Assembly (NCBI RefSeq): GCF_030145145.1
Contig: NZ_JAQYWD010000024.1
Coordinates: 1-64,000 of the forward strand
Direction: 5' to 3'
DNA length: 64,000 nucleotides
Source of the DNA: Desulfobacula sp.
GTDB lineage: Bacteria; Desulfobacterota; Desulfobacteria; Desulfobacterales; Desulfobacteraceae
Numbering within the stretch: the first letter of the stretch is position 1; every line of letters begins with the position of its first letter. Shown piece after piece: positions 1 through 64,000 of this stretch. The position numbers and the translations under genes were made by a program. The notes under the pieces were generated by a model. That model did not search any database and was not told where the DNA came from. It saw only the letters and a program-made list of their open reading frames with translations.

Positions 1-36
1 GGCATATTCAAATTATTCATAATCCAATTCCGGTAT

Positions 37-111
37 ATTGGAGATACTGTAGAATGCCCAGAACCCGGTAAATATTTTTTCAAAATCTCTTGAAATCAAG
101 TTGATATATTA
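37..111. repeat. imperfect direct repeat, copy 1
   Basis: Shares the blocks TTGGAGATACWGTAG and CTCTTGRAATCAAGWTGATA, in the same order and about 50 bases apart, with 1374-1448. The two copies flank the PEP-CTERM gene and its control region. Function unknown; possibly scars of a duplication or of an inserted cassette. Confidence 0.6.
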
Positions 112-197
112 AAAAATAATGTGGAATAATGGCTGGGATCGATACAATTGGCTCGTATAGTGGAATTGAAACTCAGAGAATAATGGGAGGATATAAC

Positions 198-230
198 AGA
201 AAAAGGCAGAGCCATTTATGACCCTGCCTT
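198..230 (-). terminator. Rho-independent terminator of the PEP-CTERM gene
   Basis: On the minus strand AAGGCAG and CTGCCTT form a 7-bp stem around a 14-base loop, followed by a T run. It sits 24 bases past the stop codon of the PEP-CTERM gene, as expected for a single-gene transcript. Confidence 0.75.
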
Positions 231-253
231 AAAAGTTGATTCTATACTTTATG

Positions 254-886
254 CTATTTTTTTCTTCTGCTTACTCCGGCAAGTCCTATTAGGCCAACAC
301 CAAAAAGAAGCATTGTGGCTGGTTCGGGTGTTGGAGCTGGAGTTGAATTTAGTTGAATATTATCGATAAAAGCTGAAGTGTCACCTTGATTACCAATAAT
401 ACCAGCAAAGGTAAGAGAATGTGATCCCGCCGCAAATGCCCCTAGATTAAGTACACTATTGGTCCAAGTTATAGAATTAACAGCTAAGGTATTTAACGCT
501 ACCCCGTCTATGCTTATGGCAATCTGCTGTCCGACGGCATAGTTTGGTCTTAAAGCCCAATAAAAGTCAACCGAGAGGTCCGATGTCGACGACAGCGTAA
601 ATTCTTGAGAAGTGCTTGAAATGCCCTGCAAAAAGGCGAACTGGTTTCCTTCCTGCGCAACCCCTCCCCAAGCCGTATTACTCTTCGAAACACCAGCACC
701 GCCAGTAAATGTCCAGCCAACATCTGGCCCAGTAGGAAGATAGGCATAACCAGTCCCACTGATACCAGAACCAGTCCAACTTTCTTCGAAACCTGCATTG
801 GTAATTGATGTAGCACTTGCCAATCCAGTCACACAGAGTATTAACAATCCAGTAACAAACATTAATAATAATTTTTTCATATTCAT
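254..886 (-). CDS. PEP-CTERM sorting domain protein
   Basis: Exported protein of about 210 residues. It has a hydrophobic N-terminal signal peptide (roughly residues 4-25), a Gly/Ser/Thr-rich beta-strand body, and a C-terminal PEP-CTERM tripartite signal: PEPAT at about residue 189, a short hydrophobic helix, and the basic end SRRKK. In this family the tail is recognised by an exosortase at the inner membrane and the protein is released to the surface or the exopolysaccharide matrix. The body resembles the secreted beta-sandwich domains usual in such proteins, but its ligand cannot be told. Two in-frame ATGs lie at 886 and 880; the second is better spaced from GGAG. The gene stands behind a sigma-54 promoter and a c-di-GMP-I riboswitch. 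No exosortase is visible in the window. Confidence 0.9.
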   Translation of the reverse strand: MNMKKLLLMFVTGLLILCVTGLASATSITNAGFEESWTGSGISGTGYAYLPTGPDVGWTFTGGAGVSKSNTAWGGVAQEGNQFAFLQGISSTSQEFTLSSTSDLSVDFYWALRPNYAVGQQIAISIDGVALNTLAVNSITWTNSVLNLGAFAAGSHSLTFAGIIGNQGDTSAFIDNIQLNSTPAPTPEPATMLLFGVGLIGLAGVSRRKK

Positions 887-904
887 CTCCGATCAATATT
901 CAGT

Positions 905-982
905 TTTTGGCAACTTGGCTATCTTCACCATAAGACCCTTTGACTTTCCGTCCCAGCTTCACAACAGGTTTGGCTTTGTCAC
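905..982 (-). ncRNA. c-di-GMP-I (GEMM-I) riboswitch
   Basis: Read on the minus strand, the leader shows the GEMM-I landmarks in order: CAAACC, a P2 stem capped by the GNRA tetraloop GTGA, the conserved GGGACGGAAAG core, then GGGTCTTA, and the 3' block GATAGCCAAGTTGCC. GEMM-I aptamers bind cyclic di-GMP. The aptamer ends about 15 bases before the GGAG ribosome site of the PEP-CTERM gene, and no terminator stem lies between, so control is more likely at translation. Recognised by motif only, without covariance scoring. Confidence 0.88.
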
Positions 983-995
983 GCTGTATTGAAAA

Positions 996-1009
996 GCAAT
1001 ATTTATTCC
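996..1009 (-). promoter_or_regulatory. sigma-54 promoter (-24/-12)
   Basis: Minus-strand GG-N10-GC with the TTGC form at -12 (GGAATAAATATTGC). Transcription would start near 984, just before the riboswitch. The same 14 bases occur at 16373-16386 ahead of a second riboswitch-like sequence. Confidence 0.7.
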
Positions 1010-1522
1010 TATGATATAATCAAAGTTAGATTATTTTTTAAGGCACTGATTTTATTTATATAAATTTTGGGCAAATAAGTTCCATATTAATATAAAAATA
1101 CAAATACATATAAAAATGAGCAAAAGATGTAATAAATTATGTAAAAAATGTTATAGCATTGTGGTGTTTTTCTTCGTCCTTACCTCAAAGATATATTTTT
1201 CCTGGTCTTACAAAAATTCATCATGAGTAGTTACCCATCATTGTTCTGATCCTCTTTTTTATAATTTTTCAGTATCGTTTTCATAAACCTTTTCAAACTT
1301 TTCTATCTTTAATGTGAAATTCATATATATGGAAACCCGCATGACCAAATGAATCAAGACTCCATTACGTTTAATTGGAGATACAGTAGCCTTGATCAAA
1401 GCCTTAAAAACTGTTTTTAGAAGCTCTTGGAATCAAGATGATATATTACCTTAACAGAGGACACACCAGATCCCATTAAGCTTTTCACATTAGCCAAACA
1501 TCTTTTTGTCCAGGTCTTCTTG
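1010..1522. other. non-coding stretch upstream of the riboswitch gene
   Basis: AT-rich. Apart from the second copy of the direct repeat (1374-1448), I see no coding capacity and no convincing RNA. An enhancer-binding-protein site for the sigma-54 promoter would be expected here, but I cannot point to one. Confidence 0.5.
1374..1448. repeat. imperfect direct repeat, copy 2
   Basis: Second copy of the sequence at 37-111, in the same orientation and with the same internal spacing of about 50 bases between the two conserved blocks. Confidence 0.6.
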
Positions 1523-2203
1523 TCAAGGCTTACACCTCCCACATGGACGGTATCCTGCTTTTATTGCTTCTTCCCGGGAATGAAAAATAACGGTACAGTT
1601 TTTACAGTTAAAATCCTTGCATGAAGCCTGATGAAAGACATTTGATCTTCTGTTTCCATGATACACATTCGCAACGATTTTCAGGGTTTTATTATCTGTT
1701 TTAAATGATGCTTTCCCACCCCGCCGGTATTCCCATGGTGGAACAGGGTCCGGGTGACTCCAGAGACCAATCTGATTTTTCCGGGCATGTGTTTCAAGGT
1801 TTATCCAATCCCGGCAGAAACCATCTTTGCAATATTGTCGGTAAACCCAGGCTAAACCAGCTTTGATGATCTCCTGGTTTATGCAAATTTCACCAACATA
1901 AACAATTCCGACAATCCGGCCATACCGGTCAACATCTTTTTGGATAACTTTGACTTCCCTCTTGAAAACGAGGTTTGATGTAAAATTTTTAGCCTTGGTT
2001 CCGAAATCCTGTCCTTTTTCAGGAGTATCAATGCCGTATAGCCTGATTATATACTGTTTATTATTTTGAAGGACGGTTATCGTGTCACCGTCTGCAATGC
2101 CGACAACCTTCCCTTTGATGGGTGCTTGGGCAAATGATATGCCAGTAACAAGAAAGATGGCTATAAGAAAGAGAAATACGGTTTGCCGAAATATTTTACC
2201 CAT
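1523..2203 (-). CDS. exported thermonuclease-like protein with a Cys-rich tail
   Basis: 226 residues. A signal peptide (about 1-26) is followed by a staphylococcal-nuclease (SNase/TNase) domain at about 29-150, with GKVVGIADGDTI, RLYGIDTPE, the arginine of DRYGR and the closing GLW. These carry the expected Asp, Arg and Glu catalytic residues, so a Ca2+-dependent secreted nuclease of DNA and RNA is likely. The last 45 residues hold CKDFNCKNC and CGRCK in an arrangement like the metal-binding fold of Ada-type proteins, often fused to SNase domains in environmental bacteria. Single gene; the role could be nutrient scavenging or degradation of extracellular DNA. Confidence 0.88.
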   Translation of the reverse strand: MGKIFRQTVFLFLIAIFLVTGISFAQAPIKGKVVGIADGDTITVLQNNKQYIIRLYGIDTPEKGQDFGTKAKNFTSNLVFKREVKVIQKDVDRYGRIVGIVYVGEICINQEIIKAGLAWVYRQYCKDGFCRDWINLETHARKNQIGLWSHPDPVPPWEYRRGGKASFKTDNKTLKIVANVYHGNRRSNVFHQASCKDFNCKNCTVIFHSREEAIKAGYRPCGRCKP

Positions 2204-2309
2204 GTGCTGGGTCCCCTATCAGTTGAACAATCGATATCTTTATTATCATGCCTAAGAAAAACACTGTTATCTTTCAAGAATTAGAAGATTGTGGATGGCA
2301 AGCCCCACA

Positions 2310-2996
2310 TTATCCATTCAGATAATGACCCACCGTAAAACGCAAATCTTCATCCAGATCATCCTGGCCAGATAACCACTGCAAATAATCTTTCGGAATA
2401 TCTCTGAAAAAAACGCCTTTATGCTTTCCAAAATACATTCGATTCAGCAGAATCGGTTTGCTTGAAATTTCCATCATTTTTTCTTCAACAGCTGCGGGTC
2501 CAATATCCTTGCTCATCCTTGCAAATAATCGTTCAAACAATTTTTCAAGAACCAGGATGTCACCCAAAGCGTCATGGGCAGTCGCTTCAATTTTAAGCCC
2601 CAGGAAATATCTTAAATATTGAAGACCATACCTTAATATTTTCCCCTCTGGGTCCAGATATCTGGCAAGTTTTAAAGAACAGATAACCTTTTGAGGGTGG
2701 ACACCCTCCTTAATAAGCATATCAACATCAAATTTGGCATTGTGAGCGACAAGAATATTCTTATCATCGTTGAATAATTTAACCAATTTTTGATGCTGAT
2801 TGCTGTTCTTAAACATCGGTTTATTTTCAACCATTTCATTTGTAATATGATGGACACACATGGAATCAATTGAAATTGGTAATGGTGGCTTGAATAGCTC
2901 GTTCACAATTTCACCTGTTTCAAGTTTATACGCGAGCTGACACAACCTATCTTTTTCTCCAGTCCCAGTAGTTTCGGTGTCGAGGAATATGAACAT
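2310..2996 (-). CDS. DnaQ-like 3'-5' exonuclease with a C-terminal DUF3820-like domain
   Basis: 228 residues. The DEDDh exonuclease motifs are complete: FLDTETTG near the N-terminus (Asp, Glu), AHNAKFD in the middle, and HDALGD near residue 140. After residue about 180 there is a small domain (MYFGKHKG, then DYLQWL) resembling the DUF3820 fold that accompanies single-stranded DNA exonucleases. The family removes nucleotides from 3' ends of DNA or RNA. It stands alone next to McrBC, in the same orientation, 254 bases downstream of McrC. It may be a housekeeping accessory nuclease or belong to the defence cluster. Confidence 0.85.
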   Translation of the reverse strand: MFIFLDTETTGTGEKDRLCQLAYKLETGEIVNELFKPPLPISIDSMCVHHITNEMVENKPMFKNSNQHQKLVKLFNDDKNILVAHNAKFDVDMLIKEGVHPQKVICSLKLARYLDPEGKILRYGLQYLRYFLGLKIEATAHDALGDILVLEKLFERLFARMSKDIGPAAVEEKMMEISSKPILLNRMYFGKHKGVFFRDIPKDYLQWLSGQDDLDEDLRFTVGHYLNG

Positions 2997-3249
2997 GAAT
3001 CTCCGCTTTCTTATGTTTTTGTATTGGATCTTGTATGCTTATCAAAAAGGGTCGGTTGATTCAAGCAAAGTTGCTGTTGTAATTGTATATAAGGGAATTG
3101 AATACCTGACCGGAAATTTTCAAGGATATCGATACGACACATTGGGATTGGGTTATTTTTCAAACCATGGACTAACAGGGATAGTCTTGGGTGAATTTTT
3201 AACTTAGAGGTCAAACCCAAACAAATAGAAGTCAACACCTCACAATTAT

Positions 3250-4512
3250 CTAAACGACGAGGTCATTTATTTTTTTAACAGTCTGTACAATATTATCAAA
3301 GCTTATTTCTGTAATATCGATTTGAATTATTGAAAGTGTAATCGTTTTTTGGCCGTTAGGAATTGAATATTGCTCGACAATAGATTTGCTATTTTGTCCT
3401 TTAAACAAGGGGTATACAAGGTAGATTGATAAGCAATTGTATCGCATGGCATACGTGCAAACCTGGTATAAATCTGTCGCTGTAATTTTTAATTTATTAT
3501 TTTCAATGTAGGGGTTTTTGAATTTTGTATCTAAAATATGTGTTACTTCCGATTTATTGTAAACTACAAAATCCGGCTGAATCGGAAAATATTTATTTCC
3601 TGATGAATTTGTAGCAAGATGCTTTGTCGATTGATAAGCAACTCTTACAGGTTGCGAATATATTGATTGCAGAACAGAAAGAAAAAATTTTTCAAACAGG
3701 ATATTTAAAGGAACAATAAAAGCAAGCGTATTTCTGTCTCCCTGGTTCAATCCGGATGTTAAATTCTGAAACAACATACCTGACAGTTCTATTAAAGGTT
3801 GATATTCCTCATTCATACGGTTAAACACGATTGAATCAAAAATTTCCTTGTGCAAAGGTATTAGGTCTACTTCCTCCAGATACGATAATCCTAAGCGTAA
3901 GTGTTTTTTATTTTCAGAATTTGACGACATAAACAGTAGTTTATGGATAGTCGTTTTAATAATTCTGTTAATTAAATTATTGACAGAAAACTCATCGCAC
4001 TGAACCCTAAGATAACCGGGTTTCTGAACTTGCTTTAAAATGGATTGGCCAAATAAGATTTTCCCGCGAACATACAATTGGTCAATATCCTGTGAAATAT
4101 ATTCTCGGTACACATTTCTTTGATGAAGAGATAAAAATCGGTTAACGAATAGTCTGATAATTATTTCTATTAAACTGTCATCGTTTTCTTCAATTGAACT
4201 TTCGTTCAAATCCTTAACATTTAAAAAATCCGACCATAATAATAAACGATATACAAAACCAAGCGATTCTTTGATTTCTTCTTTATTTTTAAGATCTAAA
4301 TTATTTGAATAAATTTTTGGAAGCACTTGAAGGCAGGTGTTTCCTTTAACCAAGCAACCAATGTATTTACTCATGCGGAAGTCACCATTGGCTTCAAGAA
4401 TACAATTTTGAGACCCAATTATTTCTTTAAATGAAAGAATGTTCTCAAAGTGGCTTTCATAACCTGACAAGGAAGTTTTATAATCCTGAAATACAGTTAT
4501 GATTTCCGGCAT
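3250..4512 (-). CDS. mcrC: McrC-like nuclease subunit of a type IV restriction system
   Basis: About 420 residues. An upstream in-frame start at 4566 would overlap McrB by 50 bases. The ATG at 4512, four bases after the McrB stop and with GAGG upstream, gives the usual McrC beginning MPEIITVFQDY. The C-terminal third carries the PD-(D/E)XK nuclease pattern: PDFVVYN, then ILDTKFK. In the McrBC family this subunit docks on the McrB GTPase ring and cleaves DNA with modified cytosines. The intact motif and the adjacent McrB support an active restriction pair. Confidence 0.88.
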   Translation of the reverse strand: MPEIITVFQDYKTSLSGYESHFENILSFKEIIGSQNCILEANGDFRMSKYIGCLVKGNTCLQVLPKIYSNNLDLKNKEEIKESLGFVYRLLLWSDFLNVKDLNESSIEENDDSLIEIIIRLFVNRFLSLHQRNVYREYISQDIDQLYVRGKILFGQSILKQVQKPGYLRVQCDEFSVNNLINRIIKTTIHKLLFMSSNSENKKHLRLGLSYLEEVDLIPLHKEIFDSIVFNRMNEEYQPLIELSGMLFQNLTSGLNQGDRNTLAFIVPLNILFEKFFLSVLQSIYSQPVRVAYQSTKHLATNSSGNKYFPIQPDFVVYNKSEVTHILDTKFKNPYIENNKLKITATDLYQVCTYAMRYNCLSIYLVYPLFKGQNSKSIVEQYSIPNGQKTITLSIIQIDITEISFDNIVQTVKKINDLVV

Positions 4513-4516
4513 AAAC

Positions 4517-6811
4517 TTAGGCCTCGTATATTCCTCTAATTGCTGAAATAAACTCTTTTTTCTCAAGCCTTTTTATCTGTGAAGTTTCGTGGCCTATAAA
4601 TTTATCTGTAATTATAGCGGCGACATTCTTATTGTCGTTGTAAAAATATTCCATCAAAAGTGGGATTATTTTATAATACCAGGTTGTATAAAGTGCTCGA
4701 TAATTAAAAAGCTCAAGAAAGTAGGCGTGTCCGATTCGGTGATCACGATCATAGTATTTTTGTATATTCAAATTCAGTTTTTTAAGAAGCTTTGCAAGGT
4801 CGATTTCATTTTCAATTATATTGTTTCCATTTTTTTCAATAACTTCGTCATTGGGTTCAATCTCACAGAATGTAAACCGCCTTCTTAAAGCAGTATCTAA
4901 AATTGCGATTGAACGGTCTGCTGTGTTCATTGTTCCAATAATATAAATGTTTGATGGTAACTTAAACGGTTTCCTAGAATACGGTAATGTAACACTTAAA
5001 ACATCCCGTTTGTCTTTCTCAATAAGGGTGATTAATTCTCCAAATATTTTCGATATATTTCCCCGGTTTATTTCATCAATTATAAGATAGCATGGGGAGT
5101 TCGTGGTCTTTGATGGGGCCTTTTTGTGGATTTCACCTGTTTTTAAAATCTCACTGATATCGGTAAACTGTATTCGTGTTAAAGGGTATACGGTTTTTAA
5201 CGTAAGCCGTACGCCGCCATTGTATTGGAAAATTTCGTATGGTGTATCAAAATGTTTAATCCACTTCACATCCCTTCTATGGGGATAATGTTTAATGTTC
5301 TTTTCATATCGATATTCTCCGGTAACAATGCCAATATCACGTATTGTGAGCGGACCATCGTAGATGAAAACAATATCCCCTTTACGAATAGTGTTAACAA
5401 ACGTATGAATGCTACTGGCATCGTTAGTTGGTTTCTGAGCAGATGGGCCTCTTTCAGCTATCAGCTTATCATAAATGGAATCATAATCACTGTTTGTAAG
5501 GTCCTCTGAGGCAAACCAGCCAATTGCAATATAATTATTATCAATACAATCATTATAAATATTTTCATCTATCGTTCTTTGACCTAATGAGATTTTGTAA
5601 ACAGTACTGTTTTTTCCGATGTTTGTAATATCTGTTTCATCTGCGTTTTCAGTTAATTGACTTAATGCTGCTCTATTGGATAATTTTTTTATAATCCCAT
5701 CCGCAACCTGATACCGTAAATGTGTTTCATTAGTAGAATCAATATCATCATCGTTAAATACAGGCCTAATACCTTCTACAAACTCTTCATATGAGTAGGA
5801 TTGGTGAAAGGTTATAAACTCAACCCTGTCATCTGAAAGTATGGTTTCGAATGGTTTAAAGACACCACATCTTTCTTTTTCAATATATTCAATTATTCTT
5901 TGGGCTGCATATGTTTTTCCTGTTCCCGGAGGCCCATACAGAATGAGATTGGGGTTATATTCCAATAACTCCTTATACTCTCCATAATCTTCCAAACTAT
6001 CATCTTCCTGGTCCTCATCTTCAGGGGGCAATACTTCTATTTCATCGGCCTTCTTTTTTACATATGATCTCTTTCGTCCCACAATAATATTATCATATAA
6101 TGCCACAGGACTTGTTACTGAAAAATATCCTTTTTCCTGTAAGTCTTCCAAAACAGCACGAATATATTTCAGTTTCTTCGTGGCATTATCTTTTTCTGCA
6201 TACTGCAACAACTCTGTTAAAGTGTAACGTTCATTGTCTTGATTGCGGGATTCATAAAGTTCCCACAATGGAAGGTATGTTTCAAATTTAGTATTATTGA
6301 AAACCTCAATGGATTGAATTTTGTAATCTTTTTTACGATCAATAATCATACGAATATCATGATCTTCATAAGTAGGTGATTCATTTAAACTGTTAAGAAC
6401 GATATAAATATTTCTGGTCTGATTGAAATCTATTTCTTCAACGGCAGGACAATCTTCACTAACAGAGATTTCAAAAAAACCGGTTTCAGCACTTTTGACG
6501 CTTTTATTTATTGTGTTTAAATTTAATTCAAAATATTTTTGCTGAAGGAATTCAGTGGATACTGAGATTGAAGGAAATTCTTTTATTACGTCAAACTCAA
6601 CCATGCCTTCTTCATTAACAGTATTTGGTTTTTCAGAATATTTGCGCACCTTCCACAGTTTCTGCACTTTGGCATTATATATTGGAAATACATAATCCCC
6701 TGGCTTTATAGCATTATACCACTTACTATCTGGCTTGCCTGCTGCATAAAAATTATCATCAAACTGTATAGGATATTTTTTGCTGATTTTACCCAAAAAT
6801 AATCGGCTCAT
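4517..6811 (-). CDS. mcrB: McrB-like AAA+ GTPase with an EVE-like domain inserted in the motor
   Basis: 764 residues. The N-terminal 110 residues look like a small beta-rich reader domain (WYNAIKPGDYVFPIY). Residues about 195-245 resemble a winged helix and are followed by an acidic linker. The AAA+ motor has GPPGTGKT at 293-300, ITFHQSYSYEEFVEG after it, LIIDEINRG at about 576-584, and the McrB signature GTMNTADRSIAILDTALRRRF. Between the Walker A and Walker B blocks, residues about 400-555 form an EVE/YTH-like module (YIAIGWFA, then FVNTIRKGDIVFIYDGP). EVE domains read modified bases in DNA, so the insert may add a second recognition surface. It forms an operon with mcrC. Confidence 0.88.
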   Translation of the reverse strand: MSRLFLGKISKKYPIQFDDNFYAAGKPDSKWYNAIKPGDYVFPIYNAKVQKLWKVRKYSEKPNTVNEEGMVEFDVIKEFPSISVSTEFLQQKYFELNLNTINKSVKSAETGFFEISVSEDCPAVEEIDFNQTRNIYIVLNSLNESPTYEDHDIRMIIDRKKDYKIQSIEVFNNTKFETYLPLWELYESRNQDNERYTLTELLQYAEKDNATKKLKYIRAVLEDLQEKGYFSVTSPVALYDNIIVGRKRSYVKKKADEIEVLPPEDEDQEDDSLEDYGEYKELLEYNPNLILYGPPGTGKTYAAQRIIEYIEKERCGVFKPFETILSDDRVEFITFHQSYSYEEFVEGIRPVFNDDDIDSTNETHLRYQVADGIIKKLSNRAALSQLTENADETDITNIGKNSTVYKISLGQRTIDENIYNDCIDNNYIAIGWFASEDLTNSDYDSIYDKLIAERGPSAQKPTNDASSIHTFVNTIRKGDIVFIYDGPLTIRDIGIVTGEYRYEKNIKHYPHRRDVKWIKHFDTPYEIFQYNGGVRLTLKTVYPLTRIQFTDISEILKTGEIHKKAPSKTTNSPCYLIIDEINRGNISKIFGELITLIEKDKRDVLSVTLPYSRKPFKLPSNIYIIGTMNTADRSIAILDTALRRRFTFCEIEPNDEVIEKNGNNIIENEIDLAKLLKKLNLNIQKYYDRDHRIGHAYFLELFNYRALYTTWYYKIIPLLMEYFYNDNKNVAAIITDKFIGHETSQIKRLEKKEFISAIRGIYEA

Positions 6812-7079
6812 TCTTATCTCCAGTTATATAATTTCAAACCAATGCAAGTTTTAATTTGTTATTGAAATATCATTTTTTATTATTCACACCAATTTCCTAA
6901 TTTTCTTCAAAACAATCAGAATCAATCATCTTAACTAAAGTTTCGCACTTAATAATTTCATTTAAAAGGTAAGCGACAACATTATCACAGCATATTTCGG
7001 TATCATAAAAGCTCCTTTGGCATAGGCTGGCCTCTAACTCTTATTTATGTTCCATGTTCCAATAACAATTTCAACGAGT

Positions 7080-8528
7080 TTAACTTAACTCTGTTTTAAG
7101 TTTTTCAATTGCCTGTATTGCAGAATTAAGCTCATTTTTGATTTCATGTTTTTCAAGGTTGTAATGGCTGAATGTGTTTAACACCAGACTTCTGTATTTT
7201 TCAACATCCGTGACCACAGTGACGTCGACACCCCCCTTTATCTCGTTCCAGAAGTCTTCTGTGGTGTAGGAATTTAATTTTGATTTAAAGGACACTTTAA
7301 TTTTGTTTTTTTCACAGTATTTTTGGATAATTTTTTCAAAATATGAGCGGACATAAACAGCGGCAGATTTATAGTCACATAGATGATAGTGAACTTTTGC
7401 CTTCTGGAGCAAATTTCCTCCATCAATGATCAAGGGCATTTCATATCCACTTTTTGTTGTCTGGGCATAGAATTCCAATGTTTGCCAAAGGCTTTGGTCA
7501 ATAAATCCTTTGGCGTATTCAAACCATGGTTTGTCATAAGTGCTTAGGATAATCTGGTAATCACTAAAGTCATTTTCCAAAATTTCTAATAGTGGCATCC
7601 GGTTTGAAATATCAAGACCGATAAAAATATCATCCAGAAATAAAAGTTTATGATTAATACCCTGAGGGTGCCGTTTAATCATCCCCATATAAATTGAGAT
7701 CGCAATGGCAGATAACCGAGCTTCGTTTAAAAACAAGTGGGGTTTTTGAACATCATGTCCAGCAAATGTTACACGAACACGAACGATTGCATTCTCAAAA
7801 TAAGTATATTCTTTGTTGGGCCTCACTTGCGGAAAGGAAAGTGCAATTTCCATTTGGTCATCGAATTTTTTAAGAATAGGGGCTGAATGTTTCAAGATAT
7901 AATCCGGGCTTTGGTCATTAAACAACTCACCAAATGCTTCATTGAATACTTTCAACGCGGAATTGACAGCGGCCTTTTTCTTGGTAATATTGAATTCCCT
8001 ACCGGTGGGTTGTGCTATAAGTTCTTCCAGGTCTGTATATAATTCACCCAGCTCTTTTCCTTGGGTTAGCACAAATTTAAAATGTTTGAGTACTCCGTTT
8101 ACAAGTAGCGGGAAAAGATTAATCTCATCATCTTTTTTCAGATGGTGAATGTCCAGAAGATGTTTATATGTCAAAAAGCTTTTGAGCTTGTTGGCGTCCC
8201 GAATACTTGTGTCGCCAGCATCCCCAAGATCTTTGCCGGTTTGGGTAAACGAATATTTGCCTGCCGAATGGTTGCCCTGGAAGTCAGGCTTGAAATCAAT
8301 CTTTATGCCGGTATTTCCCTTTTCTCCATCGTCAATAAAAACATTTTCAAGTTCGGAAAGATCGATATCCTCTATTGAAGCCTGGAAAAAATCTTTCAGG
8401 GCAAAATAAAGTGAACTTTTCCCACTCCCGTTTTCACCATATATGAAAAGATTTTTCCTTTTAACTTGGATTGTGTGGGTTCCCATAAAGGCTTTATAGT
8501 TTGTAATTTCAATCCTATCTATTTTCAT
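7080..8528 (-). CDS. RecF/SMC-like AAA ATPase of the candidate three-gene defence system
   Basis: 482 residues. The start KIDRIEITNYKAF is typical of the RecF/SbcC-like class. Walker A is YGENGSGKSS at about residues 30-39. An ABC-signature-like block is LNEARLSAIAISIYMG near residue 270, and Walker B is LLFLDDIFIGLD near 295. Instead of a long coiled-coil there is a helical C-terminal third of unknown fold. Last gene of a row with the PLD-helicase and the type IIG-like protein, 28 bases behind the latter, so co-transcription is likely. ATPases of this kind often act as sensors or effectors beside restriction genes. I do not recognise a named system. Confidence 0.8.
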   Translation of the reverse strand: MKIDRIEITNYKAFMGTHTIQVKRKNLFIYGENGSGKSSLYFALKDFFQASIEDIDLSELENVFIDDGEKGNTGIKIDFKPDFQGNHSAGKYSFTQTGKDLGDAGDTSIRDANKLKSFLTYKHLLDIHHLKKDDEINLFPLLVNGVLKHFKFVLTQGKELGELYTDLEELIAQPTGREFNITKKKAAVNSALKVFNEAFGELFNDQSPDYILKHSAPILKKFDDQMEIALSFPQVRPNKEYTYFENAIVRVRVTFAGHDVQKPHLFLNEARLSAIAISIYMGMIKRHPQGINHKLLFLDDIFIGLDISNRMPLLEILENDFSDYQIILSTYDKPWFEYAKGFIDQSLWQTLEFYAQTTKSGYEMPLIIDGGNLLQKAKVHYHLCDYKSAAVYVRSYFEKIIQKYCEKNKIKVSFKSKLNSYTTEDFWNEIKGGVDVTVVTDVEKYRSLVLNTFSHYNLEKHEIKNELNSAIQAIEKLKTELS

Positions 8529-8556
8529 AGAATAATGTTTCCCTGAGGTTCTGATT

Positions 8557-11500
8557 TCATCGTTTCAATGCGTCTTGTATGGTCTTAACCACAGGAATAC
8601 TATCCAGGGTTTCAATATGGTTCCGAACAAGGTGGTCCGGGTCATAAAGCCGATCAAACTCTTTTTTGATAACGATCAATTTTTCATTATCCGTCATACT
8701 GTTTGATATGGGTGATAGGGTGCCAAGGTGTGTATTAATCTCTTTTTTTGCTTTTTTCACGTCATCCTGAAAATAGAGTTCATACACCAGACCATCAATA
8801 ATTTGTTCAAAATATGCTGCTTCAAGTTTCTTTTCGTTTTTAATGAGAAAGGGTATAAAATCAACCAGTATTTCAAGCGGCAACCGGTCATCAGAATCAA
8901 TTTGAGGCACTGGAAGTTTTTCAACAAACATGGGTTTATACTCAAAATACCCTCCATTTCGGGTGACTCCAAGTGAACGAATATAATAATCACTAACTTT
9001 TGAATTTAATATTGCCAGCAAGTATTTTGGTTGATCACTTGTAATCATATTACTTGGTGCATTGATAAAGACATCAGGGTCTGCCAAGGCAAATTGGGCA
9101 GATAATGCCAGATTTCCCCAAACAATTTTTTGTTTTTCAAATTCCCGATAATATGATGCCGCACAACGTTGCAGCGCATACCACTCATACCGAATTCCTG
9201 TTTCTGATTTATTTCTGCTGGAAAGTTTTGTCTTATGTTTTTCAAGGTATTGGTAAAGATAATGATATCTCTTTTTAAACTCTTCTTCTGCCAGGTTTGA
9301 AGCTCCGCTGACCGATGCATCTTCATGAAGCGGGAAATGCCAGGGGATAAACAACAGCCATGTCTTTTTAAAATTCACTTGGTAGCGTTTGATATCTCTA
9401 CCACTGAGGACTGGCTTAAGTACTTTTGAATTTTTTTGATCCTGAGATTCTAATTTAAGTTTTGTTTTTTTATCTATAATGAAAGCCTCATTATAGCCAG
9501 TAACTATACCCCTAAAAAGAGAAGCGTCCCACTTTTCAAGCGGGACACCAATTTTTTCAATCTGTTTTTTTACAGCAAAATCATCTTTTTCAACAATGAT
9601 CCAGGAGTTACTGTTTAAATCATTCAAAATAATTTGACAGTCTTCTACCATTTTTTCAAAATTGGTGTGTTGGGTAATTGCCTTATCTGCCTTGCAAGCC
9701 AATGTGGATTTTCTGTTTTTTGCTTTTTCAAAAAGCAAAATGTTTGTATCCACTGTTGCAGTTTCAAATACATGGAAACTTGAAAAATCGATCAGCACCA
9801 GAGGATTTGTTTTTATGTTGAAAAATGACCTCAATTTTTTGCCATAATTGGCCCGCATCCATTTGTTTGAGGTTATAAAACATAATCCTCCGCCGTTTTT
9901 TAGCAAGCGATATCCTTTTTCATAGAACAGACAATAGATATCTCCGGTTTTGGCAAAAGTTTCAAATTGTTGCTTTTCCAGATCCTTCTGGATTTGCTGA
10001 CCACTGAAATTCTGGATCTGGACATAAGGGGGGTTGCCGATGATGATGTCAAAACCATCATTTTGATCCCAGACTTCAGAGAAAAATAGTTTAAAGTCAA
10101 AATCGACTTTATAGCCTGATGCGGATTTTGAATTAAACCCTGCCATAGATTCTGAATCTTTTAAATAACCATGAAGCTTTTGATTAATTTTTTCTTTTAG
10201 CTTGGCCCTTTCTTTTTGGTCTTTACACTGATAAACTTCTTCTTTTAATTTTTCAATCTGGGAAAGCCAAGCAGGGCGGTATCGATCATTAAGCCCTATA
10301 AGGGAATTACCCTGGACGATTTTATAATCCAGGTTGGGCAGCGCTTTGATGGAGTTGTAATCCTCTTCATCCACCACTAAAGAAAGCCACAATCGCAGCC
10401 GTGCAATATCAATAGCACTGGCATCATAATCCACCCCATATATGCTTTCATGGATGGCATGCCGTTTATAGTCATATGCTGTTTGATTGTTTTTGGTATA
10501 GGGTGCCAAAACCTGCCGAGTATTGACGATTTCATGGAGCATGCCCACGGGGAATGCTCCTGAACCGATGGCAGGATCGCATATTTTAATATCCGCCAGC
10601 AGGGTATCTATCTTTTTGGCGTACTTTTGAACACTAACCGGCATTTTAAAATGATGCGCCGATGTCTCTTTTCCCTTTTCAATAACCAGACTATCATTTT
10701 CAAGATAAAGATGACCTTTTCGGATAAGGGATTCAATATCTTTTTTGGGTACGCTGATCTTGTCTTGTTCTGGCTTGGGAAAAAGGGACTGCTGGCTTTC
10801 ATTGGCAAACAGAGAATCTTTGGGCTCTTCAAATACAGTCGTTGATGTGGTCAATTTCCCATAATCATTCAAAGCATTGTCCAGAAAATGAATCAGACTT
10901 TCCTGGCACATATAATGGACGATTTCCCTTGGAGTATAAAAGGCACCTTTGCTTTTTCGCTCCGTAACATCGAGCATATTTTCAAAGACTTTTCCCAACA
11001 TCTCCGGGTCAACCGCTACTTCTTTCTCAAGGGGTTCGTCTTCTTTTATCGTAAAATTATATCGGTCAAACACATCCAGAATGCCGGTGCCAAGATCCCC
11101 AAATTTATTTTTTTCATCGTTGGTAAAAATTGTATTGGGGATATGGATGTCCGTGGTCTCCCAGTCGTAATCCGGTTCGAACAAACCGCCGTTTAAAAAA
11201 GGGATCTTGCAGCCAAGGCGTGGATAATATCCTTTGTTCTTCTGGTCTATTCGCTCCTTGGCCAGGGCTTCGTAGAAAAGATATTGAAGGCTGTCAGTAT
11301 AAAAGCTGCAGTCCTTTTCAAGCGTGGTATTTAGTTGGTGTCGTAGAAACTTTTTATCTCCATTTCCCCAGGAGGCAGACTCGGGGACCCCAAGCCAACC
11401 TTTTTTCTGAAGGAAATATAAAAAAACGATCTGTCCCAAAAGTTTTTTTGAAAACCTGTAAACATTATTTGGAAAGTGCTGTTCGTCTTTTTTAAAATGC

Positions 11501-12150
11501 GGCTCACCTACTAAGTGATCCGTTAAAAGGAGAAACAAATCTTTATATTGGTTAAAAAAATCTTTGGTGACTTTTTCAATGCTAAAGGCATTTTCAATAT
11601 CTTCAATGGTGGGCCTGGCGTAGTCCATGACCAGGACGTCCAGGAGCTGGGACTGGGCGGTATGACTGTTTTCATGTTCTCCCACTAGAAAAGAATATCG
11701 TTTGGCAGGTGTCAGCTCTTTTTTAGTTTTTACTTTTCCTATTTCATCCTGATAAGCCACAGGTTCAGTTTTAATAAAGGAAAACCGCCAGTCGGATCCC
11801 ATGTCCTCTTTGGCATAAAAAGCAATCAGGGAATATTCTTTTTCAAATGCTCGCAACCGGTTGACTGCAAAATTTCGAAGTGCTGTCCTTGCTCTGTCCA
11901 GTTTGGCAAGGCTTTTGACCTCAACTACTAAAAGATCCATTTCAAGATGATTCGGATCGACATATTTCCCCACTCGCCAGTATTGAGTGATATGCTCTTT
12001 AAAGGCATGGGGAATTAAATTGCCGCTGTAATGCCGTCCCCTGGGTTCATACTCGTTTAATAGATTGCCAAGAAAATGTTCATAGGTTTCCCTGTCAAAA
12101 GCTTTTCCAAAAATCGATTCAATGTGTTTTGCGGCCTGAGTTTTATCCAT
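8557..12150 (-). CDS. type IIG-like restriction-modification protein (Eco57I class)
   Basis: 1197 residues. The N-terminal region carries a PD-(D/E)XK-like pattern (Asp72, Glu77, Lys79 in MDLLVVEVKS), suggesting a nuclease fused to the methylase. The amino-methyltransferase core has FYTPREIVHYM, the SAM-binding motif DPAIGSGAFPVGML and the catalytic NPPYVQIQ, all typical of N6-adenine methylases of the gamma class. The last 350 residues should hold the target recognition domain. Such fusions both methylate and cut, but here the neighbouring helicase and ATPase suggest a larger system. No PglZ, BrxC or DrmB homologue is present, so it is neither a complete BREX nor a DISARM locus. Confidence 0.87.
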   Translation of the reverse strand: MDKTQAAKHIESIFGKAFDRETYEHFLGNLLNEYEPRGRHYSGNLIPHAFKEHITQYWRVGKYVDPNHLEMDLLVVEVKSLAKLDRARTALRNFAVNRLRAFEKEYSLIAFYAKEDMGSDWRFSFIKTEPVAYQDEIGKVKTKKELTPAKRYSFLVGEHENSHTAQSQLLDVLVMDYARPTIEDIENAFSIEKVTKDFFNQYKDLFLLLTDHLVGEPHFKKDEQHFPNNVYRFSKKLLGQIVFLYFLQKKGWLGVPESASWGNGDKKFLRHQLNTTLEKDCSFYTDSLQYLFYEALAKERIDQKNKGYYPRLGCKIPFLNGGLFEPDYDWETTDIHIPNTIFTNDEKNKFGDLGTGILDVFDRYNFTIKEDEPLEKEVAVDPEMLGKVFENMLDVTERKSKGAFYTPREIVHYMCQESLIHFLDNALNDYGKLTTSTTVFEEPKDSLFANESQQSLFPKPEQDKISVPKKDIESLIRKGHLYLENDSLVIEKGKETSAHHFKMPVSVQKYAKKIDTLLADIKICDPAIGSGAFPVGMLHEIVNTRQVLAPYTKNNQTAYDYKRHAIHESIYGVDYDASAIDIARLRLWLSLVVDEEDYNSIKALPNLDYKIVQGNSLIGLNDRYRPAWLSQIEKLKEEVYQCKDQKERAKLKEKINQKLHGYLKDSESMAGFNSKSASGYKVDFDFKLFFSEVWDQNDGFDIIIGNPPYVQIQNFSGQQIQKDLEKQQFETFAKTGDIYCLFYEKGYRLLKNGGGLCFITSNKWMRANYGKKLRSFFNIKTNPLVLIDFSSFHVFETATVDTNILLFEKAKNRKSTLACKADKAITQHTNFEKMVEDCQIILNDLNSNSWIIVEKDDFAVKKQIEKIGVPLEKWDASLFRGIVTGYNEAFIIDKKTKLKLESQDQKNSKVLKPVLSGRDIKRYQVNFKKTWLLFIPWHFPLHEDASVSGASNLAEEEFKKRYHYLYQYLEKHKTKLSSRNKSETGIRYEWYALQRCAASYYREFEKQKIVWGNLALSAQFALADPDVFINAPSNMITSDQPKYLLAILNSKVSDYYIRSLGVTRNGGYFEYKPMFVEKLPVPQIDSDDRLPLEILVDFIPFLIKNEKKLEAAYFEQIIDGLVYELYFQDDVKKAKKEINTHLGTLSPISNSMTDNEKLIVIKKEFDRLYDPDHLVRNHIETLDSIPVVKTIQDALKR

Positions 12151-12192
12151 GGGTGTCAGCTTAATTTGTCGTATTAAATATGTTTATGTACC

Positions 12193-15100
12193 TTATTGAT
12201 TTCCTGCTTTTACCTGATAGGCAGAAAGAATGATCTCCTTTTTGTACTGATGCGGCTGCTGTGATATTGATGACTCCGAATCGACCACACGAATATGCTT
12301 GCGTAGAATTTTCAGCATAACCAATGGATCAAGTGTCTTTTCAAACGCTCGCTTAATGGTCATTGCAGTTTTCTTTGCTAGCGTTCCCTGCCGTATCATT
12401 CGCTTTATTCCTTCAAGAAATTCTTCATCCGAGTCTGTAAATTTTTTACATTGCTTAAAATTTCTTTCCCTCAACCGTGTTTCAATATAATCAACATTAC
12501 TTCTTCCCCCTTTTTTTTGCAGGTCTGGTTCGATTTCCTGGAGGGTGTCTTGTTCAAAACACAATTTGTTGATTTCAAGAAGCTTATAATAGTCTTCCGG
12601 GATTGATTGTCGCTTGGTATCAGGCGAGCACTCGGCTATCCCTGCTGCATCGAAAAAAGTGATTTCTCTGGATCTTTTCCCGGTATTCAAATAAAATTTT
12701 TTTAACTTTCCCAGCCGGAAAAAGGTAATCAACTGGTTGGCGGAAAGGTTTTCTCCTATAGCGCCTGATCTTGCCTTTTTGGGCAGCTTTTTAACTCTTT
12801 CAAACAGAGCAGGGTCCTTGTCTCTTAGTTCCCGCATCATTTTTAGGTATTTAAGCTCTGAATCAACAGGTTCCATTTCACCGGTATAGGTGTTTTTACG
12901 GGTTAATGAATCAAACAGTTCCTGACTTCCAATCTCTTCACCATCAGATAGGTATCTTGCATCCTCTCCCAGAATATGGTGAAACATTTGTATTTTATTC
13001 GTGATGTTGGCCTCAAGCCCTAAATGGGCATCAGATTGTGTGGTTGGGAAGAAATTAAAAATAAAAATTTTTGAATGTAATGACCCCAGACGATTTACCC
13101 GGCCTGAACGCTGCAAGACCCTTGTGGGGTTCCAAGGCAGATCATAATTGATCAGAATGTTACTGCGATGAAGGTTTATCCCTTCTGAAAGTACATCTGT
13201 TGTAATCAGGATCTGAATATTATTCTGACTGTTTTTTTGATTTGGGTCATAGTTAGCTTTGATGATGTCTTTAGCAATAGCAGGAGAAAGGAAGGAATTG
13301 TCATCTTGAAAATAACCACCCTTGCTACTAAATGATAACACTTTGTTCAGAAATATTTGGCTAAGTTTTTCATGTAAATAATCCGCTGTCTCTCTTGATT
13401 CTGTGAAGAGGATCAACTTTTTCTTTTTTAATATTTTATCATTTTCCAATGAATGAATAAGACTTTGAATTTTGGGATCATGTTCTACAGGTCCCCATAA
13501 TTCCAACAGCCTATTCAAAAGCATCAGGTCGTGTTGCAGGTCCTTATAAAATATTGGGTTGAAGTCTTCTGCCAGATACTTTAAAACTTTTTCCTGCTCA
13601 ATAAAGTTATTCAATTTTTCAAGGTCATCATTATCCAATAGGTCATATACATCCACTTTTTTGCTGATATATACGGTACCCTTTTCAAACATTTCAATGA
13701 ATTTTTTATAGGAATCAGTAAATCGGCCTAACGTTTTTTTAAAGGCATAAAAACTACTTTCAAGCCGCTTGATAAGGATGCCCTTCATAAAACCGCCAAC
13801 ATTCTTTTGCTGCTGTTTTTCAAATTCACTGAGACGTTTTTTCCCTTCATAATACAAAAGTGGTGTGTATCGGGAATAACGAAACAATGCTAAAAGAGTT
13901 ATTGTTTCATTGAATATGAATTCCAGCTGTCCTTCAAATTCATAGATTATTTTTACTGGGTCTTGCATTTCAGGGAACTTGAGTCCTTGATTTTCGACAT
14001 CCTCATTAAAAAAAGTGGTGACATCACTTCGCGTGCGTCTGACCATCACATGCTTTAAAATTTTTCCCCGTATTTCTTCTGACACTTCTAAAATGGTCTG
14101 CTGATATTCAGAATCTTTTTTATCAATATGCTTAAAACGCTTACGTAGACTGTTGAAATATTTTTCAAGATTTCGAATGCCGGGTATTGTGCTTCTTTTT
14201 GGAGATTGAAAAAGCTTGAGCTGAGCAAAAATATCATCAATGGTATTGTTCATTGGAGTGGCTGTCACCAGAATCACTTTTTTACCCCGGCAGATATCCA
14301 ATAGGTCCGCATAGGATTGCGTAGCCTCATTTCTAAATCGATGAGCCTCATCAACTACAATATAATTAAAGCGATCTAAACCGAATTGAATAATTCGGTC
14401 CAGTTTGCCCAAAGATTCCACTTTTGCAGGTACCCGAAAATCGTGTAGACTTTCTTCCCAGTAACTTTTAATCATAGGAGGACAGATAACTAAAATACGC
14501 CCTTTTAATTGCTGAAGCAATTGCGCCGCAATAAACGTTTTACCCAATCCGACGACATCGGAGAGAAAAACCCCGTTATATTCTTCCAGTTTTTTTAAAG
14601 CTTGAACAACTGCCTGCTGTTGATATTGCAAATTCATAAAACCGTCAGGAAGAAAAGTATCTATTTCATCGGTAAGATTAATATCCTCCTGCATATATTC
14701 ATATATTAATTTTAAATAAAGTTCATAAGGGGTGATTTGATTATTCAACCATGTTTTGTTTTGAACGGTGTCAACAAATTCCTCGGAAATATCAACAGAC
14801 TGACTCCAAAGGGTCTCGAACTGGTCCAAAGCAAATTCAACATCCCTTCTTTGGCGCAATTCCACGTTAAATTCTCGATTGGCCACAAGTCCGGAATAAG
14901 AAAAATTACTGGAACCGGTAATCACAAAACCATAATCTCTGTCATCAGGTTCAAAACGACCGATATATACTTTTGCATGAATGTTTTTTGAAGGATATGC
15001 GCGGATTTCGAGTTTTTTCCCGTTCCCACCATTTTGAATATCTAATTCTTTATTTTTACAGTCAGATTTTAAAAATTCAATAAATTTTCTAAGCCCCATC

Positions 15101-15435
15101 TCCAATTTTTCATCCTGATCAGTTGTATTTTCAACCTCATTTATTAGATCATTTTGAAACTGTTTTTTAACCTTATAATGGGAATTAAAATCAAGAACGG
15201 ACTGATTTTGATAGGTCTGAATTGTTTGATAAGCGTTGGAATCCAATCCAAGACCGACTAAAATTCTTGTCTTATCAATGTTTTCTATGGATTCATATAA
15301 TTGATAAAAACCGCTTGATCTAAAATAGCCAACGAGAACATCAAATAATTGAGTATCATCTAAAGTAGCTTTGAAACGATCAAGTAAAGTTTGACCATTA
15401 TCATTAGTAAAAAATGTCAGATCAGAAGAATTCAA
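12193..15435 (-). CDS. PLD-nuclease / SNF2-type helicase fusion
   Basis: 1080 residues. Residues about 20-185 form a phospholipase-D-like nuclease domain with one HKD half-site (HAK at 153-155 and GSSNFS at 174-179). A superfamily 2 helicase follows: GLGKT at 296-300, VVDEAHRFRN at 361-370, TATPMNN, and the C-terminal helicase motif SGRVNRLGS. The last 250 residues are unassigned. The start codon is TTG, behind GAGGACAA. First gene of a row with the type IIG-like protein and the ATPase, separated by only 42 bases from the former. The combination suggests ATP-driven tracking along DNA coupled to cutting. Confidence 0.88.
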   Translation of the reverse strand: MNSSDLTFFTNDNGQTLLDRFKATLDDTQLFDVLVGYFRSSGFYQLYESIENIDKTRILVGLGLDSNAYQTIQTYQNQSVLDFNSHYKVKKQFQNDLINEVENTTDQDEKLEMGLRKFIEFLKSDCKNKELDIQNGGNGKKLEIRAYPSKNIHAKVYIGRFEPDDRDYGFVITGSSNFSYSGLVANREFNVELRQRRDVEFALDQFETLWSQSVDISEEFVDTVQNKTWLNNQITPYELYLKLIYEYMQEDINLTDEIDTFLPDGFMNLQYQQQAVVQALKKLEEYNGVFLSDVVGLGKTFIAAQLLQQLKGRILVICPPMIKSYWEESLHDFRVPAKVESLGKLDRIIQFGLDRFNYIVVDEAHRFRNEATQSYADLLDICRGKKVILVTATPMNNTIDDIFAQLKLFQSPKRSTIPGIRNLEKYFNSLRKRFKHIDKKDSEYQQTILEVSEEIRGKILKHVMVRRTRSDVTTFFNEDVENQGLKFPEMQDPVKIIYEFEGQLEFIFNETITLLALFRYSRYTPLLYYEGKKRLSEFEKQQQKNVGGFMKGILIKRLESSFYAFKKTLGRFTDSYKKFIEMFEKGTVYISKKVDVYDLLDNDDLEKLNNFIEQEKVLKYLAEDFNPIFYKDLQHDLMLLNRLLELWGPVEHDPKIQSLIHSLENDKILKKKKLILFTESRETADYLHEKLSQIFLNKVLSFSSKGGYFQDDNSFLSPAIAKDIIKANYDPNQKNSQNNIQILITTDVLSEGINLHRSNILINYDLPWNPTRVLQRSGRVNRLGSLHSKIFIFNFFPTTQSDAHLGLEANITNKIQMFHHILGEDARYLSDGEEIGSQELFDSLTRKNTYTGEMEPVDSELKYLKMMRELRDKDPALFERVKKLPKKARSGAIGENLSANQLITFFRLGKLKKFYLNTGKRSREITFFDAAGIAECSPDTKRQSIPEDYYKLLEINKLCFEQDTLQEIEPDLQKKGGRSNVDYIETRLRERNFKQCKKFTDSDEEFLEGIKRMIRQGTLAKKTAMTIKRAFEKTLDPLVMLKILRKHIRVVDSESSISQQPHQYKKEIILSAYQVKAGNQ

Positions 15436-15786
15436 TTGTTGTCCTCATCAACTTTATAAAAAGGCGCCCCACTGCTTTGAATGCTTATACTGTATTACAA
15501 TTATTTTCAAGAGAGTTGAATAGATCATTTGTGTTTTGAACAAATACAATATCGGATTGTTTTTGTTTTAAACTTAAGTTTACTGGCATGGTTATAGCTT
15601 CAATTTTTAAATGGAAAACTGTTTTGATCTGCATGAAAATTTTAAAAATTTATTATTGTGGACTTTGTCTAAGATTTTTATTCCAAAAACTATAAGTAAA
15701 ACTCCAGACTATTATTAAGAGTCCACAGTCTTCAGATAATTTAAATCAACTCAAAAACAGGGTCGTAACGATACAGGCACAGAGCA
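15436..15786. other. intergenic region upstream of the defence genes
   Basis: 350 bases without coding capacity, AT-rich. It should contain the minus-strand promoter of the PLD-helicase operon, but I cannot choose a clear -35/-10 pair. Confidence 0.4.
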
Positions 15787-16161
15787 TCATACCCCCAACA
15801 TCCGTCCCAACTCAGCAATACCTATCCCCTCCAAATGTTGAATTCGATTCCTGATTCTCATCCAGGTCTTATAGTGCATTCCCTTTGGCTTGAACAATGG
15901 CAAGGGGTTTAAGCACCCTTGCTTTGCCCCTATTCGTTTGCGCAGCTTGTCAGTCTTACTGAAACGTCTTTCCCTGGGTGTTTCATTGCAGGTTTCATAT
16001 GTCAGGTCACAACATAACCGGCAGGCAAAATATTTTCCGCCACTGTAAATAACAGCGCACCGCCTTCCACAGTATGGACACCGGAACCAAATCCGTTCAC
16101 CGCCATAATTACATTGGGTCCACCGTGGAGTAAGGGATAAAGCTGTTTTCTGTCTTAAAAT
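15787..16161 (-). pseudogene. 5'-truncated zinc-ribbon protein of mobile elements
   Basis: A reading frame with no usable start encodes LTPRWTQCNYGGERIWFRCP, then CGRRCAVIY and FACRLCCDLTYET, followed by a basic C-terminus. The pairs CPYCG and CRLCC would form a zinc ribbon. This pattern is typical of a common uncharacterised protein of genomic islands. The frame opens directly after a TAA, so the N-terminal half is missing. Read as the remnant of an older mobile element. Confidence 0.7.
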
Positions 16162-16372
16162 TTATAGAAATGTCAAAATTTTTTCGCAAACTCAGGGTAA
16201 ACACCTATGAAATATTTTTCTTAGAAATATTCGAAGTGTTACTATAATTTCATAATTTAGAACCTTAATGTAATAGTTACATCAATCTAAATTTTAACAA
16301 AAAATTTATTATTTTTTGCAAAACCTTTAATAGCAATATACCCAGAAATATATTACTTAAATATCTAAAAAT

Positions 16373-16386
16373 GGAATAAATATTGC
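16373..16386 (+). promoter_or_regulatory. sigma-54-type promoter, second copy
   Basis: TGG at 16372-16374 and TTGC at 16383-16386 give the GG-N10-GC spacing. The 14 bases are identical to those ahead of the riboswitch at 905-982. It precedes a truncated riboswitch, so it is probably the relic of a duplicated control region. Confidence 0.55.
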
Positions 16387-16410
16387 ATATAGACTAATGA
16401 AAGATACTAT

Positions 16411-16456
16411 AACCAAACCTGTTGAGAAGCTGGGACGGAAAGCCACGGGTTAAGAC
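16411..16456 (+). ncRNA. truncated c-di-GMP-I riboswitch
   Basis: Contains the 5' part of a GEMM-I aptamer: CAAACC, a P2 stem, GGGACGGAAAGCC and GGGTTAAG. The 3' half with the GGTAGCC-like block is missing; the sequence turns into unrelated AT-rich DNA at about 16457. Very close in sequence to the riboswitch at 905-982. Unlikely to bind c-di-GMP normally. Confidence 0.65.
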
Positions 16457-16656
16457 AAAAATCCATTTTGGATGCATTTATACATATCAAAACAACACAA
16501 ATATTCGTAATTATTGACTTTTTATAATATTGGTATTAACATATATGATAATAGTTGTTTTTCTTTAAAACGCCACTACTTGTAATTGATTAAGAATGAG
16601 GGCAATCTTAATTTTAATAAAAAGGCAATCAAAAAGAATTTTGCATCATTTTTTTG

Positions 16657-16685
16657 TTGACAGGAGATATACTATTTCATATTGA
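16657..16685 (+). promoter_or_regulatory. sigma-70-type promoter of the 64-aa ORF
   Basis: TTGACA at 16657-16662, a 17-base spacer and TATTGA at 16680-16685, about 40 bases before the GTG start at 16729. Confidence 0.5.
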
Positions 16686-16728
16686 ATGTTAAAATATCAA
16701 ACAATAACAATAAATAAGGAAGGGAATA

Positions 16729-16923
16729 GTGGTTAACTCAATCGTTGATAAAGTTATGGGTTTTTCCAAGCCACCCAAAAGGCTTAAAGAATTTCTTCAG
16801 AGAAAGAAGACGCTGGTTCACGGAAGTGGACCTGTCAATCGCTCTGAACTGAGAAATATTATGAAAAAAATTGAATCAGGTCAGATTAAAACTCACCCAC
16901 TGAAGGTTCACAAATGTCGATAA
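16729..16923 (+). CDS. small basic protein of unknown function
   Basis: 64 residues, rich in Lys and Arg, with no membrane segment and no motif I recognise. A start with GTG is supported by AAGGAAGGG seven bases upstream, and a promoter (16657-16685) and a terminator (16946-16985) frame it as a one-gene transcript. It lies just ahead of the membrane protease gene. A regulator, a toxin-antitoxin partner or a nucleic-acid binding peptide are possible, but nothing in the sequence decides between them. Confidence 0.6.
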   Translation: MVNSIVDKVMGFSKPPKRLKEFLQRKKTLVHGSGPVNRSELRNIMKKIESGQIKTHPLKVHKCR

Positions 16924-16945
16924 TAGTGGATCTTCTCAATAAATT

Positions 16946-16985
16946 AGGTCTTTTGTGGAAGTCAATTCTATAAAAGACCTTTTTT
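16946..16985 (+). terminator. Rho-independent terminator
   Basis: AGGTCTTTT (16946-16954) pairs with AAAAGACCT (16972-16980), followed by five T residues. Twenty-two bases past the 64-aa ORF. Confidence 0.85.
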
Positions 16986-17050
16986 ATTGTCTCATAACAA
17001 AGAATCGTTTTAAAATCTGTGTCAACTCCTTCTAAAAAATCGGAAACCAT

Positions 17051-18481
17051 ATGAATCATAGAATTAAAGAGTATTTTTCTAAAATATTAGCTATTATTTT
17101 ATGCCCCTCAAAATGGTACGAGAGCAAATTAAGAAAATTTTTATTAAAGTGGAAAAATTGCTTTTTGAACATAATTCGTATAATTCTTTTAGAACTTGCA
17201 GATAAATATTACAAATGGTGTTATTGTGATGACCCACCAACGCGCAATTTTATTAATGACCGTGTAGATAATACAATAGAATACTTTTTAGACGAAGAAT
17301 CAACAATTACAATTCTTGTAATACTCAATTTCTTATTTCTAATAATCCTATCTGTAGATTTAAATTGCATCAATAATAATTACCTTGAAATAGTTTTGAA
17401 GGTTGCAACCTACACAGGGACATTTGTTTGGTTGTTTTATGATATATCAAGAAAAATATTCAACATATGGACGTACGAATTTCTTGATTATGATCTAAAA
17501 ACAGACCCTGAAGATAAGAAAGAAGCTGTTAGTGACAATGTAAAAGAAATATTAGATACGGAATCTGAAGGGTACCAGGAAAAAAAACACGGATATTTTA
17601 ATCACATTGAAAAGGTAGCTCAAAAAATTCATTCTATTTATAATATTAAAAACAACTCTGATATAAACCTAAATTTTTTTTTAGCTTTCGCAAAAGATTT
17701 AAAATATGAAATAGAGGTCGTGGATGATAAGGATCTTTATAAATGGGAAACAAAATTAAACGGTATTGTACTCGCAGGTACTGACCCAAAAAAAAGAAGA
17801 ATAATAATTTATCAGTATCAAGAAAATGACAAAAAGTCAGCCCTATCCTTACTTCACGAACTTGGACATGTGTTTTTTGGATTTACTAGCATGCCAAAAA
17901 AAATGATAAGTGAGGAAGCGCGAGTTGATAGATTAAATCTATATAGATTATATTTACGCACAGAGAGAGACGCAAATTATTTTGCAGCAGCCATGTTGTG
18001 CTGTGAATATAAATTTATGGAAAAATTAAAAGTAACGAAGTATGATCTAATTGAGATGATGCGAGATAAGGAATACCAAGGTCTCTCGTATGAAACAATT
18101 GCACACAGAACAGCCACTTTATCGGATCTTGGATTTCATGCATTCAAGGTCTATTATAATGGTTCAGGTAACAACGGAGAAATAATCAAACGTTTTTCTG
18201 ATAGTGGTTTGGATTTTAATTATTTTTCAAAAGAACATTTTCTTAATAGTTCTGCAATGAAGTGTTTTGAAGAAGATAAATCATTTCATATTAAAGACGG
18301 TATTTATACGCAAATATCATCTATTAATAATAAAATCGGAACTCCTAATGATTATTTTTGTTTTGCAAGAAAAATAAGAAATCGTCCTGGGGATCGCAGA
18401 AAAATTGCATTTGTAATGGGTTGTCCTTTGGAAAATGCAACAGATTTAATCTACTACAAAATGCACCAAGAAAACCATTAA
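17051..18481 (+). CDS. membrane-anchored ImmA/IrrE-type zinc metallopeptidase
   Basis: 476 residues. Two hydrophobic segments at about 84-103 and 112-131 anchor the protein. A charged linker leads to a cytoplasmic peptidase domain with HELGH at 269-273 and the third zinc ligand Glu305 in ERDANYFAAAML, the arrangement of ImmA/IrrE peptidases. These cleave repressors, for example in mobile elements and stress responses. The C-terminal 130 residues are unassigned. Strong AT bias in base and codon use compared with the plus-strand genes after 31 kb points to acquired DNA. No repressor gene is adjacent except possibly the 64-aa ORF upstream, so the substrate is unknown. Confidence 0.75.
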   Translation: MNHRIKEYFSKILAIILCPSKWYESKLRKFLLKWKNCFLNIIRIILLELADKYYKWCYCDDPPTRNFINDRVDNTIEYFLDEESTITILVILNFLFLIILSVDLNCINNNYLEIVLKVATYTGTFVWLFYDISRKIFNIWTYEFLDYDLKTDPEDKKEAVSDNVKEILDTESEGYQEKKHGYFNHIEKVAQKIHSIYNIKNNSDINLNFFLAFAKDLKYEIEVVDDKDLYKWETKLNGIVLAGTDPKKRRIIIYQYQENDKKSALSLLHELGHVFFGFTSMPKKMISEEARVDRLNLYRLYLRTERDANYFAAAMLCCEYKFMEKLKVTKYDLIEMMRDKEYQGLSYETIAHRTATLSDLGFHAFKVYYNGSGNNGEIIKRFSDSGLDFNYFSKEHFLNSSAMKCFEEDKSFHIKDGIYTQISSINNKIGTPNDYFCFARKIRNRPGDRRKIAFVMGCPLENATDLIYYKMHQENH

Positions 18482-18623
18482 AAAATTCAAGATTTAGGGT
18501 AAATTTCTGAGCCTTCTTATTTCTAAATATCCCATTAAAAGGTAGTAATGTGTTTCTTGACACATGAGAATTATAATTGTAATATTCCATCTTAGGTAGA
18601 CGACTTCATGAAAGGATACTACA

Positions 18624-19173
18624 ATGAACATCGTCAAAATCTACGAAACATACCCAACCAAAGATGATTGTATAAAACACATCGAGCGATTCAGATGGGG
18701 TGATACGCCCATCTGCTCATACTGCAAATCCCCCAAAACAACGCCCGTACCCAAAGAGAAAAGACATCATTGTAACAACTGCAACACATCTTTCAGCGTA
18801 ACGGTTGGTACTATATTCCATCACACAAGATTACCCTTACAAAAGTGGTTTTTGGCTATTGCTATTATACTAGATGTAAGGAAAGGTTTGTCCGCAAGAC
18901 AGCTCGCCCGATCTTAATGTTAACAAAAATACTGCATGGAGAATGGCTATGAAAATTCGACAAGCCATGACTCAACAAGGACAAAGAAAAGCAAAACACC
19001 ACCAGTATCTAACAGAAGACACTGGGAACCCACATCTTGAAAAACAAGTTGCTGTTGTAACAGCATTAATGAGGGTTTCTACTAACTGGAGGTCTTTTAA
19101 AAGATTGTTTGAAAGAAATTTTCAACCACCAGGTGGCTATCAAGAAGAAATGTTTGAAGATTTTGATAATTAG
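18624..19173 (+). pseudogene. IS1595-family transposase remnant
   Basis: The first part (18624-18917) encodes the N-terminal zinc ribbon (CSYCKS, CNNCNT) and the beginning of the transposase domain typical of ISXO2/IS1595 elements. At about 18910 the frame shifts by one base; the continuation reads DLNVNKNTAWRMAMKIRQAM, the expected next helix. After that the sequence goes directly to a C-terminal stretch, so the catalytic DDE-type core is deleted. Not functional. Confidence 0.8.
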
Positions 19174-19579
19174 AATATAAACAAGCAGTGCGTTCCTGCC
19201 TTTTAGGAGATTATTGCTTGTCTATGTTCACTACCTATAAGTGGGACATTTCGTTTTGCTTTTTTCCGGTGTGCAGATTCATGAAAGCCAAATTTCTGAC
19301 CGATTGTTTTCCAAGTTTTGCTCTGAACCCCATCCTCCCATGAAACACCTCCATTTTTTTAACCCAAATCAAAAGGGGAAAACCACTTCAATTTTCATTG
19401 CAAAAAGCTGTAACGCTCATCTTGGCAGCCATTACAGCCGTTTTTGTTGTGTGTTGAAAACTAACCTTTTTATTACCCCAATCGTGGTAAAATCTTCGTT
19501 ACCGACAAAACCCTTAAAAGGAATTCAGGGTGCGGACTAAAGTGCGGACCTAAGCCAACATGTTCTCCCCCTGTGACCT
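19174..19579. other. non-coding remnant region
   Basis: 406 bases between the IS remnant and the repeats. A plus-strand frame of 99 codons exists (19241-19540) but has no ribosome site, no family and poor composition. I see nothing else. Confidence 0.4.
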
Positions 19580-19637
19580 CGAACCAAGACTCAAACCAAA
19601 GCATTCACAGCTTGCAACCAAGCCTGCAACCAACGTA
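19580..19637. repeat. 12-bp tandem repeat pairs (GNAACCAAGNCT)
   Basis: Two pairs of adjacent 12-base units, at 19580-19603 and 19614-19637, with consensus GNAACCAAGNCT. A third pair is at 20880-20903. Possibly protein-binding iterons of the element. Confidence 0.5.
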
Positions 19638-19739
19638 TTTTCCAGACAAGCCAAAGCTTGTACCTAATCCTGTCCCTAAATTTTAACAGACTGGTCACAG
19701 CCTGAAACTAAACTGGAAACCAACACCTTTTACCCAACC

Positions 19740-20290
19740 AATCTCAGCTTTTCTCAGGCTCTCATGGGGTTCATGTCAACCCTTGGGCTTTACCCCCGGT
19801 ATCAGCCTATCAGAATCAATCTGATTTGAAACCGTTATTTTTCCGTATCTCTCATGGGGTTTGTTTCTTAAATCCATTCTGCGCAGATTTCTTTTTGCCT
19901 TCCGGTGTTTTCGGTCCGGTGCTCCATCCACCATGTAATTTACATTTTCCGTTTTGATAGAGGTCTTTCCTTTTGCAAGGTGTTCCTGCCCTGGTCTTTG
20001 CGCCGCAAGATTCCTGTTCCATAAGTTCTTCATGCGTGTATTTCATTTGCTTCTCCAAATGTTAGCTTTTGTTAAGTTCTCATGGGGTTTATATCTGCCC
20101 GGTCTATTCCTGGTATGATTTCAAACTGTAGTTTTATGGAGTTCCCATGAGGTTCGTATTCACCCGACTCTTTTTTTATGTGATTTAAAACCAACATATT
20201 ACCAATATTCCATGGGGTTCGTTTATGTATGGTTTATGACTTTCAAAGTCAGGTTTTGTAAGGTTCTCGTGGGGTTCGTTACAGTTCGAT
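19740..20290. repeat. degenerate array of about 67-bp units around an HGGxSTG gene
   Basis: The core CTCATGGGGTTCGT or close variants occurs near 19762, 19852, 20071, 20142, 20209 and 20263. In several units it is followed by a second shared block (TGATTTMAAACY). Spacing is 55-90 bases. On the minus strand the cores read as GAACCCCATGAGA, and several units translate to a similar peptide beginning EPH, so they may be decayed copies of a coding repeat. The stop of the gene at 19852-20046 falls inside one core. Confidence 0.6.
19852..20046 (-). CDS. HGGxSTG-motif small protein
   Basis: 64 residues from the ATG at 20046, which has TTGGAGAAG in the right place; the longer frame begins with TTG inside that ribosome site. 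The sequence has CGAKTRAGTPCKR and CKLHGGWSTGPKTPEGK. The conserved Cys and His residues suggest a small zinc-binding fold. Proteins with this HGGxSTG signature are frequent in phages and prophage-like islands, and their role is not established. A second member is at 21013-21270. Confidence 0.75.
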   Translation of the reverse strand: MKYTHEELMEQESCGAKTRAGTPCKRKDLYQNGKCKLHGGWSTGPKTPEGKKKSAQNGFKKQTP

Positions 20291-20415
20291 TTTATTAACC
20301 GGTATTTTTAACTCTTTGAGGACATGAAAAATTATTTCTCCCACACGTGTATACTTGTCCAAAAAACTAACCATTTATCCATGGGAAAATGGCCCCCTTT
20401 TATGGAGTGCAGAAA

Positions 20416-20745
20416 TTAACCGTTATGCACCTGCTGTTGACCAAATTTTTCAACAACCTGGGCACCTTTTTCAGTAAGACAGTGGTCATAAACCAAGTAT
20501 CCACGGGTCATAAAGCCTCTATCTCTCAATCTTGTCAATGACCTGGCCACGGCAGCACTTGCACTCAGATATCTTTTCATACCGATTTGATGCCGGTTAA
20601 ACTTGATTGCCCGATACGAATATGCCGGTTCAAACCCGTACCATTTGATGAGAATATCGGCATTGGTGACTGCCGGATAACCATCCCGGTTCTTGTATGC
20701 TTCCAATAGAATAAACCACTGTAATTCAGATAAACCTTTGCCCAT
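20416..20745 (-). CDS. winged-helix-like protein of the integrative element
   Basis: 109 residues with predicted helices and a recognition-helix-like stretch (SASAAVARSLTRLRDRGFM) followed by a two-strand wing (YLVYDHCLTEKG). This is the usual order of winged helix-turn-helix domains. The ribosome site is weak (AGAAGAGAAAA). It may regulate the element. No closer family recognised. Confidence 0.55.
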   Translation of the reverse strand: MGKGLSELQWFILLEAYKNRDGYPAVTNADILIKWYGFEPAYSYRAIKFNRHQIGMKRYLSASAAVARSLTRLRDRGFMTRGYLVYDHCLTEKGAQVVEKFGQQQVHNG

Positions 20746-20879
20746 TTTTTCTCTTCTGCCTTATCGGTTAATGGTTAATTTTCACACCAGTCTGCGCGCG
20801 TGTATAATATCCAAGCCTCGGACCTCCTCTCGGACTAAATCTTTATCTGCACCCCCACGACTTCTCATCGTCTTAACCT

Positions 20880-20903
20880 GAAACCAAGCCTGAAACTAAA
20901 TTC
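20880..20903. repeat. 12-bp tandem repeat pair
   Basis: Third pair of the GNAACCAAGNCT repeat seen at 19580-19637, in the intergenic region 20746-21012. Nearby, CACGTGTAGACTTCCAAAAA (20934-20953) resembles CACGTGTATACTTGTCCAAA at 20344-20363, another dispersed direct repeat. Confidence 0.45.
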
Positions 20904-21012
20904 CATCTAACAGGATAAAAGCCGAATTTTCACGCACGTGTAGACTTCCAAAAAATCGTTTTGTAACCTTATGGTGGAAATCTTGTCACAACCAGTGATC
21001 AGTTGTCGATCT

Positions 21013-21270
21013 TTAATGCAACCGGCCCTTAGATTCCTTAATCAACTGCCGAACATACCGCCGGTGTTCAATGGCATCTTTGGTATAGAACCCGTGTTTG
21101 AGCGCATTCTGATTGCCCTTGGGTGGACCGGTTGATTTACCGCCATGCAATCGGCATCTGCCGTTTGCCATTGCAGGCGCTTTACAGGGTGCACCGGATC
21201 TGGTCTTTGCACCACATCGGGGGACATCTGCAAATGGGTTGCATACATGAGGTTGATCTTCACTTCTCAT
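21013..21270 (-). CDS. HGGxSTG-motif small protein, second member
   Basis: 85 residues from the ATG at 21270, behind a strong purine run (GGGGGGAGGGG). Has CGAKTRSGAPCKAPA, CRLHGGKSTGPPKGNQNALKHGFYT and a basic C-terminus. Overlaps the end of the upstream gene (stop at 21260), so translation is probably coupled. In phage genomes this protein commonly follows a protein ending in a VHVHxGGQAIVG motif, exactly as here. Confidence 0.8.
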   Translation of the reverse strand: MRSEDQPHVCNPFADVPRCGAKTRSGAPCKAPAMANGRCRLHGGKSTGPPKGNQNALKHGFYTKDAIEHRRYVRQLIKESKGRLH

Positions 21271-21880
21271 TGCTTGCCCCTCCCCCCTGGGTAACGGTCC
21301 CCACAATAGCCTGGCCACCATCATGGACATGGACATGCTTAACCGTCATCTTCTGTCGACCCTTGTTACGGTGCTTATCCAAGGTTTCAAGCTGCTGGTT
21401 GTATAACCGCATCAGTTTTATGGCCTGGTTCTGGAATCGCTCATAAATTTTAGAATATTCTTTGTTGGCAGCCGCCATTCTCAAGCAGTCCATTGCCTGC
21501 ACATAATTAACGCCCATCTGGCTAACCAGCATCCCTTCAAAAGCGTCTTTGGGTTTGAGTTCTGCCATCATCGACAAATAATCGTTACTGGATTTTTCAA
21601 TCTTCTCGACACCATTGATGCCACTCATTATTGCATCCATACCGCTTGTAATAAGATACGTTGCAGCAGCAAAATTTTTACAACCAGTCGACTTGGCCAA
21701 CACTGCAATCTCCTCTTTGCATATCACTAGGGTACACTGAGTAGCGCCACCTTTTTTTTTCACAGAAGCACTCAAGCTTTTTTGTTCTTCTGGGATATCT
21801 GATAAGAATGGTTTCACAATTTCTTTTGATTTTTTTACGGGGATCTCTTTTTTGACAACAGACTTTTTTTTATTGGTCAT
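21260..21880 (-). CDS. phage-type protein with C-terminal VHVHDGGQAIVG motif
   Basis: 206 residues from the ATG at 21880 with AAAGGAGAT upstream; a longer frame to 21940 lacks a ribosome site. The N-terminus is lysine-rich and the middle is helical. The C-terminus KHVHVHDGGQAIVGTV is a signature of an uncharacterised protein of phages and integrated elements. Start and stop overlap the neighbours (TGATG with the gene before), so it belongs to one translational unit. Confidence 0.75.
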   Translation of the reverse strand: MTNKKKSVVKKEIPVKKSKEIVKPFLSDIPEEQKSLSASVKKKGGATQCTLVICKEEIAVLAKSTGCKNFAAATYLITSGMDAIMSGINGVEKIEKSSNDYLSMMAELKPKDAFEGMLVSQMGVNYVQAMDCLRMAAANKEYSKIYERFQNQAIKLMRLYNQQLETLDKHRNKGRQKMTVKHVHVHDGGQAIVGTVTQGGGASNEK

Positions 21881-22104
21881 CAGATCTCCTTTGGCTGCCA
21901 GGGTCGAAGATGATAAAAGGGACAATTGTAAGCTGAACATAGACGGACTTCACTTTTTTGTTCACAACAGCAATCGTAGCAGTAAGCATTTATTGCCCTC
22001 CTTAAACTTTTCGGATTCTGCTGTGCTTTCTCGATGGGATCTAATAATTTGATTGTCTGTCGATTCTCTTCAGGTTGTTGCTTTAATTTCAAATTTACGG
22101 TCAT
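21880..22104 (-). CDS. small Cys-rich phage-type protein, copy A
   Basis: 74 residues from the ATG at 22104 (GAGAGGAAATAAA before it). Conserved parts: MTVNLKL, DPIEKAQQNPKSLRRAINAYC, then CYDCCC and C...C...RPWQ, which may bind zinc. Clearly paralogous to 22189-22440. Function unknown; restricted to mobile elements as far as I recognise. Confidence 0.75.
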   Translation of the reverse strand: MTVNLKLKQQPEENRQTIKLLDPIEKAQQNPKSLRRAINAYCYDCCCEQKSEVRLCSAYNCPFYHLRPWQPKEI

Positions 22105-22188
22105 TTTATTTCCTCTCATGCCCTGTTATTTTTTGTTTCAGAATTTTCTGATACTGACACCAATGGAAAAGACACATTGATTTTTTTA

Positions 22189-22440
22189 TCAGACAGATGC
22201 CTTGTTTTGCCAAGGACGATGTCTGTGCAGGGGACAATCATGAAACTCACAGTTCTTGACTTCCGGTCTTTCAAATCCGCTGCATTCAAAACATTTGGCA
22301 TTGATAGCGAATCTCAAACTCCTGGGGTTCTGTTTCGCTTTTTCAATCGGGTCCAGTTTTTGGGGAGTTTCAATCAGGCCCAATTCCAGTTTATGCCGGT
22401 ATTCTTTTAACCCTTGCCTCAATTTCAAATTTACGGTCAT
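22189..22440 (-). CDS. small Cys-rich phage-type protein, copy B
   Basis: 83 residues, paralogue of 21880-22104: same MTVNLKLRQ start, DPIEKAKQNPRSLRFAINAKC centre and RPWQ end, with CFEC and two further cysteines. It is ten residues longer near the N-terminus. ATG behind AGGAGCAAAGAG; overlaps the stop of the 49-aa gene upstream (ATGA). Confidence 0.75.
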   Translation of the reverse strand: MTVNLKLRQGLKEYRHKLELGLIETPQKLDPIEKAKQNPRSLRFAINAKCFECSGFERPEVKNCEFHDCPLHRHRPWQNKASV

Positions 22441-22586
22441 TTTCTCTTTGCTCCTGTGATGAAATATTTTAATTCATGTTTTCCGAGTGCTAACACTTGT
22501 GAAAAAGGCTTGTCGTTTTTTTTACCGTTGTTCAGCCGTTTAATTACCTTGGCGGCAAACCGGCATATGCACCCATATTTTTTCAT
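22437..22586 (-). CDS. 49-aa coupled ORF
   Basis: Very short basic protein (MKKYGCICRFAAKVIKRL at the start). Its ATG overlaps the stop of the terminase-like gene (GGATGA), and its own stop overlaps the start of copy B (ATGA). Such stop-start overlaps on both sides strongly suggest that it is translated. No family recognised. Confidence 0.6.
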   Translation of the reverse strand: MKKYGCICRFAAKVIKRLNNGKKNDKPFSQVLALGKHELKYFITGAKRK

Positions 22587-22889
22587 CCTAAAAACATTTT
22601 CCCATCCCAGATATGATCCATATGGATATTCAGGGCTTTGAATATTTTTAAGGATAAGGATCTGCTATCCTTTTCAATCCCAATGGCAGGGTGAACATGT
22701 GACGCACCGGATTTGCCCGTGGTGGTGATCATGCCCTCACGCTCTATTATCTTCCGGGCTTCCTCTGCCCGGTCAAGGGCTTCAAGTCCACTTTGCAGCA
22801 TCGCCTTTCGTGCGGGGCTTTTTTACAATCACATCTGCATATTCTTGCCAGATCGTTTTTGAATTCTCTGATAAATGTTCTGGTATCAT
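22583..22889 (-). pseudogene. phage terminase small-subunit-like gene (P27 type) with a frameshift
   Basis: The frame from the ATG at 22889 (AAAGGAG upstream) reads MIPEHLSENSKTIWQEYADV. At a run of six A residues near 22835 it loses phase and soon stops. One base out of phase, the sequence continues as PARKAMLQSGLEALDRAEEA, ending with HPAIGIEKDSR. This is the expected order for small terminase subunits of the P27 family, which bind phage DNA for packaging. A one-base change in the A run explains it. It could be a true mutation, a programmed slip or a sequencing error. Confidence 0.65.
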
Positions 22890-22967
22890 CGTTACTCCTT
22901 TCAACTTTTTACTTTTTTTACCCCCCTGCCTAATTTTGACACACCGGAAAAAAGGCTGTCCATTCGG

Positions 22968-23141
22968 TCACAAAAGAATGCCTCCCCATGAATAAGACCG
23001 CCCCCCTGGTATCCTGTTCACAACCTGATGGTTTAACAACTCGTTTTTAAGGTCTGTCACTGTTGGAATATCGAGCCTGGACAATCCGTATAAGAAAGAC
23101 ACCCTCACAGGACCCAATTTTATTTTCACCCCCATTGTCAT
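22968..23141 (-). CDS. 57-aa coupled ORF
   Basis: Short protein with MTMGVKIKLGPVRVSF at its start and RIPGGRSYSWGGILL at its end. Its ATG overlaps the stop of the 33-aa membrane peptide gene (ATGA). No recognised family, but the coupling makes translation likely. Confidence 0.55.
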   Translation of the reverse strand: MTMGVKIKLGPVRVSFLYGLSRLDIPTVTDLKNELLNHQVVNRIPGGRSYSWGGILL

Positions 23142-23239
23142 ATGATTTCAAACCAGACATTCAAGGCTATCAGTCCAATGGCTACAGCCACCATAGCCAC
23201 CCAATCCATGTTGAATAAAATTTTGTAGAAGAGATTCAT
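23138..23239 (-). CDS. 33-aa single-span membrane peptide
   Basis: Short N-terminal part, then one hydrophobic segment (about residues 12-29, DWVAMVAVAIGLIALNVW). Start ATG overlaps the stop of the preceding gene and has GGAGG seven bases upstream. Its stop overlaps the next start. Size and topology allow a holin-like or membrane-anchor role, but there is no direct evidence. Confidence 0.6.
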   Translation of the reverse strand: MNLFYKILFNMDWVAMVAVAIGLIALNVWFEII

Positions 23240-23454
23240 GCTTTTCCTCCATTGAAAAATTCACCCGGCGTTTGGGTATATTCAAGCATCTGGATACCAT
23301 CAAGCAGCCGTTCAAAACTTCCAATGGAATCCTGAAGCCTATCAAGGAATTCGCACAGGGACTCTAAGCCACCACCGGCGGGTGCTGAGTTGACCTCATC
23401 TTTCAACCTGTCTAACCGGGTATTGATTAAGTCTGTCAATGTCTGTGTTCTCAC
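23236..23454 (-). CDS. small helical protein of the element
   Basis: 72 residues from a GTG at 23454 (GAGGTGA upstream); the longer frame to 23505 has no ribosome site. Two amphipathic helices (LTDLINTRLDRLKDEV and LCEFLDRLQDSIGSFERLL) separated by a glycine stretch suggest a coiled-coil or a dimer. First gene of a chain of overlapping small genes, directly downstream of the hairpin repeats at 23530-23731. Confidence 0.6.
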   Translation of the reverse strand: MRTQTLTDLINTRLDRLKDEVNSAPAGGGLESLCEFLDRLQDSIGSFERLLDGIQMLEYTQTPGEFFNGGKA

Positions 23455-23529
23455 CGTGTCACCTCGTTTTTTATTGCTGCCATTTGTTATTAACAGTGCC
23501 CACACTCTTAAGAGAGTGGACCCCCTTAG

Positions 23530-23731
23530 GGTTGGTCACCACTCTCTATAAAGGGGGGTGACCAAGCGACCATCCCATGAATAGGGGCTTTCAGGTTGGT
23601 CACCCGTGGTTGTGAAAGTGACCAACCCCCGGAACCCGGAAACCATTGTCATTAATGCCTTTAGGTTGGTCACCCTTTTTGTGTGACCAACCCCTGACCA
23701 ACCTGACTGCGACCAACCCCCGACCAATGCC
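23530..23731. repeat. three hairpin modules of GGTTGGTCAC / GTGACCAACC
   Basis: GGTTGGTCACC occurs at 23530, 23594 and 23664, each followed by its inverted partner (at 23556, 23618 and 23681-23692). Stems are 10 of 10 bases in the second and third modules and 9 of 10 in the first, with loops of 9-18 bases. Three further GACCAA copies follow up to 23731. The period is 64-70 bases. Located between the helicase gene and the chain of small genes. Candidate replication origin or operator. Confidence 0.75.
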
Positions 23732-23742
23732 ACAAAGTGGCA

Positions 23743-25371
23743 CTATTGATTTTCGACAGAATAATATTCATAGGTTTGTTTACCTTTAATTATAGCTGAT
23801 TTGCGTTCAATAAACCCATTATCAACCGCCATTGAAATATGATTTTTAGCAGCCGTTTTGCCCAACCCGGCAAGATCCATATAAACATTTGCCAGAGCAT
23901 TGGTTGATTCAGCATAACCGCCCATATCTGTTAACGCCTGAGTAACTGTATTGGCTTTTTCTGCCTCTTCCGGCGTCATCTGTTCTTCAACTCGTTCAAA
24001 ATGAAGGTGTCTTGTCATCCTGATCAGAAAGGGATCAAACATCTTAAAGTTGTTGCTCTTCTCATGCCTCACCCGGATAACGGGAATTTGTGCCACTCTT
24101 TGGCCTGTAACCTTTCCATTGACATCAATATCAGTTATCCGATTTTCTGCTATGAACTCACGTTTTAAGCTGATCCTGTTCCGGGTCCAATCATTGATAG
24201 CAGTGGAACCACGGTAATTATCCCCGTCTTTTTTGTCGTGGTGAATGACAATAGGGGTGCATTTTACTTGCTTGCAAACCCGATCAATGGCATCTAAAGC
24301 AGGCCGCATATCTGCTGAATTATTTTCATCGCTGGCGCCGGTAAAGCTGATGAGCGGATCGATGACAAGAATATCAATTTTGACGTTTTGTTCATGTTCA
24401 ATGAGTTGGATATATTCAACCAGAAAATCACAGAATGATTCATCAAGAAACACTTCGCCGGTAATGGTTGTGTCATCGTACTGAGACAGGAAAAATATGT
24501 TTTTTAATCCTTCCTCAAAACTACTGGACCCTTTACACATTAGTTTCAAACGTTGGTACGTTGTGACCCTACCATTTTCGGACCCCATAATAAGGGTAGC
24601 TCTTTTCTGAGGTATAACGAAATCACCAAGAAAGCCGTTTAAGGAGTCTTCAAGATTGTTTCTAAAAGAGGCAAGAATTATTACCAGAAATAGGACAAAC
24701 ATGGATTTACCGATACCACCGGCAGCGTGAATCAAGACAGATTCATTCATTGAAAACAAACCGACGATTAACCATTCTATTTCCATTGGTTTTGCGATAA
24801 TATCAGCACCAGATAGATAGGTTATCTCTCTTTTGCTCAATGTTCTTCTGGTAACACCTGCTAATAATTCCTTACCTAAATCCCGGTCTTTGATGAAACC
24901 ATCAGTGGCAGACTCTTTGTGAAGAAAGTATTTGATCCCGCCGTGTGCGTGGGAATGGATACAGGGTTTCTGCTCTTTTTTATTAAAATAAAGTTTTGCT
25001 TTATTCCTTCCTAGTTCTGTTTCCTGTGGGTCGCATAGGGTGGCCTGGTCGTATTTTTTTAAATCCTTCAGCACATCCCCGACGATTACAGGACCAAATT
25101 TATCAAAGACTATGACATCATCCTTGAATAAATCCCTGTGTTTCCCACCCTCACATCTCGCTTGAACTGTTTTCTTTGCGGCAGCAATGGCCAGACCAAC
25201 ACCGGCCTTTGTTGCAGCCTCAACGAGTTTGGGAGTTTCAGTTTCAATATATTTTTTTTTAATCCTGTGTTGTTCAGGCTCAATTTGAATCTTTGCGGCC
25301 TGGATTAATACTCCGAACTTGTTAATTTCAATAGGGCTTGAGGAAGGTATTTGTTCGGTATCCATTAACAT
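23743..25371 (-). CDS. RepA-like replicative helicase of the element
   Basis: 542 residues. The N-terminal part ends with IHSHAHGGIKYFL, a motif shared with phage primase-helicases. The RecA-like ATPase domain has AAGGIGKS at 216-223, ATLIMGSENG, and DILVIDPLISF as Walker B, then PIVIHHDKK and YRGSTAINDWTRN. This order is that of the RepA/AAA_25 group (hexameric helicases of plasmids and phages). The C-terminal 80 residues look like a winged helix. Start overlaps the stop of the primase gene (TGATG). Probably unwinds the origin of the excised element. Confidence 0.82.
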   Translation of the reverse strand: MLMDTEQIPSSSPIEINKFGVLIQAAKIQIEPEQHRIKKKYIETETPKLVEAATKAGVGLAIAAAKKTVQARCEGGKHRDLFKDDVIVFDKFGPVIVGDVLKDLKKYDQATLCDPQETELGRNKAKLYFNKKEQKPCIHSHAHGGIKYFLHKESATDGFIKDRDLGKELLAGVTRRTLSKREITYLSGADIIAKPMEIEWLIVGLFSMNESVLIHAAGGIGKSMFVLFLVIILASFRNNLEDSLNGFLGDFVIPQKRATLIMGSENGRVTTYQRLKLMCKGSSSFEEGLKNIFFLSQYDDTTITGEVFLDESFCDFLVEYIQLIEHEQNVKIDILVIDPLISFTGASDENNSADMRPALDAIDRVCKQVKCTPIVIHHDKKDGDNYRGSTAINDWTRNRISLKREFIAENRITDIDVNGKVTGQRVAQIPVIRVRHEKSNNFKMFDPFLIRMTRHLHFERVEEQMTPEEAEKANTVTQALTDMGGYAESTNALANVYMDLAGLGKTAAKNHISMAVDNGFIERKSAIIKGKQTYEYYSVENQ

Positions 25372-26171
25372 CAGGCACCTCCCGGGATATATAAGGGGTC
25401 AGGTCTTCGTTGTGTAATATTCGAACCCATCAGGTTTGCCCCAGCCACAAAATCCAAACGTTCTGGGCTGAATACTGCCGTGTCAAAAATAGTGCGTGGT
25501 AGCAATGCCCCGGATCGAGAAATCTTGATATAGCCATATCCTGCAAGCCACAAACGATGAAACAAACCCTTAGCGAATCGCCCCAGGTCTTTCCCGTTTT
25601 TAACGAGAAAGTAAAGGTGAAACCCGTCACCCTGACCCACGAGTTCATCATCATCCCGATAGATACAGGATGACGTTGAATACGTTAGCACCTTGGGAAT
25701 GGTTGCGAACCCAGGACAGACGGAATCGATAATTTTGATAACTTCCTGGTAATCATACACCGGCTGGCCATCATCAGGATCATAGTCAATCATGGCCAGT
25801 GCCGGTGAAGGGTAAGTAAAATATTTTGTTGTCCTAGTGATTGTTCCCGGCTGATCGTTGAAATTTGCAGTGGAAACAATGTTTGTTTTGTCATGTCCGC
25901 AAACCCCATGCGCAATGGCTTGATCCAAACCGGGTCGTTTGAGATATTCCGGAAATTTCCTAAATTTCAAGGTGACTGTTCGGGCTGTTCCCGATGCCAT
26001 GTAACATTGGCTTGAATCCTTTGTCACATTTCCATCTGGGTCAACTGAAATTTTTTTTGTGAGAATCCCATGATCTTTGGTAAATTCAGTAAACTTGAAA
26101 ACTTCATCTGTCCGGTCCTGTATAACATCAAGAACGGCTTGACTATAAAAGCTGAAAGCGTTACTATCCAT
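25371..26171 (-). CDS. archaeo-eukaryotic-type primase-like protein
   Basis: 266 residues. Contains LAMIDYDPDDGQP (acidic metal-binding motif), GQGDGFHLYFLVKN (the His motif of the AEP fold) and ERLDFVAGANL near the C-terminus. These are features of primases in phages and integrative elements. It is translationally coupled to the helicase gene, which supports a primase-helicase pair. ATG at 26171, behind AAAGGG. A leader hairpin (CCCGG/CCGGG with a short T run on the opposite strand) lies near 26200-26232. Confidence 0.75.
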   Translation of the reverse strand: MDSNAFSFYSQAVLDVIQDRTDEVFKFTEFTKDHGILTKKISVDPDGNVTKDSSQCYMASGTARTVTLKFRKFPEYLKRPGLDQAIAHGVCGHDKTNIVSTANFNDQPGTITRTTKYFTYPSPALAMIDYDPDDGQPVYDYQEVIKIIDSVCPGFATIPKVLTYSTSSCIYRDDDELVGQGDGFHLYFLVKNGKDLGRFAKGLFHRLWLAGYGYIKISRSGALLPRTIFDTAVFSPERLDFVAGANLMGSNITQRRPDPLYIPGGA

Positions 26172-26415
26172 AGAAACATTACCCTTTCCTGCCTGCCCGG
26201 TATCGCCACCAAAGCTGCCGGGCTTTTCTTATATTGGGATACATGCTTAACTCTAAACAGACAGATCGTTTTCTGTGATTATAGTCACGCATTGGAGCGA
26301 TCCCTTTTGATGAATTGCCTCACCCAGGCAGGTATGAACCGGGTGTCCCATCGGAATCTGTCGAAAAGCAGACAGGCAATTTCTGAAATACTTCATTTGA
26401 TGAATAATTGAGATT

Positions 26416-28080
26416 CTATGCTGCAATCAGACGATTCAAATTGATAACGCCAATAACAGCGATAAGGTTTTTGAGTTTCTTTTTAATTTCACGGTAGGGG
26501 TCATGGTAATCAAGGCAATCGTCAAGGGCTTCTTTGAGCCATTCAGCAACCTTCCATTCAACAAGCTGAAGCTGATATAATTCATTCACACCAAGGCTAT
26601 CTCGAAATTGATCCGGGATTTTTTTCAGGTCGAACACTTGTCTATAGGTCATATTTGTTATGGATATGAAATATTTATCAGCATTCTTTGAGCCATTGGA
26701 CTTGGCAAGATCCACAAGCCTTCGAATGGCGTCAGTTAATTTAAGCCTGCTTTGTTTTCCTTCAATACGGGCCTGTTGCCAGGAAGCATTTTGCCGATGG
26801 AGTAGTATCCGCTCCATTTTTTCAAATGCTTCGACAAATTTGATTTGCCAGTCCAAAGCCTCATCGCCTGAGAATCGCATTGCGAGAACAATAAAACTTT
26901 TTTTATCAATCAAATAAATCTTCTGTAACCTATTCCAAGAATCCATGTGTGAGGTCTCCTCAAAATTGAGGCGACCTTTTTTCTCGGCAGAAATTAAATT
27001 TTCAATCTTTCGGATTACATTATCATGCCTTTTACCAAATTTTTCGGCGACAATCATAGAATTTGTAATCAGGGTATTACCATTAATTGAAATTAATTTT
27101 GCCAAATCATTCTTGATTTTCGTTTTGACTTTTGGTGTGTGATTAATTCGTTGCACTGGGGTTTTAACTCCTGTCAAAGGCTCTGTAATGGTTTCATCCG
27201 ACAAATATTTAACGGGTAAAAGAGCCGATTTGATTTCCATTGGTTCAGGCCATTCTTCCACATAAAATAGACTGTCACCGTTAACAGGTAACCCAGCCTT
27301 CAATTCACCGCATCCGCTGGCAGAATCGTAATGAGAAGTTGTTCCAGCAATAGCCCGATCAATTGCAATCTGCCCATAGGTTACCCCAGTTGAAAAATGC
27401 TTTTCGTCCCATTTGTCTCGCATTAAACCGGTTTGCCGGAATAATGTATCAATCCGGCTATATTCGCCCTGGTATAAAAAACAAAGGTGACTACCAAGTG
27501 CTTTGTCTGCTAATAAATGACCACCGCAATAATCGGAAGTATTACCATTGGATAATTGTTCAACGGGCGATTTGTTTTGCCATTTAAAAGAATAGAGGGG
27601 TTCTTTAAGATGGAATCCGGTTTGAAACCAATTGTCAGATGCTTCCAGCACATAGGAAGGTGGCATCCCTTGTGGGATTCTACTCACATATTCAGGCGCT
27701 TGGTCGTCGTCAAAGTTAGAAACGAAACCGAAAAGAGATTGCATACCCTTGAAATCGCCCCAGTTTGGTGGGGGCAGATAACCACGCATGACATGAAAAC
27801 CCATATAAAAATCCCCGTGCTGTTCCTGATTTCCATCTATCGTATGATCTATAAGGTATTGAAACTGTATCTTTTTTGAACTGAAATGCCATACCACCAG
27901 TTTTAAATTTATTCCGTTTTCTGGATTCTGACCGTATGAACTTAAGACGATTATTCTATTTGGTTTTTTTAATCCGGTCATTCCTTGGATAGCTTGAAGG
28001 GCTTCAATGATCTTTTTTTTATCAAAAGAAAACTTCAAATTGCGTTTTTTTACGACTGTGGTGTTATCAGAACTATACAT
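26416..28080 (-). CDS. primase-like protein fused to a Rha regulatory domain
   Basis: 554 residues. The N-terminal half shows FGFVSNFDDDQAPEY and PSYVLEASDNWFQTGFHL, similar to the active-site strands of RepB/AEP primases, and then IDTLFRQTGLMRDKWDE, the signature of the helix-bundle domain that follows the primase core in phage polymerase-primases. Residues about 325-425 are a phage Rha domain (LITNSMIVAEKFGKRHDNVI, YLIDKKSFIVLAMRFSG). Rha proteins regulate or interfere with phage development. The fusion of the two is unusual. Start has GAGGATACT upstream. Confidence 0.7.
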   Translation of the reverse strand: MYSSDNTTVVKKRNLKFSFDKKKIIEALQAIQGMTGLKKPNRIIVLSSYGQNPENGINLKLVVWHFSSKKIQFQYLIDHTIDGNQEQHGDFYMGFHVMRGYLPPPNWGDFKGMQSLFGFVSNFDDDQAPEYVSRIPQGMPPSYVLEASDNWFQTGFHLKEPLYSFKWQNKSPVEQLSNGNTSDYCGGHLLADKALGSHLCFLYQGEYSRIDTLFRQTGLMRDKWDEKHFSTGVTYGQIAIDRAIAGTTSHYDSASGCGELKAGLPVNGDSLFYVEEWPEPMEIKSALLPVKYLSDETITEPLTGVKTPVQRINHTPKVKTKIKNDLAKLISINGNTLITNSMIVAEKFGKRHDNVIRKIENLISAEKKGRLNFEETSHMDSWNRLQKIYLIDKKSFIVLAMRFSGDEALDWQIKFVEAFEKMERILLHRQNASWQQARIEGKQSRLKLTDAIRRLVDLAKSNGSKNADKYFISITNMTYRQVFDLKKIPDQFRDSLGVNELYQLQLVEWKVAEWLKEALDDCLDYHDPYREIKKKLKNLIAVIGVINLNRLIAA

Positions 28081-28132
28081 ATTTTGAGTATCCTCTTATG
28101 ACTGCTGGCCGCCCAACATTGCAGGCATTTTT

Positions 28133-28468
28133 TTAGGCCAAATGATTGACAGTGATCTTTTTTCGCAAATATTCCAAAACGCCATCAACGGGATAAATAG
28201 TTTGACGTCCAATTTTGAACCGGCCAGAGATACCGCATTTTAAACAATCCCGGTTGGCTTCTGTCCTTTGATGAAGGATACCACCGGTTGCGAGGCCTAT
28301 TTTTTTTCTGGGGACACCTGCTGGGAAATGTTCTTTCAGAAACGCTTCTAATGATTTTAACGATTCTTCAGCTTTTTGTGGAAGTTGTTTGATCTCGCCT
28401 TTGTTTATATGTTCTTGTTTTTTTTCACTTGCTGAGTCTTCAGCTTCTTGTGAGAGTGGTTTGCTCAT
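28133..28468 (-). CDS. excisionase/AlpA-like helix-turn-helix protein
   Basis: 111 residues. The acidic, Gln-rich N-terminus is probably unstructured. The C-terminal half (KKIGLATGGILHQRTEANRD, FKIGRQTIYPVDGVLEYL) has the helix-turn-helix plus wing typical of MerR-like excisionases. Overlaps the stop of nothing, but its start overlaps the end of the Cro-like gene. In integrative elements such proteins bend DNA at att sites or activate integrase genes. Confidence 0.65.
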   Translation of the reverse strand: MSKPLSQEAEDSASEKKQEHINKGEIKQLPQKAEESLKSLEAFLKEHFPAGVPRKKIGLATGGILHQRTEANRDCLKCGISGRFKIGRQTIYPVDGVLEYLRKKITVNHLA

Positions 28469-28683
28469 ACCATTACTCCCCTTTCGGTGGCAATAGAATC
28501 GGCAAGCTCTTGTAATTTGAGATCAAGATTTTTTGATGGTTCTTTAGAACCGCATAAAATGTTGCACAGGTAAGTGGAAGTGATCCCCACTTTATTTGCA
28601 ACGGCAACCCGGGGAAAATTTTTTAAAATTTTTGCATAAGAAGGAACGGCGTTAAAAGTGTTAAGCTCTGTGATAATAGACAT
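28465..28683 (-). CDS. Cro/CI-like helix-turn-helix regulator
   Basis: 72 residues. The sequence FPRVAVANKVGITSTYLCNILCGSKEPSKNLDLKL is a classic HTH_XRE-type fold. First gene of the leftward cluster. It may control the element together with the excisionase-like gene, which overlaps it by four bases (ATGA). Confidence 0.7.
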   Translation of the reverse strand: MSIITELNTFNAVPSYAKILKNFPRVAVANKVGITSTYLCNILCGSKEPSKNLDLKLQELADSIATERGVMV

Positions 28684-29182
28684 AAAATTTACCTATTTGT
28701 GGCGGGAATTTTAAGTTTGAATAAATTTTATTGGGAAGGGAAAAAGAAAAAAATGAATATTTATCATTTTTTTGGTTGCTTTTTGAGAGATATTTATACT
28801 ACAACTCAAATACCCAACCCATGGGTAGGTTCAAAAAACTGCTGGAGGGCAATATGCGAACCTTATTTTGTGAGATGTCTGTAATTTGTAATCCCGCCTA
28901 AAGGTACAGTTACAGACATCACACACCCGTTTTAAAAACAATCGCTCAATACGAAAACCACTAATTAATAACAGTTATATATTGAATTATCAATTGATAA
29001 ATGTAAATTTTTTTAGCCTGTCGCAAACTGGTCTTTTTTTTACTATTCGTTCATTGCATTCTTTAAATGCAGAACGTGTCCAAGTTCAAGTTCCTTACTT
29101 ATTAACCCTTTAGGAAAAAATAATTCAGGATGACCACCCCTTCAAATCGGTTAATTATGCAGGTTTTATCCCGGGGAAAGTG
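28684..29182. other. regulatory intergenic region with an inverted repeat
   Basis: 500 bases between the regulators and the integrase. A perfect 11-base inverted repeat (GATGTCTGTAA at 28874-28884, TTACAGACATC at 28910-28920) is the only clear structure; it may be an operator. No coding evidence. Confidence 0.5.
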
Positions 29183-30433
29183 TTATGCCTGTTTTGGAAA
29201 AGGGATAATATTTTTTCCTTTATTCTCTGCCACCGCCTTATTGATCGCCCCGGCTGCAAGCTGAAGCTGATCCGGTGCCAAATGGCTGTACCTTTCTGTA
29301 ACTTGGATTGTTGAATGACCAAGGACCTTTTGAACGAGATACAGGCTGATTCCCTGCATAACCATCCATGAGGCGCATGTATGCCTCAGTGTGTGGAAAG
29401 TTACCCTTTCCCGACGATCATCAATCCTTTTGTTGAACAACTCGTTTGCCACCTGTCTAAAAACCTGTGATATCTGTTTAGATGCTTTACCTTCCCGCCC
29501 GGGATAAACAAGATTATGGGCTGCCACTCTATCCTTGGACAACATCATTTCTTTTACCAGCTCCGACATATGCACTGACCGGTCTTTGCCTTTAGAATCG
29601 ATTATATTTAAAATCCCATGTTCAAGATCCACCTGTGACCATGTGAGGTTGAATATTTCGCCCGCCCTCAATCCACAATGCAAACTTATCAATGACTTTT
29701 CGTATAAATCAATGCTTTTCTTCCCCAATTCAAACAGCAGGATATCAGCCTCTTTTTGGGACAAAAAACGGATTCTTGCATTATTATTTTGACTGATTTT
29801 TTTCTTTAATGCCTTGGATATTATTGGCATGTCTGGTGCACAACCCCTTTCTTTTGCCTCTCGCCATATCTGCTTCAATGTTGTGAGGGTATATTCAGCT
29901 GTTCTTATGCTTTTCCCGGACTCAACAATATCATAATAGATGGTTTCAATATTGACTTTGGTTATTTCATTAAAAGGACGATGACCAATGTTTTCTTTAA
30001 TCCAATTCCGATAAAGCGATTCTTCCCGCAAATATGTTTTACTCTTTTTCTGTCTTTGGATCATGGGATAATATTCTTGATAAAAATAATCGTCAATTGT
30101 CAAAGATTCTCTTTCTTTCTTTTGTGCAACCCGTTTTATTTTTGCCTTTTCAGCTTCTTTTAGAACAATTTCTTCTTTTAAAGTAGTTGGCCCGTTGCCG
30201 GTCTTAACGTTATGCTTATACTCATTAATTTTATCCAGAACTTTTCTCTCGGTCCAACCCTCAGAACTCCAGCCAAACCCCATGAATTTTCGTTTCCCCT
30301 GAACTTGATATGATCCGGAAAAATATCTATCCAGTTTAACCCCTTTTTTGCGGGTTTCATGTTTGTAATATCGTACCCCAGGAAAATGCTTTTTATCAAC
30401 TTGAATCCAATTGACTTTTTTATTTGATGACAT
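29183..30433 (-). CDS. int: tyrosine site-specific integrase
   Basis: About 416 residues from the ATG at 30433 (MSSNKKVN); a start four codons earlier is possible. The N-terminal 80 residues are an arm-site DNA-binding domain, followed by a SAM-like core-binding domain (about 115-190) and the catalytic domain with the tetrad Arg in SLHCGLRAGEIF, HTLRHTCAS, His in LGHSTIQ and the nucleophile Tyr in TERYSHL. The gene lies 170 bases from the tRNA-Gln fragment at 30604-30652, the usual place for an integrase using a tRNA gene as its attachment site. It probably catalyses integration and, with the excisionase, excision of the element. Confidence 0.93.
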   Translation of the reverse strand: MSSNKKVNWIQVDKKHFPGVRYYKHETRKKGVKLDRYFSGSYQVQGKRKFMGFGWSSEGWTERKVLDKINEYKHNVKTGNGPTTLKEEIVLKEAEKAKIKRVAQKKERESLTIDDYFYQEYYPMIQRQKKSKTYLREESLYRNWIKENIGHRPFNEITKVNIETIYYDIVESGKSIRTAEYTLTTLKQIWREAKERGCAPDMPIISKALKKKISQNNNARIRFLSQKEADILLFELGKKSIDLYEKSLISLHCGLRAGEIFNLTWSQVDLEHGILNIIDSKGKDRSVHMSELVKEMMLSKDRVAAHNLVYPGREGKASKQISQVFRQVANELFNKRIDDRRERVTFHTLRHTCASWMVMQGISLYLVQKVLGHSTIQVTERYSHLAPDQLQLAAGAINKAVAENKGKNIIPFPKQA

Positions 30434-30603
30434 CCGCCCCTCCACACCTCAAAATATTTTACACATATTTTACACGTTTTTTAGGTTAAATCAAGTGAAA
30501 ACGAATGATGAGAAGTGAATATTATAAACACAAAAATATCTCAAGATTCTTTTATTTAAAGGCAAATATGGATAAAATGTGAAATTATGTGAAGTTTAAA
30601 AAA

Positions 30604-30652
30604 ACGGACTCTGACTCCGTCAATTAAGGTTCGAATCCTTATCACCCAGCCA
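30604..30652 (+). other. attachment site: 3' fragment of tRNA-Gln(CUG)
   Basis: Starts with the anticodon stem-loop (ACGGA, loop CTCTGAC with anticodon CTG, TCCGT), followed by the T arm (AAGG TTCGAAT CCTT) and the acceptor end with CCA. The 5' half of a tRNA is absent upstream, so this is not a gene but the duplicated 3' end left by integration. Confidence 0.85.
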
Positions 30653-31115
30653 CTAAATATCAAGGGTTTTCAGCCGTCCGGTTGAAAGCCTTTTTTGCTT
30701 CTCCGAAAAGTTGTCCATCCCATGATGCCAACCCACAGCAAACAGTCCTATGACCCTATACAAGCTTGATGAATTTTTTCCCAGGCTCTGGCGCATAACA
30801 AACCAGTCCTCATCAATGGTCATTTCTCCGGTATCGATAATTTCTCCCATCATAATGAATGCCGGATCTTTCTTCGATATCCATGTTAAAATTGGAGGCA
30901 AGGTCTTTGTCCAGGGTGACCATGTTGTTTGTATCCTGGTCCATACCAAACTGAGAATCAGCAAAAGAGTCTAGTGCATCCGTCTCGGCTTTAATCTCTC
31001 ATTCCATTCCGCCAGTGACCTGACTCAGTCCTTCTGCCGAGATAACCTGCGAAAGTCTGTTGAAAGATTTAACGGATGATGGTAAAAACAATCGAAATAA
31101 TATATCGGATAATTT
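30653..31115 (-). pseudogene. decayed coding sequence next to the attachment site
   Basis: Minus-strand pieces in two frames look coding: SAEGLSQVTGGME, then after a stop EIKAETDALDSFADS and FGMDQDTNNMVTLDKDLASN, and in another frame FIMMGEIIDTGEMTIDEDW up to a stop near 30653. Two stops or shifts interrupt it. No family recognised. Confidence 0.4.
30664..30696 (+). terminator. tRNA terminator
   Basis: GG(G)TTTTCAGCCG and CGGTTGAAAGCC form a long stem with a two-base loop, followed by six T residues. Twelve bases after the tRNA CCA end; presumably the native terminator of the tRNA-Gln gene. Confidence 0.85.
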
Positions 31116-31215
31116 ACTGTCCACCATTATCCGTATAGGACGACCAGAATAAATAGGTGACGCAGATCATTGAAATTGGAATGTATTTAGTCCGGCCTAT
31201 GATAGGAGAAAAATC

Positions 31216-32151
31216 GTGAAGACTTTGTACTGGTTGCAGGGTGGCGGATGTGGGGGGGATACCTTTTCATTTTTGAGCAGTGAATTCCCCAACTGTATTG
31301 AATTATTCCGGGCCCTAAAGATTGAACTGCTCTGGCACCCTTCCCTTTCCAACATCCCCCCCCATGAACATGATCAACTTCTTGAAAAAATTTTCAGTGG
31401 AGAACAACCCCTGGACATACTCATGATTGAAGGATCGGTTATCTGCGGTCCGGCAGGTACCGGGATGTTCCATACAAAAAATGGACACCCAAAAAACGAA
31501 CTGATTTATTCCCTGGCATCCCAGGCCCAGGTTGTGATTGCCGTTGGGACCTGTGCCTCCTTTGGTGGCTTTGGTGCCGATGATATCATTGAGGCCACAG
31601 GACTTCAGTTCACAAAAAAAGCACGGGGCGGTTTTCTCGGGAAAGAGTTTCTTGCCAAATCCGGTCAACCCGTGATTAATCTGGCGGGCTGTCCCTGCCA
31701 CCACGATGTCATTTCCGGGGCAATAAATTTTGCTGCCAATGACGTGAGTCTGGAACTTGATAAATATCAGCGCCCCCTTGAATGGTACGGTACAACAGTA
31801 CATCAAGGGTGTACTCGAAATGAATACCATGAATACCGCGTGGAAGAATCTGACTTTGGAGAAATGGGATGCCTTTTCTTTCACATGGGATGTGCCGGAC
31901 CATTGGTACCAGGTCCTTGTAATAAACTTCTCTGGAATCAACAGTCTTCAAAACCAAGAGTAGGCGTCCCATGTTTTGGATGTACAGATCCTGAATTCCC
32001 AATGGCCAAGCCTTTTTTCCAAACGCCCAATATCGAAGGTATCCCCCTTTCTCTGCCCATGGGTGTCAACCGTGCCCATTATATGGTTTATAAAGGCATG
32101 GCAGCGGCTGCCGCACCCGAGCATCTCAAAAATCGGAAATCAAAAATTTAA
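31216..32151 (+). CDS. cytoplasmic [NiFe]-hydrogenase small subunit, sensory type
   Basis: 311 residues, start GTG behind GGAGAAAAA. No Tat signal and no membrane tail, so it stays in the cytoplasm. Ligands for three Fe-S clusters can be placed. Proximal: Cys12, Asp15 (normally Cys), Cys113 in GTCASFGG and Cys159 in AGCP. Distal: His196, Cys199, Cys219 and Cys226. Medial: Cys235, Cys253 and Cys256. Soluble small subunits of this form occur in group 2 uptake and sensory hydrogenases (HupU/HoxB-like). The large subunit follows after 21 bases, and a maturation protease, a histidine kinase and a diguanylate cyclase follow in the same operon. Confidence 0.85.
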   Translation: MKTLYWLQGGGCGGDTFSFLSSEFPNCIELFRALKIELLWHPSLSNIPPHEHDQLLEKIFSGEQPLDILMIEGSVICGPAGTGMFHTKNGHPKNELIYSLASQAQVVIAVGTCASFGGFGADDIIEATGLQFTKKARGGFLGKEFLAKSGQPVINLAGCPCHHDVISGAINFAANDVSLELDKYQRPLEWYGTTVHQGCTRNEYHEYRVEESDFGEMGCLFFHMGCAGPLVPGPCNKLLWNQQSSKPRVGVPCFGCTDPEFPMAKPFFQTPNIEGIPLSLPMGVNRAHYMVYKGMAAAAAPEHLKNRKSKI

Positions 32152-32172
32152 AGAGAAAAGGACAATACCAGA

Positions 32173-33729
32173 ATGGCTAGGATATCCAAGGGAATCAACA
32201 TCCCCCTCAATAGAGTAGAGGGAGATCTTGAAATCAGAGTTGAGATTGAAGATGGCATCATCACAGATGCATGGAGTTCGGGAACCATGTTTCGCGGATT
32301 CGAAAAAATGATGCATGGACGAGGCGCCTTGGATGGGTTGGTAGTGACCCCTCGCATCTGTGGTATTTGTAGCCTTACCCATCTCACAGCAGCGGTCGAG
32401 GCATTGGATAAAATTTCAGGCACGATTCCGCCTGATAACGCACGCCGTCTGCGTAACATGGCACTCATGGTCGAAACAATTCAAAGTGATATCCGCCAGG
32501 CAGTGTTGATGTTTATGGTTGATTTTGCCAACAAGGATGCCTACCATAACCATCCCCTTGGACAAGAGGCGTGTCTCCGATACAGCCCCCTTGCTGGAAG
32601 AGCATCCATCGAGGTCATTCGGGAAACAAAACGCTTATTGCAGATAGTCGCCATAATTGGGGGGCAATGGCCCCATACCTCCTTCATGGTCCCAGGGGGA
32701 GTGACCTCAATCCCTGAAATTACCAAAACACTGCAATGCCGAATCATTCTTGAACGATTTCGTTCCTGGTATGAAAGGACCATCCTGGGGTGTTCCCTGG
32801 AAAGATGGCAGGAAATAAGCAGTATCAGCGATCTTGATGCCTGGCTCGATGAAAGCCCATCCCATAGAGAGAGCGAGCTTGGCTTTTTTATCCGCTTTTC
32901 CAGGCAGGCAGGCCTTGATTCCCTTGGCAAGGGCCCCAACCGCTTTCTTTCCTATGGCAATCTTACACTTCCCATTGACACGGCGGTCAAGGGTATCCAT
33001 GGGCGATTAATCGGAGCAGGATTTGCAAACGGCACAACCTTGGCTCCCTTTGATCCTGCCATGATTACAGAAGAGGTCTCCTATTCCTGGTTTGAGCAGG
33101 GAGGAAAACCTGTCCACCCCTTTGATGGCACCACAACACCCTATGCATCCGGTAAGAGCAACCAGTCCTATTCATGGATCAAGGCCCCCCGATACGGAGG
33201 AGAGGTCGCTGAAACAGGCCCCCTGGCCGAGGCGATAATTAACGGCATCCCACTTTTCAAGGACATGATAACAAAGGCAGGGCCCAATGCCTTTACCAGG
33301 GAACTTGCACGTCTGGTGCGTCCGGCATCTTTGTTGGGGTCCATGGCAACATGGATCAACGAACTTCTGGAAAGGCGGGAGGAGAATTTTTATCATTCGG
33401 TAAAACAAATTCCAGATGGTCAGGGTGCAGGCATGATCCAGGCGGCCCGGGGAGCCCTGGGGCATTGGGTCAAAATTCAGGACCAAAAAATTTCTCATTA
33501 TCAGATAATCACCCCAACATCATGGAACGGTTCTCCACGGGATGACGGTGGCATTCGCGGTGCATGGGAAGAGGCATTGATCGGCACACCTGTTAAAGAT
33601 ATTAATAATCCAGTGGAGGCAGGACATGTGATTCGTTCTTTTGATCCCTGCCTGGTATGTGCGGTACACTGTGTTGACAAGAAAAAAAGGAAGAAAAGCA
33701 GATCCATCCCCAGTGGGGTTAACCTGTGA
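32173..33729 (+). CDS. [NiFe]-hydrogenase large subunit, sensory type
   Basis: 518 residues. The Ni-Fe ligands are present: RICGIC at 61-66 (Cys63, Cys66) and DPCLVCAVH at 491-499 (Cys493, Cys496). Other conserved parts are LNRVEGDLEI at the N-terminus and the HPFDGTTTP region. The protein ends with a 19-residue basic tail after His499. Many H2-sensing hydrogenases (HoxC, HupV) lack such a tail and need no protease, but this operon encodes one, so processing seems likely. The residue directly after His499 is Cys. Binds H2 at the Ni-Fe centre and passes electrons to the small subunit. Confidence 0.87.
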   Translation: MARISKGINIPLNRVEGDLEIRVEIEDGIITDAWSSGTMFRGFEKMMHGRGALDGLVVTPRICGICSLTHLTAAVEALDKISGTIPPDNARRLRNMALMVETIQSDIRQAVLMFMVDFANKDAYHNHPLGQEACLRYSPLAGRASIEVIRETKRLLQIVAIIGGQWPHTSFMVPGGVTSIPEITKTLQCRIILERFRSWYERTILGCSLERWQEISSISDLDAWLDESPSHRESELGFFIRFSRQAGLDSLGKGPNRFLSYGNLTLPIDTAVKGIHGRLIGAGFANGTTLAPFDPAMITEEVSYSWFEQGGKPVHPFDGTTTPYASGKSNQSYSWIKAPRYGGEVAETGPLAEAIINGIPLFKDMITKAGPNAFTRELARLVRPASLLGSMATWINELLERREENFYHSVKQIPDGQGAGMIQAARGALGHWVKIQDQKISHYQIITPTSWNGSPRDDGGIRGAWEEALIGTPVKDINNPVEAGHVIRSFDPCLVCAVHCVDKKKRKKSRSIPSGVNL

Positions 33730-34172
33730 CTGCTTCCATCATCTGTATAGGGAACCGCTTTGTCCCTGAAGATGCTGCCGGACTTAAGGTTTTTGACCGA
33801 TTACAAAAAATGCATCATTTTCCTTACGGAGTAACGATCATTGAAGGTGGGTTGGCAGGACTTAACCTCCTTCCCCTGTTGGAACAGGGCGGCAGGGTGG
33901 TCTTTGTGGATGCGGTGGCAGGATTTACCCAACCCGGAGAAATTGTGCTGCTGGATCACCAGGAAATAATGGATACCCCACGCCCAGACCATTTTAACCA
34001 TGGAACCGGTCTGGCCTATTTGCTTACCGTGCTGCCCAGGGTGTGTGATGGAAAATTGCCCGAAGAGATTGTGCTTGTGGGACTTGAGGGAGAACCGACC
34101 CTTCAAATGGTTGAACAAGCTGCCATGATGAGTGTTGCCATTGCAACCCAGGGACCAATGGAGTATCGGTGA
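33726..34172 (+). CDS. hydrogenase maturation protease (HycI/HyaD-type)
   Basis: 148 residues, GTG start overlapping the stop of the large subunit gene. The Ni-binding residues of the family can be matched: Glu15/Asp16 in GNRFVPEDAAG (the usual form is GNxxxxDDGxG), Asp62 in VFVDAVAG and His92 in FNHGTGL. The family removes the C-terminal extension of the large subunit after nickel insertion. Its overlap with the large subunit gene points to that partner. Confidence 0.85.
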   Translation: MTASIICIGNRFVPEDAAGLKVFDRLQKMHHFPYGVTIIEGGLAGLNLLPLLEQGGRVVFVDAVAGFTQPGEIVLLDHQEIMDTPRPDHFNHGTGLAYLLTVLPRVCDGKLPEEIVLVGLEGEPTLQMVEQAAMMSVAIATQGPMEYR

Positions 34173-37009
34173 TGGAAAAAACCAGAAAAGAAATGCAGAG
34201 GGAAATCGATCTACTGCGCAGCGAAATTAAAGTTGCAAGGGAGGCTGCTGAGATTACCGCTGATTTCGTGGTGAAGCAGTTTGTGCAAACCGAAAGAATG
34301 CTGCATCGATTTCAAACCGCTGATTCTGAACGACAGGCTGTTTTGGATGCTGCAACCCAGCTTTCCATCATCTCCACAGACCTTGATGGCAAAATTCAAC
34401 TCTTCAGCAAAGGGGCTGCCACACTATTGGGTTACAATGCCGGGGAAATGGTTGGTAAATGCAATATTCTTTCCCTTCATCTGGAAGAGGAACTTGTCCA
34501 TTATGGTAAGCAGGTAAGTGGAATTCCTGGATCCGACCTCCATGACATGAAAGTTTTTGACCAATTTGTGAAACAAAAACGAAGCCTTGCCCAGGAGTGG
34601 TTTTACGTTTGCAAAGACGGCAGATACCTGCCTGTAAGCCTGTCCATAACAAGCCTGTACGATCCCGAGGGACGGGTTGTTGGTTATCTTTTCACGGCCA
34701 TGGATATGACCCTCCAAAAACAGATGGAGGGTGATCTGATCAAATCCAAGGAAATAGCAGAATCAGCCAATGCCTCCAAGGGAAATTTCCTTGCCCGGAT
34801 GAGCCATGAAATTCGTACGCCCATGAACGGCATCATTGGCATGGCCTCTTTGCTGAAAAAAACAGCCATTGATCCTAAGCAGCAGCATTATTTGGAAAAA
34901 CTAATTTTCTCTGCCAATACCCTTTTAAGACTTATAAACGATATCCTTGATTTTTCAAAAATTGATGCGGGTAAGCTGCAATTGGAAGCGGTTCCCTTTA
35001 ATTTTGAAGATATTCTAGGCAACATTGCCAATGTTGTTGGGATGCAGGCCGAAGAAAAAGGGGTGGAATTTTTGTTCCAGATAGACTCTCAGATTCCCTA
35101 TAACCTCATTGGTGACCCCTTACGCCTGGGACAGGTGCTGATGAATTTGGCGGGTAATGCTGTAAAATTTACAGACCAGGGAGAGATTGTCATCTCGGTT
35201 GCCATAGACGAGCGTAGCAAGAACGAACTTACGCTTCGATTTTCCATTCGTGACAGCGGTATTGGATTAACACCGGAAAAGATGAAACATCTTTTTACGG
35301 AATTTGGACAGGCCGACGATTCCATCACCCGCAAATATGGGGGAACAGGTCTGGGACTTGCCATATGCAAACAGCTGACAGAACTTATGAATGGTAAAAT
35401 CTGGGTTGAAAGTGAGCTTGGAAAAGGCTCACAATTTATTTTCACAGCAAAATTACGAATTTCAGAAGAAACCTTAGAACACGAACCAAAACCAACAATA
35501 GCTTTGCAGGGACTTCGGGCCCTTGTGGTGGATGACAACCAGGCAGCCCGTGATGTCCTCTCCTCTATGCTGACCTCCCTTAAAATCCATGTTGACACTG
35601 CTGTTGACGGTAAATCGGCAATCGGCTTTCTGGAACAGGCCGTACGAAAAAAAAATCCCTATGATGTGGTCTTGCTTGACTGGATAATGCCGGGGATAGA
35701 TGGCATTGAAACAGCCAGGCGAATCAAAGCCAATACCTCCATTCCCAAGGTTCCCGCCATGTTGATGGTAACCGCAAATGGCCGTGAAGAGGCATATGTT
35801 GAAGCAAATAATGTGGGAATTAATGCCTTTCTCTTAAAACCGGTTTATGCTTCTGTTATGTACAATACCTTGTTGGAGATTCTTGGGATTAAGACATTTT
35901 CAGAGATTAAGAGTGTCAAGGGACATCCCCAGATCAAAGACCTAAAAAAAATTCAGGGATCGAAAATTTTGCTGGTGGATGACAATAGTATCAATCAGGA
36001 AGTGGCAAGGGAGTTTCTTGAGGATGCAGGTATGGTGGTAACCATTGCCTCCAGCGGGCTTGAGTGCATCAAAGCCCTGGATCACGCATCTTTTGACCTG
36101 GTCTTGATGGATATCCAGATGCCTGAAATGGATGGCATTGAAGCGACGATAAGGATCCGGCAAAATAAGCAGTATCAGAATTTGCCCATTATCGCCATGA
36201 CAGCCCATGCCATGACTGGAGATCGGCAAAAAAGTTTAGATGCAGGAATGAACGAACATATCACCAAGCCCATCGACCTTGCAGAACTCTATCAGACGTT
36301 GAAAAACTGGATACCCGAAAAACAATCACAAGCACTCCCCAACTATCCCCAAAAAGCATCCAATGCCGCTAAAGAAGAGCCGTTATCGCTTCCGTACTTG
36401 GCTGGTATAGACCAGGCATTGGCCCTTAAAACCCTGGACAATAAGACCTCTCTTTTTATAAAAATGCTCTATGATTTTAAAGAGAACTTTGGTTCTGAAC
36501 CAGCCTGTATTCGTGAGTTGTCAGCGGCTGGAAACTGGCTTGATATCCAGCACAAAGCCCATACCTTGGTAGGCATTGCAAGTTATATTGGGGCCGCAGG
36601 ATTAATGGAAACGGCAAAAAAGATGGAAGATGCCCTGGAAAATAACCGGCAAGGGGATGCAGTTGCTCTTCTGCCTCCCTTTATCACGGCACTGGAAGAA
36701 ATCATTTCCTCTTTGGCTGGGCTTCCTTGCACAAAAGACAAGTCCCCTGTTGGGGATGGAAAAATTCAAAAAAGACAGGTTAAATTCACAGCCATAGAAG
36801 CACCCATACAGGTTTTGATCCGGCAATTGGAAAATGGTGAGATAGCAGCGGAGGATCAATTTGCTCAAGTTGAAGAATTACTTGAAGGGGTTGGGCTTGA
36901 CAATCAATTAAAAACAATTTTTCAATTAATTGACGACATAGAGTATGAAAGGGCTGCAGAAATGGCCCAAAAACTGCTGAACACAATTCAACACAAAGAT
37001 GAGAACTGA
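34172..37009 (+). CDS. soluble hybrid histidine kinase (PAS-HisKA-HATPase-REC-REC-HPt)
   Basis: About 945 residues with no membrane segment. Start ATG at 34172 overlaps the protease stop (a GTG at 34169 is also possible). Order: a short coiled-coil (1-50), PAS (about 55-185), HisKA with His213 in MSHEIRTPMNG, HATPase with Asn330, DSGIGL and GGTGLGLAI, receiver 1 (Asp504 in VLLDWIMPG), receiver 2 (Asp648 in LVLMDIQMPEMDG), and a C-terminal HPt domain (His798 in HKAHTLVG). The kinase lacks its own input except PAS. In HoxJ-type sensors the PAS region contacts the regulatory hydrogenase, so the upstream hydrogenase is the likely input here. The product should be phosphate on the HPt histidine. 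Confidence 0.93.
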   Translation: MEKTRKEMQREIDLLRSEIKVAREAAEITADFVVKQFVQTERMLHRFQTADSERQAVLDAATQLSIISTDLDGKIQLFSKGAATLLGYNAGEMVGKCNILSLHLEEELVHYGKQVSGIPGSDLHDMKVFDQFVKQKRSLAQEWFYVCKDGRYLPVSLSITSLYDPEGRVVGYLFTAMDMTLQKQMEGDLIKSKEIAESANASKGNFLARMSHEIRTPMNGIIGMASLLKKTAIDPKQQHYLEKLIFSANTLLRLINDILDFSKIDAGKLQLEAVPFNFEDILGNIANVVGMQAEEKGVEFLFQIDSQIPYNLIGDPLRLGQVLMNLAGNAVKFTDQGEIVISVAIDERSKNELTLRFSIRDSGIGLTPEKMKHLFTEFGQADDSITRKYGGTGLGLAICKQLTELMNGKIWVESELGKGSQFIFTAKLRISEETLEHEPKPTIALQGLRALVVDDNQAARDVLSSMLTSLKIHVDTAVDGKSAIGFLEQAVRKKNPYDVVLLDWIMPGIDGIETARRIKANTSIPKVPAMLMVTANGREEAYVEANNVGINAFLLKPVYASVMYNTLLEILGIKTFSEIKSVKGHPQIKDLKKIQGSKILLVDDNSINQEVAREFLEDAGMVVTIASSGLECIKALDHASFDLVLMDIQMPEMDGIEATIRIRQNKQYQNLPIIAMTAHAMTGDRQKSLDAGMNEHITKPIDLAELYQTLKNWIPEKQSQALPNYPQKASNAAKEEPLSLPYLAGIDQALALKTLDNKTSLFIKMLYDFKENFGSEPACIRELSAAGNWLDIQHKAHTLVGIASYIGAAGLMETAKKMEDALENNRQGDAVALLPPFITALEEIISSLAGLPCTKDKSPVGDGKIQKRQVKFTAIEAPIQVLIRQLENGEIAAEDQFAQVEELLEGVGLDNQLKTIFQLIDDIEYERAAEMAQKLLNTIQHKDEN

Positions 37010-37926
37010 TGATGCATCAAAAAGAAAAATCACGTATTTTGATTGTTGATGATCAAAAAATGAACCTGAAGGTTCTGGCAGATTTACTCAAGGACGAATA
37101 CACGACAGTACTTGCCATAAGCGGTACCCAAGCGATGAAACATGCCCTGGGCGATTTTCCTCCGGATCTCATATTGCTTGATGTGATCATGCCGGAGATG
37201 GGCGGATATGAAGTGATAAAAATGCTTAAAAACAATGACAAAACCAATAAAATCCCGGTAATATTTGTAACAGCACTCAATTCCATCGAAAATGAAGAGC
37301 ATGGACTCAAACTCGGTGCTGTTGATTATATTACCAAACCCTATTCCCCACCCATCGTAAAAATACGGGTTCGCAATCATCTAAGAACTGTCCATCAATA
37401 CAAACTTCTGGATCACTTGGCATATCTGGATGGTCTTACTGAAATTTCGAACCGCCGACGGTTTGAGACGGTGTTCCAAAAGGAATGGATGCGATCCACC
37501 CGAAATCAGACTCCTTTTTCCCTTGCAATGATAGATGTGGATTTTTTCAAACAATATAATGACCATTATGGACACGCAATGGGGGATATCGCCTTACAAA
37601 AAATAGCCGGAAGCCTGAAGGCCTCCCTTAAACGACCCCAAGATCTAGTAGCGCGCTACGGGGGCGAGGAGTTTGTTATGATACTTCCGGAAACAGATGC
37701 TCCTGCTGCAAAGGTAGTTGCACAGCGTTCCCTAATGGCAATTGTCGATCTCAAGATCCCCCATGAAATTTCACAAATTGCCGATTATGTATCTATCAGT
37801 ATTGGGGTTGCCACAAGATCGCATATGGATAACATTGCCTTGCCTGAAACCTTGTTACAAACAGCAGACCAGAACCTATATTTTGCCAAGCAAAATGGTC
37901 GCAATCGAATCGTAACAAGTATATAA
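37009..37926 (+). CDS. response regulator diguanylate cyclase (REC-GGDEF)
   Basis: 305 residues, overlapping the kinase gene stop. Receiver domain with Asp58 in ILLDVIMPEMGG, then a GGDEF domain beginning DGLTEISNRR (141-150), with DVDFFKQYND and the active-site motif GGEEF at 218-222. A product-inhibition site RPQD lies at 209-212, exactly five residues before GGEEF. So it should make c-di-GMP from two GTP when phosphorylated, and be inhibited by its product. The HPt domain of the kinase is its natural phosphate donor. No EAL or HD-GYP phosphodiesterase is nearby. Confidence 0.93.
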   Translation: MMHQKEKSRILIVDDQKMNLKVLADLLKDEYTTVLAISGTQAMKHALGDFPPDLILLDVIMPEMGGYEVIKMLKNNDKTNKIPVIFVTALNSIENEEHGLKLGAVDYITKPYSPPIVKIRVRNHLRTVHQYKLLDHLAYLDGLTEISNRRRFETVFQKEWMRSTRNQTPFSLAMIDVDFFKQYNDHYGHAMGDIALQKIAGSLKASLKRPQDLVARYGGEEFVMILPETDAPAAKVVAQRSLMAIVDLKIPHEISQIADYVSISIGVATRSHMDNIALPETLLQTADQNLYFAKQNGRNRIVTSI

Positions 37927-38037
37927 GTTGGCAGGGTTTACTCGATGGTACCGGCACCCTCTTTTGCAATCATTGCCGTTACATATCGGTTCATTTATGG
38001 ATTCCCTTTCAAAAATATCCCCTAACGGTTAAGTCCC

Positions 38038-38952
38038 ATGAATATGGATACCTTCATTCCCAATTACGTCAAGACAAAACAACAGGGCCGGCTGCAGGAA
38101 AAAATTGATCGGGCCTCGGCGCTGCTGGCGGATTGTACCCTGTGCCCGAGACAGTGCCGAAAGGACCGGACAAAAGGCGAAAAAGGGGTTTGTTCAACGG
38201 GAAGACATGCGGTTGTGGCAAGCTGGGCACCTCATTTCGGGGAAGAACCCCAACTGGTGGGGGAGAAAGGATCAGGAACCCTTTTTTTCTCCCATTGCAA
38301 CTTAAAATGCATTTTTTGCCAGAATGATGACATCAGTATTAAAGGCATGGGCCAGGAGGCAGCGGATGGACAAATTGCCGCCATCATGCTGCACCTGCAG
38401 AAAATCGGATGCCACAATATCAACCTTGTCACCCCCAGTCATGTGGTTCCACAAATTTTAACCGCGTTGGATATTGCTGCGGGTCAGGGATTGAAGATCC
38501 CGCTGGTCTACAATTGTTCGGGGTATGAAAGCCTTGATACCCTGAAAATTTTAAAAGATGTCGTTGACATTTACATGCCGGATTTCAAATTCTGGGACCC
38601 TGAGATGGCCCGCATCTGCTGCCATGCCAGGGATTACCCCCAAGTCGCCAGAAAAGCCATCATGGAAATGAATGATCAAGTGGGGGATTTAACCGTGGAC
38701 GCCTCCGGCATAGCCTGTTCCGGGCTTTTGGTCAGGCACCTTGTCCTGCCGGAAAACCTGGCGGGGACCTATCACATTTTAAAATTTCTCAAAGAGACCG
38801 TTTCCCCCCATACCCATGTGAATATCATGTCCCAATACCACCCCATGGGAGAGGCGGTGAAGATCAAATCCCTTTCAAGACCGGTGACAGCCAAAGAATT
38901 CAGGACAGCGGTACACATGGCAGAAAAATTTAATCTGACCATTATTCGGTAA
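38038..38952 (+). CDS. radical SAM protein of the PflX type (COG1313)
   Basis: 304 residues. The radical-SAM cluster motif is Cys87, Cys91, Cys94 in HCNLKCIFCQN. A second set of cysteines at the N-terminus (33, 36, 40, 52; CTLCPRQC) resembles the extra cluster of pyruvate formate-lyase activating enzymes. Also GSGTLFFSHCN and PDFKFW are typical of COG1313. The family is thought to activate glycyl radical enzymes, but the partner is unknown; no such enzyme gene is adjacent. Lies alone between the sensor operon and birA. Confidence 0.85.
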   Translation: MNMDTFIPNYVKTKQQGRLQEKIDRASALLADCTLCPRQCRKDRTKGEKGVCSTGRHAVVASWAPHFGEEPQLVGEKGSGTLFFSHCNLKCIFCQNDDISIKGMGQEAADGQIAAIMLHLQKIGCHNINLVTPSHVVPQILTALDIAAGQGLKIPLVYNCSGYESLDTLKILKDVVDIYMPDFKFWDPEMARICCHARDYPQVARKAIMEMNDQVGDLTVDASGIACSGLLVRHLVLPENLAGTYHILKFLKETVSPHTHVNIMSQYHPMGEAVKIKSLSRPVTAKEFRTAVHMAEKFNLTIIR

Positions 38953-39055
38953 CGTCCGAAAGCATCGTTTTATGATTGTCCGGCCACTATTGCGTTTTAT
39001 AAAGCCAACGTCCGACCGTTGAGTAATGAAAATGGCTGAGGAAAATATTTATGCC

Positions 39056-39084
39056 TTGACCTGACACATGGATTCTGTTAACTA
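39056..39084 (+). promoter_or_regulatory. promoter of birA
   Basis: TTGACC (39056-39061), 17 bases, TAACTA (39079-39084). The -10 box overlaps the BirA-like operator. The predicted transcript would start about 6 bases before the ATG at 39097. Confidence 0.5.
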
Positions 39085-39107
39085 ACCTCCCTTAATATGG
39101 TTAACGA
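39075..39107 (+). promoter_or_regulatory. BirA-type operator
   Basis: Inverted half-sites CTGTTAACT and GGTTAACGA separated by 15 bases, the spacing of known BirA operators. It spans the -10 region and the birA start codon, so it implies autoregulation by BirA and biotin. Confidence 0.6.
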
Positions 39108-40044
39108 ACTGAAAAATATCAAACAGGACATATTAAAACACCTTTATCAGGCAAAGGGAACGACAGTGTCCGGTGTCCGGTTAAGTGATGCCCTGGATAT
39201 TTCCCGGGTAGCGGTGTGGAAACATATCACGGCATTAAAAGAAAGCGGGGTGGAGATCGAGTCCTGCCCGAAAGGCTATTGTCTGAAGGCCCCGGATGAT
39301 CTGCTGCACCCGTTTTGTTTTCGGCCGGACATTGAAAAAAATATTTTTCATTTCCAGGCCCTGAATTCGACCATGGACACGGCAAGGGATCTGGCAAAAA
39401 AGAATGCCCCCCATTTAAGTGTGGTCATTGCAGAAAACCAGACCATGGGCCGGGGACGGCTGAATCGAAAATGGGTCTCCGGCAAAGGGGGACTGTGGTT
39501 TACCCTGATTTTAAAACCCGGGACGCCCCCACCCCTGGCCTATATCTATAATTTTGCCGCTTCCCTGAGTCTTTCAAGGTCTTTAAAACGATTGTTTGAT
39601 GTGGATGTCAGTGTCAAATGGCCCAATGACCTCCTGTTGAATGGCAAAAAACTGGCCGGCCTTCTTTCTGAAATGGAAACCCGGGGGGATATGGTTGAAT
39701 TTATCAATATCGGCATTGGCATGAATGTCAATAACCACCCCCAAACAGATGAGCCCAATGCCATTTCATTAAAAGATGTTTTGCAAAAAACCGTGTCCCG
39801 CAAATTAATTTTAGAAACGTTTCTGGATGACTTTAAACGCCGGATTCACCCCCTGGATCGCCACCAGATCATTGGCCTGTGGAAAGAACAGACCTCCACC
39901 ATTGGCAGCCAGGTCAGAATTGAAACATTGGGTGATGTGTTTGAAGGGCTTGCCGTTGATGTTGATGAGACCGGGGCGTTAGTGATTCAAGACACCACTG
40001 GTGAAACAAAAAAAATAATTTATGGCGATTGTTTTCATACGTGA
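39097..40044 (+). CDS. birA: biotin--protein ligase / biotin operon repressor
   Basis: 315 residues. An N-terminal winged helix (about 5-62; SGVRLSDALDISRVAVWKHI), the catalytic domain with GRGRLNRKW at 118-126 and KWPNDLLLNGKKLAGLL, and a C-terminal SH3-like domain. The enzyme makes biotinyl-AMP and transfers biotin to carrier proteins; the N-terminal domain lets it act as a repressor. It is followed by the biotin transporter genes bioY-bioM-bioN, so repression would control uptake as well. No ribosome site precedes the ATG, and the transcript may be nearly leaderless. Confidence 0.93.
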   Translation: MVNELKNIKQDILKHLYQAKGTTVSGVRLSDALDISRVAVWKHITALKESGVEIESCPKGYCLKAPDDLLHPFCFRPDIEKNIFHFQALNSTMDTARDLAKKNAPHLSVVIAENQTMGRGRLNRKWVSGKGGLWFTLILKPGTPPPLAYIYNFAASLSLSRSLKRLFDVDVSVKWPNDLLLNGKKLAGLLSEMETRGDMVEFINIGIGMNVNNHPQTDEPNAISLKDVLQKTVSRKLILETFLDDFKRRIHPLDRHQIIGLWKEQTSTIGSQVRIETLGDVFEGLAVDVDETGALVIQDTTGETKKIIYGDCFHT

Positions 40045-40057
40045 AGGATAAAATAAA

Positions 40058-40591
40058 ATGAACACCACCTCACAACACCTTAAAATGACCGTATATACGG
40101 CGTTATTTGTGGCCTTTATTGCCATTGGTGCGTTTATCGCCATTCCCATCGGACCGGTGCCCATTGTCCTCCAGAACATGTTCGTTCTTTTGGCCGGTAT
40201 TATTCTGGGCCCGGTGTGGGGGCTTGCCTGCGTGGCCATTTATCTGTTGATCGGCCTGGCCGGTATGCCGGTATTTTCCGGGGGCACCTCGGGCATCGGC
40301 AGATTGTTCGGACCCACCGGCGGATACCTGCTGGGATATCTGCCTGCGGTCTTTGTCACCGGCAGCATTTCCAAAGGGTTGGGCAAAAAGATGTCCTCGG
40401 ACATTCTGGCCATGCTCCTGGGCACTTTGATCGTTTATGGTGCCGGGGTTCCCTGGCTCAAGGTGGTCACGGCCATGAGCTTTGGAAAAGCCATTACCAT
40501 GGGCATGGTGCCGTTTCTCCCCGGGGATATCCTTAAAATTATCGCGGCAGCCGTCATTGCCAGACGTCTGAGACCTGTGATTAAATTGTAA
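40058..40591 (+). CDS. bioY: biotin ECF transporter substrate-binding protein BioY
   Basis: 177 residues with about six membrane segments. The BioY pattern includes GPVPIVLQNMFVLLAG, then GLAGMPVFSGGTSGI and PTGGYLLGYL. It binds biotin in the membrane and works with the ATPase and T unit encoded next. Starts 13 bases after birA. Confidence 0.95.
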   Translation: MNTTSQHLKMTVYTALFVAFIAIGAFIAIPIGPVPIVLQNMFVLLAGIILGPVWGLACVAIYLLIGLAGMPVFSGGTSGIGRLFGPTGGYLLGYLPAVFVTGSISKGLGKKMSSDILAMLLGTLIVYGAGVPWLKVVTAMSFGKAITMGMVPFLPGDILKIIAAAVIARRLRPVIKL

Positions 40592-40618
40592 TGTTGATCT
40601 AAAAAGAACCCGAGTATA

Positions 40619-41374
40619 ATGCCGGAAAAAATCATTGATATAAACGACCTGTGCCACACCTTTTCAGATGGGTACATAGGGCTCAAGGCCATCTGTGTCT
40701 CCATTTATAAGGGGGAATTTATTATTCTGGCCGGAAAGAACGGGTCTGGGAAAACAACGTTTCTAAGGCATTTGAACGGCCTTTTGCAGTCGGATTCCGG
40801 ACAGATCCGGGTGAAGGGGCACAGTGTCTCAAATCATCTGATTCAGACACGAAAGACCATTGGCATGGTTTTCCAGGATGCCGACACACAGATTGTGGGC
40901 GATACCGTGTTTGATGAAGTGGCCTTTGGTCTTGAAAACTTAAAATTCAGCCGTGCCGATATCACAGCAAAGGTCACCCAGGCCCTTAAAGGGTTAAGCC
41001 TTTTTCATTTACAGGATCGGACACCGTCCAGCCTTTCCGGGGGGGAAAAACGCCGCCTGGCCATTGCCGGGATCCTGGTCATGGATCCTGAGGTGATTGT
41101 GTTTGATGAGCCCTTTTCCAACCTGGATTATCCGGGAACCATTCAAGTGCTCACCACCATCATTGCCCTGAACCAATCCGGCCACACCATTATCATTGCC
41201 ACCCATGATATTGAGACGGTTATTTGTGAGGCCACAAGGGTCATCATCATGGAAAACGGCCAGATCAAAGAAGACGGAACACCCGCTGATCTTGTCAAGC
41301 ACCTGGAGTCCTATGGCGTCAAGGAACCCTGTTCTTCAAAATTCGGTCTAGGGATCCAGCCATGGCGCAGCTGA
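40619..41374 (+). CDS. bioM: ECF transporter ATPase
   Basis: 251 residues of ABC ATPase: Walker A GKNGSGKTT at 39-47, Q-loop MVFQDAD, signature LSGGEKRR, Walker B VIVFDEPFSNLD, and switch His in ATHD. It is the BioM/EcfA homologue given the flanking bioY and T-unit genes. Its 3' end overlaps the start of bioN by 13 bases. Confidence 0.92.
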   Translation: MPEKIIDINDLCHTFSDGYIGLKAICVSIYKGEFIILAGKNGSGKTTFLRHLNGLLQSDSGQIRVKGHSVSNHLIQTRKTIGMVFQDADTQIVGDTVFDEVAFGLENLKFSRADITAKVTQALKGLSLFHLQDRTPSSLSGGEKRRLAIAGILVMDPEVIVFDEPFSNLDYPGTIQVLTTIIALNQSGHTIIIATHDIETVICEATRVIIMENGQIKEDGTPADLVKHLESYGVKEPCSSKFGLGIQPWRS

Positions 41375-42117
41375 TACCCTTCACCTACCGGCCGGGCAAC
41401 TCCCTGTTGCACCGACTGGATGTCAGGCTCAAATTTTTCACCATCTGTCTGATCAGCATGTCCCTGTTATCCGCACACCTGCCGGCCTGTGGCGGTTATG
41501 CGCTGGTTTTGGTTTTTTTCTTTAAAACCGCCGGCCTTAACGTCTGGGAGACCCTGAACAGCATGAAATATTTTATGCTCCTGCTCTTTTTTGTCTTTAT
41601 GGCCCGGGTGCTCACCGTTCCAGGGGATATCCTTTTTGTATTCCACGACATCTCCATCAGCGAACAGGGCATCATGGAAGGGGGCCTGGTGGCCTTTAAA
41701 TTTTTTCTGGTCATGGTGACGGGCCTGATTTTTTCCACCACCACCAAGCCGTCCAGTGTCAAAAGTGCGGTGCAATGGTTTTTAAAACCGGTCCCGTTTG
41801 TGCCTGAAAAACGGGTGGCCGTCATGATCAGCCTTTCGCTGGGCTTTATGCCGGTTATCTTAAAGCAGGCCAGAGAGATCTCCAATGCCCAGAAAGCACG
41901 ATGTGCCGACCTCCAAAAAAACCCCATCAAACGAATTCTGCGGCTGGTGTTCCCTTTGTTAAAAAAAACCTTTCTTTCTGCCGACAGCCTTGTTCTTGCC
42001 ATGGAATCAAGGTGCTATACAGATGACAGGACCGATCCTGAATTTACGCCTTCGGGAAATGAACGCTGCTTTTTTGCCGGCACGGTTGTCCTGTGTTTAA
42101 GTCTTGTCTGTTTCTAA
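41362..42117 (+). CDS. bioN: ECF transporter transmembrane (T) unit
   Basis: 251 residues, several membrane segments in the first half, and the cytoplasmic ATPase-coupling motif near AREISNAQKARCADL (ARG-like signature). Belongs with bioY and bioM as the energy-coupling T component; translation is coupled to bioM. Confidence 0.9.
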   Translation: MAQLIPFTYRPGNSLLHRLDVRLKFFTICLISMSLLSAHLPACGGYALVLVFFFKTAGLNVWETLNSMKYFMLLLFFVFMARVLTVPGDILFVFHDISISEQGIMEGGLVAFKFFLVMVTGLIFSTTTKPSSVKSAVQWFLKPVPFVPEKRVAVMISLSLGFMPVILKQAREISNAQKARCADLQKNPIKRILRLVFPLLKKTFLSADSLVLAMESRCYTDDRTDPEFTPSGNERCFFAGTVVLCLSLVCF

Positions 42118-42260
42118 CCTCAAGATTATTTTTCAGTCATGTTTAATTTTTCCCATTGATCATCGGATTTTTTTAAGGTAAAATTCAATTCATTAACTAG
42201 TTTCATTACTATTTAGAATGAAATATAATTCATCATACATTATCTGGGAAGGAGGCCGTT

Positions 42261-42836
42261 ATGACAAAAATAGAAGATCAGTTGCCGGGATCAACCCTGT
42301 TTGATCTGAGGGGCAAACAATCGGTCCGGGCCACCTTTAAAATTTCCCAGAAAGCCATTGATGCCATCGGGCTTGTGGCCATTCACATGGGGATAAAACA
42401 AAAATCGCTTTTTGATCACATCATAGAAGACCTGGACGCTTTGGACAGCCTTGCCAAAACCATTCGCATCCGGCAATTTAATAAAATCCCCCGAAAGCAG
42501 AAAACCTTTGTCCTCAGCCGGAAAACCATTGAGGCGCTGGGCGCCATTTCCCAGGCATATGGAACTCCCCGGGATGCCCTTGTTGAATATTCTGTAAAAA
42601 AACTTGAATCCATTATCAGTGCTGAAAGACTGCGCCACAAAGAGCGGAAGCTCTTGCAGAAAGACGTGATCGATCATTTTAACCGGGGAAAAGCACTGTA
42701 CACGAAAGCCGTCGGCATCCTTGGCCGGGAGGACCCCTTTTGCCGGCGCTTTGAAAAAGCCATTTCCGCCGGTGACGCAACACAAAAGGATCTTGCTGAG
42801 TTTATTGAAAAAAGCAAAGTGTTAGAAGATTTTTAA
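42261..42836 (+). CDS. protein with two ribbon-helix-helix-like repeats
   Basis: 191 residues with a tandem arrangement: VRATFKISQKAIDAIGLVAI and KTFVLSRKTIEALGAISQA, each followed by a second helix (KQKSLFDHIIEDLDAL, PRDALVEYSVKKLESI). This is the pattern of a MetJ/Arc/CopG DNA-binding unit, here duplicated within one chain, which could bind as a pseudo-dimer. The C-terminal 60 residues are helical and charged. Strong ribosome site (GGAAGGAGG). Single gene ahead of the Gld-type cluster; it might regulate it. Confidence 0.6.
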   Translation: MTKIEDQLPGSTLFDLRGKQSVRATFKISQKAIDAIGLVAIHMGIKQKSLFDHIIEDLDALDSLAKTIRIRQFNKIPRKQKTFVLSRKTIEALGAISQAYGTPRDALVEYSVKKLESIISAERLRHKERKLLQKDVIDHFNRGKALYTKAVGILGREDPFCRRFEKAISAGDATQKDLAEFIEKSKVLEDF

Positions 42837-42872
42837 ATCGCTATAACCATACAAATCATTAAGGAGGAAACG

Positions 42873-43838
42873 TTGATTGAAGTTCAAAACCTGACCAAGT
42901 ACTATAAAGACTTCTGTGCTGTAAACAATATCAGCATGACCATCCGGAAAGGCGAAATTTTAGGCCTTCTGGGTCCAAACGGTGCTGGGAAGACAACAAC
43001 CTTAAGAATGTTAACCGGTTATTTCAAGCCGAGTTCAGGGTCAATAAAAATAAATGATTTCCAAATGCCGGACGATGCCATCCAGATCAAATCCATCATC
43101 GGATACTTACCTGAATCCGCCCCACTCTACCACAATATGCTGGTCTATGACTACCTGGAGTATGTTGCCAAACTAAAAGGCATTGTTGATAAGGAAAAGC
43201 GGTACGACCGATTCCTGCAATTATCAGATCTTTGCGGGTTGTCTGCCATTATGGATAAACCCATTGCCAATCTTTCAAAAGGATTGAAACAACGGGTGGG
43301 CCTGGCCCATGCCATGATGACGGATCCCCAGATTTTAATCCTGGATGAACCCACTTCCGGCCTGGACCCCAACCAGATTGCCGAAATAAGGGATATTATC
43401 AAAACCATCGGCAAAGAAAAAACCATTATTTTCTCTACCCATATTTTGCCGGAAGCAGAGGCAACCTGTGACAGGATTGTCATTATCAATCGAGGAAGCG
43501 TGGTGGCCGATGATACAACCGCCCATCTCAAAGCGGGTGTCAAGCAGAATGCCATTCTCAAATTATCCCTTAAGGGTGCAGCAGAATCGGATGCCGCGGC
43601 CCTGCTGGGAGGGCTTAATTTAGACCTTGATGTTAAATCGGTTGAACCGGTTGAAGAAGGGCTTGTCTCCTTTGAGATCACACCGTCAGCGAACCGGACG
43701 GATGACCGGGATTTTCGACCGGATATCTACCTTAAAATAAAAGAGACCGACTGGATAATCACACAATTTACCAAAGAATCCCAGGCCCTTGAAAAAATAT
43801 TCCGGGAATTGACCAGTGAGGAAGCATACCCATCATGA
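42873..43838 (+). CDS. gldA: ABC transporter ATPase, Gld-type export system
   Basis: 321 residues, TTG start behind AAGGAGG. Walker A GPNGAGKTT at 34-42, signature LSKGLKQRVGLAHAM, Walker B ILILDEPTSGLDP. The C-terminal 80 residues are a regulatory extension. It overlaps the permease gene by four bases. Similar to GldA of gliding bacteria, but the same gene set is widespread in non-gliding bacteria. Confidence 0.88.
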   Translation: MIEVQNLTKYYKDFCAVNNISMTIRKGEILGLLGPNGAGKTTTLRMLTGYFKPSSGSIKINDFQMPDDAIQIKSIIGYLPESAPLYHNMLVYDYLEYVAKLKGIVDKEKRYDRFLQLSDLCGLSAIMDKPIANLSKGLKQRVGLAHAMMTDPQILILDEPTSGLDPNQIAEIRDIIKTIGKEKTIIFSTHILPEAEATCDRIVIINRGSVVADDTTAHLKAGVKQNAILKLSLKGAAESDAAALLGGLNLDLDVKSVEPVEEGLVSFEITPSANRTDDRDFRPDIYLKIKETDWIITQFTKESQALEKIFRELTSEEAYPS

Positions 43839-44539
43839 AACAGATAAAAACCATTGCTATTAAGGAATTCAAAGATTATTTCATTTCACCCATTGCCTAT
43901 ATTGTGATATCGTTATTTCTCATCGTAACTGGGTGGTTTTTCTTTTCAACTTTTTTTATTTTTGGCCGGGCAGATTTAAGGGATTTTTTCTCTCTGCTGC
44001 CCATTATTTTTTCATTTATCATCCCCGCCATTACCATGCGGTTGTTTTCCGAAGAAAAGAATGTCGGCTCCTATGAGACGCTGTTAACCATGCCGGTATC
44101 TTTTACGGATATTGCCCTGGGTAAATTTTTTGCCGCGACATTGTTTACAGCTTCCATGCTGATCCCAACCCTTTCTTACCCGATTTTTATCACCTTTATC
44201 GGCCAGGTGGATCCGGGGCCTGTGATCGGCGGATATCTGGGGGCTATTTTTCTTGCTGCTGCTTATTGTTCTCTGGGCCTGTTTGCTTCATCTCTGACAC
44301 GGAATCAAATCATTGCCTTCATCATTGGCTGTGCGCTGTGTTTTACCTTAACCATTCTTGACAAGCTCTTATTTTTCATGCCCACAAAGATCATTTCCGT
44401 CATAGAATACATTGGGGCCAACTCCCACTTCACAAATATTTCCCGGGGCATTATTGATTCCCGGGACATTCTTTATTTTGTGAGCGTGATCTTCATTTTT
44501 ATTTTTTCAACCTATATTGTCATGCATGAGAAGAACTAA
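43835..44539 (+). CDS. gldF: ABC-2 type permease, Gld-type export system
   Basis: 234 residues with six membrane segments, beginning IAIKEFKDYFISPIAYIVI and with LFSEEKNVGSYETLLTMPV, the conserved cytoplasmic loop of GldF-like permeases. Follows the ATPase gene with a four-base overlap. Confidence 0.87.
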   Translation: MKQIKTIAIKEFKDYFISPIAYIVISLFLIVTGWFFFSTFFIFGRADLRDFFSLLPIIFSFIIPAITMRLFSEEKNVGSYETLLTMPVSFTDIALGKFFAATLFTASMLIPTLSYPIFITFIGQVDPGPVIGGYLGAIFLAAAYCSLGLFASSLTRNQIIAFIIGCALCFTLTILDKLLFFMPTKIISVIEYIGANSHFTNISRGIIDSRDILYFVSVIFIFIFSTYIVMHEKN

Positions 44540-44548
44540 GGAGAAACA

Positions 44549-46720
44549 ATGGGACAGTTTTCAGTGAAAGAAAAATATTTTAAATTTATAATATATCTGG
44601 TGGTCATTGTATTGGTAAATATTGTCGGGATCACCCTGTTTTTCAGGGCGGACCTGACAAGCGATAAGATTTATTCCCTGTCACCGGCCAGTACAGATGT
44701 TGTGGAAACCCTGTCAGAACCCTTGACCATAAAGGTATTTTTCTCAAAAGACCTGCCGGCACCCCACAACAATACGGCACGATACCTCCGGGACCTTTTG
44801 GAAGAATATGCGGCAAGGGGGGGCAAACTCTTTAATTATACCTTTTATAATGTCACAATGGAAGAAGGCGCCCTGACACAAAAAACCGATGAAAACCGAG
44901 ACCTGGCCAAAGATTACGGCATACAACCCGTACAGATCCGGATCATGGAAAATGATGAAGTCAAATTTAAAAAAGCCTATATGGGACTGGTCATTATCCA
45001 CGGAGACCTGATTGAAAAAATTGAAGCCATTACCTCAACCGATGGCCTTGAATTTCAGCTGACCACGGCTATCCAGAAGATGAACAACAAAGTCAGCGCC
45101 TTGTTACAGCTGGATGAACGAGTCAATGTCACGATGTATTTATCCTCTTCTCTCAATACCATCGCCCCCCTGATTGGTCTTGACAATCTGCCCCTGCTGG
45201 GCAAAGCGGTATCAGATACGATTCAACAGCTCAATCAAAAAAGCCTGGGTATTCTTGAATTCAAACAGGTGGATATCAGCCGCAAACCAGAGCTGGATAC
45301 CCTGGGAAAGAAATTCAATTTAATGGCCTTGTCATGGCCTGCCATTCCTGAAAAAAAAATCAAGGCCGGGCATGGGGCTGCCGGACTTGTCATTGATTTT
45401 AAAGGCAACACCACCACCCTGCCCCTGATCAGTGTCATGGAACTTCCCATCATCGGCACCACCTATCAAATGGTTGACCCGGTTGCCCTGGAAGAAGACC
45501 TCAACGCCGTTGTGGAAAAACTGATTGGTATTAATAAGGATATCGGGGTCCTGGCGGGTCACGGTGCCCATTCACTCATGCCGGACAGAATGGCCATGAT
45601 GCAGGGCAGGCCTTCCCAGGCGATGCAGGTCTTTAACACGCTTGTGTCTTCCCGGTATTCCATTAAACCCATTGATTTAAAGGATGGAGCAATCCCGGAT
45701 GGGTTAAACTGCCTGATTCTTCCCAGACCCACCCAGAAATTTTCAGCATATGAATTATTCCAGATTGACCAGGCATTGATGAAAGGCACCAACATTGCGT
45801 TTATCCTGGACGCGTTTAATGAAATCATGCCCCAGCAAGGTGGCATGGGGATGCCGCCAAGGTATGAGCCCATTGACACCGGCCTGGAAAAACTGTTGAC
45901 CCATTATGGGGTCAATATTAAAAAAGCCTATGTGTTGGACAAAAATGCCTATTCCCACCAGGCACCCCAAAATATGGGCGGCGGTGAACAAATCATTTAT
46001 TTTGCCCCCATGTTAAAAGAGGCATCCATCAATAATACGCCCCATTTCATGGACAATATCAAAGGGCTCGTGGCCATGCAGATTTCCCCCCTTGAACTTG
46101 TGACAAAGAACATTGATACCACAAAGGTTGTGGCCACCCGACTATTGTCTTCATCTGATGAATCCTGGCTGATGGAAGGAATGATCAATTTAAACCCCAT
46201 GTTTATCCGACCGCCGGACGCCCAGGAGGAGTTGACGTCCTATGATCTGGCCTATCTGCTTGAAGGCAGGTTCACAAGCTTCTTTAAAGGCAAAACCATC
46301 CCTGAAAGGGAGATGGGAGAAAAAGACATTAAAGAAGACAACAAAGATGGCGACGATCAAACGTTTGAAGGGTTTACGGCAAGCCATACCTTCCTTGAGA
46401 CTTCCAAGCCGGCCAAAGTGTTCGTTCTTCCCTGCTCCCAGATGCTTCAGGACAACATGCTGGACCCTGAAGGCCGATCCAGCAACGCCACATTTATTTT
46501 AAACGTCATTGACCATCTCAATGGGGAAGATAAAATCGCCCAGTTAAGAAGCAAACAGCAAACATTTAATCCCATTGTCCAGACCTCGCCGTTTGCCAGG
46601 GCCATTATCAAGGCCTTTAATATTATCGCGCTGCCCATTTTTGTCATCCTGTTCGGACTGGGTGTCCTGGCCAAAAGAACCGCCAGAAAAAAGAAAATCG
46701 CCAACAGATTTAATGTTTAA
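44549..46720 (+). CDS. gldG: GldG-like ABC-type auxiliary protein
   Basis: 723 residues. One membrane helix near the N-terminus, a large extracytoplasmic region with the conserved RADLTSDKIYSLSPA start of the Gldg family, and a second helix near the C-terminus (IIALPIFVILFGLGVLA) before a basic tail. The family acts together with the GldA/GldF pair; the exported substrate is unknown. Transcribed with its neighbours: nine bases after gldF and 13 bases before the DUF4340 gene. Confidence 0.85.
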   Translation: MGQFSVKEKYFKFIIYLVVIVLVNIVGITLFFRADLTSDKIYSLSPASTDVVETLSEPLTIKVFFSKDLPAPHNNTARYLRDLLEEYAARGGKLFNYTFYNVTMEEGALTQKTDENRDLAKDYGIQPVQIRIMENDEVKFKKAYMGLVIIHGDLIEKIEAITSTDGLEFQLTTAIQKMNNKVSALLQLDERVNVTMYLSSSLNTIAPLIGLDNLPLLGKAVSDTIQQLNQKSLGILEFKQVDISRKPELDTLGKKFNLMALSWPAIPEKKIKAGHGAAGLVIDFKGNTTTLPLISVMELPIIGTTYQMVDPVALEEDLNAVVEKLIGINKDIGVLAGHGAHSLMPDRMAMMQGRPSQAMQVFNTLVSSRYSIKPIDLKDGAIPDGLNCLILPRPTQKFSAYELFQIDQALMKGTNIAFILDAFNEIMPQQGGMGMPPRYEPIDTGLEKLLTHYGVNIKKAYVLDKNAYSHQAPQNMGGGEQIIYFAPMLKEASINNTPHFMDNIKGLVAMQISPLELVTKNIDTTKVVATRLLSSSDESWLMEGMINLNPMFIRPPDAQEELTSYDLAYLLEGRFTSFFKGKTIPEREMGEKDIKEDNKDGDDQTFEGFTASHTFLETSKPAKVFVLPCSQMLQDNMLDPEGRSSNATFILNVIDHLNGEDKIAQLRSKQQTFNPIVQTSPFARAIIKAFNIIALPIFVILFGLGVLAKRTARKKKIANRFNV

Positions 46721-46733
46721 GGGGAATGAACCG

Positions 46734-47690
46734 ATGAAAAAAGAATACCTGATACTCTTGGCACTTATCGTTATACTCAGTGCCTATCTTTTTTTGCATA
46801 ACACCAACAAGGACCATTACACACTGCCTGAAATTCCAAAGATGGATGTCGCAAAAATTACCGGGTTCACTCTGGACAAACGAGACGGGTCCATAACGTT
46901 TAAGAAAAAAGGACCCCACTGGACATTGACCGACAAAGACTATCTTGCAGATCCCCCGGCTGTGAAAAACATGCTGGATACCCTGAAAACATTAAAACTG
47001 ACCGCCTTGGTGTCTGAAAAAGGAGACCTGAAACGATACGAACTGGATGATGAAAATCATATCCGGGTCAAGGTATCAGAAGGCGCAAAAACCGTTTTCG
47101 AACTGACCCTGGGCAGAATTGCACCATCCCTTAACCATACCTTTGTCATGTTGACCAATGATGGAAACATCTACCATGCCAATGGCAGTTTCAGGTCCTA
47201 TTTCAATAAGACCGAAGATGATTTCAGGGACAAAAAAGTAATGGAATTCAAAACAGCATCCATACACCGGTTTTCCATTGAAAAAGATGGCGTGTCCAAA
47301 ACACTGGTGTCTAAAGAGGAAAAAAAGGACAACCAACAGACCGCCATTACCTGGCATTTTGAGGATGGCACATCAGCAGACCAGGAAAAGGTCTCAAACC
47401 TGCTGTCGGCTCTTTCATTCCTGGAATGTGAAACATATGTGGGTGCCTTGCCCAAAGATGAACTGGGAAAAACCCCCCTCCTGTGCAGAATCCGTCTTGA
47501 AAATACAGACAAGCCGGAGTTAACGCTTTTTAAAACGGGTGATGAAGATTCGGTAATGGGACTGTCTTCAATGAATGATGATACCTTTGTGCTGAGTCAA
47601 TTTAACAGCAAAGAAATTGTGTCGGATATCGACACAATTTTAGGGATCATCAAGAATGAAGAAAACAAGGACCAAGAAAATAAAGAGTGA
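46734..47690 (+). CDS. DUF4340 protein
   Basis: 318 residues from the ATG at 46734 (AAGGGGAAT upstream); a longer frame that runs into gldG lacks support. One N-terminal membrane helix (about 5-23), then an extracytoplasmic region with repeated beta-rich DUF4340 units (TGFTLDKRDGSITFKKKG; later HRFSIEKDGVSKTLV). Always found beside gldA-F-G genes, so it is probably an accessory part of the same export system. Confidence 0.87.
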   Translation: MKKEYLILLALIVILSAYLFLHNTNKDHYTLPEIPKMDVAKITGFTLDKRDGSITFKKKGPHWTLTDKDYLADPPAVKNMLDTLKTLKLTALVSEKGDLKRYELDDENHIRVKVSEGAKTVFELTLGRIAPSLNHTFVMLTNDGNIYHANGSFRSYFNKTEDDFRDKKVMEFKTASIHRFSIEKDGVSKTLVSKEEKKDNQQTAITWHFEDGTSADQEKVSNLLSALSFLECETYVGALPKDELGKTPLLCRIRLENTDKPELTLFKTGDEDSVMGLSSMNDDTFVLSQFNSKEIVSDIDTILGIIKNEENKDQENKE

Positions 47691-48409
47691 ATCCTTTTTT
47701 CAAAGCAGCCTATCAACCCTACAAATGGATCATTGTCATTCCCTTTGTTTTCATTGTGACCATGGTCCTGGGGTTGATGTCCATTTTAACAGGCCTCCTG
47801 TTCAAACAGGAGGCCGTTAATTATATTGCCATTATCTGGTCAAGGCTGTGTTGTGCCATTATTCCCTTGAAGGTGACACTCCAGGGCAAAAAAAACTATA
47901 GCAAAAACCGGTCCTATGTGGTGGTGGCAAACCACCAGAGCATGACAGATATCCCGGCGATTCACGGTCATCTTGGCTTAAATATAAAATGGATCATGAA
48001 AAAAGAACTGGGCCGTATCCCTGTTTTCGGATCGGCCTGTCATTACCTCGGCTGCATTTATGTTGACCGGACCAATCATGATGCCGCCATAAAATCCATT
48101 GAAGCCGCCAAAAAGAAATTGTCCGGAAAGGCCTGTGTGCTCTTTTTTGCCGAAGGAACCAGAAGCCGGGATGGGCGGGTGATGGCCTTTAAAAAAGGCG
48201 CATTCAACTTTGCCTGTGAAACGGGTCTGCCCATATTGCCGGTGACCATTAAAAATTCCTTTCAGGTGCTGCCTTCTGATTCCCTTGATCTTACACCCGG
48301 TACCATTGAGATTATTGTTCATCAACCGGTTTATATTTTCAAGCACCACATGGATCACCTTGACGATATCATAGCGCAGACACGGCAGTTGATTGCCAGT
48401 GCACTTTAA
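47687..48409 (+). CDS. plsC: 1-acyl-sn-glycerol-3-phosphate acyltransferase
   Basis: 240 residues. Acyltransferase motif NHQSMTD (HX4D), the substrate-binding FFAEGTRSRDG and PILPVTI are all in place, with a hydrophobic N-terminal anchor. The enzyme makes phosphatidic acid from lysophosphatidic acid. Its GTG start overlaps the DUF4340 stop. Confidence 0.92.
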   Translation: MNPFFKAAYQPYKWIIVIPFVFIVTMVLGLMSILTGLLFKQEAVNYIAIIWSRLCCAIIPLKVTLQGKKNYSKNRSYVVVANHQSMTDIPAIHGHLGLNIKWIMKKELGRIPVFGSACHYLGCIYVDRTNHDAAIKSIEAAKKKLSGKACVLFFAEGTRSRDGRVMAFKKGAFNFACETGLPILPVTIKNSFQVLPSDSLDLTPGTIEIIVHQPVYIFKHHMDHLDDIIAQTRQLIASAL

Positions 48410-48672
48410 GGGACTCGGAAATAAACAATCACTCCACTTTCATTCCCCTTTCCGCCATTTCCATCCACGATGCCTGGACAAGCCTTGGCAACAGATCGAT
48501 GCCACTTTAAATTATACTGAAACCGGATGAGAACCCAAATTTAATAAATCACCTCCATTTCAACCCCTTTTCACCCTATGTGCTATCTTCACCGGTTAAT
48601 AGCGGATATTCATTTTTATTTAAAAAAGAATTTGTTTTTTTTACTTGATAAGTCTATATTTTTCGTATAGAT

Positions 48673-48697
48673 GTGGAGTTATGTGGTAGAAAGTGGA
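48673..48697 (+). promoter_or_regulatory. MraZ-type operator repeats
   Basis: Three GTGGW pentamers at 48673, 48683 and 48693, separated by five bases, thus exactly ten bases apart and on one face of the helix. They lie 33 bases before mraZ. MraZ binds pentamer repeats of this kind (with a 5-base spacer) ahead of its own gene, so the operon is probably autoregulated. Confidence 0.65.
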
Positions 48698-48729
48698 TAG
48701 GTTCATCTATTTTAAGAAGGCTTAAACAA

Positions 48730-49170
48730 GTGTTTCGATCAAGCTCCTTTCATACAATTGATTCCAAAGGCCGGGTGATTATCCCGTCAAGGTTCAGGGA
48801 TGCCCTGCGAACGGATAAATTCTATGGGGCCATGATCTCAAACAAGGACGACTGTTTATACGCGTATGCTTTAAGTGAATGGGAAAAGGTTGAATCCAGG
48901 ATTTTATCGGCAAAAACCAGTGCCATGGCGAATTTTAGAAGATTTTTCCTGGGCAATTCCTGTGAATGTCAGTGTGACAAGCAGGATCGTATCCTGATCC
49001 CTAAAAATTTAAGAGAATATGCAAAACTTGAGAAAGATATTGTTCTTGTGGGCAATCTGGATCGATTTGAGATCTGGAATCGGGATCAATGGAACACGGT
49101 CAACAAACGAATGGAGCAGGAACTCAAAAAAGAGGAAGTTAAAGAAGAAATCGCTTCCCTTGGGTTGTAG
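48730..49170 (+). CDS. mraZ: transcriptional regulator MraZ
   Basis: 146 residues from the GTG at 48730 (AAGAAGG upstream). This gives the usual start VFRSSSFHTIDSKGRVIIPSRF; the longer frame from 48673 would put coding over the operator. The second half carries another SpoVT/AbrB unit (CDKQDRILIPKNLREYAKL). First gene of the dcw cluster, three bases before rsmH. Confidence 0.93.
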   Translation: MFRSSSFHTIDSKGRVIIPSRFRDALRTDKFYGAMISNKDDCLYAYALSEWEKVESRILSAKTSAMANFRRFFLGNSCECQCDKQDRILIPKNLREYAKLEKDIVLVGNLDRFEIWNRDQWNTVNKRMEQELKKEEVKEEIASLGL

Positions 49171-49172
49171 CA

Positions 49173-50111
49173 ATGGGCTTTGAGCATACGTCTGTAATGC
49201 CTCAAGAGGTGAATGAACACCAGAACCTTAAACCCGGAAACATTTGTGTGGATTGTACTCTGGGCGGGGCGGGTCATGCGCTTGCAACCCTGAAGGCGAT
49301 CCTCCCTGATGGAATGCTCATCGGCATTGATCAGGATCTGGATGCCATTGACCATGCAAAAAAAATATTAGATCCGTTCAAAAAAAATGTGCGGTTGGTT
49401 CACAGCAATTTTTCCGATCTGCCACAAATTCTGAACGATAACGGGATAACCGGTGTCAATTCCATCCTCCTTGACTTAGGATTTTCGCTGAACCAACTGA
49501 AAAACGGCAACCGTGGATTTAGTTTTAACAAGAATGAACCATTGGATATGCGAATGGATATTCGAAATGATCTGACAGCCCATGAGATTGTCAATTCATT
49601 CCCAGAGGATGAATTGGTCACACTTTTCTTTAAATTTGGTGAAGAAAAATTTTCACGGCGGATTGCAAAAAAAATTGTGGAACACAGAAGACACACCCCC
49701 ATTCAGACCAGTGCGGAACTGGCACAGATTGTGACAAAGGCCATCCCGGCAAAATTTGTATACAGCCAGCGCATCCACCCTGCCACAAGGGTCTTCCAGG
49801 CCTTAAGGATTGCCGTCAACAGGGAACTTGAACGGCTTGAACAGTTTATGGCCATCGTGCCGTCCCTTTTGCTAACCGGAGGGCGGCTTTGTGTGATCTC
49901 CTTCCATTCCCTGGAAGACCGGATTGTAAAACAGGCATTACGAAAATTTGAGGCGGGATGCACCTGCCCAAAGGAACTGCCCGTCTGTTTGTGCGGATTT
50001 GTCCCCCAGATGAGGTCCGTCTTCCGGCGACCATTGATACCGACAAAAGAAGAAATCAGTGCCAACCCCATGGCCAGAAGCTCAAAATTAAGGGTAGCGC
50101 AAAAGGTGTAA
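49173..50111 (+). CDS. rsmH: 16S rRNA m4C1402 methyltransferase RsmH
   Basis: 312 residues. Has HTSVMPQEV, VDCTLGGAGHA (SAM site), ILLDLGFSLNQL, RRHTPIQTSAEL, RVFQALRIAVN and CVISFHSLEDRIVK, all typical. Position behind mraZ is conserved. Confidence 0.96.
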   Translation: MGFEHTSVMPQEVNEHQNLKPGNICVDCTLGGAGHALATLKAILPDGMLIGIDQDLDAIDHAKKILDPFKKNVRLVHSNFSDLPQILNDNGITGVNSILLDLGFSLNQLKNGNRGFSFNKNEPLDMRMDIRNDLTAHEIVNSFPEDELVTLFFKFGEEKFSRRIAKKIVEHRRHTPIQTSAELAQIVTKAIPAKFVYSQRIHPATRVFQALRIAVNRELERLEQFMAIVPSLLLTGGRLCVISFHSLEDRIVKQALRKFEAGCTCPKELPVCLCGFVPQMRSVFRRPLIPTKEEISANPMARSSKLRVAQKV

Positions 50112-50114
50112 CCC

Positions 50115-50432
50115 ATGACCATTACAAATAACATAGCCCCAAAAGCAGTCGCCCAACAGAAGGCCGGGTTTCCCTGGATGATCGCCATCTGCCTTATTTT
50201 TTGCGAGCTTCTGGTGCACACCTGGGTCAGGACAGAGTCCACCCATACCATTTTACGCGTGTCCGAAGCCCAGGAACGCTATATCCAGAAAATGTCGTAC
50301 CACAAGGCCCTGTCTATGGAAAGAGACCGGTTAAAATCCGATGGCCGAATTACCCGGATTGCAAAAACCAGGCTAAACCTTTCCATCGACACCTTGGATC
50401 AAACCATTTATCTTTCAGGGGAAGACGGTTAA
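50115..50432 (+). CDS. ftsL: cell division protein FtsL
   Basis: 105 residues with a single membrane segment (about 17-34) followed by a coiled-coil-like periplasmic part. Assigned mainly from position between rsmH and ftsI, since FtsL is poorly conserved. The stop overlaps the ftsI start (TAATG). Confidence 0.75.
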   Translation: MTITNNIAPKAVAQQKAGFPWMIAICLIFCELLVHTWVRTESTHTILRVSEAQERYIQKMSYHKALSMERDRLKSDGRITRIAKTRLNLSIDTLDQTIYLSGEDG

Positions 50433-52165
50433 TGTCAAAGGATTTAAACAAAGGGATGAGATACCGTATCATTATCGTTCAGGTTCTGATGGGTCTCTTT
50501 ATTTTTCTTTTAGGGGTCAAATCCTTTGATATTCAAATTTTCAAAGCCAAGGGACTGGCTGAAAAAGCGGAAAATGAGTATGTCAAACATATCACCATCA
50601 AAGGGGAAAGAGGTCAAATTCTAGACAGAAACATGAACAAACTGGCCACCAGTATTGATGCCATATCCATTACGGCCTGTCCTTCAAAAATCAAAAACCC
50701 GGAAGCGGTCGCCCAGCAAGTTTCCACCCAATTGGATATGGATCAAAAAAAACTTCAAACCACCCTTTCCTCCAACCGCATGTTTGCCTGGGTGGCCCAG
50801 AAAATTTCTCCGGATGAGGCCAATAAAATTCGACAATTGCACCTGAAAGAAATTTATTTTGAAAATGATGCCAAGCGGTTTTACCCGAACAGAACCCTTG
50901 CCGCCCAGGTCATCGGGTTTACGGGATCAGAAGATTCCGGCCTGGAAGGTCTTGAGTTTAAATATAATGCGATTCTCGAAGGCCGTTCCGTGAAAATCAG
51001 GATAAAGCGGGATGGAAACGGGGGAATTCTCGATCTTGATAAAAAAAAGAGACCTGAGTTGAAAGGAAAATCCATTGTCCTGACCCTGGATAAAAAAATT
51101 CAATTCCTGACGGAAAAAACCCTGGAAAGAACCGTAAACGACCATCATGCGAAATCAGGGATGGCCCTGGTGATGAAACCCCAGACCGGTGAGTTTCTTT
51201 CCATTGCCCATTTCCCCAAATTCAATCCAAACAATTTCAAAGGTATCGACAGAGAAGTCTTCCGAAACCGTGCTGTCACAGATGCATTTGAACCGGGATC
51301 TGCCATGAAAATTTTTACGGCTGCTGCAGCACTTGAAAACGGATTGGCACCGAGATCCATCTTTTTTTGTGAGAACGGCACCTATAAAATCGGAACCTTC
51401 ACCATTCATGACACCCACCCCTATGACTGGCTTTCCATTAACCGGATCATCAAATTTTCAAGCAATATAGGGGCGGCAAAAATCGCCGCAACGATTGGTG
51501 ATAAGGCCTTGTACAATCATCTGGCCGCCTTTGGATTCGGAAAAAAAGCCCGGATCGGGTGTCCTGGAGAAACATCGGGTAATTTGATTCCCTATGGGCA
51601 ATGGTCGCGAATCGATGCCGGTGCCATCGCCTTTGGCCAGGGCGTTTCTGTTTCCGCCATACAATTAATCAGTGGTATCAGCGCCATTGCCAATGGGGGA
51701 AACCTGATGAAGCCCCTGTTGATAAAAGAAATCATCTCCAACAATGGCCAAGGTGTCACACGGTTTCATCCTGAAATAATCCGGCGGGTCGTTTCCTCAA
51801 AAACCGCTCACCAGGTCAAACAAATGATGCGCCTTGTGGTAGAAGAAGACGGTACCGGTACAAAAGCAGCCATGGACGGTTATACGGTTTGCGGCAAAAC
51901 AGGAACCGCTCAAAAAGCCATGGAGAACCGGAAAGGATATTCAAAGCATAACTACATCTCGGTTTTCGGTGGATTTGCACCTTTTGACACACCGGAATTA
52001 GCCATTTTGGTGGTAGTGGATGAGCCCAGAAAACAATATTATGGGGGAGATGTTGCCGCCCCTGCCTTTAAAACCATTATGGCCGAATCCTTTAATTATC
52101 TGAATATCCCCCCGGAAAAAAACACGCCCATGATCGCCTCATTATCCACTGGAGAAAAAAAATGA
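50432..52165 (+). CDS. ftsI: peptidoglycan transpeptidase FtsI (PBP3)
   Basis: 577 residues from the ATG at 50432; the frame is open further upstream into ftsL, but that is not coding. An N-terminal membrane helix, a pedestal domain, and the penicillin-binding domain with Ser290 in SAMK, SSN in FSSNIGAAK, and KTG at 489-491. No PASTA repeats follow. Makes septal cross-links with FtsW. Confidence 0.94.
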   Translation: MSKDLNKGMRYRIIIVQVLMGLFIFLLGVKSFDIQIFKAKGLAEKAENEYVKHITIKGERGQILDRNMNKLATSIDAISITACPSKIKNPEAVAQQVSTQLDMDQKKLQTTLSSNRMFAWVAQKISPDEANKIRQLHLKEIYFENDAKRFYPNRTLAAQVIGFTGSEDSGLEGLEFKYNAILEGRSVKIRIKRDGNGGILDLDKKKRPELKGKSIVLTLDKKIQFLTEKTLERTVNDHHAKSGMALVMKPQTGEFLSIAHFPKFNPNNFKGIDREVFRNRAVTDAFEPGSAMKIFTAAAALENGLAPRSIFFCENGTYKIGTFTIHDTHPYDWLSINRIIKFSSNIGAAKIAATIGDKALYNHLAAFGFGKKARIGCPGETSGNLIPYGQWSRIDAGAIAFGQGVSVSAIQLISGISAIANGGNLMKPLLIKEIISNNGQGVTRFHPEIIRRVVSSKTAHQVKQMMRLVVEEDGTGTKAAMDGYTVCGKTGTAQKAMENRKGYSKHNYISVFGGFAPFDTPELAILVVVDEPRKQYYGGDVAAPAFKTIMAESFNYLNIPPEKNTPMIASLSTGEKK

Positions 52166-55134
52166 AGCTGTCTGATCTGATCAAAGGGTGTTTGTTGACT
52201 TCATCTGCCCCGTTAACGGCTGGGGCAAACCATGATCCTGATATCAGTGCCATTGCCTCAAACTCCAGGGACATCCAGCCGGGCGGATTGTTCATTGCCA
52301 TTAAGGGCTTTATGGCGGATGGAAATGATTATATTGAACAGGCCTTTGAACGAGGAGCCGTTGCCGCCATCGCCGAAACCAATCCCAAAAATCTGGACAA
52401 TATCATCCTGGTTGAAAACCCAAGGCGCGCCATGGCCACTATTGCCACCAATTTTTATGGCCATCCATCAAAGGGATTGACCCTGGTCGGCATCACCGGG
52501 ACCAATGGGAAAACCACAACCACCTGGCTTTTGGAAAGCATTTTCAAGGCCTGTGGATTTGCCACCGCTGTCATTGGCACCATTAATATCCGGTACAAGG
52601 ATCAAACGGTTGATAACCCCGTAACAACACCGGATTCCATTGATCTTCAAAGAACCCTTTATGAGATGAAAAAAGCCGGTGTGACCCATGTCATCATGGA
52701 AGTCTCTTCCCATGGACTGGACCTGAACAGGGTGGATGGCTGCCGGTTTGATGCCGGGGTATTTACCAATCTGACCCGGGACCATCTGGATTATCACAAA
52801 ACCCTGGATGCTTACTATCAATGCAAAAAACGATTTTTCACCCAATTCCTCGGACCCCATGGAACGAACAATGCACCGGCTGTATTGAATATTGATGACC
52901 CTAAAGGGAAAGCCTTATTCAACTGCCTGCCCTATACCACCATTGGTGTCAGCACACGAATGCGAACAGATATTTTTGCTGAAGGTGTCACCGATACGAT
53001 TCAGGGTTTGTCAGGACCCATTCACCTGCCCAATGGCTCCTTTAACCTGACATCCTTTCTTACCGGCCGGTTTAATTTAGAAAATATTTTGTGTGCTGCC
53101 GGTGCGGCTCACGCGTTACATATCGACGTGAAATCGATCAAAAAGGGGCTGGAAAACTGCCATGCCATTCCAGGTCGACTGGAAAAAATAAAGACCCCCC
53201 TTGACCGACACATATTTGTCGATTATGCCCATACCCCGGATGCTTTGGACTCTATTTTACGCACCTTAAAACAAAGAGCCCCCAAACGGCTCATCACTGT
53301 TTTCGGGTGCGGGGGAGACAGGGATCGCTCAAAACGGCCCTTAATGGGTCAGATTGCCGGCAACCTCAGTGACATTGCCATTTTGACCTCAGATAACCCG
53401 AGATCCGAACATCCCGATGCCATTATTACGGATATCCTGGAAGGGATGGCCAATTTTCACCGGCTTTCCGATACAGATCTTGTATCAACCCCGTTCAAAA
53501 AAGGATACCAGATTGAAGTTGACCGGAAAAAAGCCCTTAAACGAGCCCTTTTTATTTCAAAACCCGGGGACATCATTATTGCTGCAGGTAAAGGGCATGA
53601 AACCTACCAGATCACCCGGGCAGGCACCCTGCATTTAGACGACAAGGAAGAACTGCAGAACGCGGCCATTGAATTTGCCGAACAGTTCACCCCCATTCCA
53701 TGGTGTACAGCAGATCTGTCCCGGGCATTAGACTGTGAGCCGGTCATGTCTACCCTTGACCCCCATCATTGCTTTGCCGGGATTTCCACGGACTCAAGAG
53801 CCATTGATGACACCCGGATTTTCCTTGCCCTTAAAGGGGAACGCTTTGACGGACATGTCTTTGTTCAGCACCTCATGGAGAAAGGGATACAAGGGTTTAT
53901 TACCCAAAAAGGCTTTTGGGATACCCTGGACGGAACCACCCGGAAAAAAATCAACCAAAAAAATCTGGTTCTTTTTGAAGTGGGGAACACGGTAACGGGA
54001 TTGGGGCAGCTGGGTCTTTACCAACGGAACCGTTCCAATGTTAAACTGATTGCCATTACCGGTTCCAGCGGAAAGACAACCACCCGAAAAATCACCGAAG
54101 ACCTGTTCAACACGCAATTTCATACCCATGCCACCATTGGAAATTTTAACAACGAGATCGGTTTGCCGTTAACCCTTTTAAATCTTTCCGCTGCCCATGA
54201 ATGGGCCATCGTGGAAATGGGGATGAATCATCCGGGTGAAATATCCCGGCTGAGCCGAATCGCACGGCCGGATATTGCCATGGTGATCAACACCGCCGGG
54301 GTTCATCTTGAAGGGCTTGGCAGCGTGGATAATGTTGCCGCTGCCAAGGCGGAGATTTTTGACGGCATCCGGGAAAACGGCACAGCAATTCTTTTTGCCG
54401 ATGATCCCAGACGGGAAATACTTGAAACAGCAGCCAGGAAAAACAGCGCCATCAAAACCCTTCTGTTTTTTGGTGCCAATGATGACGCCATGATCCAGCC
54501 GGTCCATATTCACCCGTCAGAAACCGCCACTGACTTTACCGCCCGGTTTGACGATCAAGAGGTCCATTTTTCCATCCCCTCCCCTGCTCTTTTTATGGTT
54601 AACAATTGCCTGGCTGCCATTTGTGCGGCCAGGACGGCAGGAATCCCCATAAAAAACATTCAAAAAGGGCTTAAGGCCTTTACCCCTGTATCCGGCAGAA
54701 TGACTATTTTCAGGCTATCCGAATCAATCCATATGATCGATGACACCTATAATGCAAACCCTGCTTCCGTGACCCAGGCCTTGAATACCCTGCACAGGGT
54801 CAGTGGCGGCAGCAATAGCATTGCCGTTCTCGGGGATATGCTGGAACTGGGCGAAGAATCAGACCGACTTCATCGACAGATCGGCCAGGCAGCCGCTGTG
54901 TTGGGGATCTCCAAATTATTTTTTTTCGGAACCCAGGTAAAACACATGATCGAAGGGGCCATTGAAAACGGATTTTCAGCAGACAATATATTTCACGGCA
55001 CAAAAGAGGAGATTGCTCAAAAGGTGGTGGAAGCCGCAGACAAAAACACCTGGGTTCTCGTAAAAGGCTCCAGGGGTATGGCCATGGAAACTGTTATATA
55101 CACACTTCAAAAAATATTAAAGTCCACTTGTTAA
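52162..55134 (+). CDS. murEF: MurE-MurF fusion: UDP-MurNAc-tripeptide and -pentapeptide ligase
   Basis: 990 residues. Residues 1-510 are MurE (ATP site GTNGKTTT at 113-120; DNPRSEHP at 411-418, the signature for meso-diaminopimelate as substrate). Residues about 515-990 are MurF (GSSGKTTT at 634-641; DDTYNANPAS). There is no stop or frameshift between the halves, and no separate murF elsewhere in the cluster. One protein would add meso-DAP and then D-Ala-D-Ala in turn. ATGA overlap with ftsI. Confidence 0.95.
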   Translation: MKLSDLIKGCLLTSSAPLTAGANHDPDISAIASNSRDIQPGGLFIAIKGFMADGNDYIEQAFERGAVAAIAETNPKNLDNIILVENPRRAMATIATNFYGHPSKGLTLVGITGTNGKTTTTWLLESIFKACGFATAVIGTINIRYKDQTVDNPVTTPDSIDLQRTLYEMKKAGVTHVIMEVSSHGLDLNRVDGCRFDAGVFTNLTRDHLDYHKTLDAYYQCKKRFFTQFLGPHGTNNAPAVLNIDDPKGKALFNCLPYTTIGVSTRMRTDIFAEGVTDTIQGLSGPIHLPNGSFNLTSFLTGRFNLENILCAAGAAHALHIDVKSIKKGLENCHAIPGRLEKIKTPLDRHIFVDYAHTPDALDSILRTLKQRAPKRLITVFGCGGDRDRSKRPLMGQIAGNLSDIAILTSDNPRSEHPDAIITDILEGMANFHRLSDTDLVSTPFKKGYQIEVDRKKALKRALFISKPGDIIIAAGKGHETYQITRAGTLHLDDKEELQNAAIEFAEQFTPIPWCTADLSRALDCEPVMSTLDPHHCFAGISTDSRAIDDTRIFLALKGERFDGHVFVQHLMEKGIQGFITQKGFWDTLDGTTRKKINQKNLVLFEVGNTVTGLGQLGLYQRNRSNVKLIAITGSSGKTTTRKITEDLFNTQFHTHATIGNFNNEIGLPLTLLNLSAAHEWAIVEMGMNHPGEISRLSRIARPDIAMVINTAGVHLEGLGSVDNVAAAKAEIFDGIRENGTAILFADDPRREILETAARKNSAIKTLLFFGANDDAMIQPVHIHPSETATDFTARFDDQEVHFSIPSPALFMVNNCLAAICAARTAGIPIKNIQKGLKAFTPVSGRMTIFRLSESIHMIDDTYNANPASVTQALNTLHRVSGGSNSIAVLGDMLELGEESDRLHRQIGQAAAVLGISKLFFFGTQVKHMIEGAIENGFSADNIFHGTKEEIAQKVVEAADKNTWVLVKGSRGMAMETVIYTLQKILKSTC

Positions 55135-55140
55135 GGGGTT

Positions 55141-55278
55141 ATGATGGATCATTTCAGGGAAAAACGATCGGTGGGAGAGAGACGACAATTCACGTACACA
55201 GCGCATGTTCCTGAAAGACGATCCGGAAAAGACAGAAGAAAAATCAGCGCACGCAATTCGAAAATAAAGAAGGAATAG
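55141..55278 (+). CDS. 45-aa Arg-rich ORF between murEF and mraY
   Basis: Short basic protein, with VGERRQFTYTAHVPERRSGK in its middle. The ATG has AAGGGG six bases upstream and begins six bases after the murEF stop; it ends 12 bases before mraY. The ERRSGKDRR pattern resembles Arg-rich linkers next to PilZ and GGDEF domains. Position and ribosome site favour a real gene. Confidence 0.6.
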   Translation: MMDHFREKRSVGERRQFTYTAHVPERRSGKDRRKISARNSKIKKE

Positions 55279-55289
55279 GGTTACACAAA

Positions 55290-56369
55290 ATGCTTTACCA
55301 ATTTTTATATCCTTACCATATCGATTATTCGATTTTGAATATCTTTCGATATATTACCTTCAGAACCATTTATGGCGGCCTGACAGCCTTTTTAATTTGT
55401 TTTCTGTTCGGACCGTTTGTTATCCGGAAACTTTCCCAGATGCAGGTCGGACAAATCATCCAGACCGATGGGCCGCAATCCCATCTGGGAAAACAGGGAA
55501 CCCCCACCATGGGGGGGCTTCTGATTCTTTTTTCCATTTTCACCACCACGGTGATCTGGGGAAATCTGTCGAATCATTACGTGACCATTTTCCTTCTGGC
55601 CCTGATCCTTTTCGGCCTTATCGGATTTATCGATGATTACCTTATGCAGGTAAAAAAAAGGAACATGGGGTTCACGGCCAAAGGCAAATTCCTGATCCAG
55701 ATCCTGTTCGCCTTGATCATCAGCTGGCTCATCTACAATTGTCCTGATTTTGATTCCAGCCTGACCATTCCGTTTTTAAAGGACGTTTCCCCGGACCTGG
55801 GCATCTGGTATATTCCGTTTGCCTGCCTCGTGATTGTGGGGACCTCCAATGCCGTAAACCTGACCGACGGTCTTGACGGGCTTGCCATCGGCCCCTATAT
55901 CGTTGCCAGTGTCACCTACATGTTTTTTGCCTATGTTGCCGGGCATGTCCAGATTGCAGACTATCTGCATGTCCGGCATATTACCTCTGCCGGTGAAATA
56001 ACAGTGGTCTGCGGAACCCTGGCAGGTGCCGGGTTAGGATTCCTCTGGTTTAATGCCCATCCTGCCCAGATCTTTATGGGAGATTCCGGTTCGATTCCCC
56101 TGGGTGGCATTCTAGGCACCATTGCCATTATTACAAAACAGGAAATCCTGCTGTTGATTGTGGGCGGACTGTTTGTCATCGAGGCCTTGTCCGTTATCAT
56201 TCAAGTCTCCTATTTTAAACTGACAAAGGGGAAAAGGGTATTTCGAATGGCCCCCTTACACCACCATTTTGAGCTGAAAGGGTGGCATGAATCAAAAGTG
56301 ATTGTACGGTTCTGGATTATTTCCATTACCCTGGCATTAATCTCATTAAGCACATTGAAAATAAGATAA
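55290..56369 (+). CDS. mraY: phospho-MurNAc-pentapeptide transferase MraY
   Basis: 359 residues, ten membrane segments. Catalytic blocks: GLIGFIDDYLMQVKKRN, NAVNLTDGLDGLA, MGDSGSIPLGG and the HHHFELKGW loop. Forms lipid I on undecaprenyl phosphate. Stop and next start are adjacent (TAAATG). Confidence 0.97.
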   Translation: MLYQFLYPYHIDYSILNIFRYITFRTIYGGLTAFLICFLFGPFVIRKLSQMQVGQIIQTDGPQSHLGKQGTPTMGGLLILFSIFTTTVIWGNLSNHYVTIFLLALILFGLIGFIDDYLMQVKKRNMGFTAKGKFLIQILFALIISWLIYNCPDFDSSLTIPFLKDVSPDLGIWYIPFACLVIVGTSNAVNLTDGLDGLAIGPYIVASVTYMFFAYVAGHVQIADYLHVRHITSAGEITVVCGTLAGAGLGFLWFNAHPAQIFMGDSGSIPLGGILGTIAIITKQEILLLIVGGLFVIEALSVIIQVSYFKLTKGKRVFRMAPLHHHFELKGWHESKVIVRFWIISITLALISLSTLKIR

Positions 56370-57734
56370 ATGACACTTCAAGAAAAAAAATCATCCTATT
56401 TTCTGATCATTGGTCTGGGGACCTCAGGGATTTCCATGGCCAAATTCCTGCATGCCAGCGGCCAGGAGGTCGTGGCCACGGATATTGACCCCGCCAGAAC
56501 CGACAGGGCAAAGCAACTCAATGATCTGGGCATTCGAACCGAAATCGGGTTTCACAACCCAAAAACCTTTAACCAGGCAGCAGTTCTGGTTCCCAGCCCC
56601 GGGATCCCCTTAACCCTTGAGCCCATCAAAACAGCCGCAGCCAGGGGGGTTCCCATCTCAGGGGAATTGGACATTTTCTCCCGGTACAATGATCTTCCCA
56701 TCATTGCCATTACCGGCACCAACGGCAAGACCAGCACCACCACATTGATCGGTGACATGCTGACCGCCTGCGGCAGGACCCCTTTTGTGGGAGGAAATAT
56801 CGGGACGCCTTTGGTGGATCACTTGATGAACAAACGAAACACAGATGTCATTGTGGCTGAAATATCCAGTTTTCAGCTGGATCTTGCAAAAACGTTTAAA
56901 CCGGATGTCGGGGTATTGTTAAATATTTCCGAGGATCACCTGGACCGATACGACACCTACACCGCCTATGAAACGTCTAAATGGCGTCTGTTTGACCATC
57001 AGGATGCCGACGACAAAGCCGTGATCAATCACTCTATTTCAGGGTTTGAAAAAAAAATCAAGACCCTCCGGTCCAGGGTGTTTGCCTTTTCATCCACCCA
57101 GGGCATCCCGACCCCATGGGGGGCTCACATCGGTTCAAACGACATTCAGGTCATCACAAAGGCGTTGAATTACCGAATAAAAACAGACGTCCTCAAAGAA
57201 CTCCAAGGCACGCACAACCGGGAAAACATTGCAGCAGCCGTTCTTGCCTGCCTGGCCGTTGATGCGGATATCAACGGTATTTTAAACGGATTGAACACCT
57301 TTAAAAACTTACCCCACAGAATGAAGTTGATTCATACCATTGATGGTATTTCTTTTTATGATGATTCCAAGGCAACCAATACGGATGCCGTCATCCGTGC
57401 ACTGGCGTGCTTTGACAAAAATGTTCTCCTGATACTGGGAGGCAGGGAAAAGGGAACAAATTTTTCCCTGCTGATCCCGGCGGTGCAACACCGTGTCAAA
57501 ACCATTATTGCCATTGGAGAATCCAGGAAACACATCCAGGAAACCTTTGAAAACGTCTGCCGGGTCATACCGGCAGACACCATGAAAGATGCCGTTCAAA
57601 AGGCGTTTAATGCTGCAGCAGGAGATGATGTTGTCCTACTCTCCCCTGCCTGTGCAAGCTTTGACATGTATGCGAACTATGCCCAGAGAGGAACTGATTT
57701 TATAACCCATGTCACTGAACTTGGAAACAAATAA
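56370..57734 (+). CDS. murD: UDP-MurNAc-L-alanine--D-glutamate ligase MurD
   Basis: 454 residues with IIGLGTSGISMAKFL at the N-terminus, ATP site GTNGKTSTTTLIGDML, SEDHLDRYD, and LILGGREKGTNFSLL. Complete and in the usual place. Confidence 0.96.
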   Translation: MTLQEKKSSYFLIIGLGTSGISMAKFLHASGQEVVATDIDPARTDRAKQLNDLGIRTEIGFHNPKTFNQAAVLVPSPGIPLTLEPIKTAAARGVPISGELDIFSRYNDLPIIAITGTNGKTSTTTLIGDMLTACGRTPFVGGNIGTPLVDHLMNKRNTDVIVAEISSFQLDLAKTFKPDVGVLLNISEDHLDRYDTYTAYETSKWRLFDHQDADDKAVINHSISGFEKKIKTLRSRVFAFSSTQGIPTPWGAHIGSNDIQVITKALNYRIKTDVLKELQGTHNRENIAAAVLACLAVDADINGILNGLNTFKNLPHRMKLIHTIDGISFYDDSKATNTDAVIRALACFDKNVLLILGGREKGTNFSLLIPAVQHRVKTIIAIGESRKHIQETFENVCRVIPADTMKDAVQKAFNAAAGDDVVLLSPACASFDMYANYAQRGTDFITHVTELGNK

Positions 57735-57735
57735 A

Positions 57736-58863
57736 ATGATCGGTCCCACAAAACCCATTCACCCGTTTTTCAATGAAAAAAGCATTCTTTTTCCGGTGAT
57801 TCTTCTGTCTGGAATCGGTATCATCATGGTGTATTCAGCCAGTTCTTCCATCAGCATGGAAACTTACAATTCAGCATTTCATTATATGAAAAAACAGGCT
57901 CTCTTCTTTGGCATCAGTTTGTGTGTCATGTTTATCACCGCCTCTTTTCCCTATAAACTTTACCGGCGGATATCCTATCTGATCCTGTTTGCCGCCATTG
58001 TCCTGCTGGTGGCCGTACTCGTTCCCGGGTTAAACGTTAAAGCCGGGGGCGCCCACCGGTGGCTGGACCTGGGCGGTTTCACCTTTCAACCCGCTGAATT
58101 TGCAAAACTGGCCCTCATTCTTTTTCTAGGATATTCCCTGTCCAAAAAACAGGACATGATAAAATTGTTTTCCGTGGGATTTATCCCCCATGCGGTTATT
58201 TTTACTTTCTTTGCCTGTTTGATCATTCTTCAACCTGATTTTGGAACCATTGTGGTGCTGGGAATGATCACCTGGGGCATGATGTTTATTGCCGGGGTTA
58301 AGATCATTCATCTGCTGTCTCCAACCCCTTTGCTGGCCCCGGTGATTTATTTTTGGGTGTATAAGGTTGACTACCGGCTGGAAAGAATTTTGACGTTTTT
58401 AAACCCCTGGGATGATCCCTATAACACCGGATACCAGATCACCCACTCTTTAAAAGCCTTTGGGTCAGGTGGTATTTTCGGGAAAGGCATTGGGCTTGGG
58501 ATGCAGAAAATGCACTACCTTCCGGAACCCCACACAGATTTTATTTTTTCCATTATCGGCGAAGAGCTTGGACTGATCGGCGTGCTGACGGTTCTATCCC
58601 TGTATTTAGTCTTATTGATGAAAGGGATCACCATCGCCAAAACAGCAGACACTGTTTTTGGGACCATCACTGCCACCGGATTGACCCTTTATATCGGGAT
58701 CCAGGTCATCATCAATACCGGTGTTGCGTTAGGGGTTCTGCCGACAAAAGGTCTTACCCTTCCATTTATCAGTTATGGGGGAACCTCCCTGGTGATCAAT
58801 ATGGCTGCCATGGGAATTTTAATGAATATCGGGGCATCAAAAAAAAATGGACAAGCAATTTAA
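57736..58863 (+). CDS. ftsW: septal peptidoglycan glycosyltransferase FtsW
   Basis: 375 residues from the ATG at 57736, directly after the murD stop; about ten membrane segments. SEDS-family motifs: GGAHRWLDLGGFTFQPAEFAK and GGTSLVINMAAMGILMNI, with SYGG before it. Works with FtsI at the septum. Overlaps murG by 17 bases. Confidence 0.95.
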   Translation: MIGPTKPIHPFFNEKSILFPVILLSGIGIIMVYSASSSISMETYNSAFHYMKKQALFFGISLCVMFITASFPYKLYRRISYLILFAAIVLLVAVLVPGLNVKAGGAHRWLDLGGFTFQPAEFAKLALILFLGYSLSKKQDMIKLFSVGFIPHAVIFTFFACLIILQPDFGTIVVLGMITWGMMFIAGVKIIHLLSPTPLLAPVIYFWVYKVDYRLERILTFLNPWDDPYNTGYQITHSLKAFGSGGIFGKGIGLGMQKMHYLPEPHTDFIFSIIGEELGLIGVLTVLSLYLVLLMKGITIAKTADTVFGTITATGLTLYIGIQVIINTGVALGVLPTKGLTLPFISYGGTSLVINMAAMGILMNIGASKKNGQAI

Positions 58864-59950
58864 CATCATCATAGCCGGTGGAAAAACCGGCGGCCACCTT
58901 TTCCCGGGGATTGCCATCGCCCAGGCCCTGGAAAGGAGCCATCCGGATGTGGGGATTCTTTTCGTTGGCACCACAGCCCCCTTTGAAACCCAAACCCTTG
59001 AAAAATACGGGTATGCCCACAAGGGCATCCTCTCAAAACCCATTAAAGGCGGCAGTCTGCCTAAAAAAATGGTTTCCATCAGCCTGCTGCTGATTTCACT
59101 GATTCAGTCCCTGGTGATCATCCTTCGCCAAAAACCCGATTTTGTACTGGGAGTGGGGGGATTTTCTTCTTTTACCGTTGTTCTGGCAGCCTGGATACTG
59201 GGGATTCCCAGTGCCATCCAGGAACAAAACGCCATCCCGGGACTGACCAACCGTTTGCTGTCAAAATTTACCCAGACCATTTTTACCGCTTTTAAAGAGA
59301 CAAAAGGATTTGTCAACAACCCAAAAGTGATCTATGTGGGCAATCCTGTCCGAAAAACAGATCCCATGGCATCCGGCAGTCGACTAAACCTAACACAGTT
59401 TAATCCAGACAAGTTTACCCTTTTGATCACGGGGGGAAGCCAGGGTGCGGGCAGTATCAATATGGCCGTTATGGATGCCCTGGCATTGATGGACCCTGCC
59501 GACACCCTCAATATTATCCATCAAACCGGGATAACGGATGAATCTGTTGTCCAAAAACAATATGACGACCTAAAGGTACCGGCAACGGTGAACGCCTTTT
59601 TTCATGACATGCCGCGATTGCTGGATATGGCCGATCTTGCCATCACCAGGGCCGGGGCTGGAACCATTTCCGAACTGTGTATCAAAGGCCTGCCTGCCAT
59701 CCTGGTGCCGTTCCCCCATGCCGCAGATGACCATCAAACCGTTAATGCAAAAGCCCTTGAAAATCAGGGTGCAGCGGTGATGATCAAGGACAATGAACTG
59801 ACAGGGCAGCGATTAAAAGAAACCCTGGACGGCCTGATCGGAAACAAAACAAGGCTGGCTCACATGGCTGAAATGTTACAGCACCTGGCCATGACCGATG
59901 CGGATGAACGCATAGCAGCCCATATTTTAAAACAAGGAATTAAGGCGTAA
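58847..59950 (+). CDS. murG: lipid II synthase MurG
   Basis: 367 residues. GT-B glycosyltransferase with GGKTGGHLFPGIAIA, GVGGFSSF, LITGGSQGAGSIN and AGAGTISELCIKGLPAILVP. Adds GlcNAc to lipid I. Confidence 0.96.
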   Translation: MDKQFNIIIAGGKTGGHLFPGIAIAQALERSHPDVGILFVGTTAPFETQTLEKYGYAHKGILSKPIKGGSLPKKMVSISLLLISLIQSLVIILRQKPDFVLGVGGFSSFTVVLAAWILGIPSAIQEQNAIPGLTNRLLSKFTQTIFTAFKETKGFVNNPKVIYVGNPVRKTDPMASGSRLNLTQFNPDKFTLLITGGSQGAGSINMAVMDALALMDPADTLNIIHQTGITDESVVQKQYDDLKVPATVNAFFHDMPRLLDMADLAITRAGAGTISELCIKGLPAILVPFPHAADDHQTVNAKALENQGAAVMIKDNELTGQRLKETLDGLIGNKTRLAHMAEMLQHLAMTDADERIAAHILKQGIKA

Positions 59951-59954
59951 CCCC

Positions 59955-61322
59955 ATGTATCAAAAAAATTACCATATCCATTTTGTTGGCATCGCCGGCA
60001 TTGGCATGAGCGGCATTGCAGGGCTTCTCTTACACCTTGGGTATAAGGTGTCCGGATCCGATCTAAAGCTCTCCCCCATCACCCAGCGACTTGAAGCGAA
60101 TGGCGCCATCATTTTCCAGGGTCACAGTAAAGAACAGGTCACTGGTGCCAACGTGGTGGTCACCTCATCGGCCATTTCCCAGGAAAATCCAGAAGTCATT
60201 CGGGCAAAAGAACTATCTGTTCCCATTATTCCCAGGGCTGAAATGCTGGCGGAACTCATGCGGATTAAATATTCCATTGCCGTCTCCGGTGCCCATGGCA
60301 AAACGTCCACCACCTCCATGATCGCTCAAATTCTCAACACAGCGGGCTTAGATCCCACCGTGATCATTGGCGGCCTTCTCCAGGGGCTTGATACCAATGC
60401 ATTACATGGAAAAGGAGAGTATATTGTTGCCGAAGCCGATGAAAGTGACGGGTCTTTTTTAAAATATTCCCCGGCCATTGCCGTTGTCACCAATATTGAC
60501 CTTGAACACCTGGATTTTTACACGGATATTGAAGACATTAAAGACACATTTGTTCAGTTTATCAATTCCATTCCCTTTTATGGCCTTGCCATTCTCTGTC
60601 TTGACAATGAACACATCCAGGATATCCTCCCCCGGATAAAAATCCGCTACACCACCTATGGTATGACAGCCCAGTCCGACCTCCAGGCCAGGGAAATCTC
60701 CTTTCAGGGCAGCAAAAGCTTTTTTAAGGTCTTCACCCATGAAAAACACCTGGGAGACATCCAACTGAACATGGCCGGAAATCATAATATCGCCAACGCT
60801 TTGGCAGGAATTGCCACAGCCCTTGAACTGGACATCCCCTTTAACACCATCAAGACCGCATTGGAACAGATTGAGGGGGTTAAACGGCGACTTGAAATCA
60901 AAGGGGAAAAAAAAGGCATCACCGTTATGGATGATTATGGTCATCATCCCACTGAGATCATGGCAACCCTGACAGCCGTCCGGCAAAGCTACCAGGACAA
61001 GCGCCTGATGGTGGTATTCCAACCCCATCGGTACACCCGGACCAAAGAATTATTCCATGAATTCACCCGATCCTTTTATCAGTCGGATATCCTGATCATC
61101 CTCCCGATTTATGCGGCAAGTGAGCAGGAAATCAAAGGGGTGGACGCCCAGCATCTGTGCGAGGGGATCAGGGAACATGGCCATAAAGAGGTATCCTATG
61201 CCCCGGATTTCAATCAGGCATTATCCATGATCACCCATAAGGCGAAAGAAGGGGATATTGTCCTGACCCTGGGAGCAGGGGACATCTACACTTTGGGAGA
61301 AACATTAATTGATATATTGTAA
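59955..61322 (+). CDS. murC: UDP-MurNAc--L-alanine ligase MurC
   Basis: 455 residues. HFVGIAGIGMSGIAGLLL at the start, ATP site GAHGKTSTTSMIA, EADESDGSFL, and DDYGHHPTEI. Complete. Starts four bases after murG. Confidence 0.97.
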   Translation: MYQKNYHIHFVGIAGIGMSGIAGLLLHLGYKVSGSDLKLSPITQRLEANGAIIFQGHSKEQVTGANVVVTSSAISQENPEVIRAKELSVPIIPRAEMLAELMRIKYSIAVSGAHGKTSTTSMIAQILNTAGLDPTVIIGGLLQGLDTNALHGKGEYIVAEADESDGSFLKYSPAIAVVTNIDLEHLDFYTDIEDIKDTFVQFINSIPFYGLAILCLDNEHIQDILPRIKIRYTTYGMTAQSDLQAREISFQGSKSFFKVFTHEKHLGDIQLNMAGNHNIANALAGIATALELDIPFNTIKTALEQIEGVKRRLEIKGEKKGITVMDDYGHHPTEIMATLTAVRQSYQDKRLMVVFQPHRYTRTKELFHEFTRSFYQSDILIILPIYAASEQEIKGVDAQHLCEGIREHGHKEVSYAPDFNQALSMITHKAKEGDIVLTLGAGDIYTLGETLIDIL

Positions 61323-61331
61323 CGGAAACGC

Positions 61332-62252
61332 ATGGTAAAAACAAACCACAATGCATATGCCGACCTGGTTCACCAATTCGATCTGCTGGTGGACGAACCC
61401 TTGAAAAAGTATACCGCTTTTAAGGTCGGCGGCCCGGCTGATTTCCTTGCACTGCCCAGGGACCAACATGCGTTGAAACAATTATTAAAAGCGGCATCAG
61501 ATTTAGATATGGCCGTTACCATTTTTGGGGGAGGCACCAACCTTTTGGTCACAGACAAAGGCATACGGGGCCTTGTGGTGGTGATGCAACACTTAAAATC
61601 CGAAATTCATATCACTGACGCCGGCCCGGGTAGAAAAACCATTTATGCCGAAACAGGGGAACGGTTGTCAAAAGTCTGCCGGTTTGCCATCCGTCACTCA
61701 CTCACCGGACTTGAATTTGCCGCAGGAATTCCCGGAACCATTGGCGGCGCCATCATCATGAATGCGGGCATACCCTCCGGGGAAATGTCAGACATTGTTC
61801 AGTCCATTGATGTATTAAACCCCCAGACCCAAACGGTTAAAACCATTGAAAAAAAAGACCTGGCGTTTTCCTACCGACACCTCAATTTGCCCGGGATCAT
61901 TGTCGCAGCAAGATTAAACCTGATGGAAGCCGCTGCGGAAGAAATCGAAACCACGTTTAAACAGAACCTGAACCAAAAAAAATCAACCCAGCCGATTGCC
62001 GCTGCCAGCGCTGGATGTTTCTTTAAAAATCCAGGCCAGGGCATGTCAGCCGGGGAGCTCATTGAACGCTCAGGACTCAAAGGCCTGAAAATGAATGATG
62101 CCATGGTATCCCCGATTCATGCAAACTATATTGTCAACACCTGCCATGCAACCTGCGAAGATATTCTTTTATTAAAACAGAAGATTCAAGAAACCGTATT
62201 CAAAAAATACCAGATTAACCTTGAAACAGAAGTGAGGATAAAAGGTGAATAA
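61332..62252 (+). CDS. murB: UDP-N-acetylenolpyruvoylglucosamine reductase MurB
   Basis: 306 residues of the short (type II) MurB form: TAFKVGGPADFL, GGGTNLLVTDKGIRG, FAAGIPGTIGGAIIMNAG, and SAGCFFKNP near the end, with Glu in the final helix. FAD/NADPH dependent. Overlaps ftsQ by eight bases. Confidence 0.96.
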   Translation: MVKTNHNAYADLVHQFDLLVDEPLKKYTAFKVGGPADFLALPRDQHALKQLLKAASDLDMAVTIFGGGTNLLVTDKGIRGLVVVMQHLKSEIHITDAGPGRKTIYAETGERLSKVCRFAIRHSLTGLEFAAGIPGTIGGAIIMNAGIPSGEMSDIVQSIDVLNPQTQTVKTIEKKDLAFSYRHLNLPGIIVAARLNLMEAAAEEIETTFKQNLNQKKSTQPIAAASAGCFFKNPGQGMSAGELIERSGLKGLKMNDAMVSPIHANYIVNTCHATCEDILLLKQKIQETVFKKYQINLETEVRIKGE

Positions 62253-63126
62253 ACGAACAAAACCCAACACGTACAAAACAGATGTCACAGAGGGGGCGGC
62301 GTTTTTGTCCGATTCCGGGGCCGCCATTGATTTTTGTCTCAAATGTATCTTGACTGTGGCGTTTATCAGTATTTTAAGTCTTGCTTCCATATTTGCTTAC
62401 GATTTCATTACCCAGTCAGACGCTTTTAATATTAAAAAACTGAAAATTTCTGGCACACAGCAGATGTCTAAACAAGACCTCCTTAAATTTGCAAACTTAA
62501 CCGGTGATGAGAATATTTTTGCCATCAATGTGTTTTCCATTGAAAAGCGCATCCGGTCACACCCCTGGATTCAATCCGCCACCGTAAAAAGGCATCTGCC
62601 GTTTGGACTCTCCATAACCATTGTTGAGCAGTCCCCCCTGGCCATTGTCGCCATCGAAAACGTGACAAATATTATCATTAATACCCAGGGCCAACCCTTT
62701 AAAGAATACGATCCTCAAACAGACCGCATTGAACCGCTGCCAATTGTCTCGGGGCTTGACCTGATCCGGAAAAACAACCAGTACCGGTTTAACGGATCCG
62801 TGTTACCGTCTATCATGGCGATCTTAAAAACAGATGACAGCAGCAATTTCCGGCGCATAACAGCCGATGAAAAAACCGGGATTGCCATTGAAACCAAGGA
62901 TATCTATAACACCCGGCTGACAGAACGCCCCGGAACCGTTCAAATAAAACTGGGGTTTCATCATTTCAAAGCAAAATTGACTAAAGCAAAAGAGATAAGC
63001 GCCTATATTGATAGACACTATCCGGAAAGAATAATCTGTGCCATGGACATTTTTAATATTGAAAAAGTATTTATCAAAACAAAACTTAACCATGCTCTGC
63101 ACAACAATTTAGAAAAGGGGGTTTGA
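62245..63126 (+). CDS. ftsQ: cell division protein FtsQ
   Basis: 293 residues, GTG start. Single membrane segment at about 32-52, then a POTRA domain (FNIKKLKISGTQQMSKQDLL) and the FtsQ/DivIB beta domain. Position between murB and ftsA is conserved. Confidence 0.92.
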   Translation: MNKRTKPNTYKTDVTEGAAFLSDSGAAIDFCLKCILTVAFISILSLASIFAYDFITQSDAFNIKKLKISGTQQMSKQDLLKFANLTGDENIFAINVFSIEKRIRSHPWIQSATVKRHLPFGLSITIVEQSPLAIVAIENVTNIIINTQGQPFKEYDPQTDRIEPLPIVSGLDLIRKNNQYRFNGSVLPSIMAILKTDDSSNFRRITADEKTGIAIETKDIYNTRLTERPGTVQIKLGFHHFKAKLTKAKEISAYIDRHYPERIICAMDIFNIEKVFIKTKLNHALHNNLEKGV

Positions 63127-63127
63127 T

Positions 63128-64000
63128 TTGCAGGGAAATGAAAAGCTAATTGTCGGCCTGGATATTGGCACAACCAAAATTACCGCCGTTGTCGGAGAGA
63201 TGCTGGAAAACGAGATCAACGTGATTGGTGTCGGGTCTCATCCCTCCACAGGGCTTCGGAAAGGAACGGTTGTCAATATCGAATCAACTGTAGCGTCCAT
63301 TAAAAAAGCGGTTGACGAGGCTGAACTCATGGCCGGATGTGATATCTCATCTGTTTATGTGGGCATTGCAGGAAATCATATCAAGGGTTTAGACTCCCAT
63401 GGTATTATTGCCATCAAGGGCCGGGAAATTACCGCGCAGGATGTTGAACGGGTGATTGATGCTGCAAGGGCTGTGGCGATTCCCATGGACAGAGAAATTC
63501 TTCACGTCATTCCCCAGGAGTTTATCGTGGATGATATGGAATCCATTCAAAACCCTGTGGGGATGACCGCCATACGGCTGGAAGCCAAAATTCACATTGT
63601 CACCGGTGCTGTCTCTTCGGCCCGGAATATTGTGAAGTGCTGCAATAAGGCAAACCTTGAAGTTTGCGGCATTGCCCTTGAATCCCTGGCATCGGGTGAA
63701 GCGGTTCTCACAGACGAAGAAAAAGAATTGGGGTGCCTCATCGCAGACATGGGGGGGGGTACCACTGACCTGGCGCTGTTTAAAAATAATAATTTAAAAT
63801 TTATATATAACCTCACCCTGGGTGGACATAACCTGACCAATGATATTTCCATCGGACTACGAACCCCTCTTCCGGAAGCTGAAAAAATCAAACTCAAACA
63901 CGGCACCTGTATTCCGCAAAATGCAAGGAATGGTGAAACCATTGAAGTACCTGCCGTTGGCGGAAGATCACCTAAAAAATTATCCAAGGGAATTTTAGCT
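63128..64000 (+). CDS. ftsA: cell division protein FtsA (partial, cut by the window end)
   Basis: First 291 residues from a TTG start at 63128 behind AAAAGGGGG. Actin-like ATPase with VGLDIGTTKITAVVGE, VYVGIAGNHIKG, LIADMGGGTTDLALF. The 3' end, with the membrane-targeting helix, lies beyond the window. Tethers FtsZ to the membrane. Confidence 0.96.
   Translation, partial: MQGNEKLIVGLDIGTTKITAVVGEMLENEINVIGVGSHPSTGLRKGTVVNIESTVASIKKAVDEAELMAGCDISSVYVGIAGNHIKGLDSHGIIAIKGREITAQDVERVIDAARAVAIPMDREILHVIPQEFIVDDMESIQNPVGMTAIRLEAKIHIVTGAVSSARNIVKCCNKANLEVCGIALESLASGEAVLTDEEKELGCLIADMGGGTTDLALFKNNNLKFIYNLTLGGHNLTNDISIGLRTPLPEAEKIKLKHGTCIPQNARNGETIEVPAVGGRSPKKLSKGILA

Follow-up and report, generated by a model that had tools for sequence, protein, structure and literature searches.

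A predicted sigma-54 promoter and a c-di-GMP-I aptamer in series before a PEP-CTERM gene of Desulfobacula sp.

The PEP-CTERM gene, its aptamer and its promoter box

The window, that is, the whole stretch of 64,000 nucleotides that was analysed, carries on its minus strand a gene for a PEP-CTERM protein, preceded by a c-di-GMP-I (GEMM-I) aptamer and, further upstream, by a -24/-12 box (Table 1). ATG 880 appeared more likely to be the start codon than ATG 886, because the GGAG at 890–887 gives it a spacing of 6 nt. With this start, the leader measures 104 nt, the gene begins 25 nt after the aptamer, and 114 nt separate the box from the start codon. A terminator-like hairpin follows the stop codon, and therefore the gene looks like a single-gene operon.

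The product scored 31.9 bits against PF07589 (cut-off 20.7) and 24 bits against TIGR02595 (cut-off 16), and the PEP-CTERM motif was the only Pfam match above the cut-off. An HpiC1-like match (E 0.015) fell below it, a phmmer comparison with solved structures gave two matches, both at E 0.5 (PelA), and the single-sequence structure model was poor (mean pLDDT 48.1). The preliminary description had named the product a PEP-CTERM matrix protein. The PEP-CTERM half of that name stands, the signal being above the cut-off, whereas "matrix" derives from the sorting signal, with no other Pfam domain and a poor fold beside it. A contig scan for relatives of the product returned 19 loci; most alignments were confined to the sorting tail, and the longest spanned residues 134–210. 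The entire gene and its control region are bracketed by imperfect direct repeats of about 110 nt, at 2–113 and 1339–1450 on the plus strand, whose pieces are 71–85% identical at a constant spacing of 1337. Part of a third copy was seen close to one end of contig C28 (62905–62951). The bracketed region is possibly a duplicated or mobile unit.

Table 1. Coordinates of the features discussed in the text
Feature	Position	Strand	Basis or remark
Terminator-like hairpin after the PEP-CTERM gene	203..230	minus	scan
PEP-CTERM protein, 208 aa	254..880	minus	PF07589, TIGR02595; mechanical ORF from 886 is 210 aa
Putative Shine-Dalgarno GGAG	887..890	minus	6 nt before ATG 880, 15 nt after the aptamer; sequence and spacing
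c-di-GMP-I (GEMM-I) aptamer	906..984	minus	RF01051, 48.0 bits; covariation in 24 related aptamers
-24/-12 (sigma-54) box GGAATAAATATTGC	996..1009	minus	predicted +1 at 984; identical 14 letters in G035
Weak candidate enhancer TGGAACTTATTTGCCCA	1068..1084	minus	57 nt upstream of the box; de novo motif, low score (10.1)
Second -24/-12 box TGGAATAAATATTGCA	16372..16387	plus	same 14 core letters as the window box
Truncated GEMM-I aptamer (5' part and P2; P3 lost)	16402..16459	plus	R1, 42.3 bits
Phage-integrase gene	29183–30445		between the aptamer locus and the hydrogenase genes
Hydrogenase subunits	31216–33729
PAS-kinase-receiver-Hpt protein	34169–37009
REC-GGDEF protein (cyclase)	37009–37926
Contig-end PEP-CTERM genes	C28:684, C10:1004, C86:263, C8:83102, C41:175980, C25:17577

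The match to RF01051 (cmscan) covered model positions 1–87 and was not cut off. Its 48.0 bits (E 2.6e-6 for the 64 kb window) compare with a gathering score of 35 bits, and the match clearly exceeds chance. The preliminary description had proposed a GEMM-I aptamer ending close to the ribosome site and had named an Infernal search with RF01051 as the check; both the aptamer, at full model length, and its nearness to the GGAG, 15 nt 3' of it, are confirmed. Alignment of 24 related aptamers (20 preceded by a box at no more than 120 nt; L102, L121 and L137 lacking one; the kind of L003 included) showed 11 of 18 pairs altered on both sides and 90.9% of cells paired. None of 500 shuffles was as high on either measure, and sliding the partner strand destroyed the covariation. 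With R1, the model built from these 24 aptamers, the window aptamer reached 82 bits, being itself part of the model. It carries a GUGA loop in P2. On our reading of the alignment it has mismatches at U19-U30 (P2) and at A45-A72 and C43-A73 (P3/P1 arm), and the pair taken as G21-C46 is swapped to C-G in the RF01051 alignment.

The box, AGGAATAAATATTGCT at 1010–995 on the minus strand, has GG at 1009/1008 and GC at 997/996, with the GG-N10-GC spacing exact, and shares 9 of the 12 informative letters of the sigma-54 -24/-12 consensus, TGGCACRNNNNTTGCW. By the usual counting, which we assume here, the C at 996 is position -12, and the predicted +1 is then the first base of the aptamer model. As a string taken alone the box is weak: 32 sites within the 64 kb scored at least 9, and GG-N10-GC occurred at chance frequency (333 observed, 340 expected). 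Its location relative to the aptamer was tested because the string itself is not rare, and the candidacy of the box rests on that location, on recurrence and on conservation. In a genome from another genus of the family (G035), the promoter–aptamer stretch was 79% identical over 160 nt, with the GGAATAAATATTGC core kept, and there the block precedes a PEP-CTERM frame with one in-frame stop. No sigma-70-like promoter was seen 5' of the aptamer in a simple scan of the minus strand (150–1500). The -24/-12 promoter of the preliminary description thus gains from the exact spacing, the conservation in G035 and the recurrence before 29 of 110 aptamers described below, while its 9 of 12 letters would be weak alone.

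Further upstream, a de novo search in 42 regions before boxes, which include some homologous ones, gave a motif with a log likelihood ratio of 105.6 (100.7 in a rerun), compared with 52.6–64.2 in 12 shuffled sets. A control set of 42 regions before box-less aptamers gave 77.1 with a different motif. This points weakly to an enhancer motif upstream of the boxes, of which the window may hold one low-scoring copy.

Related elements and system parts in the source genome

RF01051 gave seven matches in the source genome, five of them above the cut-off. With R1 at E < 1e-3, the number of elements rose to 12; five had a box, and four of these five stood before PEP-CTERM genes. The element on contig C39 has a better box than the window copy, TGGCATGAATATTGCT, and precedes another PEP-CTERM gene. 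On C41 the box is followed by a degenerate aptamer, and on C10 by an aptamer reduced to little beyond its 3' part, each before a PEP-CTERM gene. The truncated element at 16402–16459 (C86:16402) scored 27 bits with RF03167, below the cut-off of 59, and 30 nt of it are 97% identical to the window aptamer; no PEP-CTERM gene was found directly behind it. The seven remaining R1 elements had neither a box scoring at least 9 nor a PEP-CTERM gene directly behind. Three of the five elements with box and aptamer are thus degenerate or truncated, so the coupling of promoter and aptamer may be dispensable. The plain reading of these copies would be a cassette that has been gained and is decaying within one genome.

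The genome holds 18 PEP-CTERM genes, and by our reading 12 of them have a box scoring at least 9 within 400 nt upstream, where we estimate about two by chance. The sigma-54 promoter class therefore looks general for the PEP-CTERM genes of this genome, the riboswitch being apparently an addition to a few. Six of the 18 are no more than about 1.1 kb from a contig end, against about 0.6 expected (our own estimate, on a feature noticed after the fact), and these genes may adjoin repeats that break the assembly. Elsewhere in the aptamer set, a GEMM-I aptamer (L001/L020, C15:18386–18572) starts at most about 40 nt after the tail of a PEP-CTERM gene, with a terminator-like stem, judged by eye, behind it.

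One exosortase was found (PF09721, 230 bits), and for rpoN there were two incomplete PF04552 matches, located at ends of C84 and C10. NtrC-like regulators are numerous: TIGR02915, the PrsR family, gave 115 matches, many to the receiver part only, and the best of them reached 426.5 bits against a cut-off of 502.6; for PrsK (TIGR02916) the best was 102.4 bits against a cut-off of 300. Strict PrsK/PrsR regulation was rejected, both families being below the cut-off. This bears on the activator and not on the sorting signal, as such regulators belong to a part of the PEP-CTERM systems.

A route from H2 to matrix or surface composition, by way of the cyclase operon in the same window, had also been suggested. 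The genes for hydrogenase, kinase and cyclase do exist, but they lie 30–36 kb from the PEP-CTERM locus with a phage integrase between, and the genome gave 15 GGDEF matches, of which the REC-GGDEF cyclase is a single one. Neither the gene neighbourhood nor the genome count of GGDEF proteins revealed a specific link between this cyclase and the window riboswitch, and the route is not upheld. The window also carries an McrBC-like pair (PF10117 and an AAA protein) at 3250–6811 on the minus strand, with large ORFs of the same strand beyond it (7080–15435), perhaps a defence island, and phage-type genes at 23743–30445.

Recurrence in the family and the phylum

The box count was made on all 110 GEMM-I matches of the family set, which came from 59 genomes. 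A box scoring at least 9, a threshold chosen after the score of the window site was known, with its -12 C located 9–30 nt before the aptamer, was present in 29 of the 110. The expected number was 0.41, the mean of Markov-simulated upstream regions, which never exceeded 3 in 300 runs; the antisense strand gave 1. At a score of at least 10, the numbers were 22 observed and 0.06 expected. A phylum sample of 90 loci from other families (30 returned and 60 picked among the best-scoring matches listed, hence biased to strong aptamers) had a box 9–45 nt before the aptamer in 20 cases, for 0.69 expected. The placement of sigma-54-type boxes immediately upstream of GEMM-I aptamers is a real pattern, one that extends beyond the family.

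The genes behind the aptamers could be classified at 75 of the 110 family loci, by simple patterns and a mechanical gene call; at 23 loci the gene extended past the retrieved sequence, and at 12 none was called. L107 is one of these 12, despite the PEP-CTERM frame, interrupted by one in-frame stop, that comes after it. L144, a 62-aa frame with a PEP-CTERM-like stretch, was counted as non-PEP-CTERM. A PEP-CTERM gene followed the aptamer in 16 of the 22 loci with a box within 120 nt and in 4 of the 53 without (Fisher P 2.8e-8); seen from the other side, the box was present in 16 of 20 PEP-CTERM cases and before 6 of 55 other genes. Four of the 16 boxes sit farther up, 36–119 nt from the aptamer, and with the 9–30 nt limit the proportions were 12/16 and 8/59 (P 5e-6). 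The proteins were clustered, without signal and tail, because related rows inflate this test. The 20 aptamer-led PEP-CTERM proteins formed 19 clusters, and so many unrelated proteins have come to stand behind the control unit. The association persisted when each cluster contributed a single row: a box preceded 15 of 19 PEP-CTERM clusters and 5 of the 36 others (P 3e-6). An exosortase is present in every one of the 11 family genomes that combine box, aptamer and PEP-CTERM gene, and in 33 of the 59 overall.

The partner genes differed in the phylum sample. Twenty-nine of its aptamers had a box within 120 nt; behind these, the complete gene could be read in 16 cases, and 13 genes were incomplete or could not be located. 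None of the 16 had an accepted PEP-CTERM tail, one pattern match being rejected by eye. The pattern flags at L212, L214, L228 and L238 of this sample were dismissed, the printed tails showing no sorting signal. CxxCH, the cytochrome motif, appeared in the printed tails of two genes behind a box and aptamer. PEP-CTERM is the usual partner of box and aptamer in the family and not in the phylum sample.

Two further arrangements were seen in the family. GEMM-I aptamers precede proteins with VPxP-type tails in three genomes (G058:C1, about 4150299–4151365; G051:C6, about 1309362–1310503; G047:C1, about 5738966–5740091), in each case with a weak, incomplete exosortase match (profile positions from about 93 to 252) no more than about 1 kb away; a riboswitch may here govern a second sorting system. 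In G025 (L032/L082, C389:11053–11285), three tandem aptamers stand before a single 116-aa protein with a signal-like start.

Possible mechanism, relation to known systems and meaning

Position 11 of the model is a G in the window aptamer, and was taken as G20 of Vc2. The places aligned to G20, A47 and C92 hold G, A and C; the Vc2 numbering is our assignment, checked against the residue names in the accessible part of PMC9049102. The form of GEMM-I that was modelled and crystallised with 3',3'-cGAMP, as far as the available text of PMC6274999 goes, is G20A. Because the window copy has a G at this place, c-di-GMP is likely to be its ligand. In the family, the base taken as position 20 was a G in 24 of 29 aptamers with a box and in 72 of 81 without, a rough pattern that includes some misreads. 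The reverse assignment, 3',3'-cGAMP as in some Geobacter GEMM-I RNAs, can point to the A found in five of the 29 box-preceded aptamers, one of which (L130) looked by eye like a misread. Against the G of the window copy and the G20A form of PMC6274999, it seems very improbable for this locus. Four box-preceded aptamers with an A at the presumed position 20 (L124, L144, L041 and L049) might sense cGAMP.

We propose that the locus is a single-gene operon whose product is a surface protein sorted by exosortase and whose expression is under two locks in series, a sigma-54 promoter and a c-di-GMP aptamer, and we give this reading a probability of about 0.68. In this model, an enhancer-binding ATPase would open the sigma-54 RNA polymerase, transcription would start at about 984, and the mRNA would begin with the aptamer. 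Binding of c-di-GMP would then alter either how the ribosome site, 15 nt 3' of the aptamer, is used or how long the mRNA lasts, and the protein would be made only if the activator and the c-di-GMP level both permit. The two layers of control had already been suggested in the preliminary description. The sequence, the presence of RpoN and exosortase in the genome, and the recurrence agree with them, the use of sigma-54 being the presumptive part. The weak box, the mismatches of the aptamer, the leader folding described below, the three decayed sibling elements, the four of 20 PEP-CTERM genes without a box within 120 nt and the low PrsR/PrsK scores all count against the two-lock reading.

How the aptamer would act is suggested by its position. 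The scan revealed no terminator between the window aptamer and its gene, and a terminator-based switch was rejected for this copy. In 17 of the 20 PEP-CTERM cases the aptamer ends 7–37 nt before the start codon, which leaves little room for a terminator; attenuation is therefore less likely in these cases than an effect on translation or on mRNA lifetime. Terminator-like stems were noticed by eye in other GEMM-I copies of the source genome (L001, L002 and L007). Folding of the 20 leaders, free or with the aptamer pairs forced, revealed no consistent ribosome-site switch (5 up, 7 down and 8 within 0.05), and the predicted fold of the window leader had the stability expected of shuffled sequences (z -0.05). 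As to direction, we lean only slightly towards c-di-GMP turning expression on rather than off, on biological grounds, because the product is presumed to be a matrix or surface protein.

The most serious competitor keeps both elements and moves the point of action: c-di-GMP bound to a 5'-terminal aptamer would mainly shield the mRNA from decay that depends on the 5' end, or change early transcription, rather than gate the ribosome site. The predicted +1 is the first aptamer base here and lies 1 nt before it in L003, the -12 C is 9–30 nt before the aptamer in 29 of 110 family cases, and both the missing terminator and the folding result fit this idea. The closeness of aptamer end and start codon in 17 of 20 PEP-CTERM cases would be unneeded for a stability switch, and we hold this alternative to be unlikely, though ahead of the others. 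A relic aptamer without regulatory effect, leaving the sigma-54 promoter alone to matter, would be in keeping with the degenerate or truncated siblings (C41, C10 and C86:16402) and with the mismatches of the window copy. That copy is nevertheless of full length, above the cut-off and at 82 bits with R1, which was built with it, and its group covaries, which makes a relic improbable. Poorer still are the chances that the box is a fortuitous match and that transcription comes from sigma-70 or from upstream: 32 boxes of equal or better score in 64 kb would allow it, whereas the recurrence at the same spacing, the conservation in G035 and the lack of a sigma-70-like site upstream oppose it. The two-lock reading thus remains the one that we prefer.

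Among the organisms with which the locus was compared, Methylophaga nitratireducenticrescens is a gammaproteobacterium, and Geobacter belongs to the same phylum as the source genome. Haft et al. (2006; PMC1569441), in the text accessible to us, described a -24/-12 box with the sigma-54 motif before 99 of 167 proteobacterial PEP-CTERM genes, mostly in single-gene operons with long upstream regions, as is the case here; the 114 nt from box to start codon are within their range (up to 221). That text describes no riboswitch, whereas the window locus has one, and the low PrsR/PrsK scores are unlike the systems of PMC1569441. Their motif 1 (17 nt, ending in TTTACA, 32–92 nt before the box) has no TTTACA counterpart at that distance in the window, by eye only. 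The pepA gene of Aquincola tertiaricarbonis (PMC9850573) is likewise a PEP-CTERM gene behind GG/GC motifs, with a start mapped by primer extension and RpoN1-dependent transcription; its upstream region is about 85 nt, and c-di-GMP is unmentioned in the accessible text. In M. nitratireducenticrescens GP59 (PMC12530212, 2025), three c-di-GMP riboswitches neighbour PEP-CTERM genes and a further one neighbours a VPLPA-CTERM gene, the same pairing as here, with no mention of sigma-54 in the part available. GEMM-I RNAs of the same aptamer family precede cytochrome and surface-protein genes in Geobacter and relatives and are partly cGAMP-specific (PMC2700814, PMC2996986, PMC6456294); the accessible portions of these articles and of PMC8835794 state no link to sigma-54 or RpoN. 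A sigma-54 regulon survey (PMC12316311) mentions a riboswitch once and exosortase never in its accessible text. A sigma-54-driven c-di-GMP riboswitch before a PEP-CTERM gene was not found in the open literature, judged by titles and the beginnings of abstracts among the hits listed, most subscription papers lying outside this scope. What is known is the sigma-54 box with PEP-CTERM and the c-di-GMP riboswitch with PEP-CTERM; what appears to be new is all three stacked.

Sigma-54 promoters are silent until an activator works, and a riboswitch acts afterwards. Combined, they would subject a surface protein to an AND gate, and the combination appears to have arisen again and again with proteins that are not related to one another. 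In our judgement there is an even chance that sigma-54 promoter and 5'-terminal GEMM-I aptamer together form a two-key cassette, recurrent and transferable in the phylum, which has been placed before many unrelated surface proteins (PEP-CTERM proteins in the family; other genes, some cytochrome-like, elsewhere), with copies gained and decaying in one genome. The intact, degenerate and truncated versions in that genome are ready test constructs, and the recurrence before many unrelated surface proteins makes double control testable as a general design. If the reading is true, the composition of the cell surface would depend jointly on an activator signal and on the level of c-di-GMP, which would give a bioinformatic handle on the signals that determine the extracellular matrix in sulfate reducers and related bacteria of sediments.
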